Assembly: GCA_002862405.1 (NCBI GenBank)
Contig: PKCZ01000052.1
Location: forward strand, 1 to 34,251
Length of the DNA stretch: 34,251 nt
From: Pseudomonadota bacterium
GTDB lineage: Bacteria; Pseudomonadota; Gammaproteobacteria; Pseudomonadales; Halieaceae
Direction of reading: 5' to 3'
This document shows positions 1 to 34,251 of the stretch, one piece after another. Positions within the stretch are counted from its first letter, which is position 1, and each line of letters starts with the position of its first letter. The position numbers were made by a program, and so were the translations under genes. Below the pieces are notes generated by a model, which saw only the letters and a program-made list of their open reading frames with translations, was not told the DNA's origin and made no database searches.

Positions 1-644
1 TCTTCAATAAATCCGGCCAACAGCACATTGGGCGGTGTGCCAATAATGGTCGACATCCCGCCAATGGTGGTCGCATACGCGAGCGCCAATAACAGCGCCA
101 CCTGAAACCGTCGTTTTTCTTCATCGCTCATTCCGACAGCCTTTTCTGCCACCATTGCCGCCACTGATGCCGCAATAGGAAGCAGCATCATTGCCGTTGA
201 CGTATTCGTCATCCACATGGAAAGCAAAGCGGCAGCGACCATAAAGCCAAGAATGAGTTTTCGACCATCCGTCCCGGTACGCGACAGAACCGTGAGTGCT
301 ATTCGGCGATGGAGCGACCATTTCTCCACCGCAAGCGCTAATACGAAAGCACCCATGAATAGAAAAATGGTGGGGTGCGCATAACTTTGTGCGACCGCCT
401 TGACTGGCATCACCTGTAATAAGGGAAAGCTCACGAGTGGGATGAACGCCGTCGCCGCTACTGGAATCGCTTCTGTCGACCACCATGTGGCCATCCATAG
501 CCCAACACCTGCCACCAGCCAGGCATCTCGCGGCATCGTCTCCTGCAAACCGGCGGTCAGAAACATGAACAAGAAAAAAGAAGGCCCCAACCATAACCCT
601 ATCTGCTTCACGGTCGATCGTTCCTTCGGTAAGTCTGTCACCAT
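1..644 (-). CDS. DASS/SLC13-family sodium:anion symporter, N-terminal part (runs off the left edge)
   Basis: I translated this by hand; the ORF track misses it because it has no stop inside the window. About 214 residues are visible. They carry hallmarks of the divalent anion:Na+ symporter family: WWSTEAIPVAATAFIPL near residue 55, FMGAFVLALAVEKW near 95, the MTNTSTAMMLLPI signature near 145, and IGTPPNVLLAGF near 205. The family imports dicarboxylates, sulfate or related anions across the inner membrane with sodium; the substrate cannot be read here. The start is ATG at 644 with GGGGA about ten bases upstream. The gene lies directly behind the terminator of the TBDR gene on the same strand, so it probably depends on read-through or a weak local promoter. 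The 157-residue ORF at 121..594 is a frame shadow of it. Confidence 0.9.
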   Translation of the reverse strand, partial: MVTDLPKERSTVKQIGLWLGPSFFLFMFLTAGLQETMPRDAWLVAGVGLWMATWWSTEAIPVAATAFIPLVSFPLLQVMPVKAVAQSYAHPTIFLFMGAFVLALAVEKWSLHRRIALTVLSRTGTDGRKLILGFMVAAALLSMWMTNTSTAMMLLPIAASVAAMVAEKAVGMSDEEKRRFQVALLLALAYATTIGGMSTIIGTPPNVLLAGFIE

Positions 645-662
645 CAATGTGTCCCCAGAGAC

Positions 663-685
663 AAAAAGGCCCCCTTTCGGAGGCC
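663..685 (-). terminator. Rho-independent terminator after the TBDR gene
   Basis: On the minus strand the sequence reads GGCCTCC-GAAA-GGGGGCC-TTTTT: a seven-base stem with one mismatch, a GAAA tetraloop and a U tract. It begins about 38 bases after the stop of the TBDR at 724 and ends 19 bases before the DASS start, so it should reduce transcription from the receptor into the transporter. Confidence 0.8.
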
Positions 686-723
686 CTGGTGAGGTGGCAA
701 GTAATACCACCTCCTCAGTTTTC

Positions 724-3714
724 TCAGAAGCTCATACGCAGGTCAACGTACATGTAGCGACCGTAGTCAGAATGAGCATCAGCGAAATACCCAAAGTAAC
801 GGTCAGCCAATGGCGCTCTCTCGTCGGTCAAGTTCTTCACACCGAGCCTGAAGCGCGCGCGCGTTTCACCCATATCGAAGCGATAATCAAACGTAGCGTC
901 ATAGGTTGTCATTGATGGGATCACGTAACGAGTCCCGTCACTCAAGGTTAGCGAGCTCTGGTAGAACGACCCAACCTGATATCCAGACAGCGACGCACCA
1001 AAGTCACCTCGACGCCAACGCAGGCTCGCCCGGTGACGCTCTTCCTGATTACCATCGCGTCCCACAAGATCAGCGAAGCCATCGATTGGAATGTTCGCTG
1101 GAATTTGACCACTCGCTTGACTCGCAACGAGTAGCGCGGCATCACCTGACGCTTCCTGCTCAAACTTGTCTAGGTAGGAGCCGTTGTATCGGAAGCTGAA
1201 GGTACCCAGGTCAGTGTCAATGTCGTAATAAACACCGATGTCATAGCCCTCAAGGGTACGCTTATCGAGGTTTGCGTAAGCGTCATCTACCCGAATGGTA
1301 TCTCCCCCAGGGCAGATACCTGCTTCGGTGAAGGCGGCAATTTGATCATCGTCGGGCGCCTGGCGCACAACCGCGGGGTTAAAGGTCATCGAGCAATTGG
1401 TAGTACCGGCCTGCAAGCGGTAGTACAAGTCAAGGATCATGTGGTTCTCTTCGCCGAAGAGACCAATCGTGTCATCTTTCTCGATACTCCACCAGTCAGC
1501 GGTCAGCGTAAGTCCATCAAGCGGCTCAAAAACAAAACCGACCGATGTGTTCTCGCCGGTCTCCGACCTGAGCAGCTCACTGCCTTGTGCGGAACGCTGA
1601 ATCGAGTTTCTGCAATCAAGGTTATAAGCCTCAGCCGTGACTTGGTTCGCGTACTCACAGGTCCAGTCCGTCCGCGTATTACTTCGTGCTACCAAGCCCT
1701 CGTTTACCGTAACGAGGTTTGGCGCGCGGAATGTTTCAGACCACGAACCGCGAACCAGGAGCGATTCAAACGGACGGTAGCCAAATGCAGCCTTACCGAC
1801 AGAGATGTTGCCATCGCTGATGTCCGAGTAGTTCTCATTTCGGACCGCGAGCTGAACATCGAGATTTTCGAGAAGCGGTATCTGCAACTCGGCAAACATG
1901 GAAGTGACATTACGAGACCCTGAGCTATCGCCTGTGGGGCTCGAATTCGCGACATCACTTACATAGGGGTAAGTGTCACCCTGGTAGTCGGTAAAGACTA
2001 TAGTGCCGTCGAGCCGTGGATCACGATCATCTCGGTACTCCTCTTTACGCCACTCGAACCCAATTAGGCCAGCAATGGACCTCCCACCCAACTCGAGTAA
2101 ATCATTGTTCGAGACTTTGAAGTCGAAAGTTGTGAGTTCGGTTTCTGATTTACGATAAACATCAACCAAGATGCGCTCGATATTCGATCCCTCATAAGTT
2201 GGATCGAGTGGATTGAAGGCATCCATCGACGAGTCACTTAGGGCGTCGGTAGCAAGCGTATTCGAAACACGGTTGCGTGTGATGTCGTCTTTTGTGGCCT
2301 TGGCATATGAGAACGCAGTTTCCCAATCCCAATCATCTTGTGAGCCACGGAGACCTTGCAGAACTCGCAACATATCACCGTCGTTGTCAACGATTCGTGG
2401 AGCCTGCCCAAAACGGTAGTTGTCAATGATGAGGTCGAGACCCTCCGCAGGAACACCGGCCATAGCATCATCTAACCCGGGGCCAGAAAGGCGTCCCGGA
2501 CCGCTACCTAGCGGGTTATAGGGGTTGTCAGCGCCCATGATCAGCTTAACCGAGCTGAATGTCGCTGATGCATGACGTATAAGGTTAGTCTCAGACTCGT
2601 AGAAGGACAGTTCAGTAAAGCTCTCTGTACCGTTCGCTAATTCATGGGTGATATTTGCAAACAGGCTCATGCGATCAAGCTCCGAGGCAAGATCTCGCCC
2701 AAACCCATTGTTGCCGTTAAGGTCATAGCGATAAGTACCCTGTCCATCTACGGCGCCGCAGGTGGTGGCATTGATCGTGTACTGACAGCGAGAATCCCCA
2801 ATCGGGTAAGTTTCAAATTCACCCGCGGTATCTGTAATAACCCCGTTTAAGCTGGTTGGCTCACGGGTGGTACGAACATCCATCTGAGGATACAAACCGT
2901 TAGCTGAATTGTTTCGGAATGAGGTGCTACCAGCCCAAAGCGAGTCTTCTGGGATGCGACTCCTAAAATCAGAATTTGCCCAGCGCGGATCGTCGTTAGA
3001 ACTCACACGATCCCGATGATAGTAGTTAAAGAACACACCCACATTGGTGCGCCCATCATTGAAGTCCTGCCCCCATTCTGCTGTAACGCTTTGACGGGTA
3101 CTCGGCGTGTTATCGAATTCTGAGTGACGGAATCGGATGTTAAATCCCTCAAAGTCATCTTTGAGCACCGTGTTCACCACACCAGCCACCGCGTCAGCGC
3201 CGTAAATGGCCGAAGCACCGTCACGAAGTACTTCGACACGATCGATGCCCCAAACCGGTAGGTGGTTAGAGTTAGCGGTGTTAACAGGAATAAAGCTTCC
3301 ACCTACCTCCTCAGTCTGATACGTCGCCGAGTTCACGAGTCGACGACCATTCAGTAGTACCAGGGTGTTACCGGTACCAAGGTTACGAAGGTTGAACGCA
3401 CCTAAGTCACCCCGGCCAGAGTTCACTCCGCCAGAAATATTCTCCGCCTCGTTGAAAAAATTTTGTCCGTTTTCCGGGATCAGTGCGAGCAGCTCGTCAC
3501 CAGAGTCAATGCCCATGGCCTCGATGGCCTCGGCGTCAACGACGCTGACTGCGAGTGCTTCTGATATTGACGCTCCTTTAATTTGCGAGCCGACGACAAC
3601 GACTTCCTCGAGTGGCCCCTCATTTTGTGCAAATGAAGCGGTAGATAGAACGGCAATTGCTACCCCCAACGGGGCGCGCGTGAATCGCAATGAGCAATCA
3701 AAGGATGTGATCAT
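724..3714 (-). CDS. TonB-dependent outer-membrane receptor (large, peptide-locus type)
   Basis: The 996-residue product has a signal peptide (MITSFDCSLRFTRAPLGVAIAVLSTASFA), a TonB-box-like LEEVVVVGSQ near residue 35, a plug domain to about 190 (LVLLNGRRLV, GIDRVEVLRDGASAIYGADAVAGVVN), a 22-strand-type barrel, and a terminal aromatic residue (RMSF) for BAM-dependent assembly. TBDRs import substrates into the periplasm using TonB-ExbBD energy. The ATG start has AGGAG seven bases upstream. The nearby secreted M14 carboxypeptidase and amidohydrolase remnant suggest a peptide-type ligand; this is inference. Several paired cysteines (for example CQYTINATTC) fit disulfide-closed extracellular loops. 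It differs in type from the two sulfotransferase-linked TBDRs in this window and has no comparable tyrosine cluster. Confidence 0.95.
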   Translation of the reverse strand: MITSFDCSLRFTRAPLGVAIAVLSTASFAQNEGPLEEVVVVGSQIKGASISEALAVSVVDAEAIEAMGIDSGDELLALIPENGQNFFNEAENISGGVNSGRGDLGAFNLRNLGTGNTLVLLNGRRLVNSATYQTEEVGGSFIPVNTANSNHLPVWGIDRVEVLRDGASAIYGADAVAGVVNTVLKDDFEGFNIRFRHSEFDNTPSTRQSVTAEWGQDFNDGRTNVGVFFNYYHRDRVSSNDDPRWANSDFRSRIPEDSLWAGSTSFRNNSANGLYPQMDVRTTREPTSLNGVITDTAGEFETYPIGDSRCQYTINATTCGAVDGQGTYRYDLNGNNGFGRDLASELDRMSLFANITHELANGTESFTELSFYESETNLIRHASATFSSVKLIMGADNPYNPLGSGPGRLSGPGLDDAMAGVPAEGLDLIIDNYRFGQAPRIVDNDGDMLRVLQGLRGSQDDWDWETAFSYAKATKDDITRNRVSNTLATDALSDSSMDAFNPLDPTYEGSNIERILVDVYRKSETELTTFDFKVSNNDLLELGGRSIAGLIGFEWRKEEYRDDRDPRLDGTIVFTDYQGDTYPYVSDVANSSPTGDSSGSRNVTSMFAELQIPLLENLDVQLAVRNENYSDISDGNISVGKAAFGYRPFESLLVRGSWSETFRAPNLVTVNEGLVARSNTRTDWTCEYANQVTAEAYNLDCRNSIQRSAQGSELLRSETGENTSVGFVFEPLDGLTLTADWWSIEKDDTIGLFGEENHMILDLYYRLQAGTTNCSMTFNPAVVRQAPDDDQIAAFTEAGICPGGDTIRVDDAYANLDKRTLEGYDIGVYYDIDTDLGTFSFRYNGSYLDKFEQEASGDAALLVASQASGQIPANIPIDGFADLVGRDGNQEERHRASLRWRRGDFGASLSGYQVGSFYQSSLTLSDGTRYVIPSMTTYDATFDYRFDMGETRARFRLGVKNLTDERAPLADRYFGYFADAHSDYGRYMYVDLRMSF

Positions 3715-3811
3715 GGATTTCTCCTGAGTGATTTCGTGACTTGTTATTAGTGCCGCTTGGCGGCTATTTTTGTTGTTAATGTTTTTACGTCTTTATCGTT
3801 ATTGTCTGAAA

Positions 3812-3840
3812 AATGTATTACGAACAGACTTCTGTGACAA
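3812..3840 (-). promoter_or_regulatory. Candidate sigma-70 promoter of the TBDR gene
   Basis: On the minus strand, TTGTCA (-35) and TACATT (-10) are separated by exactly 17 bases and lie about 100 bases before the ATG at 3714. The resulting leader is AT-rich and contains a small hairpin (GCCGC-CAA-GCGGC, 3752-3764). Five of six and four of six positions match consensus. No transcription evidence is available. Confidence 0.5.
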
Positions 3841-3863
3841 GTTTTCAGGAATTAGAGGCTGCC

Positions 3864-4221
3864 CTAATCGCAACTGGGTAAAAACCCTTCCTTGATGGTG
3901 AATCTAACGTTTACTATCAGGTGATCAACGCCACTCGACATACGGTCCCACTTGCCGAGGCTCGCGCTCTCTTACCAACGCTTTGGATCCAAAACCAAAA
4001 CATCGGCGATCATCCGCATCGCCAAATAACCACGATCACATGGGCCTAGAATATCGGCCAGTAATCCGCTGCTCGATAGAAAAGATTGAACGAGCGATAG
4101 AGTGTCGCCATCTCGCACATAGGCGCTGTATTTTCGAGAGGAGCTATTGAACTCCGACGTCGCCCTCGTAAGGCGGTGCGCCCATGCCATCTACGACCAA
4201 TCCGCCTTTAAACATGAGATC
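3864..4221 (-). pseudogene. Remnant of an N-acyl-D-amino-acid deacylase-like amidohydrolase
   Basis: The end of the upstream M14 reading frame (DLMFKGGLVVDGMGAPPYEGDVGV) looks like the first residues of a D-aminoacylase/amidohydrolase. After its stop, another minus frame reads LADILGPCDRGYLAMRMIADVLVLDP, then a TAA stop, then ESASLGKWDRMSSGVDHLIVN up to a TAG at 3864. These match the usual C-terminal pattern of that family (DRG..G..ADvvvlDP...G...vivNG). Roughly 380 central residues with the metal site are missing, a frame shift separates the two parts, and a stop interrupts the tail, so it cannot be functional. The 72-residue ORF 3972..4190 is part of this relic, not a gene. Family assignment rests on motif memory. 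Confidence 0.65.
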
Positions 4222-5427
4222 GAGTGGCCGATTATCGATTGCCGTGCCTGCTGACGGCTGCTCGAAATACGCAGACATAAAAGACTCGGCTGCCGCCCGT
4301 CCGTAGGCCTTTATTACGCCACGATCTGTCTCATCACCAATTTCCAAGGTCGTTGAGGAAATACCATACTTTGTGAAGAAATAGTGCTTTGCCGCGTTCA
4401 CCTGAGGGCTTTCTGAGACCTGTCGTTGGATATCAAAGTCATCAAACTGAGAACGCATCAGTGCTTCAAATTGTGCTAACCAATCCCCCAAAAGACCTGG
4501 CATGGTCGATGCAGACTGATCAGGCTGGGTGTAGAAAACCTCGTAATGTGTGGAGTGAAAATCGATCGCCTTGATAAGTTCGGTATCATGCGTTTCGAGC
4601 CATTTAGAGACGTCGCTGTCAATAATGCGATTTTCGGGCTGCGAAAATCGACCCCACTCGCGATTCAGATCCTTCCCGCCCACATTATGGCGCCACAACC
4701 CCTTGTCGACCCCATCGGGGTTTATAAGGGGGTAGAGTAGTATTCCAACCTGGTCGTGAAAGCGCGTCGCAAGCGCATCATCCTCGAATAATCGCTCGAC
4801 AAAACTAATTAGCGCAAGCGCCCCAGTAGTTTCAGGTGGGTGCTGACGCCCCAATAACAATAGCGTGTGCTTTTTTGCGGGAGAAGTCACTCTCCAAAGT
4901 TGTCGGCCGTCTACTGACGGTCCTGCCGATGACACGGTCACACCATGCTGCGCCTTTAAGGATTCGAGCCACGTTGCGTAATGTGATGATGTCAGCAGGG
5001 GCTGTGCTGCAATGACAACAGACTTGTCTTGCGGAACCTTGAGCGAGAACCCCGCCCGAGACTTATCGTTATTAAGGTCAAGCTTTGTCGCTGGGTACGT
5101 TTGCCAATTCACGCCGTCGATACTAAAGTCAGGCGTGTAGCGATGCTTGTAGTTGCCGTAGTCCAGCACCATTGCGATATTTGTCGTCACGTCGGCCAGC
5201 AACCGGAAGGCGTACCAGGGGCTGGAGTTGATTGGTTCGTCCTCGGGAGCAACCGAAATTGTTAACCGCCCATCTGAGGCAAACTCGCAGCCGTTGATAT
5301 TGCCGCCTTGAAAATCAGTCAACACCTTGATGCCCGCTTGTTCGCAGACTGGCTTTCCCGCCTCAGCCCGCACGGGGGCTGGGTAGCATACGATGCTAAA
5401 AATGAGGCTAATTAAAACCGCTCTCAT
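4144..5427 (-). CDS. Secreted M14-family zinc carboxypeptidase
   Basis: The 427-residue product starts with a signal peptide (MRAVLISLIFSIVCYPAPVRA) and an N-terminal beta-rich domain to about residue 150. A zinc carboxypeptidase domain follows: HPPE (H196, E199) for the metal, NPDGV..G.WRHN..GKDLNREW (236-258) for substrate binding, DFHSTH (H291 or H294) as the third ligand, and TLEIGDE with catalytic E362. M14 enzymes remove C-terminal residues from peptides; here this would be in the periplasm or outside. The last 25 residues do not look like peptidase and resemble the first part of an amidohydrolase, so the true protein may once have ended earlier or been a fusion. It sits between an NhaC-type carrier and the TBDR, all on one strand, consistent with peptide use. 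Confidence 0.88.
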   Translation of the reverse strand: MRAVLISLIFSIVCYPAPVRAEAGKPVCEQAGIKVLTDFQGGNINGCEFASDGRLTISVAPEDEPINSSPWYAFRLLADVTTNIAMVLDYGNYKHRYTPDFSIDGVNWQTYPATKLDLNNDKSRAGFSLKVPQDKSVVIAAQPLLTSSHYATWLESLKAQHGVTVSSAGPSVDGRQLWRVTSPAKKHTLLLLGRQHPPETTGALALISFVERLFEDDALATRFHDQVGILLYPLINPDGVDKGLWRHNVGGKDLNREWGRFSQPENRIIDSDVSKWLETHDTELIKAIDFHSTHYEVFYTQPDQSASTMPGLLGDWLAQFEALMRSQFDDFDIQRQVSESPQVNAAKHYFFTKYGISSTTLEIGDETDRGVIKAYGRAAAESFMSAYFEQPSAGTAIDNRPLDLMFKGGLVVDGMGAPPYEGDVGVQ

Positions 5428-5660
5428 ACTGTGACTCTTTAGTTACTCCGCAAGCCTCCGAATCGGGTCTGCTGAATTTGTTTAATGGCCTGGCGTCGAG
5501 CCAACCTCCGCCGCAATGGTCGCGGCCCCCCGTCAGACTAGTGACACAGAATACGCAAAACACCGTTGTGCACAATACGGCTCACTAGCAAGACTCGTCA
5601 TAGGAAGCTCATATTGATGCCATAATAGGACGCCAGATTACCCTCACACTGAGGCAATAC

Positions 5661-7013
5661 CTATATTGCAGCGAATAGGAATCCGACCGCCGCAATGCCT
5701 GCCGCAATGAGCGCGTAAGGAAGCTGCGTCACCGCATGTTGATAGGTATTACACCCCGCGCCCTGAGCTGATAGCACCGTAGAGTCTGAGTAGAAGCAAG
5801 CATGGCTACCGAAACCACTGGCCGATAACAGAGCACCGATAACGAGCGGGATGCTGACATCGTAGGCCTGCGCCAGCGGGAAGGCGACGGGCATAGCGAT
5901 CGCGATGACACCCCAGTTTGATCCAGTGGCGAAAGACACCGCTGACATGGTGACAAACACAATGGCAGGCAGCATGGTGGCAGTCATATAGGGCTTCACC
6001 GCTTGAATCACGAAATCTGTAAGCCCGATCCGATCGTTTGCTTCCACGAAAACAAAAAGCGCAAGCAACATTGCCAACACCGGCACCATAATTTTGATAC
6101 CGTTAGTGCAAGTATCGAGAAGCTCCGAAAGTGGCATGATTCTTAAGGACGCGTAGTAGGCCACGGTCACAATGATTCCAGCGATTACACCGCGTAGCAA
6201 TTCTACACTGGGAGACAACGAAAATACGGGAAAGATCGTGAAGTAGAGCAGCGCTGCAATGGGAATAAAGAACGTCCCCGCTCCCCCTGACCCAAATTCC
6301 ATTTCATTTGAGGGATCTTCCGAAATACCCAGCTCGCCGGTCTCCTCCGCGAGCGCTTCTGCTTTAGCCATAGCACCAAGACGAGGAATGACGCCAAGTA
6401 TGACTAGCGGCACCAAAAGCACAGCGATAATTGGGTAAAACATGTAGGGAAGCGATTCGATAAAAAGATTCAAACCTTGGCCATCGGCGGCGACCGCATT
6501 TTTTTCCAGAAGGCCTGCAAAGTAGGCGCCCCAACTCGATATAGGTATCAAGAGACACAACGGTGCCGCTGTTGAATCAACAACGTAGGCAAGCATTGCG
6601 CGAGACGCCTTAAAACGGTCGGTGACCATTTTCATGGTTGCGCCAACGGTCAGAGAGTTAAGGTAGTCATCGAGGAAAATAACCAGCCCTAGCACCCAGG
6701 TCGTCAGCAGACTTTGTCGCTTATTTTGAAGTCGAGCGAGTAATAACCGCCCAAAGGCCATCGAGCCACCGCTTCGAACAAGAAGCGCAATGAAAACGCC
6801 ATAGAGGGCACAAACCAAAATAATCCAAGCTATGTCCTCATCTCGGAGCACAGACAGGGAGACTTCAGCAAGGGTCTCTACAAAACCCACGCCGTCTATA
6901 ATGAGAAAGGCAAAAATTGCTCCAGCGATCACCGACTCGAGTGTCCGCCGTGTTTTGATAGCTAACGCTAATACCAGCGCTGTTGGCAGCAGACTGACAA
7001 TTCCGTATTCCAT
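5661..7013 (-). CDS. NhaC-family Na+/H+ antiporter-like inner-membrane protein
   Basis: The 450-residue polytopic membrane protein has about ten to twelve hydrophobic segments. It carries the NhaC-type core: FLDDYLNSLTVGATMKMVTDRF, STAAPLCLLIPISSWGAYFAGLL, and the C-terminal half FATGSNWGVIAIAMPVAFPLA plus GSHACFYSDSTVLSAQGAGCN. The family exchanges sodium for protons, and some members move organic solutes, so the substrate is uncertain. The ATG start at 7013 has GGAGG unusually close (two bases between), but MEYGIVSLLPTAL is a normal NhaC-type beginning. A 233-base gap (5428-5660) without recognisable genes separates it from the M14 gene, so the two may be transcribed separately. It is divergent from gpsA across a 141-base intergenic region that contains a perfect palindrome. 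Confidence 0.9.
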   Translation of the reverse strand: MEYGIVSLLPTALVLALAIKTRRTLESVIAGAIFAFLIIDGVGFVETLAEVSLSVLRDEDIAWIILVCALYGVFIALLVRSGGSMAFGRLLLARLQNKRQSLLTTWVLGLVIFLDDYLNSLTVGATMKMVTDRFKASRAMLAYVVDSTAAPLCLLIPISSWGAYFAGLLEKNAVAADGQGLNLFIESLPYMFYPIIAVLLVPLVILGVIPRLGAMAKAEALAEETGELGISEDPSNEMEFGSGGAGTFFIPIAALLYFTIFPVFSLSPSVELLRGVIAGIIVTVAYYASLRIMPLSELLDTCTNGIKIMVPVLAMLLALFVFVEANDRIGLTDFVIQAVKPYMTATMLPAIVFVTMSAVSFATGSNWGVIAIAMPVAFPLAQAYDVSIPLVIGALLSASGFGSHACFYSDSTVLSAQGAGCNTYQHAVTQLPYALIAAGIAAVGFLFAAI

Positions 7014-7068
7014 CGCCTCCAGAGCCTCTCAGAACACCATCGCTTTGGCTTGAGTCTACAGGGCAATA

Positions 7069-7084
7069 AGGTGAAGATTCACCT
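7069..7084. promoter_or_regulatory. 16-bp palindrome in the divergent nhaC-like/gpsA intergenic region
   Basis: AGGTGAA-GA-TTCACCT has perfect seven-base arms around a two-base centre. It lies 56 bases from the nhaC-like start and about 70 bases from the likely gpsA start. Size and position suggest a dimeric repressor operator rather than a terminator, since no T tract follows. The cognate regulator is unknown. Confidence 0.45.
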
Positions 7085-7154
7085 CAACTTGATGTTTTGA
7101 TCTTGAACCGCCATCCTCGCGCGTCGTTTTATGCGCGCTCAGGGGTAAATTGCT

Positions 7155-8171
7155 CTGAATTCACCAAAAAACAGTGATACACGTCTCGCCGTCATCGGCG
7201 GAGGCTCATGGGGCACGACACTGGCATCACTGGTCTGTCGCAATGCTCACGTTACGCTGTGGGCGCGCGATTCGGATGTTGTGGATGAGATTAATGGCTC
7301 GAATACCCACAGCCGCTACCTCGAAGGTCTCAATCTCAATCCCCTATTATCCGCAACCACGAGTCTCGAAGCGGCCGTGACCAACGCCCATGCTGTTTTT
7401 ATGGCCATTCCATCGCACAACTTTCGTAGTGTATTTGAGCAGGTGGCGCCTTTGGTTCCCAGCGGCGCCCCTATCATCAGTCTGACCAAGGGACTCGAAG
7501 CCACGACGCAAAAGCGGATGACCGAGGTGATTCACGAATACTGCCCAAATCATCCAGTGGGTGTGCTGACCGGGCCGAATCTGGCAAGGGAAATTCTCGA
7601 AGGAAAAGCCGCAGCAAGCGTGCTTGCGCTCGATGACGCCTCGGCTGACTGGTTGCAACCCATTCTCAATGTCGGCTTGTTTCGGGTCTATCGAAACGAC
7701 GATGTGGTTGGCTGCGAGCTCGGTGGTGTCCTGAAAAATGTCATTGCTCTCGCCGTTGGTCTTGGAGACGGCCTCGGGGCTGGCGACAACACGCGGGCCG
7801 CGCTGATTACGCGAGGTCTCGCCGAAGTCACGCGCTTGGGCATTGCCTTAGGTGGTCGCGCAGAGACTTTCGCTGGGCTGGCAGGAATGGGCGATATGAT
7901 CGCCACCTGTACCAGCCCTCAGAGCCGAAATCGCCACGTAGGGCTTCGACTAGCGGAAGGAAAGTCAGTACAAGAGATCACCGACGCCATGAACATGGTG
8001 GCAGAGGGTGTTAAAAGCGCGCCCACCGTCGTCTCACTAGCAAACCGTCACGATACTGAGATGCCAATTTGCGGTGAGATGCAACGTATTCTCGAAGGCA
8101 AGGCCGATGCAACCCGGGTTTATCGGGGACTTATTCGCGTTGTCGCGGGTGCTGAATCGGAGCCCGGTTGA
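7155..8171 (+). CDS. gpsA: Glycerol-3-phosphate dehydrogenase [NAD(P)+], apparent non-canonical start
   Basis: GpsA reduces dihydroxyacetone phosphate to sn-glycerol 3-phosphate for phospholipid synthesis in the cytoplasm. Visible are the Rossmann motif LAVIGGGSWGTTLA (11-24), ISLTKGLE with K112, LTGPNLAREI, the catalytic-lysine segment GGVLKNVIALAVGLGDGLG (K194), and GDNTRAALITRG. The ORF track starts at a GTG (7281), which would delete the Rossmann glycine loop, so that start is wrong. Reading upstream in frame, the stop is TAA at 7146, and between it and the glycine loop there is no ATG, GTG or TTG; only ATT (7149) and CTG (7155) occur. CTG at 7155, nine bases after AGGGG, gives 338 residues, the usual family length, and is my choice. 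A sequencing error is the alternative. Confidence 0.85.
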   Translation: MNSPKNSDTRLAVIGGGSWGTTLASLVCRNAHVTLWARDSDVVDEINGSNTHSRYLEGLNLNPLLSATTSLEAAVTNAHAVFMAIPSHNFRSVFEQVAPLVPSGAPIISLTKGLEATTQKRMTEVIHEYCPNHPVGVLTGPNLAREILEGKAAASVLALDDASADWLQPILNVGLFRVYRNDDVVGCELGGVLKNVIALAVGLGDGLGAGDNTRAALITRGLAEVTRLGIALGGRAETFAGLAGMGDMIATCTSPQSRNRHVGLRLAEGKSVQEITDAMNMVAEGVKSAPTVVSLANRHDTEMPICGEMQRILEGKADATRVYRGLIRVVAGAESEPG

Positions 8172-8226
8172 CGCCTTGCAGATTGGGCCACATCTTGAGA
8201 ACTCGATAGCACTGGAGCCCCCGATA

Positions 8227-9045
8227 ATGCGCCGGATCCAATTTGTTGTATGCACCCTACTGCTCTGCCTCGTGGTGGGATGCAGCACAAGCCCTACAGG
8301 TAGAAGCCAATTTCTGATCGTTTCTCCAGAGTCGGCCATACAGCAGTCGCGAGGCGCCTATCGGCAAGCAGTGGAGGCACTCCGTGAAGAGAATGAGATA
8401 TCCCAAGACCGATTACTGGAGTCGCGCGTCCGCCGCGTTACAGGGCGAGTGGTAACCGCCGCCGTTGCGAACTTCCCAAAGTCTTTCAGCTGGGACTGGA
8501 GTGTGGTGATTGTCGACGATGCAGACACCGTGAATGCCTGGTGTATGGCCGGCGGCAAAATGGCTGTGTACACGGGCCTGTTTGAACAGCTTGAGCTCAC
8601 TGATGCTGAATTCGCTCAGATTATGGGCCACGAGATTTCTCATGCGCTCGCTGACCATACGGCCGAGCGGATGTCGCGCGCCATGGCGATACAACTGGGC
8701 CTGGTAGCCGTCAGTGCAGCGACTGATGGCAGCCGCGCTGCAGGGCAAAATGCAGAGCTCTTAGCCCAGGTCGCCCTCGAATTACCCAACAGTCGGGTGG
8801 CAGAACGTGAGGCCGACACGCTTGGCATGCGGCTGGCAACCCTCGCAGGATATGACCCGGAGGCCGCTGTGACGTTGTGGCAAAAGATGTCAGGCCTGGC
8901 AGGCGATCGACCAACTGAATTTTTGAGCACGCATCCTGCACCTAACGATAGACAAGCGCGACTCAATCAAATGATCCCGGCCATGCGCGACTTGAATCCG
9001 ACGGGCAAGAAACTACCCGCCGCGGCCATTACTATCGTCGACTAG
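8227..9045 (+). CDS. M48-family metalloprotease lipoprotein
   Basis: The 272-residue product starts at ATG 8227 (GGAG nine bases upstream), giving a lipoprotein signal MRRIQFVVCTLLLCLVVGC with the lipobox VVGC at residue 19. The ORF track start at 8074 lies inside gpsA and is rejected. The zinc protease motif is GHEISHALADH (HEXXH at 135-139), with the second-helix motif AEREADTLG (193-200) and the typical end LSTHPAPNDRQARL. This matches short periplasmic M48 proteases such as the LoiP/YcaL/BepA group, which cut misassembled outer-membrane proteins; the residue after the lipid cysteine is Ser, favouring the outer membrane. It follows gpsA by 55 bases. Its stop overlaps the stop of the convergent BCCT gene, with no space for a terminator. 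Confidence 0.9.
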   Translation: MRRIQFVVCTLLLCLVVGCSTSPTGRSQFLIVSPESAIQQSRGAYRQAVEALREENEISQDRLLESRVRRVTGRVVTAAVANFPKSFSWDWSVVIVDDADTVNAWCMAGGKMAVYTGLFEQLELTDAEFAQIMGHEISHALADHTAERMSRAMAIQLGLVAVSAATDGSRAAGQNAELLAQVALELPNSRVAEREADTLGMRLATLAGYDPEAAVTLWQKMSGLAGDRPTEFLSTHPAPNDRQARLNQMIPAMRDLNPTGKKLPAAAITIVD

Positions 9046-11006
9046 GTCCTACGATGCTGCTCGAATTGAGCAAGGACATCAGCGATGACCTGGGTCTCAG
9101 TCAGACCCCACAAGCAGTACCCCGCTGAACCCGAGGTTAAGTGCACCTCAGTCACCGAGGTTGATCCCTCGACCGGAAGTGCCACTTCATCGCCGCTGGT
9201 ATCAGGAGAAGCATCTACACCCTGAGGTGCCAGCTTCACCGCATAGACAAAACCCGATTCATCATCAGCGCCAGCGGTCAGCGCAATCGAGCCATCAGCT
9301 CCGCTGTAATTGGTTACCGTTGCAGCAACACCACTGTTGTTAAGTTCAGCCGCAAACGCCGACAATGCAGGGAGTACCGTTTCCCGCTGAAACGCAACAA
9401 CCGCATTTTCCGAGGGTGCCTTGAGCAGCGCTCCCAACCGAGACTGCCAATCAACGTCAGCATCTGTATCAAAGCTCGCTGAGGCTTTTCCAAAACTCGA
9501 TTGCATATCGGACTTAAGCGATCGCTGAAGCCCCCAAAGGGCCCCTAACAGGATCAACGAGAACGGAAGCGCACTTGCAATCGTCGCGGTTTGCAGTGCG
9601 CCTAAGCCGCCAGTAATCAGGAGCGTAGCCGAGATTGCAGCAATGATCCCTGTCCAAAGAACGCGCTGAAAGACAGGCGTTTCATCAACGCCACCCGATG
9701 CCATCATGTTAAGCACCAAAGCGCCACTGTCGGCCGAGGTGACAAAAAAGATCACGATCATCACCAAACTCAAAAGCGATAGATAAAACGTACCCGGCAA
9801 ATAATCGAGGAACAGGAACAGCCCAAGTGGCTGATCATTAGCAACGGCCTCGCCAAATGCCACCTCCCCCGCATGAATTAAATCGATAGCGCTACCACCA
9901 AAAACGTTCATCCAAAGCACCACAAATAAAGTCGGTGCCACCATCACACCAATCAAAAACTCTCGTATCGTGCGACCACGCGAAATGCGTGCGATGAAGA
10001 TGCCGACAAAAGGCGCCCAACTTATCCACCAGCCCCAGTAGAAGATCGTCCAACCACCCAGCCATTCAGTGTCTTCGTAAGTGAAAAGATTGGTCGACGT
10101 GGTTATCAGATTGGCCACGTAGTAACCGAAGTTCTCCAGCGTGCCGCCCAAGATCAAGGCCGTAGGCCCGATCAGTAGCACGAAGCATAGGAGCGCTATC
10201 GCAAGAAAGGAGTTGATCTCTGAAAGACGTTTAATACCCGAGTCTAGACCCAGCGCTACGGATACCGCAGCCATCGCCATGATCGCGACGGTGATCGCGA
10301 GTTTGAGACCGCCGGACTCCGGCACACCAAACAGGTAATTAAGGCCCGTGCTCAGCTGCTCGACGCCTAGTCCCAGGCTAGTTGAAATCCCGAAGGTGGT
10401 GCATACGATGGCGAAGACATCGATTGCCGCACCCCACGGGCCGTAGATGCGGTCACCCAAAATAGGATAGAACGCGGAGCGCAGTGTCAGTGGCAAACCT
10501 CGCCGAAACGAGAAGTAAGCCAGCACCAAGGCCATGAGTGCATAGACTGACCAGGCATTGAATCCCCAGTGGAGCATGGTCAGGTTGACCGCCTGATTCT
10601 CTCCACCCAATGCAGTGCCCTCACCAACGGGAGGTCTAAGGTAGTGAACCACGGGCTCCGCCACACCATAGAACATGAGCCCGATCCCAACCCCAGCAGC
10701 AAACAGCATCGATAGCCACGAAAAAAGACTGTATTCAGGTGACGAATTGTCGGGGCCCAGTCGAATGTTGCCGACGCGAGAAAAGGCCAGCACAACCGAT
10801 GCGACCAACAGTATGGCCATCACAATCCCGTAGTACCAACTTGCATTCTCCACGATCGCTGCCTGTAGCGTGCCGAACGCCCCGCCGCTCGTATCGGGAA
10901 ACAAGAGGACAATGCCGACTGTACTCAGCAAAAAGGCGATAGACGGGATGAAAACTGCGCGGTCAACGACAAAACCGCGATCGGACAAATTCAACATGAA
11001 ACGCAT
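9042..11006 (-). CDS. BCCT-family betaine/choline/carnitine-type transporter
   Basis: This is a sodium- or proton-coupled importer of quaternary ammonium osmolytes. About twelve transmembrane segments are visible, with the family signature WTIFYWGWWISWAPFVGIFIARISRGR (about 319-343), including the tryptophan box. LFAAGVGIGLMFYGVAEP (about 101-118) is the Gly-rich TM1 segment. After the last helix there is a cytoplasmic tail of roughly 120 residues (SFGKASASFDTDADVDWQSRL...), longer than the core family, possibly an osmosensory or regulatory domain. The ORF track begins at a TTG (11066); I prefer ATG 11006 (MRFMLNLSDRG, 654 residues), or ATG 10997 just after it, because the extra 20 residues are not typical. 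Neither ATG has a clear Shine-Dalgarno sequence. The substrate could be glycine betaine, choline or DMSP. Confidence 0.9.
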   Translation of the reverse strand: MRFMLNLSDRGFVVDRAVFIPSIAFLLSTVGIVLLFPDTSGGAFGTLQAAIVENASWYYGIVMAILLVASVVLAFSRVGNIRLGPDNSSPEYSLFSWLSMLFAAGVGIGLMFYGVAEPVVHYLRPPVGEGTALGGENQAVNLTMLHWGFNAWSVYALMALVLAYFSFRRGLPLTLRSAFYPILGDRIYGPWGAAIDVFAIVCTTFGISTSLGLGVEQLSTGLNYLFGVPESGGLKLAITVAIMAMAAVSVALGLDSGIKRLSEINSFLAIALLCFVLLIGPTALILGGTLENFGYYVANLITTSTNLFTYEDTEWLGGWTIFYWGWWISWAPFVGIFIARISRGRTIREFLIGVMVAPTLFVVLWMNVFGGSAIDLIHAGEVAFGEAVANDQPLGLFLFLDYLPGTFYLSLLSLVMIVIFFVTSADSGALVLNMMASGGVDETPVFQRVLWTGIIAAISATLLITGGLGALQTATIASALPFSLILLGALWGLQRSLKSDMQSSFGKASASFDTDADVDWQSRLGALLKAPSENAVVAFQRETVLPALSAFAAELNNSGVAATVTNYSGADGSIALTAGADDESGFVYAVKLAPQGVDASPDTSGDEVALPVEGSTSVTEVHLTSGSAGYCLWGLTETQVIADVLAQFEQHRRT

Positions 11007-11136
11007 ACTTATCAAAATGTCGATGAAGTGTAACAGTAACTGCCTCGCAAACACTTGCTCGAGCAATTAAAAGAGCAAAAAGTACTTTGCGTATTAATTA
11101 TTTACATTTTTTATTAATTTTGTCCTTCAAAACAAT

Positions 11137-11169
11137 GGGTTATACCATCTTCGGCGCGGGCTATACCAA
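11137..11169 (+). promoter_or_regulatory. Two direct repeats GGGYTATACCA spaced 21 bp before the TBDR
   Basis: GGGTTATACCAT (11137) and GGGCTATACCAA (11158) are direct repeats with a 21-base period, two helical turns. They lie 53-85 bases before the TBDR start and downstream of a strongly AT-rich stretch that could act as an UP element. A TAGAAT box (about 11185) could be a -10 element. The arrangement suggests a tandem activator or repressor site. Confidence 0.4.
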
Positions 11170-11221
11170 TTAAATACTTTGAGCTAGAATCTTCTGACCA
11201 CTCTGATAACGGAAGTGTTTT

Positions 11222-14077
11222 ATGTTTCTCACCAATAAGTTTGGCAAGCGGCCCTTATCGCTTGCCGTAGCCGCTGCTATTGCGCCGGCTTTAGCGTCCA
11301 CAGCACTCGCGCAAAACCTTCAGCTTGAGGAAGTTGTCGTTACTGCGACCAAGCGTGCTGAAAACCTTCAAGATGTTCCGATCTCAGTCAATGCCTTGTC
11401 TGGCGATGCCATGCGGTCGCAGAACATTATGACCTTCGATGACTACGTCGAGTTCCTGCCTAACGTCGTGAGCGCTGGTATTGGTCCAGGTCAGAAAGAA
11501 ATTTATATCCGCGGTTCAGCCTCTGAGCAGTCGTCTATTACTGTTGCGCCAGCGCAGGGCTCTGCTCCGGGCGTAGCACTGTACCTCGACGAGATGCCCG
11601 TATCGTTTGGCGCTCGTAACCTAGATGTGTACGCAGCTGACCTTGAGCGTATCGAGGTGCTCTCTGGCCCTCAGGGCACGCTCTTTGGCGCAAGCTCGCA
11701 GTCGGGCAACATGCGTCTCATCACGAACAAGCCTAACCAGGACGAGTTTGAAGCCAGCATTGACTTTGGTATGAGCTCAACGTCGGGCGGCGCGGGCAGT
11801 AATAATGTCGAGGCAATGATCAACATCCCATTGAGCGATCGCGCTGCAGTTCGCTTCGTTGGCTACAGCGATAACCAAGGTGGTTGGATTGACAACGTAT
11901 CGGGCAGCTTTACGCCAAGTGGTGACGTTATAGATCGTAACAACTCGGCCGGTTACGGGCCTTTCTTCAGTGGCTTCCCGCTGACGACAATTCAATCCGC
12001 CTCAAACGCAGATCTTGCCGAGGATGACTGGAACGAAGCCAAGTACAACGGTTTCCGCGTAGCGGCGAGCTACGATTTTAACGACGAGTGGAGTGGCTTG
12101 TTGACTCACATGTCGCAGGAAATCGATGTTGAAGGTTCATTCTTGGTCGACCCAAGCTTGGGTGACGAGAAGTCTATGAAGTTTGCGCCTGAGCACAACC
12201 TCGATGAGTTCGATATTACCACCTGGACCCTCGAAGGCCGACTGGCCAATCTCGACATGGTTTACACCGGTGGTTACATCGATCGTGAAGTCGATGCCAT
12301 CATCGATTACACCCACTACAACAACGGCGGTGGCTACATCACCTACTACCTCTGTAGCGGAAATATCTACTCAGGTGACAAGGCCAATGCAACTAACACA
12401 TGTTTTGACCCCACCAAGCAGTATGCTGATGCTTCAACCAACGAGCGAACTACGCACGAGATCCGTTTCAGCAGTGACCCAGACAACCGTCTGCGCTGGA
12501 TGGCAGGTGTGTATATGAGCGATGTCGACACTACGCACGTTGGTGAATTTCAATATATGTCGACCAATGACGCATTCAGCGAGCACATTGTTAACTATTT
12601 TGGGTCAGGCGCTCCGTTCGAAGTTGGAAACACAACGATTCCTAATACGGCAGGTACAAATACCGTAGGCCCACGAAGCCCACTGACAACCTTCTATAAT
12701 GATTACACGCGAACTGAGGAAGAGACCGCGTTCTTTGGTGAAGTTGCATTGGATCTCACCGACGATCTAACAATTTCATTGAGTGCTCGACGTTATGATC
12801 TCAAGTCGCAGCTACAAGGCGCTTCAAACTTCTCGTTTGGCTGTCGCTATGGCGCGCCATTCACCGATCGTGACACACCTGCAGGCGCGGGCTTCGGTAA
12901 TGCTGAAGTCACACCTGATGGCCGCTGTAACAGTAACGCCTTCAGTAACGACGTAACGTCACGTCTTCTAACATTGGGGGCCTACGCTGCATCGGGTGAT
13001 GACAACATCATCTTGAACGCAACCAGCCCTAATGGTGCGCGCGACATGTTCCGAGGTGGTGGTAGCAACGCAGCCACATTGGCCGCGATCCAGAACGGCA
13101 ACCTGGATATCGGTGATATCTCTGCTGACGGATCAACGGAAGAAGAGGACACAATCGTTCGACTGTCTCTGAACTACAACCTGTCCAATGATGTGATGGT
13201 TTACGGTATCTACTCAGAGGGCTATCGCCCAGCGACACAGAACCGTAACGCAGGCCAGTTGGCAGCAAACCAGAGCGGCGTATACGAGGGTTATGTGGTA
13301 CCAGCAGTAGCGGTCACCGATACACTCGAGAACATCGAGTTTGGTATGAAGGGTGAGTTCCTCGATCGTACATTGCGATTGAATGCAAGCTTTTACATGA
13401 CCGAGATCACTGACCTACAAGTATCTCGTTTTGACCCATCAAACGTAGCGTTCCTCGTCTTCATGGAGAACGTTGGTGATGCAGAGTCAAACGGCATCGA
13501 TGTGGATTTCCAATGGGCTGCCGGCAGCAACCTGTTGATTTCAGGTGCTGCCAGCTTCCTCGATACGGAAATCACTCGTCTGAACCCCCAGCTGCAGGGT
13601 GTTGCGGTTCCTGTTGGATCAGAGTTACCTCTGGCACCTCGCTTCTCGGGTAACGTTCGCGTCCGCTACGACTACGAAGTGCCCAGCATGGCCGCCAATG
13701 GCTACGTAACAGCTGCACTAGTACATCGTGGTGAATCGGTAGCTGGCATCGTAGGTAGTGCGGCCTTTATGGATGACACAGGTGTTCTCGCCTATGGCGC
13801 TTCATCTGGTCTGGGCCTGCAGAACGAGGGTGGTACGTTTGGTACGGTTAATGACCGTACTGGAAACCTTCCAGCAAACACCCGTTTTGTTAACGAGTCT
13901 GCAACCATGATCAACCTGAGCGCTGGTCTTGAGAAGGACAACTGGCTCGCTGAGGTCTACGTTCGTAACCTCACAAGTGAAGAAGGTGCGATCGTGCAAA
14001 CGGCAGGTAAATTTACGCCTGAAGCTACGATCAACCGACCCAGAACGCTTGGTTTGAGGCTCTCTTACCGCTTCTGA
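11222..14077 (+). CDS. TonB-dependent receptor, sulfotransferase-linked copy 1
   Basis: The 951-residue product has a signal peptide (PLSLAVAAAIAPALASTALAQ) and TonB-box-like QLEEVVVTATKR (34-45). A plug follows (ENLQDVPISVNALSG, IYIRGSASEQ, LERIEVLSGPQGTLFGASSQSGNMRLIT), then a long beta barrel ending in LRLSYRF. GGAAG precedes the ATG. A segment at 363-383 (IDYTHYNNGGGYITYYLC..) holds six tyrosines and leads into a cysteine pair (C378, C394) that should lie in an extracellular loop; a second pair occurs in FGCRYGAPF...GRCNSN. The plug type is that of large proteobacterial TBDRs for plant or algal compounds, sterol-like or other complex organics; the ligand is not readable. A strong terminator follows, then a TPR-sulfotransferase on the same strand, the same partner as for the TBDR at 24967. 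Confidence 0.95.
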   Translation: MFLTNKFGKRPLSLAVAAAIAPALASTALAQNLQLEEVVVTATKRAENLQDVPISVNALSGDAMRSQNIMTFDDYVEFLPNVVSAGIGPGQKEIYIRGSASEQSSITVAPAQGSAPGVALYLDEMPVSFGARNLDVYAADLERIEVLSGPQGTLFGASSQSGNMRLITNKPNQDEFEASIDFGMSSTSGGAGSNNVEAMINIPLSDRAAVRFVGYSDNQGGWIDNVSGSFTPSGDVIDRNNSAGYGPFFSGFPLTTIQSASNADLAEDDWNEAKYNGFRVAASYDFNDEWSGLLTHMSQEIDVEGSFLVDPSLGDEKSMKFAPEHNLDEFDITTWTLEGRLANLDMVYTGGYIDREVDAIIDYTHYNNGGGYITYYLCSGNIYSGDKANATNTCFDPTKQYADASTNERTTHEIRFSSDPDNRLRWMAGVYMSDVDTTHVGEFQYMSTNDAFSEHIVNYFGSGAPFEVGNTTIPNTAGTNTVGPRSPLTTFYNDYTRTEEETAFFGEVALDLTDDLTISLSARRYDLKSQLQGASNFSFGCRYGAPFTDRDTPAGAGFGNAEVTPDGRCNSNAFSNDVTSRLLTLGAYAASGDDNIILNATSPNGARDMFRGGGSNAATLAAIQNGNLDIGDISADGSTEEEDTIVRLSLNYNLSNDVMVYGIYSEGYRPATQNRNAGQLAANQSGVYEGYVVPAVAVTDTLENIEFGMKGEFLDRTLRLNASFYMTEITDLQVSRFDPSNVAFLVFMENVGDAESNGIDVDFQWAAGSNLLISGAASFLDTEITRLNPQLQGVAVPVGSELPLAPRFSGNVRVRYDYEVPSMAANGYVTAALVHRGESVAGIVGSAAFMDDTGVLAYGASSGLGLQNEGGTFGTVNDRTGNLPANTRFVNESATMINLSAGLEKDNWLAEVYVRNLTSEEGAIVQTAGKFTPEATINRPRTLGLRLSYRF

Positions 14078-14102
14078 TTTAGAGACTAAGTTAGTACCCT
14101 GT

Positions 14103-14130
14103 AAAGGGCGGACAATGTCCGCCCTTTTTT
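14103..14130 (+). terminator. Strong Rho-independent terminator after TBDR copy 1
   Basis: GGGCGGAC-AAT-GTCCGCCC is a perfect eight-base GC-rich stem with a three-base loop, flanked by AAA and TTTTTT that extend it. It starts 25 bases after the receptor stop and ends only 27 bases before the sulfotransferase start, so it can separate receptor and enzyme expression levels. Confidence 0.93.
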
Positions 14131-14157
14131 ATTTCTACCAAAAAGAAAATTTATTCA

Positions 14158-16155
14158 GTGATTGCAGAGTCGATTCAACAAGCCCGTGTAGCCATGGGCA
14201 AGCGAGCCTTTAGCGAGTCTCGAGCCTTACTCAGCGAAGCGCTCACCGCTGAGCCAGACAACTTTGAAGCACGCTACACCCTTGCGGTATTAGAACGCGC
14301 AGAGGGTAATCACGATAAAGCGCTAGAACTCCTGACTGCTCTGACAGCAGAAAAGTCCGACTTTGGCAGGGGCTTTCAAGAGATGGGCTTGTGCGAGCTT
14401 GCTTTAAAGCGAGAGCAAAAAGCAGTATCTGCGTTCGAGGAGGCTGTGGATCGAGATGGATCTCTGATTGATAGCTGGAAGTTCATCACTGCCTACTACC
14501 GACGAACGGGCGATCCTCGAGCTGAACAGGCAGGTAAACAGGTCGAATTTCTTGCCGCGCTCCCCGGTGAACTGCGGACCGTAATTAGCTATCTTGCAGC
14601 TAATCGACTCGGCGATGCGGAGCGTCTTTGCCGCTACTTCATGCAGCAGAACAAAACACATGTTGAAGGCATGCGTTTGATGGCTGAGATCGCTACTCGA
14701 ACAGGTGTATTCGACGACGCGGAATTCCTCCTCGAAACGGTCATGGAGCTTGAGCCCGAGCACTACGACGCTGAAATCCAGCTGACTCATGTTCTGCTCA
14801 GACGCCAGCGGTTTCATAAGGCGCACTTGCGTGCGAAGTCGATGTACCAACGTTTAGATAATCCTCCTCAACAAGTGCAGGCGCTCTACGCGTCGGTCTG
14901 TTTTGGTGTCGGTGAGAACGAAGAGGCTATTCGGGTGTATCAAGAGATGATCCGCACGATGCCAAAAGACCCTGCACTTCGGGTTTCGCTCGCACACATC
15001 TACAACGCGACCGGCGAATCCCATCGCGCTATCGACCTTTTCAAGCAGGCTTATGACTTGAACCCAAGTTTTGGCGATGCCTTTTGGAGCTTGGCAAACA
15101 CCAAGTCCTATCGCTTCACTGAGGATGAAGTCAACGCGATGACTGAAAGTTTGAGTGGCGATAACACTCCCGAGCTCGACCGTATTCAAATGCACTTTGC
15201 TCTCGGGAAGGCGCATGAAGACAGTAAAAATTTTATGGCCGCGTTTGAGAACTATCAACAAGGAAACGCACTAAAGCTTGCGGTATCGAATCACAGCCGT
15301 GAGCAGCTCGACATCCGCGTCTCTACTCAAATAGATGTCTGCAAAGCCTCATTGTTTGATCGCCTAGGCGATGTAGGCCATGCCGCACCGGACCCTATCT
15401 TTATTGTCGGATTGCCTCGTGCGGGCTCAACCCTGCTAGAGCAAATACTCGCATCGCATTCACAAGTGGATGGCACGATGGAGTTGCACGACATTCTCGA
15501 TCTGGCGAAGCGATTGCGCGGCCGAGACAAGGCGGGCGACCCTAGCCCTCGCTATCCGCGTATTTTGGGCGAGCTTCCCACAGAGCGGTTTGAACAATTC
15601 GGCAAGCAATTTATCGAGGACACGCGCGCTTACCGAGGCGCTGCACCGCGTTTTATCGACAAGATGCCAAATAACTTTTTCCACGTGGGGCTCATCAAAC
15701 TCATCCTTCCCAATGCGAAAGTAATCGATGCACGACGACACCCCATGGCGTGTTGCTTTAGCGGTTACAAACAGTTGTTTGGTGAGGGTCAGGAGTTCTC
15801 CTACGGCTTGGAGGAGATAGGTAACTACTACAAGCAGTACGTTGATCTCATGAATCATTGGAATGAGGTATTACCCGGCTTTGTTTTGCGCGTTCAACAT
15901 GAGGATGTCATCGACGACCTCGAGACTCAGGTACGGCGCATTCTGGACTTCTGTGGGCTCGAATTTGAGGAGTCCTGCGTGGAGTTTCACAAGACGAAAC
16001 GCACCGTAAGAACACCCAGTGCGGAGCAAGTTCGCCAGCCCATCAATACCTCAGGCGTCGACCAATGGCGTAACTTTGAGGAATACCTTGACCCACTAAA
16101 ACGTGCTCTCGGCCCCGAGCTATTGAATACCTATGGGATAGATCCTCCTCGATGA
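14158..16155 (+). CDS. TPR-repeat sulfotransferase (PAPS-dependent), copy 1
   Basis: The 665-residue cytoplasmic protein (no signal peptide) has about 400 residues of tetratricopeptide repeats (for example DNFEARYTLAVLERAEGNHDKALELLTAL; DPALRVSLAHIYNATGESHRAIDLF), then a Sulfotransfer_3/tyrosylprotein-sulfotransferase-like domain. The 5'-phosphosulfate loop is FIVGLPRAGSTLLEQIL (415-431), the likely catalytic acid is in GTMELHD (E442), and the 3'-phosphate region is VIDARRHPMACCFSGYKQLF (522-541). The C-terminal TPSAEQVRQPINTSGVDQWRNFEEYL is typical of the family. It moves sulfate from PAPS to a hydroxyl; TPR arms usually hold a protein or peptide. The start is GTG at 14158 with only a weak purine-rich leader; the next ATG (M13) is possible. 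It follows TBDR copy 1 past a terminator and overlaps the next gene by ATGA. Confidence 0.92.
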   Translation: MIAESIQQARVAMGKRAFSESRALLSEALTAEPDNFEARYTLAVLERAEGNHDKALELLTALTAEKSDFGRGFQEMGLCELALKREQKAVSAFEEAVDRDGSLIDSWKFITAYYRRTGDPRAEQAGKQVEFLAALPGELRTVISYLAANRLGDAERLCRYFMQQNKTHVEGMRLMAEIATRTGVFDDAEFLLETVMELEPEHYDAEIQLTHVLLRRQRFHKAHLRAKSMYQRLDNPPQQVQALYASVCFGVGENEEAIRVYQEMIRTMPKDPALRVSLAHIYNATGESHRAIDLFKQAYDLNPSFGDAFWSLANTKSYRFTEDEVNAMTESLSGDNTPELDRIQMHFALGKAHEDSKNFMAAFENYQQGNALKLAVSNHSREQLDIRVSTQIDVCKASLFDRLGDVGHAAPDPIFIVGLPRAGSTLLEQILASHSQVDGTMELHDILDLAKRLRGRDKAGDPSPRYPRILGELPTERFEQFGKQFIEDTRAYRGAAPRFIDKMPNNFFHVGLIKLILPNAKVIDARRHPMACCFSGYKQLFGEGQEFSYGLEEIGNYYKQYVDLMNHWNEVLPGFVLRVQHEDVIDDLETQVRRILDFCGLEFEESCVEFHKTKRTVRTPSAEQVRQPINTSGVDQWRNFEEYLDPLKRALGPELLNTYGIDPPR

Positions 16156-16769
16156 TCTTCTCCTCCAGCAAGAAATTTATCTTTTTTGCAGTCCCAAAAA
16201 CGGGAACCCATGCGGTCCGAGAGGTGTTACGCCCTCTGCTAACTGACGCAGACTGGGAGCAACAAATGTTAACCGGGCGCATGCTTTCACCCGTCCCAGA
16301 GCTCGCTACGATCGGACACGGTCATATTTCCTATCAACAACTCACACGCGCGGTTGGGCAGGAGGAGATATCAAACCACTTCAGCTTTGCCATTGTGCGC
16401 CACCCCATTGAGCGCTTTATGTCAGTGTGTGCCTTCCTTGCTCGAACGGATCCGAGCTACGCCGATGACCCTGTGGAGTGGGCCAAGCGTGCCTTTGGAT
16501 TTGAACGCTTTCGTCAGCGCGTTTTGGTGCGCCCACAATCCGAACTTCTTATCGACGATAGCGGTGAGCTCGCACCTTCTTTTGTCGGTCGCTACGAGCA
16601 GCTAGAGAGAGATTTGAACGTGATATGTGAGGAACTCGGAGTACAACTTCCGACGTTAAAACGCAGAAATGTGACACCAAACGAGAAGCCAGATATTTAT
16701 CGCGATACTGATTTCATGAAGGATTTAGAGGCGTTTTATAGCGCCGATTTTAGGTTGCTCGGCTACTAG
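16152..16769 (+). CDS. Small sulfotransferase, Sulfotransfer_2-like
   Basis: The 205-residue product begins in an ATGA overlap with the TPR-sulfotransferase stop, so the two are translationally coupled. It has a 5'-phosphosulfate binding loop KFIFFAVPKTGTHAVREVL (8-26) and the 3'-phosphate motif FAIVRHPIERFMSVCAF (near 79-95), as in Golgi-type carbohydrate sulfotransferases (HNK-1/chondroitin type), which often add sulfate to sugars. There are no TPRs and no signal peptide, so it should be cytoplasmic. Its acceptor is unknown and it need not share the acceptor of its larger neighbour. Its last 20 bases overlap the end of the convergent oxygenase gene. Confidence 0.82.
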   Translation: MIFSSSKKFIFFAVPKTGTHAVREVLRPLLTDADWEQQMLTGRMLSPVPELATIGHGHISYQQLTRAVGQEEISNHFSFAIVRHPIERFMSVCAFLARTDPSYADDPVEWAKRAFGFERFRQRVLVRPQSELLIDDSGELAPSFVGRYEQLERDLNVICEELGVQLPTLKRRNVTPNEKPDIYRDTDFMKDLEAFYSADFRLLGY

Positions 16770-17718
16770 CAGAGCTAAACTCAGCAACGCGCCGCGGGCG
16801 CAATGCGGCGGCAAGAATCCGCTGATTGATAATGGGGTTAATCCCCACCTGATTCGATGATGTCACTAGCACGCGCGGGTCCAGTTCCAGCTGAGAAGCC
16901 GTTCGCTCTAAGACAGCGCGGTAGTGTGGAAAGGCCGACTCACTGAACCCGTGCAAACTCCATATCTCGCGCCAGTCATGAACTAAATCGAGCAGGAGAT
17001 GTCTGTATCGGAGCATGGTAGCTGGGTCATTCGCCGTATTGGCTTCACAGTCCCCTAGCACTTGCTCGACGATCGCCAACATTTCTCCTGGGGCCATGAC
17101 TGGCGCGACAGGGAACTGCTCTGTGCGTAGCTTAGGTGTTAGCTGCGGGTCATAACTAATATCGATGGGGGCTGCGTTAGTTGCGGACCGCACGGTACGC
17201 CAAAATCGAGATGAACCCGCAAGATCGATGACCAAATGTACCCGCGAGAGGTTGCTTGCGTTGATCACTCGGTGCCGGCGCCAAGAATCAAACAACCAGC
17301 TTTCACCCACCGCCATGTGTACCGACTCGTCTCCACAATAAAAAATGACAGAGGGGTCCGTCACGATGGGTACGTGAATACGCACACGACTGACCCAATG
17401 ATAGTTAAAATCCACGTGCTCAGCGACTTGTGCACCAGGCGCTAAGCGCATAAGCCGCGATCTCGCCACGACTTCTCCAAATGACGTAACGGTCTGGTGT
17501 AGATAGGGACTTTCGCGAAGTGCCCGAGTTGCCTGCATCGCACCATCAAACGCGTGGTTCATTTCGCCGTTGACTGAAACCAGTGGCACAGCTGAATTAC
17601 CGGGCAGTCCTGACGGATGATCGAGCCAGAAATCCGTGGGTAAAGCTTCAACCTCACGCGCAAGCAACTGGCTGTCAAAGCGCCAAGGAAGCTGAAGAAA
17701 GGGCTGATTGAATTCCAT
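16750..17718 (-). CDS. Aspartyl/asparaginyl beta-hydroxylase-like Fe(II)/2-oxoglutarate oxygenase
   Basis: Residues 80-170 match the Asp/Asn hydroxylase fold: RLAPGAQVAEHVDFNYHW (H101, D103), RVRIHVPIVTDPSVIFYCG, MAVGESWLFDSWRRHRVIN (H149) and RVHLVIDL (R159). The histidines should bind iron and the arginine 2-oxoglutarate. Known relatives hydroxylate Asp/Asn side chains of proteins or free amino acids. A C-terminal extension of about 150 residues has no clear family. The ORF track starts at a TTG (17790), which lies inside a palindrome shared with marR; I chose ATG 17718 (MEFNQPFLQLPW, 322 residues), although no good ribosome site is visible; ATG 17772 is an alternative. It converges on the sulfotransferase pair and diverges from a MarR gene, suggesting one modification locus. 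Confidence 0.8.
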   Translation of the reverse strand: MEFNQPFLQLPWRFDSQLLAREVEALPTDFWLDHPSGLPGNSAVPLVSVNGEMNHAFDGAMQATRALRESPYLHQTVTSFGEVVARSRLMRLAPGAQVAEHVDFNYHWVSRVRIHVPIVTDPSVIFYCGDESVHMAVGESWLFDSWRRHRVINASNLSRVHLVIDLAGSSRFWRTVRSATNAAPIDISYDPQLTPKLRTEQFPVAPVMAPGEMLAIVEQVLGDCEANTANDPATMLRYRHLLLDLVHDWREIWSLHGFSESAFPHYRAVLERTASQLELDPRVLVTSSNQVGINPIINQRILAAALRPRRVAEFSSASSRAT

Positions 17719-17776
17719 GCCGGCATTACGCCATAAAGCCGACGAAGATGACAGGCTGCACCCAATTTCCATTGAG

Positions 17777-17794
17777 TGCTTTGGGCTCAAAGCA
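17777..17794. promoter_or_regulatory. 18-bp palindrome between the oxygenase and MarR genes, candidate MarR operator
   Basis: TGCTTTG-GGCT-CAAAGCA has perfect seven-base arms. It lies 59 bases before the oxygenase start and 23-35 bases before the MarR start. MarR regulators commonly repress themselves and a divergent gene through such palindromes, so this is the natural site. No binding evidence exists. Confidence 0.5.
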
Positions 17795-17828
17795 TTAAAC
17801 TTGGTGCCCCCTGAGGATGACGATAACT

Positions 17829-18308
17829 ATGCAGAACGGCGACCTACCTGATCACGTACTCGTGGCATTGCGGCGAATTATCCGAGCGACCGATTTATAC
17901 TCGCGAAAGCTCGGTAAAAAAACTGGATTGACGACACCTCAACTGGTCATCATTCAAGCGGTCGGCGATCTCAAGGACCCGACTGTCTCTGACATCGCAA
18001 AAGCGGTCAGTTTAAGTCTGGCAACAGTCACCACCATACTGAACCGATTAGAGCGCAATGGCATCGTCAACAGGGCACGATCATCGGTCGATAGGCGCAG
18101 GGTCATTGTCACCTTGACCGAGGAAGGTCAGAGCCTAAAAAGCTCGGCACCCAAGCCTCTACAAGACAGCTTCGTTGATCGATTTACGCGTTTGGAGTCC
18201 TGGGAGCAACATCTCATTGTCGCCTCGCTCGAGCGCGTAGCGACAATGATGGACGCCGATGATCTGGACGCAGCGCCGCTGCTCGCCAGCGGCGACTCCG
18301 TCGTTTAA
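17829..18308 (+). CDS. MarR-family transcriptional regulator
   Basis: The product of about 159 residues shows the winged-helix core: LTTPQLVIIQAVGDLKDPTVSDIAKAVSLSLATVTTILNRLERNGIVNRARSSVDRRRVIVTLTEEGQSL, with helix-turn-helix around 55-80 and the DRR wing. MarR proteins are dimeric repressors, often released by phenolic or other small ligands. The ORF track starts at ATG 17817, but GAGG then touches the ATG; ATG 17829, eleven bases downstream of GAGGA, is a better-spaced start. It is divergent from the oxygenase gene with a palindrome between them, and ends 13 bases from the convergent mmsB-like stop. Confidence 0.9.
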   Translation: MQNGDLPDHVLVALRRIIRATDLYSRKLGKKTGLTTPQLVIIQAVGDLKDPTVSDIAKAVSLSLATVTTILNRLERNGIVNRARSSVDRRRVIVTLTEEGQSLKSSAPKPLQDSFVDRFTRLESWEQHLIVASLERVATMMDADDLDAAPLLASGDSVV

Positions 18309-18321
18309 GCATCGAGTATAG

Positions 18322-19224
18322 CTACGCGCCCTCGTCTTTAACCAAAGACTTCATCACAATCGAGAAGTCATCTCGCCCCAGACCGGCAGCCTGAAGCGCT
18401 TGATACACCGCATTTGCAAGACGCCCAAAGTCAGCATCAACCGATGAGTGCTCCGCCAGTTCGATTGCCAAACCCAAGTCCTTTGCCATCAAGTCCACCA
18501 TAAAGCCAGGCTTGTAGTCATTTCCTGCCGGCGCACCTTCCATAACCCCGGGCCAGGGATTGTACACCTGGAGCGACCAGTTGTTGCCCGAACTCGCCTT
18601 CATAATCTCTGACTGCACCGAGGGATCCAGGCCATTGGCAGCCCCGATGGCCAGTGCCTCGCAGGTGCCGATCATATGAATGGCCAACAACATATTATTG
18701 GCCGCCTTAGCCACCTGCCCTGCACCGTCAGGCCCAGCGTGAAAAATCTTTTCCTCATTGCCCATCGCCTTGAGGACTTCTTTTGCACGGGAAAAGGCCT
18801 CGGCTGTGCCACCGCACATAAACGCCAGCGTTCCTGCCTGTGCTGCACCGACGCCACCTGAAACAGGCGTATCCATGAAATCAATGCCGACGTCGCGTGC
18901 GGCCACGTGGAGCTCGCGGGCCGTGGCTGCGTCAATCGTACTTGCATCGAGTACCAACGTTCCCTTAGACAAACCCGAAAAAATCCCTGCATCACCCAGC
19001 ATGACCGACTTGACGTGTTTGCCTGCCGGCAACATGGAGACGACCACATCGGCACCCGAAGTGGCGTCGTGAGCGGAAGGAGCCGCCACCGCACCCGCGG
19101 CTACGACGTCACTCAACGCTGACGCTGACAAATCAAATGCCGCTACCGTCCAGTCTGCCTTAAGGAGGTTTTTAGCCATGGGACCGCCCATATTACCAAG
19201 ACCAATAAATGCGACCGTTGGCAT
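18322..19224 (-). CDS. mmsB: 3-hydroxyisobutyrate dehydrogenase
   Basis: The 300-residue enzyme oxidises 3-hydroxyisobutyrate to methylmalonate semialdehyde with NAD+ in valine degradation. It has the N-terminal Rossmann motif VAFIGLGNMGGPMAKNLLK (4-22), the beta-hydroxyacid dehydrogenase substrate segment FMDTPVSGGVGAAQAGTLAFMCGG, and the catalytic-lysine region GPDGAGQVAKAANNMLL. The C-terminal GYKPGFMVDLMAKDL-like stretch (YKPGFMVDLMAKDLGLAIE) is typical of mmsB products. AAAGGA precedes the ATG. It is the last gene of the operon, separated from the hydrolase gene by 37 bases that contain a palindrome, unlike the overlapping junctions upstream. Glyoxylate-type beta-hydroxyacid reductases are similar, but the context supports this assignment. 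Confidence 0.92.
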   Translation of the reverse strand: MPTVAFIGLGNMGGPMAKNLLKADWTVAAFDLSASALSDVVAAGAVAAPSAHDATSGADVVVSMLPAGKHVKSVMLGDAGIFSGLSKGTLVLDASTIDAATARELHVAARDVGIDFMDTPVSGGVGAAQAGTLAFMCGGTAEAFSRAKEVLKAMGNEEKIFHAGPDGAGQVAKAANNMLLAIHMIGTCEALAIGAANGLDPSVQSEIMKASSGNNWSLQVYNPWPGVMEGAPAGNDYKPGFMVDLMAKDLGLAIELAEHSSVDADFGRLANAVYQALQAAGLGRDDFSIVMKSLVKDEGA

Positions 19225-19248
19225 CGAATTTCCTTTTATGATTTAAAT

Positions 19249-19264
19249 TAGTAAGTGCTTACTA
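19249..19264. promoter_or_regulatory. Palindrome TAGTAAG-TG-CTTACTA before mmsB
   Basis: Perfect seven-base arms around a two-base centre overlap the stop codon of the hydrolase gene and lie 25 bases before the mmsB start. The form resembles TetR-type operators, and short length with no T tract argues against a terminator. It may allow separate control of mmsB. Confidence 0.4.
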
Positions 19265-20368
19265 CCACGGATAGTGCATGCTCGGTGAACCTTCAGGCTC
19301 ACGAAAAAAGGACTCCAGTAAATCATCGGGGACATCGCGCACCGCATCAAACTGCCACTTTGGCTGACGGTCCTTATCCACTAGTAGCGCTCTTACGCCC
19401 TCCGCAAACTCTGGATGTCGCATGATATTGGCACCCAAACGCAACTCAGTATCGAACACTTCCTTCAATGAGTAATCGACTGAATCATTCAGCTGCCTGA
19501 AGATCCACGCAGCAGCAAGTTTCGAGCCGTGAGCAAATCCATCACGCGCCTTTTGCAGCCATGCATTGTCACCGTCATAAGCCAACAGCCGGTCCGATAT
19601 CGCCACCAGATCATCGCCCGCCATCAGCGCATCAATGTCGGGCATCAGTGGCTCAACGACACCTGCCGGGAGTTCTGCGGCTGGCGTCAATCCTAGGATA
19701 GCGTCAACAATCGCTGTATTGGCTTCCGGATCATCAGTCCAGTCAGCCACTGCCAAAGCCGCCATCACCTCATGACGCTGCTCGTGCGCAAGGAAGACGT
19801 CACCCAAATTGGCAAACAGCGCGTCCGCGGCGTTGATGTGCGCCGACGTCAATGACAAGAAACGCCCGATCATTCCTGGCGTCCGATTCAAGAAGTAACT
19901 GCCACCTACGTCAGGGAACAGTGCAATCGTGATTTCTGGCATACCGATGCGGGTTCGTTCGCTGACAACCCGGTGGCTGCAGCCAGCCATGACACCCATA
20001 CCGCCACCCATCACAACACCATGGCCCCAACAGATCACGGGTTTAGGGTAAGTGAACAGCACGTAATTCATCTGGTACTCGCGCGCAAAAAAGTTTTCGG
20101 CGTAAGTACAAGGACCGCCCGGATTTTCGATAGAGGATCGACGCAGTTCGTGAACGTCACCACCGGCACAAAAGGCCTTCTCTCCCTCACCATCAATATA
20201 TACTGCGGCAATGGAATCATCCTCGGCCCATTCAAGTAGCTTACCGAGCATGATTTCAATCATCTCAGCATCGAGGGAATTGAGAATTCGGGGCACGTTT
20301 AAGGTCAACCGACCCACCTGGCGATCACTCTCGCCCAAGCTTGAAACTACTACAACTTCTTCGCTCAT
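19262..20368 (-). CDS. 3-hydroxyisobutyryl-CoA hydrolase (enoyl-CoA hydratase superfamily)
   Basis: The 368-residue product hydrolyses 3-hydroxyisobutyryl-CoA, releasing 3-hydroxyisobutyrate for the next enzyme of valine degradation. It has the crotonase fold with AFCAGGDVHELR, the oxyanion segment CWGHGVVMGGGMGVMAGCSHRVVSERTRIGMPEITIALFPDVGGSYFLNRTPG that is diagnostic of HIBYL-CoA hydrolases, and a C-terminal FDAVRDVPDDLLESFF. Length exceeds ordinary hydratases (about 260) and matches this group. The ORF track starts at a GTG (20380); ATG 20368 (MSEEVVVV) forms an ATGA overlap with the upstream hydratase stop and has GGAAG five bases upstream, so I chose it. Confidence 0.92.
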   Translation of the reverse strand: MSEEVVVVSSLGESDRQVGRLTLNVPRILNSLDAEMIEIMLGKLLEWAEDDSIAAVYIDGEGEKAFCAGGDVHELRRSSIENPGGPCTYAENFFAREYQMNYVLFTYPKPVICWGHGVVMGGGMGVMAGCSHRVVSERTRIGMPEITIALFPDVGGSYFLNRTPGMIGRFLSLTSAHINAADALFANLGDVFLAHEQRHEVMAALAVADWTDDPEANTAIVDAILGLTPAAELPAGVVEPLMPDIDALMAGDDLVAISDRLLAYDGDNAWLQKARDGFAHGSKLAAAWIFRQLNDSVDYSLKEVFDTELRLGANIMRHPEFAEGVRALLVDKDRQPKWQFDAVRDVPDDLLESFFREPEGSPSMHYPW

Positions 20369-21153
20369 CGGTTCTTCCACTCTGGCGCACGCTTTTCTAG
20401 AAAGGCGTTTACACCCTCCTTTTGGTCTTCGGTTGAAAATAGCGCCACGAATTCGTCACGCTCTGCCACCAATCCAGCGCCAATCGCTATGTCTCGCGCG
20501 GAATGAATAAGCCTTTTACAGGCAGCAATCGATGTTGGACTTTGATCTGAGGCGCGTTTGGCTAAATCTATAGCTGTTGCGAGTGAAGTGCCCGGCTCAA
20601 CAACCTCCTCCACCAGACCAATCGTCATGGCTTTTTCGGCCGAAACGCGCTCGCCGAAAAGAATCATGCGCTTTGCCCACCCTTCGCCTATAAGCTGCGC
20701 CAGTCGCTGGGTTCCGCCTGCGCAAGGAAGTAGCCCGACGCGAGCCTCTGGCAAAGCGAGTGCCGCGTGCGACTCGGCGATACGGATGTCACATGCCAAC
20801 GCTACTTCGAGACCACCGCCCATGGCATAACCATTAATTGCAGCGATCGAAACGCCTCGATAATCCGCCAAAGTCTCAAACGCGGTCCCAAAGGCATCAC
20901 CCATGGCTCCCGCAGCGACAGGATCGCCGCTGGCAAACTGGTTCAAATCAGCGCCCGCTGAAAAAAACTTCTCGCCCTGTCCAGTGATGACCAAGGCGCG
21001 GACATTGGCCATACCATTGAGCTCATTCACAACAGCCTCGAGAGCGGGAAGACTTTCGAGGTCCCAGGTGTTGGCTGTGGAGTTATTGATCGTGACGATG
21101 GCAATCCCATCCTCGATTGACACCAACACCTTTTCACTTGGACTGATACTCAT
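20365..21153 (-). CDS. Enoyl-CoA hydratase
   Basis: The 262-residue crotonase-fold enzyme likely hydrates methacrylyl-CoA to 3-hydroxyisobutyryl-CoA in the valine pathway. Visible are the first oxyanion segment FFSAGADLNQFASGD, the second AAINGYAMGGGLEVALACDIRIAESHAALALPEARVGLLPCAGGTQRLAQLIG with both expected glutamates (E of GGGLE.., E of ALPE), and the C-terminal VNAFLEKRAPEWKNR. Length is normal for the family. It starts in an ATGA overlap with the acyl-CoA dehydrogenase stop and ends in an ATGA overlap with the hydrolase start, so translation of the three is coupled. Substrate is inferred from the operon. Confidence 0.93.
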   Translation of the reverse strand: MSISPSEKVLVSIEDGIAIVTINNSTANTWDLESLPALEAVVNELNGMANVRALVITGQGEKFFSAGADLNQFASGDPVAAGAMGDAFGTAFETLADYRGVSIAAINGYAMGGGLEVALACDIRIAESHAALALPEARVGLLPCAGGTQRLAQLIGEGWAKRMILFGERVSAEKAMTIGLVEEVVEPGTSLATAIDLAKRASDQSPTSIAACKRLIHSARDIAIGAGLVAERDEFVALFSTEDQKEGVNAFLEKRAPEWKNR

Positions 21154-22310
21154 TGGATTAACTCCAGCGCGCCGTCCATCAGTGCTTGTCGCGAAATAAT
21201 GACCCGCATAATCTCATTGGTGCCCTCAAGAATCTGATGAACCCGCGTATCACGAACATAACGCTCCATCGGATACTCACGAATATAGCCATAGCCACCG
21301 AACAGCTGCAGCGCGTCATTACAGACTTTAAACCCGGCATCAGTGGCAAAACGCTTCGCCATCGCGCAATAGGTTGAGGCGTTTGAATCACCGTTATCAA
21401 GCTTACTGGCTGCAAGGCGAATCATCTGTCTCGATGCGACCAGCTCGGTGAGCATGTCGGCGATCTGAAATTGTGTGTGCTGAAACTCGGAAATCACGGT
21501 ATTGAACTGCTGTCGATCTTTCACATAAGCAGTGGCATCGACAATCGCTTGCTGCGCCGTGCCCACCGAGCAGGTTGCGATATTGATTCGACCTCCATCG
21601 AGCCCTTCCATGGCAATGGAGAACCCCTGACCTTCTTCGCCCAGTCGATTGGCCGCCGGGACGCGAACATCATCAAAGCTGATTTGCCGCGTGGGCTGCG
21701 CATTCCAACCCATCTTGCTCTCTTTCTTACCGTAGGAAATTCCCTCGAGATCAGCGGGTACGAGAAACGCGGTGATACCCCTGGCTCCGCTATCGCCTGT
21801 TCGCGCCATGACAACGAGGACATCCGTGTCGCCAGCGCCAGAAATGAAAACCTTGCTGCCATTGAGCCGATAGCTATCGCCCTCTCTCATGGCAGTGGTC
21901 CGCAGCGACGCCGCATCTGAGCCAGCACCGGGCTCGGTCAAACAATACGAGGCCAAAGTCTCCCCACCGACCAGTGATGGACACCAGCGATCAACAACCG
22001 ATTGCTGACAATACTTTCCGATCATGGCGGTCGCCATGTTATGGATGGTCAAAAAAGCGGCAGTCGTTGTACAGCCTCTCGCAAGCTCCTCGACAATAAG
22101 ACTGGCGTCCAGCCGTGACATACCCAGCCCTCCGGCCTCTTCCAGGGTATACATCCCCATAAAGCCGAGGTCGCCCGCTGCCTTCAGGGCAGATTTTGGA
22201 AACAGTGATGACTCGTCCCAATGCGCTGCATTGGGACGAAACTCTGCCTGCGCAAACTCTCGGGCGCTGGCAACGTAAGCGCTTTGCTCTTCGCTTAGCT
22301 CAAACTGCAT
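21150..22310 (-). CDS. Acyl-CoA dehydrogenase, probable isobutyryl-CoA dehydrogenase
   Basis: The 386-residue FAD enzyme introduces the double bond into a short branched acyl-CoA, here likely isobutyryl-CoA to methacrylyl-CoA. It has the signatures YCLTEPGAGSDAASLRTTA and QLFGGYGYIREYPMERYVRDTRVHQILEGTNEIMRVII, with the catalytic glutamate E362 in LEGTNE, and a FAD-binding middle domain (VFISGAGDTDVLVVMARTG). It begins with FELSEEQSAYVASAREFAQ, typical of the family. GAGG lies seven bases before the ATG. It is the first gene of the four-gene valine operon; a methylmalonate-semialdehyde dehydrogenase gene, commonly with this set, is not in the window. The operon is divergent from the LuxR-type regulator at 22444. 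Confidence 0.93.
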   Translation of the reverse strand: MQFELSEEQSAYVASAREFAQAEFRPNAAHWDESSLFPKSALKAAGDLGFMGMYTLEEAGGLGMSRLDASLIVEELARGCTTTAAFLTIHNMATAMIGKYCQQSVVDRWCPSLVGGETLASYCLTEPGAGSDAASLRTTAMREGDSYRLNGSKVFISGAGDTDVLVVMARTGDSGARGITAFLVPADLEGISYGKKESKMGWNAQPTRQISFDDVRVPAANRLGEEGQGFSIAMEGLDGGRINIATCSVGTAQQAIVDATAYVKDRQQFNTVISEFQHTQFQIADMLTELVASRQMIRLAASKLDNGDSNASTYCAMAKRFATDAGFKVCNDALQLFGGYGYIREYPMERYVRDTRVHQILEGTNEIMRVIISRQALMDGALELIQ

Positions 22311-22363
22311 GAGAAGACCTCACAGTGATATATCGGGGCATGTGTTGATTCATTTTATCCATG

Positions 22364-22377
22364 GCACCTGTCGGTGC
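22364..22377. promoter_or_regulatory. Inverted repeat in the divergent acd/luxR intergenic region
   Basis: GCACC-TGTC-GGTGC lies in the 133-base gap between the valine operon start (22310) and the LuxR-type gene (22444). The five-base arms around a four-base centre are operator-like. It is short, so chance is possible. Confidence 0.3.
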
Positions 22378-22443
22378 TATTGTGGCGTTAGACAGCGAGA
22401 CGCGCAAAAGAACGCGAAGTTTAATTCATAATTTTTACGAACC

Positions 22444-23271
22444 ATGTCCAAACTCACAGCCATCACATCGGATTTTGCCAGAGCCATTGAGTATCTGGGT
22501 ACAGAACATTTTGTCCCCACGATCGCGGACGTGCTTTGTGGCCTTATCAATGCTGACGACGCCACCGTCATTGTCTACGGTCATGAGGAACTGCCGACCA
22601 TTAGCTTCGCAAGGCCATTAGCCGGCAAGGAAGAAAGCTCACTTGCCACTTACCTTACGGGGCCTTTCTTACTAGACCCGTTCTATCGCGCTGCGGCCTA
22701 CGATCAGCAGTTTGGTGTTTTTCGCCTTGCTGACCTCGCGCCCGCGAGTTTCCGGAGCTCAGAGTATTACAAGAACTGGTACAAACACTGTGGCTATGAG
22801 GACGAATGCGGGTTGCTCATCCGTGTTGCCAACGAGAACTTTATCAATATCTCTATTGGTCTTACATCCGAAGGGGCCCGCTTCAGAGTTGGGCAAGCAA
22901 AGCTACTCGCGAGTATTTACGAGCTGACGGCCTCACTCTGCCGGCGACACTTCTTAGAGGTGCAGGAAGCGCAAAAGAAAACGACACTGCGAGAGCGCAT
23001 GCATCGATCGCTTACAGCGTTTGGTGGCAGTGTACTGACCCGCCGAGAGAGACAGGTTGTCGAACTGGTCCTGCTTGGCCATAACACCCGCTTAATTGCC
23101 GAGAAACTCGGCATCTCGATCGAAACGGTAAAGCTGCATCGGAAGCATGCTTATGCCAAATTGGATATCAGTTCTCAGGCAGAGCTCTTCTTTCTATTCA
23201 TGGAAGCGCTGTCCCACTGGTCAGGTGATCCTGATACCGACCCGCTCATTGCCTATCAAGGAGGCCAGTGA
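22444..23271 (+). CDS. LuxR-type HTH transcriptional regulator
   Basis: The 275-residue protein has a C-terminal GerE/LuxR helix-turn-helix (about 197-250: LTRRERQVVELVLLGHNTRLIAEKLGISIETVKLHRKHAYAKLDISSQAELF). The N-terminal sensory half of about 170 residues contains ADDATVIVYGHEELP, LDPFYRAAAYDQQFGVFRL and YEDECGLLIRV, which looks GAF-like and is not the acyl-homoserine-lactone type I would recognise; nor is there a response-regulator receiver. The ligand is unknown. No strong ribosome site precedes ATG 22444. Its stop overlaps the GTG of the TPR-sulfotransferase gene by GTGA, so the regulator and enzyme are translationally coupled, with the TBDR downstream. It may also control the divergent valine operon. 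Confidence 0.92.
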   Translation: MSKLTAITSDFARAIEYLGTEHFVPTIADVLCGLINADDATVIVYGHEELPTISFARPLAGKEESSLATYLTGPFLLDPFYRAAAYDQQFGVFRLADLAPASFRSSEYYKNWYKHCGYEDECGLLIRVANENFINISIGLTSEGARFRVGQAKLLASIYELTASLCRRHFLEVQEAQKKTTLRERMHRSLTAFGGSVLTRRERQVVELVLLGHNTRLIAEKLGISIETVKLHRKHAYAKLDISSQAELFFLFMEALSHWSGDPDTDPLIAYQGGQ

Positions 23272-24845
23272 TTTTGACTGAACTCTCGTTGGGTGATGGT
23301 TTTGCGGCACTCAATCGCGGCGACCTCGCCACCGCTGGCGAGGCCTGCAAACAAGCCTTGGCCGCCAATCAAAAGCACGTGCCTGCGCATTTCCTCGTGG
23401 GTCTGGTGGCTTTAGAAGGCAAACAGCGTCAAGTCGCACACGAAGCGTTTAAATCGGTTGTTAAGCTAGACCGCGATCATGCGGCTGCCTGGGCCCACCT
23501 CGCAAAACTCAATGTGGGTGAAGGCAGAATCGCGGCGGCTGAGTCGGCACTGCGTGAAGTCCGCAGAATTCAGCCCAGCGATCCTATGGTGATTGAGCTG
23601 ACCGGTACCGTGCTCAACTCGCTCGGTGAGTACGAAGCCGCCGAGCTCTTTTTTGAGCGCGCGCACCAGATGGTACCGCAAAGCCCGTCCGCGCTAATGA
23701 ACCTTGGCAATGTTCGAGTCTTCCTTGGAAAGATTGAGGCGGCGGTTGCCCTCTTTAAGCGCGCCATCGAACTCGAACCCAACAGTGCGCAATGTCACTG
23801 GGGACTGGCCAATTCAGAAAAAGCAAAAAACGACAGCCACATAAAGACCATGCAGGGGTTGATCGATTCTGGGCGGCAATCGAAACGGTCGCAGGGCTTT
23901 CTATATTACGCCATAGGCAAAGAAAATGAGGATTTAGGCAACTGGATTGATGCCTTCTCCGCCTTCAGTCAGGGTGCGCAGGCCCGACGCGAAACCGTCG
24001 AATTCAGCGAGGCCGATGAAGCGGCCATGTTTGCGGCCATCAAAGAGACTTACACAGCGGAGTGGTTAGCTGGTGCCACGCCCGGTGCTGAAGACCCAGC
24101 ACCTATTTTCGTCTTGGGCCAGCCACGGACCGGAACAACACTGATAGAGCGAGTCATCACCAGCCACTCACAGGTGTATTCCGCGGGCGAGTTACAACAA
24201 TTTGGTCTCGCAGTTCGGCGAGCTTCGCGGTTCGCTGATCCAAAACGGTTTTCTAAAGAACTGTTTCTTACCGCGTCGACAGTTAATCCCGCAGAGATTG
24301 GACATATGTACCTACGATCAACAGCGAAGCTTAGAGATAAAAGCCCCTTCTTCGTGGATAAGCTACCGGTCAATTACCTCAACATCCCACTTATTTTGGC
24401 TGCCCTTCCCAAGGCAAAGATTATTCATCTTGTTAGAGGTCCAATGGACGCATGCTTCGCAAGCTTCAAGCAGTTATTCGCGGATGCGTACCTGCACTCC
24501 TACGACCAATGCGAGATGGCACGCCATCATGCTCGCTATCGCGATTTGATGGCGCATTTTCGACATGAGTTCCCCGGACGCATTATCGATATCAGCTACG
24601 AAGCGGCGGCGCGAGACCTTGAACCCAACGCAAGAAAGCTTATTGGCGCCCTTAAACTCCCATGGGAAGACGCCTGCCTTAACTTTCACGAGAGTACATC
24701 CGGTGTCGCCACCGCGAGTTCGGTGCAAGTCCGTGAGCCCGCGCATACCCGATCCATCGGTCGCTGGCGTCGGTACGAAACTGAGCTTTCACCCATGATG
24801 AACGAGCTGACGCGACTCGGGGTACCCCTTGAGGGGGTTCCCTGA
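23268..24845 (+). CDS. TPR-repeat sulfotransferase (PAPS-dependent), copy 2
   Basis: The 525-residue protein begins with TPRs to about residue 200 (for example DHAAAWAHLAKLNVGEGRIAAAESAL; SPSALMNLGNVRVFLGKIEAAVALFKRAIELEPN), then a sulfotransferase domain. The PAPS loop is FVLGQPRTGTTLIERVI (281-297), the probable catalytic acid is in SAGELQQF (E308), and the 3'-phosphate region is IIHLVRGPMDACFASFKQLF (385-404). The end SSVQVREPAHTRSIGRWRRYE matches copy 1 (SAEQVRQPINTSGVDQWRNFE). No signal peptide is visible, so it acts in the cytoplasm. AAGGAGG lies only three bases before GTG 23268 but nine before TTG 23274, so the real start could be that TTG. It overlaps luxR by GTGA and precedes a TBDR with a tyrosine-rich loop. 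Confidence 0.93.
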   Translation: MILTELSLGDGFAALNRGDLATAGEACKQALAANQKHVPAHFLVGLVALEGKQRQVAHEAFKSVVKLDRDHAAAWAHLAKLNVGEGRIAAAESALREVRRIQPSDPMVIELTGTVLNSLGEYEAAELFFERAHQMVPQSPSALMNLGNVRVFLGKIEAAVALFKRAIELEPNSAQCHWGLANSEKAKNDSHIKTMQGLIDSGRQSKRSQGFLYYAIGKENEDLGNWIDAFSAFSQGAQARRETVEFSEADEAAMFAAIKETYTAEWLAGATPGAEDPAPIFVLGQPRTGTTLIERVITSHSQVYSAGELQQFGLAVRRASRFADPKRFSKELFLTASTVNPAEIGHMYLRSTAKLRDKSPFFVDKLPVNYLNIPLILAALPKAKIIHLVRGPMDACFASFKQLFADAYLHSYDQCEMARHHARYRDLMAHFRHEFPGRIIDISYEAAARDLEPNARKLIGALKLPWEDACLNFHESTSGVATASSVQVREPAHTRSIGRWRRYETELSPMMNELTRLGVPLEGVP

Positions 24846-24876
24846 GATTAGGTCAGGAGTATACTGCGCGGGTGCA

Positions 24877-24897
24877 AAAGAAGCGTGAAGCTTCTTT
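24877..24897 (+). promoter_or_regulatory. Inverted repeat AAAGAAGC-GTGAA-GCTTCTTT before TBDR copy 2
   Basis: An eight-base perfect stem with a five-base loop sits 32 bases after the sulfotransferase stop and 69 bases before the receptor ATG. It is not GC-rich and is followed by TATAAAAAA rather than a T run, so it is a weak terminator at best. It could equally be an operator or an mRNA processing or stability hairpin between enzyme and receptor cistrons. Confidence 0.4.
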
Positions 24898-24966
24898 ATA
24901 AAAAACGAGCAGGGAGGCCGATAAATAGCCATACCAGACTGCTCCAACCCATATGAGGAAATCACT

Positions 24967-27348
24967 ATGGCAAAGGTATTCGGGGCCAAACCCAATGCGC
25001 GACTTATTTTGCCGCTAGCTGTCTCGGCGGCTTTAGTTGGCACGAAACCCGCCGTCGCCCAAACCCTTGAAGAGGTTGTTGTTACCGCGACTAAGCGGGA
25101 GCAGGGCGTCATGGATGTCCCGCTAGCTATTACAGCGCTTTCGGGCGACTTCATCGAAGATACAAACCTCAACGACGTCAAGGATCTGATTTCCTACACC
25201 CCTGGTGTGAGCGGTAACTCTCAAGACTCCTACATCGATGCGGTTAGTATCCGCGGTGTTAGAACGCAGGACTTCGGTGTTGGCGGCGATCCATCGTCGG
25301 CATTCTTCAAGAACGACCTCTACGAGGGTCGTAACGGTTCAGCGGTTACTAGTCTCTTTGATATTGAGCGTGCCGAGGTGCTACGTGGACCACAGGGCTT
25401 CCTGTTCGGTCGCAACTCGATCGGCGGTGCATTTAGTGTCCACACTCGCGAAGCTGAGATTGGGGCCGATGATGCCTACATGGATCTGGACTTTGGTCAG
25501 CGTGGTCACTTTGTATTTGAGGGCGCAACCAACATTCCGGTCAACGAAAGCTTTGCAATGCGTCTTTCGGGCTACTCCTCTAGCGAGCGCGGATTCGCGA
25601 AAAACGTGGCGACAAATCGTCGTGAAATTGAACACAGCAAGATGGCTGTACGTTGGTCTACCGCCTACGAGGGTGACCGCTTGTCCATCAATACGGTTGT
25701 CGACTACGAAGACAGAGAGCAGTCTGGTTCCATGTACCGCGCAATTGATAGCGGCGATATCTGGGATGCGTTTGACGGCTATATCGTTGATGACACCACA
25801 TTAGATGGCACGAGCGAGCAAATCGACTCTGACCTCGAGGCGGGCGAAGATGATGACGGCAACTTGCTGACCATCGGCGTCTTCGTTGACTACGATCTGG
25901 GCTTCGCGACCTTGACCTCTAACACGGGCTACAAGGACCACGATTACTACTACTCAGAAGATTACGACGGTACACCTCTCAACATCAACAACTTCCAGTT
26001 CCGTCAATCGGGCCAATACTTCCAGCAGGAGCTGCGCCTGACCGGCAGTGACGAAGGTCCTCTCGGCTGGTACGCAGGTGTTTCGTACTATGACGAGGAC
26101 CTTGACGCCGAGTTTGCCGCGATTGGTTCTGAAGATCTGATGTGTCAGTACTACTTGAACTACTACGCCGAGTATTACGGCTACGAGTTTTACAGCGGTT
26201 GCTCCGATTACTACACCGACTTCTACCCGAGTGCCGACGGCAATCTGGTTGAGACCGGCATGCTCAAGGGCAAGTACAGCGGTTGGGCAGCGTATCTCAG
26301 TATGGATACTGACATCAGCGAGACACTCAATGTTGAAGTGGGTGTGCGCTACACTAGCGATGACAAAGACTTTGGCATCCTTGTCCCCGAGCCCGAGAGC
26401 TATTTAGGGCCCTACTTCACCTATGGTTTTGCGACCGCCGAGTACATCGAAGACTCAAAGTCATGGAGTGATACCACAGCAAAAGTTGCGCTGACGTGGA
26501 CTCCTACTAATGACGCTATGGTATTCGCTAACTATACCCAAGGCTTCAAGTCAGGTGGCTTTGGTAGCTTCTGGATCCAAAATGACCAAGGCAACCCGCC
26601 TGCCTATGAGACAGGTATTACGCAGGGAGATGGCTACTTGCCCGGCTCATTTAGACCGGAGCAGATGGACTCTTACGAGCTAGGATTCAAAACAAGCTAC
26701 CTAGACGGTGCCGGTAACTTTGACATCGTCGCTTTCATGTATGACTACAAAGATGCACAGGTCATCAGCTACGTCGATGTCGACTTTGAAGACGATGGCG
26801 TGACAGACGCCTTCTCGGGTCGCGTGTTGAACGTTGGCCAAACCGATGGCTTCGGTGTCGAAGCGTCAACCACTGTCGCCATGAGCGAGAACACCACCTT
26901 GTATCTCTCGGTGGGTTATCTCGATACAGAAGCGACAGGTCTCTCGGAGATCTGTGGCGCTGATGGTGCCGTCGAGGGCGATGGCCTTGGTTGTGAAGGT
27001 AGCCGTGTTTTCTGGGCACCTGAAGTCACGGCCGCAGGTAAGCTCGACATCGACTTCCCCATGCAAAACGGCATGATCAAGAGCAGCATAGAAGTGTCTT
27101 ATGAAAGTGAGCGCGGCGGCAGCTGGGAAGGCAATCCAGAAGGCATGATTGATGCCTACGCTGTGACTAACTTGCGTATTGGCTACGAATCAAACGACAA
27201 CTGGTACATCCAGGCCTACGCTGAAAACCTGCTCGATGAGTTCACATGGGATGGCTACAACGCGAACGGCGGAATTTTGCCATCGCACTTCTTTGGCCCC
27301 ATGCGCCCAAGAACCTTCGGCATCCGAACAGGAATTAGCTGGTACTAA
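24967..27348 (+). CDS. TonB-dependent receptor, sulfotransferase-linked copy 2, with a tyrosine-rich loop
   Basis: The 793-residue product has a signal peptide (ARLILPLAVSAALVGTKPAVAQ), TonB-box-like TLEEVVVTATKR (33-44) and a plug (VMDVPLAITALSGDFIED, VSIRGVRTQDFG, FDIERAEVLRGPQGFLFGRNSIGGAFSVHT). The barrel ends in FGIRTGISWY. GAGG about ten bases upstream supports the ATG. Residues 395-420, bracketed by C393 and C412, hold 11 tyrosines in 26 residues mixed with Asp/Glu (YYLNYYAEYYGYEFYSG, SDYYTDFY), and a second patch is GYKDHDYYYSEDYDG (321-335). These acidic tyrosine clusters resemble tyrosine-sulfation sites, and a TPR-sulfotransferase gene lies 121 bases upstream. The ligand is not readable. 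Overall negative charge of the barrel is high. Confidence 0.95.
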   Translation: MAKVFGAKPNARLILPLAVSAALVGTKPAVAQTLEEVVVTATKREQGVMDVPLAITALSGDFIEDTNLNDVKDLISYTPGVSGNSQDSYIDAVSIRGVRTQDFGVGGDPSSAFFKNDLYEGRNGSAVTSLFDIERAEVLRGPQGFLFGRNSIGGAFSVHTREAEIGADDAYMDLDFGQRGHFVFEGATNIPVNESFAMRLSGYSSSERGFAKNVATNRREIEHSKMAVRWSTAYEGDRLSINTVVDYEDREQSGSMYRAIDSGDIWDAFDGYIVDDTTLDGTSEQIDSDLEAGEDDDGNLLTIGVFVDYDLGFATLTSNTGYKDHDYYYSEDYDGTPLNINNFQFRQSGQYFQQELRLTGSDEGPLGWYAGVSYYDEDLDAEFAAIGSEDLMCQYYLNYYAEYYGYEFYSGCSDYYTDFYPSADGNLVETGMLKGKYSGWAAYLSMDTDISETLNVEVGVRYTSDDKDFGILVPEPESYLGPYFTYGFATAEYIEDSKSWSDTTAKVALTWTPTNDAMVFANYTQGFKSGGFGSFWIQNDQGNPPAYETGITQGDGYLPGSFRPEQMDSYELGFKTSYLDGAGNFDIVAFMYDYKDAQVISYVDVDFEDDGVTDAFSGRVLNVGQTDGFGVEASTTVAMSENTTLYLSVGYLDTEATGLSEICGADGAVEGDGLGCEGSRVFWAPEVTAAGKLDIDFPMQNGMIKSSIEVSYESERGGSWEGNPEGMIDAYAVTNLRIGYESNDNWYIQAYAENLLDEFTWDGYNANGGILPSHFFGPMRPRTFGIRTGISWY

Positions 27349-27368
27349 CATAGCCTTTCAGTGAAAGC

Positions 27369-27923
27369 CTACCACTCGGCCAGCAAACCTTCTCGGTGCG
27401 CTGGCCGAGACGTTTTTGGAGACAGCCAAATTGCAATAAAAGCGGGAGCGAAATCGGGATCTTCCACGCTACCAACCCAGCTTCCGTTGTAGAAAAAACG
27501 GCTGACGCCTTGCTCGTCGACATCAAACGCAATCTTGTCGCCCTTTTTGACATCTGGCCACATAGCCAAGACCGCTGCTTCCCACTCCGATCGTCGAGGG
27601 TCATCAAACTCCAGATAATCCCACTCCTTCGCTGTCTGCTTTGCCAGAAAACTGCCGGAGATATTACGTTGATATGTGAGTTCAAACCTGAACGAGTGAC
27701 GGGGGTCATCCCACTGACCGGTTTTAGTGAATAGCTTGGAATTGAAGACCTTAAAAAATGCGACTCGCAACTGGGAGCTTCCCACAAGCGTAAGCGGTCG
27801 CGCTTGCTCTAGGGTCAGCACCTTAGAGGCATAAGGTGCGTGCTCAAGGTCTTCAGTTTGGCTCAGCCCTACAAGCGGGATGCTGCAGACACAAAAGAAT
27901 AGTAGTACTCGAGCCACCGGCAT
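27369..27923 (-). CDS. Chalcone-isomerase-like periplasmic protein
   Basis: The 184-residue protein starts with a signal peptide (MPVARVLLFFCVCSIPLVGLSQ), followed by a chalcone-isomerase-like domain: LTLVGSSQLRVAFFKVFNSKLFTKTGQW, RFELTYQRNISGSFLAKQTAKEWDYLEF, KKGDKIAFDVDEQGVSRFFYNGSWVGSVEDPDFAPAFIAIWLS. Bacterial members keep the fold but generally no known flavonoid activity; some are linked to membrane-lipid or photooxidative-stress gene sets. ATG 27923 overlaps the stop of the DUF2878 gene (TAATG), so I chose it over the longer ORF at 27983, whose first 20 residues lie within that gene. Its 3' end contains the convergent TBDR terminator. Confidence 0.8.
   Translation of the reverse strand: MPVARVLLFFCVCSIPLVGLSQTEDLEHAPYASKVLTLEQARPLTLVGSSQLRVAFFKVFNSKLFTKTGQWDDPRHSFRFELTYQRNISGSFLAKQTAKEWDYLEFDDPRRSEWEAAVLAMWPDVKKGDKIAFDVDEQGVSRFFYNGSWVGSVEDPDFAPAFIAIWLSPKTSRPAHREGLLAEW
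27375..27417 (+). terminator. Terminator of TBDR copy 2 inside the 3' end of the convergent gene
   Basis: CTCGGCCAGC (27375-27384) and GCTGGCCGAG (27400-27409) form a perfect ten-base GC-rich stem with a 15-base loop, followed by ACGTTTTT. It starts 26 bases after the receptor stop. On the opposite strand it encodes about the last twelve residues (SRPAHREGLLAE) of the chalcone-isomerase-like protein. Confidence 0.75.
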
Positions 27924-28417
27924 TAAGCTGCTGCAAGCTCCCGCTGACTGAACTTCACCATTAGTGGCAGCATCACCATCCACAGCGGCACCAGAATTAG
28001 CATCGTAGTGACATCACCCAGCGGCAATGTGACTGCACCGAACTTGGCACCAGCCAAATAGTTGGCAGGGGCGATCGCGCCCAAAACAATGGGACGCCAG
28101 CGACTCTCAGACAAAAACGCCATGGCTCTCGGCAGCGCCGTTGGAAAAACGAGCCAAAGGCACACCATCCACAGTGGAAACAGCGGCGCACCGAAATCAT
28201 AAACACCGGTCATCGCCAGGGTGAAATCAACACCAATACCTAGCGCCGCACACGGCAGCACTCGATTCAGTTCGGAGCGAATATCGGCGACCGCCGCGTA
28301 ATGGAACGCTATGAGCGCGAACGTCAGTAACATCCAGTCCTCTCTACCAAGGACGCAGCTAAACCAGGTGGTCTGGAACCACACGGCGTTAAACCAGGTT
28401 TTTTCTATCAACGTCAT
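27923..28417 (-). CDS. DUF2878-like integral membrane protein
   Basis: The 164-residue protein has about four to five hydrophobic segments (WFNAVWFQTTWFSCVLGR; AALGIGVDFTLAMTGVYDF; LWMVCLWLVFPTAL; TTMLILVPLWMVMLPLMVKF). The start WFNAVWFQTTWFSCVLG and the G.DF.L...G.Y.FG core fit the DUF2878 family as I recall it; function unknown. It is coupled to the chalcone-isomerase-like gene by a TAATG overlap, a pairing I associate with larger lipid-modification/photooxidative-stress clusters, but here the pair stands alone. No good ribosome site precedes the ATG. Confidence 0.7.
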   Translation of the reverse strand: MTLIEKTWFNAVWFQTTWFSCVLGREDWMLLTFALIAFHYAAVADIRSELNRVLPCAALGIGVDFTLAMTGVYDFGAPLFPLWMVCLWLVFPTALPRAMAFLSESRWRPIVLGAIAPANYLAGAKFGAVTLPLGDVTTMLILVPLWMVMLPLMVKFSQRELAAA

Positions 28418-28426
28418 GTGGCTGAT

Positions 28427-28442
28427 ACGGCGGGACCGCCGT
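28427..28442. repeat. Short palindrome between the aminotransferase and DUF2878 genes
   Basis: ACGGCGG-GA-CCGCCGT lies in the 43-base gap between the aminotransferase stop and the DUF2878 start. It could form a GC-rich hairpin that reduces transcription between them. No T tract follows on either strand, so it is not called a terminator. Confidence 0.4.
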
Positions 28443-28460
28443 TAGGGATTGCCTGCGCCG

Positions 28461-29828
28461 CTATTTTACGTTGTAAAACGCTGCCGTCCTATCCAGAGCC
28501 GAGGTCAGTTTTGATAAGAGCGCATCCACTTCTTCAGTCGATGTCACAAACGGTGGCGACATAATCATCGCATCACCTGTTTGTCGCACCATCAGTCCGT
28601 TTTCAATGGCTCTGTCACGCGTGTATACGGCGCCCCCAGACTCTGGTGCCAGGCGCTCTCGAGAGCCCTTGTCCTTGACCAGCTCAACCGCCGCGACCAA
28701 GCCCTTGGATCTCACCTGACCGACCACCGGATGATCTACCAGCGACTCAAGCGCCTGAGCGAAGTAAGGTGCCAGGTCGTTGGCAGACGATTCGAGAATA
28801 GACGTATTTTGAAGCACATCCATCATTGCGAGCCCAGCCGCACATGAGGCTGGGTGACCCGAATAGGTCAAACCATGCGCAAACTCACCGCCGTGGCCCA
28901 GCAAGACATCGGCCACTTTGTCACTAACGAGGCTTCCGCCGAGGGGCATGTAGCCATTAGTGACGGCCTTCGCAAACGTGATGAGGTCGGGCTTCGTTCC
29001 ATAAGATTGGAAGCCAAACAAATTACCGGTCCGACCAAAGCCACAAATTACCTCGTCGGAAATGAACAAGATATCGCGCTCATCCAAAATCTTCTGAACC
29101 GCTGGCCAATAGGTATCAGGCGGAATGATGACACCGCCGGCACCTTGAATAGGCTCAGCAATGAATGCTGCGATGTTGTCCTCGCCGAGCTCATCAATTT
29201 TCTTCGCCAACTCGTTTGCTGCCCACAGCCCAAACTCGTCGGGACTCATATCGCCACCCAACTCGAACCAGTAAGGCTGCTCAATGTGGCGGATGTAGTC
29301 CAGCCCCTGAGTTTGCTCGTGCATGGTGCTCATACCACCCAACGATGCGGCTGCGATAGTGCTGCCATGGTAGGCGTTTTTCCGGCTGATAATGAGCCGC
29401 TTACTCGGCTTACCGAGCAGCTCGTAATACCGGTGCACAAATTTGATCTGCGTGTCGTTTGCCTCAGATCCCGAGTTTGTGAAGAACACCTTATTAAAAT
29501 TGGCCGGCGCCATGTTACAGAGACGGGTCGCCAGCTCGACGGCGGGTTGATTAGAGCACTTGAAAAAATTGTTGTAGAACGGAAGCTCCATTAGCTGATC
29601 AGCGACCGCTTTCTTGATGCCATCCTGGCTGTAGCCAAGACTGCAGCACCATAGCCCGGACATCGCGTCTTGAATCTTATTGCCGTCAGAGTCGTATATG
29701 TAAATGTGCTCAGCACGGCTTACAATGCGACCGCCATTTTCCGCGTAATCACGAAAATCAGTGAACGGATGCAAATGATGCTGTTGATCAAGTTGTCGTA
29801 GCTGATTCGTTTCTAAGGTCGCATTCAC
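28461..29828 (-). CDS. Class III omega-aminotransferase, SpuC-like (putrescine/polyamine:pyruvate type)
   Basis: The 455-residue PLP enzyme is colinear with Pseudomonas SpuC as I remember it: [99 protein letters not shown] (D258) and [16 protein letters not shown] with the Schiff-base lysine K287. The group transfers an amino group from putrescine, other omega-amines or beta-alanine to pyruvate. Substrate choice within the group is not readable, and no polyamine genes are nearby. It is divergent from the MBL-fold gene with a palindrome in the 100-base gap. The ATG start is chosen for alignment with family N-termini. Confidence 0.92.
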
Positions 29829-29880
29829 GGTATCATCTCCAGTAGATGGTTATATTGTCCACAAGCACGCTCGGCAGCGC

Positions 29881-29899
29881 CTTACCCCGATCGGGTAAG
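29881..29899. promoter_or_regulatory. Palindrome CTTACCC-CGATC-GGGTAAG before the MBL gene
   Basis: Seven-base perfect arms around CGATC lie 30 bases before the MBL ATG in the divergent aminotransferase/MBL gap. GCGC sequences flank both sides and could extend it. There is no T tract, so an operator is the likeliest role. Confidence 0.45.
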
Positions 29900-29928
29900 A
29901 GCGCTCTTATTCAAGGAAATTCCAAAGA

Positions 29929-31017
29929 ATGTTGGTGAACGAAGAATACAGGGGACTTGTCTATCCCTGGGGACGAAAGAGTCCGGTTGGATACGGTGAG
30001 CCACTCGAAGTCGCGCCCGGTGTCTGGTGGGTGCGATTTGAAATGCCTGGCGGGCTCGACCACATCAACATTTGGTTGCTCGAAGAGGCAGACGGTTGGA
30101 CGGTAGTGGACACCTGCATAAAACTCGACAGCGCTAAGTCGCAGTGGGAATCGCTCTTTACGGGATTTATGCAAGGAAAGCCAATCGTTCGTGTCATTTG
30201 TACCCACTTACACCCCGATCATATCGGCTTAGCGGGATGGCTCTGCGAGCGCTTCGATTGCGAGGTGTGGATGACTCGAAGCGAATACTTAAACGGTAGT
30301 CTGCTTCTTAGCTACACCTCCAACGAGGTGCCGAGTACCGCGCTGCAGTTTTACAAACGCGCGGGGTTCAGTGATGACATGATGGCGAGCTACCAGCAGC
30401 GTTTTGGAACCTTCGGAAAAATGTCGGAACCATTGCCGCACAGTTATCGGCGCATTGTGGACCTAGAGACGATTAATATCGGCGATCATTATTGGCAGGT
30501 GGTTATCGGCCAAGGCCACTCTCCCGAGCACGCGTGTCTGTATTGCCCGGGTCTAAAGCTCATCATTGCCGGCGATCAAATTCTCCCAAGAATTACGCCT
30601 AACGTATCGGTATTCCCCACTGAGCCAGATGGCAATCCGCTGGAGTATTGGCTGTCCTCAAACACGCGCCTACTCGATATTCTGCCAGAAGATCTACTCG
30701 TACTACCCGCACACCAGTCGCCGTTCAAAGGCGCGAGAACACGTCTCAACCAGATTATAGACAGCCATCGTCAATCACTTGCGAGGCTATATAACAACTT
30801 GGCTGAGGCGAAGACAGTTCCCGAATGCTTCGTACATCTTTTTAATCGCGAGTTAAAGGAACACGAAGTGCACCTGGCCACAGGTGAAACCATTGCGCAC
30901 CTGAACTACTTGGTTCAGCGCGGAAACGTCACTCGCGACGTCAATGCCGATGGACTTTACACCTACACTGCCAACCCAAACTCGGAGTTCATCCACGCAG
31001 ATGACGTCGCTGCTTAG
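29929..31017 (+). CDS. MBL-fold metallo-hydrolase (glyoxalase II-like)
   Basis: The 362-residue protein has the metallo-beta-lactamase signature THLHPDHIGLAGWL (HLHPDH at 93-98), followed by the expected ligands in GQGHSPEHACLY, IIAGDQILPRITPNV and LVLPAHQSPFKG. Two metal ions are expected. The N-terminal APGVWWVRFEMPGGLDHINIWLLEEADGWTVVDTCI is typical of glyoxalase II-type or hydroxyacyl thioester hydrolases. The C-terminal 100 residues (HRQSLARLYNNL...) are a helical extension seen in many relatives. The exact substrate is unknown; a CoA or other thioester fits the lipid-type neighbours. AAGGAA lies about ten bases before the ATG. It overlaps the following esterase gene by 17 bases, so the two form an operon. 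Confidence 0.9.
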   Translation: MLVNEEYRGLVYPWGRKSPVGYGEPLEVAPGVWWVRFEMPGGLDHINIWLLEEADGWTVVDTCIKLDSAKSQWESLFTGFMQGKPIVRVICTHLHPDHIGLAGWLCERFDCEVWMTRSEYLNGSLLLSYTSNEVPSTALQFYKRAGFSDDMMASYQQRFGTFGKMSEPLPHSYRRIVDLETINIGDHYWQVVIGQGHSPEHACLYCPGLKLIIAGDQILPRITPNVSVFPTEPDGNPLEYWLSSNTRLLDILPEDLLVLPAHQSPFKGARTRLNQIIDSHRQSLARLYNNLAEAKTVPECFVHLFNRELKEHEVHLATGETIAHLNYLVQRGNVTRDVNADGLYTYTANPNSEFIHADDVAA

Positions 31018-31975
31018 CCGGTTCATTGCGCGAGCCGCGCGCTATCTCTACCTGCGCCGCCACGAAAAGCTGTGGGATGGTGTTCCGCTTGACCCCATTG
31101 CAGTCAGCAATCTTTGTGTTGAGCTAGACGGCCGCCAGGTTGGATTACGCATGTACCATGGCGAGTCGGATAAGCCCATGGTGATTTATGCACACGGCGG
31201 CGGCTTCGTCGTGGGTAACCTCGAGACTCACGATCGCTTTTGTCGAGCGCTGAGTTTAAATAGCGGTTGTAGCCTTATTTCGATCGACTACCGTCTTGCC
31301 CCAGAGCACACCTTCCCCGCAGCGCACGATGATTGTCTGGAGGCGACGAAGTGGGTGCTCGACAACTTGAATAATCTCGCCCCTAACAACGGCCTGTTCA
31401 TCCTCGCGGGCGATAGCGCTGGCGGAAACCTTGCCATTGCCTCGACATTGGCGCTTCAGGAACGCTACGGCATCGCCGGCTGTTTGGCGATCTATCCCGC
31501 CACCCAGCATTACATCAGTGATTTACCCTCCTATACCGAGCACGCCAAAACGGGTCTTGTGCCAGCGCGACACATGCGATGGTTCTGCGATACCTACCTG
31601 AATGGTACGGCTCCAGCTGATCCCGTATTGGAACAAATGTTTCCGGGACGGCGGACAACGCTTAACCTATTCCCTAGAACGCTGATAATTACAGCCGAGC
31701 GAGATCCAATTCGTGATGACGGGGCTAGGTTTGCCGTGAGGCTTCACCGATCGGGCTGCAAGATAACGTATAAGCACCTGTCGCAGGCAAGCCATGGATT
31801 CGTATGCTCTGAGGGCGACTCAGAGCATTTTAGGGAAGCCGTGCAGATTGCGAGCCAATGGCTAGCAACACCGCTTATTCTGAAATCGCTTCAAGAAGAT
31901 TTAGAATCTCCGACTTCTCAAGCTGTCTCGGACAGAAGTAGCCATCACCCTCGTCCATCGCCGCCTCGGCAATAA
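31001..31975 (+). CDS. Alpha/beta-hydrolase, hormone-sensitive-lipase family esterase
   Basis: The 324-residue esterase has the oxyanion motif YAHGGGFVVGNLETHDRF (HGGG 65-68), the nucleophile in LAGDSAGGNLA (S139), and the acid and base in ITAERDPIRDDG (D235) and ASHGFVC (H265), with IDYRLAPEHTFPAAHDD between. The family hydrolyses short acyl esters. The ORF track starts at 30944; ATG 31001 (MTSLLSRFIARAARYL), overlapping the MBL end by 17 bases, is chosen because upstream residues lie in the MBL gene and look random. The last 34 residues (LQEDLESPTSQAVSDRSSHHPRPSPPRQ) extend beyond the usual fold and are antisense to the end of the iron alcohol dehydrogenase gene. Confidence 0.9.
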   Translation: MTSLLSRFIARAARYLYLRRHEKLWDGVPLDPIAVSNLCVELDGRQVGLRMYHGESDKPMVIYAHGGGFVVGNLETHDRFCRALSLNSGCSLISIDYRLAPEHTFPAAHDDCLEATKWVLDNLNNLAPNNGLFILAGDSAGGNLAIASTLALQERYGIAGCLAIYPATQHYISDLPSYTEHAKTGLVPARHMRWFCDTYLNGTAPADPVLEQMFPGRRTTLNLFPRTLIITAERDPIRDDGARFAVRLHRSGCKITYKHLSQASHGFVCSEGDSEHFREAVQIASQWLATPLILKSLQEDLESPTSQAVSDRSSHHPRPSPPRQ

Positions 31976-33080
31976 CATCAAACTTATCGCGCTTGATGCG
32001 TGGGTCCGTCGGAGCAATGCCAACATCGGCAATCAGCTTTTCGACTTCAGCAATTAACGCCCGTGCCCGTGTCTCCGGATGACCCGAATCTGAAATGCCG
32101 GTGGCCACAGCAAGCTCAGCCAAGCGATCGACCGCCGTATCTCCGTAAAGCGTCAGCACGTGTGGTAGTACCAACGCATTCGCGTGCCCGTGGGGTATGC
32201 CAAAATTAGCGCCCAGCTGATGCGCGATAGCGTGTACGTTACCGACATTGACCTGATTAATGGCGACGCCCGCGTTATAAGCCGCAAGCGCCATACCCTC
32301 TCGCGCATCCATATTGCCAGGCTCCTCACAGGCCATTCGAAGCCATCGAAAAACGCCTTGAACCGATATACGGCCCATTTCAGTCCGGTTACCACGCTCC
32401 CAGGTCGAGATATAAGCCTCGATACCATGTGTTAAGGCATCGATTCCCGTCGCCGCTGTGATGGGCTTAGGTAAACCCACCATAAGACAGGCATCCAAAG
32501 CGACTGCCTTCGGATGGATGGCTTCACCACCAATGATCTCTTTCTTGTGTGAAGCCTGATTCGTAATAACGGCGCCCATAGTCGCCTCGCTGCCCGTGCC
32601 TGACGTAGTTGGAATCACGAACAATGGCGCCGCTTCATCGGGACCATTGCCCATGCCCGCCCACTTGGTCATATCGCCGTCGTTATACTTCCTAAACGCG
32701 ATGACTTTTGCGCAATCAATGGACGAACCACCACCAACGGCGAGGATCGCGGTCGCACCGGATTCTTTCAGAATGCGCGCGCCTTCCTCTACGTGTCCGT
32801 ACGTAGGATCAGGGTCTACTTTGTCGTACCAAGTCAGCGTTACGCCATCGCGGTTGAGGCCAGCAACAGCCTCGTCCGCCAAGCCGAGATCTCTAAGCGC
32901 CCTGTCCGTCACCACCAGAACCGAGGTGTGTCCTAGCTCCACGATACGATCACAGAGGCGTGCGCAACTCGCTTTGCCGACAAACGCCATGTAGTTGCCT
33001 TTTGGCTTCCCTGCAATAACTTTTGCCATTGCAAAAAAGATTCGGTTTTTGAGCTTACGAAGAAACATTGGTTTAGCCAT
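31875..33080 (-). CDS. Iron-containing (group III) alcohol dehydrogenase
   Basis: The 401-residue NAD(P)-dependent dehydrogenase has the nucleotide-binding VGGGSSIDCAK (115-125) and IPTTSGTGSEAT (156-167). Iron ligands by family alignment are D214 and H218 in TGIDALTHGIEAY, H283 in NVHAIAHQLG and H297 in IPHGHANA. Group III enzymes interconvert alcohols and aldehydes. An N-terminal stretch of about 30 basic residues (KPMFLRKLKNRIFFAMAKVIAGKPK) precedes the fold. AGGGG lies about five bases before the ATG. It is divergent from the quinone-oxidoreductase-like gene, and its 3' end overlaps the esterase by 101 bases. The substrate is unknown. Confidence 0.93.
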   Translation of the reverse strand: MAKPMFLRKLKNRIFFAMAKVIAGKPKGNYMAFVGKASCARLCDRIVELGHTSVLVVTDRALRDLGLADEAVAGLNRDGVTLTWYDKVDPDPTYGHVEEGARILKESGATAILAVGGGSSIDCAKVIAFRKYNDGDMTKWAGMGNGPDEAAPLFVIPTTSGTGSEATMGAVITNQASHKKEIIGGEAIHPKAVALDACLMVGLPKPITAATGIDALTHGIEAYISTWERGNRTEMGRISVQGVFRWLRMACEEPGNMDAREGMALAAYNAGVAINQVNVGNVHAIAHQLGANFGIPHGHANALVLPHVLTLYGDTAVDRLAELAVATGISDSGHPETRARALIAEVEKLIADVGIAPTDPRIKRDKFDVIAEAAMDEGDGYFCPRQLEKSEILNLLEAISE

Positions 33081-33181
33081 ATTTACCCCTGACTTTGCTG
33101 CGACACGCGATTAGCCGCTATGCTCGCCAAATTGTCGTATTTTATTTTTAACAGTAACTCGAGGATCGGTTAAGCGCCACT

Positions 33182-34156
33182 ATGTCACACCACTATATTC
33201 ACATAGAAGACCCTGAAACCCTCGTGCTGAGAGAGGCCGAAGACCTAAGCTGTACTGCCGACGAAGTTGTCATCGATGTGGCTTATGCCGGTATCAATAG
33301 AGCGGACGTGCTGCAGCGCATGGGGTTTTATCCACCACCTGAAGATGCGAGCCCTGTCATGGGGCTCGAGGTATCGGGAACGATCCGCATAGCAGGCGAG
33401 CGCAGCGGCTTCGCCACAGGTGAGCGGGTCTGCGCGCTGGTCCACGGTGGCGGCTACGCGACACAGGCCAAGGCCAAAGCAGAGTGCACCTTGCGCGTGC
33501 CTGCTGAGATTGACATGAAAGTTGCAGCTTGCCTTCCCGAGGCATTTCTCACAGTCTGGTACAACGTTGTTATTCGTGCCGCGCTGAAACCTGGCGAGAC
33601 CTTGCTAGTGCACGGTGGCACCAGCGGTATCGGCAATATTGCAGTACAGCTTGGTAATTTCATGAAGTGTCGCGTCATTGCAACGGCGGGCTCAGCCGAT
33701 AAGTGTCAGCTGCTTGCCGATATCGGCGCCGATGTGTGTCTGAACTACAACGCGGCACCACTGACAGACCAGTGCGCGCAGCGCGGTGTGTTAGGGGGTG
33801 TAGATGTAATCCTTGATATGGTCGGCGGTGATTTCGAGCAATTTAATCTGGAGTGTCTTGCCGTTGATGGACGAATTGCCTGCATCGGGCTGATGCGGGG
33901 AGGCCAGGCCACAATCGACCTGACACAACTGCTCATGAAACGTGCAACCTTGACCGGAAGCACCTTACGACGCCTGACTCACGAAGAGAAAGCGCGATGT
34001 TTCCGCGACGTTGATGAGCAGCTCATGCCACTAGTCGAGAGCGGTCAAATGCGCCCGCTCATGGATAAGACCTTCGAATTAAAGAATGCCCTCGAAGCGC
34101 AGACCTACATGTCCTTGGGCACTCACGCTGGAAAGCTGTTGTTAAATTGCGCGTAA
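33182..34156 (+). CDS. Zinc-independent MDR oxidoreductase, quinone reductase/PIG3 type
   Basis: The 324-residue NADPH-dependent reductase has the medium-chain reductase N-terminal half (VAYAGINRADVLQRMGFYPPPEDASPVMGLEVSGTI, typical of the PIG3 group) and the cofactor motif LLVHGGTSGIGNIAVQLG, with ATAGSADKCQLLADIGADVCLNYN and VDVILDMVGGDFEQFNL. The zinc-binding residues of classical alcohol dehydrogenases are absent. PIG3-type enzymes reduce quinones. No strong Shine-Dalgarno sequence precedes the ATG. It is divergent from the iron alcohol dehydrogenase gene across 101 bases in which I see no clear operator. The remaining 95 bases after its stop show no recognisable gene or terminator. Confidence 0.93.
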   Translation: MSHHYIHIEDPETLVLREAEDLSCTADEVVIDVAYAGINRADVLQRMGFYPPPEDASPVMGLEVSGTIRIAGERSGFATGERVCALVHGGGYATQAKAKAECTLRVPAEIDMKVAACLPEAFLTVWYNVVIRAALKPGETLLVHGGTSGIGNIAVQLGNFMKCRVIATAGSADKCQLLADIGADVCLNYNAAPLTDQCAQRGVLGGVDVILDMVGGDFEQFNLECLAVDGRIACIGLMRGGQATIDLTQLLMKRATLTGSTLRRLTHEEKARCFRDVDEQLMPLVESGQMRPLMDKTFELKNALEAQTYMSLGTHAGKLLLNCA

Positions 34157-34251
34157 GCTTGGACAGCATTCTGTGCTAGTAGCTCCACAGCAGCTTAATC
34201 CGACTGACCAGTGGACCCATGATTTAACAACTGAAATAACAAGCCCGAGAC

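Follow-up and report, generated by a model that had tools for sequence, protein, structure and literature searches.

An M14 carboxypeptidase gene carrying the scar of a deleted amidohydrolase domain in a marine gammaproteobacterium

The two enzymes that meet at the locus described here have counterparts of known structure. Bacterial M14 carboxypeptidases of the cytosolic type (4b6z, 3k2k, 4a37, 3l2n) carry an HxxE...H zinc site, an Asn-Arg (NR) pair, and a catalytic Glu. The amidohydrolase 9g5m, the D-aminoacylase and N-acyl-D-amino-acid deacylases (1m7j, 3gip), and the GlcNAc1A deacetylase PpOngB (9kb1) provide the second set, and in PpOngB the metal-binding and catalytic positions are occupied by His68/His70, Cys97, His222, His252, and Asp368 (PMC12017989). 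Gene fusion followed by domain loss is a general pattern, in which coupled neighbours become one gene and a deletion afterwards brings back a protein with a single domain. Our locus does not depart from it in principle, and each stage of the pattern can be seen within one family. It lies in a stretch of 34,251 nucleotides (hereafter, the window) from an uncultured marine gammaproteobacterium whose near relatives are labelled Halieaceae, and whose genome is one draft assembly, 94% complete, in 209 contigs. We searched the M14 protein against 118 relatives, looked for fused frames in 140 genomes from the family and 369 from the class, and placed the deletion by anchored pairwise alignment, distances between conserved anchors, and BLASTN break points. 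With high confidence, we interpret the locus as the remains of a bifunctional M14-amidohydrolase enzyme that lost its second half by one deletion and kept the peptidase.

The M14 frame is on the minus strand of the window (4144-5427) and encodes 427 residues, ending in FKGGLVVDGMGAPPYEGDVGVQ before the stop codon (in fuller context, ...MFKGGLVVDGMGAPPYEGDVGVQ). Pfam, an alignment of 18 homologues, AlphaFold, and Foldseek assign to residues 1-390 (4258-5427, minus strand) a signal-peptide-like N-terminus and a complete M14 zinc carboxypeptidase domain of the bacterial CCP-like kind. The match to PF00246 (Peptidase_M14; 2e-12, 47.8 bits) exceeds the curated cut-off of 21.6, and an NCBIfam search gave the protein no name. 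The top Foldseek matches are the bacterial carboxypeptidases 4b6z, 3k2k, and 4a37, with CCP5 next. The sequence match to the M14 structures covers residues 25-269 and the fold match the whole core, including the zinc site, the NR pair, and the catalytic Glu. Unlike those proteins, to which it is only 18-21% identical, the window protein has a signal-peptide-like N-terminus, and in its genus the enzyme is followed by a second one at the C-terminus. All of the active-site residues are kept (H196, E199, N255, R256, H291, and E362), and the HxxE + His zinc site, the Asn-Arg substrate pair, and the catalytic Glu are invariant or nearly so across the 18 homologues. We take the zinc, substrate, and catalytic roles of these residues to be those of carboxypeptidase A. 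The AlphaFold model has a mean pLDDT of 82.9, mostly above 90 in the core, and falls to 50-60 after about residue 390, versus 89-90 for the same segment in an intact fusion.

The M14 domain ends at about residue 390, which is where stand-alone M14 homologues stop, without a tail of the kind found in the window. Six congeners (G017, G045, G001, G008, G027, and G054) have instead intact M14-amidohydrolase frames of 890-901 residues, in which the tail (residues 391-426) precedes the junction of the window within an uninterrupted chain. This chain runs on as FKGGLVVDGTGAPPYEGDVGVRDGRLL... (in G017) and enters a complete amidohydrolase. Their M14 parts are 82-84% (G017, G045, G001) or 65-67% (G008, G027, G054) identical to that of the window. 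Residues 400-427 of the window protein (4147-4230, minus strand) are thus a vestigial amidohydrolase N-terminus, in frame behind the peptidase, as a sequence-only reading of the window had supposed. AlphaFold shows two confident domains in the intact fusion with a hinge around residues 395-399, the relative placement of the domains being left unsettled by the model (pTM 0.60); as modelled, the first domain is not touched by the truncation. Two of the fusions, in G008 (L036 6524-9181) and G027 (L037 5439-8114), are nearly identical across the M14 part. The C-terminal half of the G027 fusion resembles that of G045, and the genes downstream also differ from those of G008, which looks like recombination inside the fusion gene.

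In G017, Pfam places PF00246 and PF07969 (Amidohydro_3) on a single chain, the latter at 63.5 bits against a cut-off of 29.7 and over positions 2-468 of the 472 of the profile, i.e., full-length. The nearest solved structures to this second domain are the amidohydrolase 9g5m, N-acyl-D-glutamate deacylase 3gip, D-aminoacylase 1m7j, and PpOngB, which it matches over its whole length. The fused enzymes share with these deacylases the HxH pair, the two later His ligands, and the catalytic Asp (SSDGTDGHPR in the fusions), and differ from them in being joined to an M14 domain. They also differ at the position of PpOngB Cys97, where the metal-ligand Cys is replaced by an aligned Asp (GNDG for GNCG) in all six fusions and in most copies encoded in operons. 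This change makes the domain a relative of D-aminoacylase rather than a typical one, and its score against NCBIfam NF006560 (175.7 bits) is below the curated cut-off of 340. Where the motif is clear, the D-aminoacylase-like domains linked to M14 at L035, L031, L039, L055, L057, L067, L068, and L069 carry the same Asp. A literature search on the fused M14-amidohydrolase architecture found nothing relevant, and the fusion is apparently undescribed.

Relative to its three nearest fused relatives (G017, G045, and G001), a single internal block of 1,091 bp is missing from the window. This figure is the difference in anchor distance against G017, and the two motifs flanking the lost block are separated by 1,101 bp in all three relatives. 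BLASTN aligns the window to each of them before and after one gap, with the break at 4145-4154, and together with the anchor distances and alignments it places the junction at about 4148-4153 (minus strand), within GTTC/AGTTC. The junction resembles both ancestral break points and is exact only on the right side against G045 (AGTTC, which is AATTC in G017 and G001). This suggests a few bases of microhomology, too short for proof. Since 1,091 is not a multiple of three, the peptidase frame immediately meets a TAG stop (4144-4146, minus strand) where the frame of the relatives stays open for about 470 more codons; this is the altered C-terminus that had been proposed from the window. The lost block extends from just after the first beta-strands of the amidohydrolase to just past the catalytic Asp. 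It contains the HxH pair, the Asp/Cys position, both later His, and the catalytic Asp, so the remnant retains none of the metal-binding or catalytic residues, and the amidohydrolase activity must be gone. The proposed loss of the centre of a D-aminoacylase-like domain thus corresponds to one deletion. We also considered a relocation of the domain within the genome and rejected it: the missing block, or another orthologue of the amidohydrolase, was not found elsewhere in the 94%-complete genome, where the best other match reached no more than 39% identity over 105 residues. The same genome holds many other Amidohydro_3 proteins.

The 3' end of the amidohydrolase is still recognisable. Just downstream of the M14 stop, a different frame reads ...SSRKYSAYVRDGDTLSL...DRGYLAMRMIADVLVLDPKRW, a stop, and then ESASLGKWDRMSSGVDHLIVN, like the end of an amidohydrolase. 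By tblastn, this scrap (3838-4151, minus strand, out of frame with the peptidase) is 65-67% identical to residues 789-899 of the fusions. The G017 protein matches the M14 frame and tail over residues 1-428 (83%) and the scrap over residues 789-884 (65%, E=5e-33, with one TAA inside), and another translated match has 67% identity over 92 residues (E=6e-32). The likeness, as judged by these translated searches, is far beyond chance, even if the short downstream ORF alone has no Pfam match. The scrap is also collinear with the 3' end of the fusion, and on to the start of the TonB receptor, in G017 and G001. Both halves of the scar that had been recognised at 3864-4221 are therefore real, and only its limit needs correction, the scrap reaching to about 3838, slightly beyond 3864. 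The alignment to the relatives shows two further lesions: a nonsense codon TAA after DP (3972-3974, minus strand; CAA, Gln, in the relatives) and a 1-nt deletion near 3889 (3885-3893, minus strand) that shifts the frame a second time. The omega of the scrap is 0.32-0.36 in the window and 0.08-0.19 in the sisters, a contrast that is indicative, given the small counts (about six nonsynonymous and five to six synonymous private changes) and a branch that covers time both before and after the deletion. Disabling lesions and, within these small counts, relaxed constraint relative to the intact orthologues qualify the scrap as a pseudogene segment.

Complete loci have the order NhaC antiporter, beta-propeller lipoprotein (PF09826), fusion, TonB receptor, DASS symporter (TIGR00785), GDSL-like hydrolase, and a last gene that we take to be Coq4-like. 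The M14, amidohydrolase, TonB, DASS, and GDSL part of this cassette is present in G068, from another genus of the family. The window retains the TonB-dependent receptor (724-3714, minus strand; PF00593/PF07715 and synteny) and, cut by the window edge, the DASS (SLC13-type) sodium-coupled anion symporter (3-710, minus strand; 95% identical to the G001 protein). Comparison with relatives reveals a second deletion scar upstream of the peptidase (5428-5660, minus strand), where all of the gene of the 680-residue lipoprotein but its last bases has been lost from between the flanks. This gene is present in 20 of the 57 genomes of the genus. In G044 (L034 1760-2101), the fusion is cut after about 80 codons (79 residues kept) and joined to the Coq4-like gene, and the TonB, DASS, and GDSL genes are absent, a larger loss independent of that of the window, with the caution that this genome is 58% complete. 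G006, G019, and G035 have the same flanks without the fusion and the TonB receptor. These differing losses indicate, from comparison of the loci, that the cassette has been repeatedly trimmed or swapped in the genus. Nucleotide identity to G017 is 90% in the upstream genes (window 5650-12209) and 82-83% in the M14/TonB cassette (3221-5438), which fits an exchange of the cassette between lineages. Elsewhere in the window, at 7140-7290, gpsA has no ATG, GTG, or TTG ahead of the nucleotide-binding motif, as in near relatives, and its start is probably a rare codon (ATT or CTG). A suspected frameshift near 7281 would have pointed to low sequence quality; it was ruled out, the frame being intact with a non-ATG start. 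Three sulfotransferase-family proteins, two of them with TPR repeats, are encoded near TonB receptors (14158-16769 and 23268-24845).

The sequence-only reading had allowed for two kinds of ancestor, bifunctional protein and two-gene operon, and both existed in turn. The two domains are encoded by separate neighbouring genes in other genera of the family (G068, G120, G127, and G129) and in another family (G426 and G521), with an ATGA stop/start overlap in G068, G129, G426, and G521. These outgroup operons show, at the level of gene structure, that a separate chain is a workable form of the peptidase. Across the 140 family and 369 class genomes, fused frames of the pair were found only in the genus of the window. 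In the M14 tree, the window groups with its three nearest fused forms in a clade of four (100/99). A wider clade of eight (99/99) encloses these four, and every other complete member of it is fused; the sequence of the eighth, G047, runs off its contig. The window nests within the fused clade, hence its truncation derives from a fusion and is no primitive state. The order of events, as read from this tree, is a coupled two-gene operon, a fusion within the genus, and the loss of the second domain in the species of the window. The fused form lacks the amidohydrolase's own signal-like N-terminus seen in the operon form (compare L039:5571-7181), so one predicted export signal now serves both domains. 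An operon as the immediate ancestor, with the peptidase tail born when the deletion joined two genes, could appeal to the adjacent genes of the outgroups, but it is contradicted by the uninterrupted tail of the six congeners among which the window nests, and by the stand-alone M14 proteins ending near residue 390. We regard it as refuted at this depth, with a negligible residual probability, and it holds for the deeper ancestor.

Nor is the gap likely to be spurious. The genome is fragmented and represented by a single draft assembly without reads, so an assembly or binning artefact could in principle hide an intact fusion. A misjoin would not, however, create the nonsense codon and the separate 1-nt deletion of the scrap. 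The replacement rate of the scrap is raised, the rest of the genome holds no copy of the missing block, and the neighbouring gpsA aligns without gaps to G017 across the 371 bases checked. An artefact is therefore very improbable. A more serious alternative, still an unlikely one, is that the whole gene is dying, peptidase included. The erosion of the locus is in its favour, with the loss of the adjoining lipoprotein gene, of nearly everything after residue 79 in G044, and of the fusion and TonB gene between the same flanks in three other genomes. Against it, the peptidase has 427 codons without a stop or frameshift and a full active site, and the private changes of its M14 part in the window lineage have an omega of about 0.10, not above that of sisters with an intact fusion (0.07-0.21). 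Part of this branch predates the deletion, which leaves room for a very recent relaxation. Eight private replacements fall at positions otherwise invariant among near relatives (e.g., P264R and Q254G), against nine in G045 and seven in G001, and they may or may not have slightly weakened the enzyme. The peptidase half is a complete domain that is probably still made and still active.

By our interpretation, the ancestral enzyme was a probably exported M14 zinc carboxypeptidase with a C-terminal D-aminoacylase-like, metal-dependent amidohydrolase. A single 1,091-bp deletion removed the amidohydrolase core and brought the peptidase frame at once to a stop codon, leaving the 3' scrap as an untranslated pseudogene segment that gathers lesions. 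We infer the joint function of the pair mainly from its conservation, first in coupled genes and later in a fusion; a pairing of peptidase and deacylase conserved across genera suggests that both act on one substrate. The TonB receptor may bring in an acylated peptide-like substrate, from which the carboxypeptidase would trim the C-terminal residue and the amidohydrolase would take off the N-acyl group, both presumably outside the cytoplasm, and the DASS symporter could take up the anionic product. In the species of the window, the deacylation step would be lost. A possible, still tentative extension is that the sisters have an undescribed single-chain scavenger, made of two zinc-type enzymes (the M14 peptidase and the Cys-to-Asp D-aminoacylase-like deacylase) in a TonB/DASS cassette for an acylated acidic peptide-like substrate, and that the species of the window shed the deacylase to draw something different from the substrate while keeping the peptidase. 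The locus provides a well-resolved natural series of coupled operon, fusion, truncation, and full loss of an enzyme pair in one bacterial family. It points to an undescribed pairing of carboxypeptidase and deacylase, and its truncated form is a test of the usefulness of the peptidase alone. The decay of the domain is ordinary in itself; of greater interest, as a by-product, is the fused enzyme with its Asp in place of the metal-site Cys.
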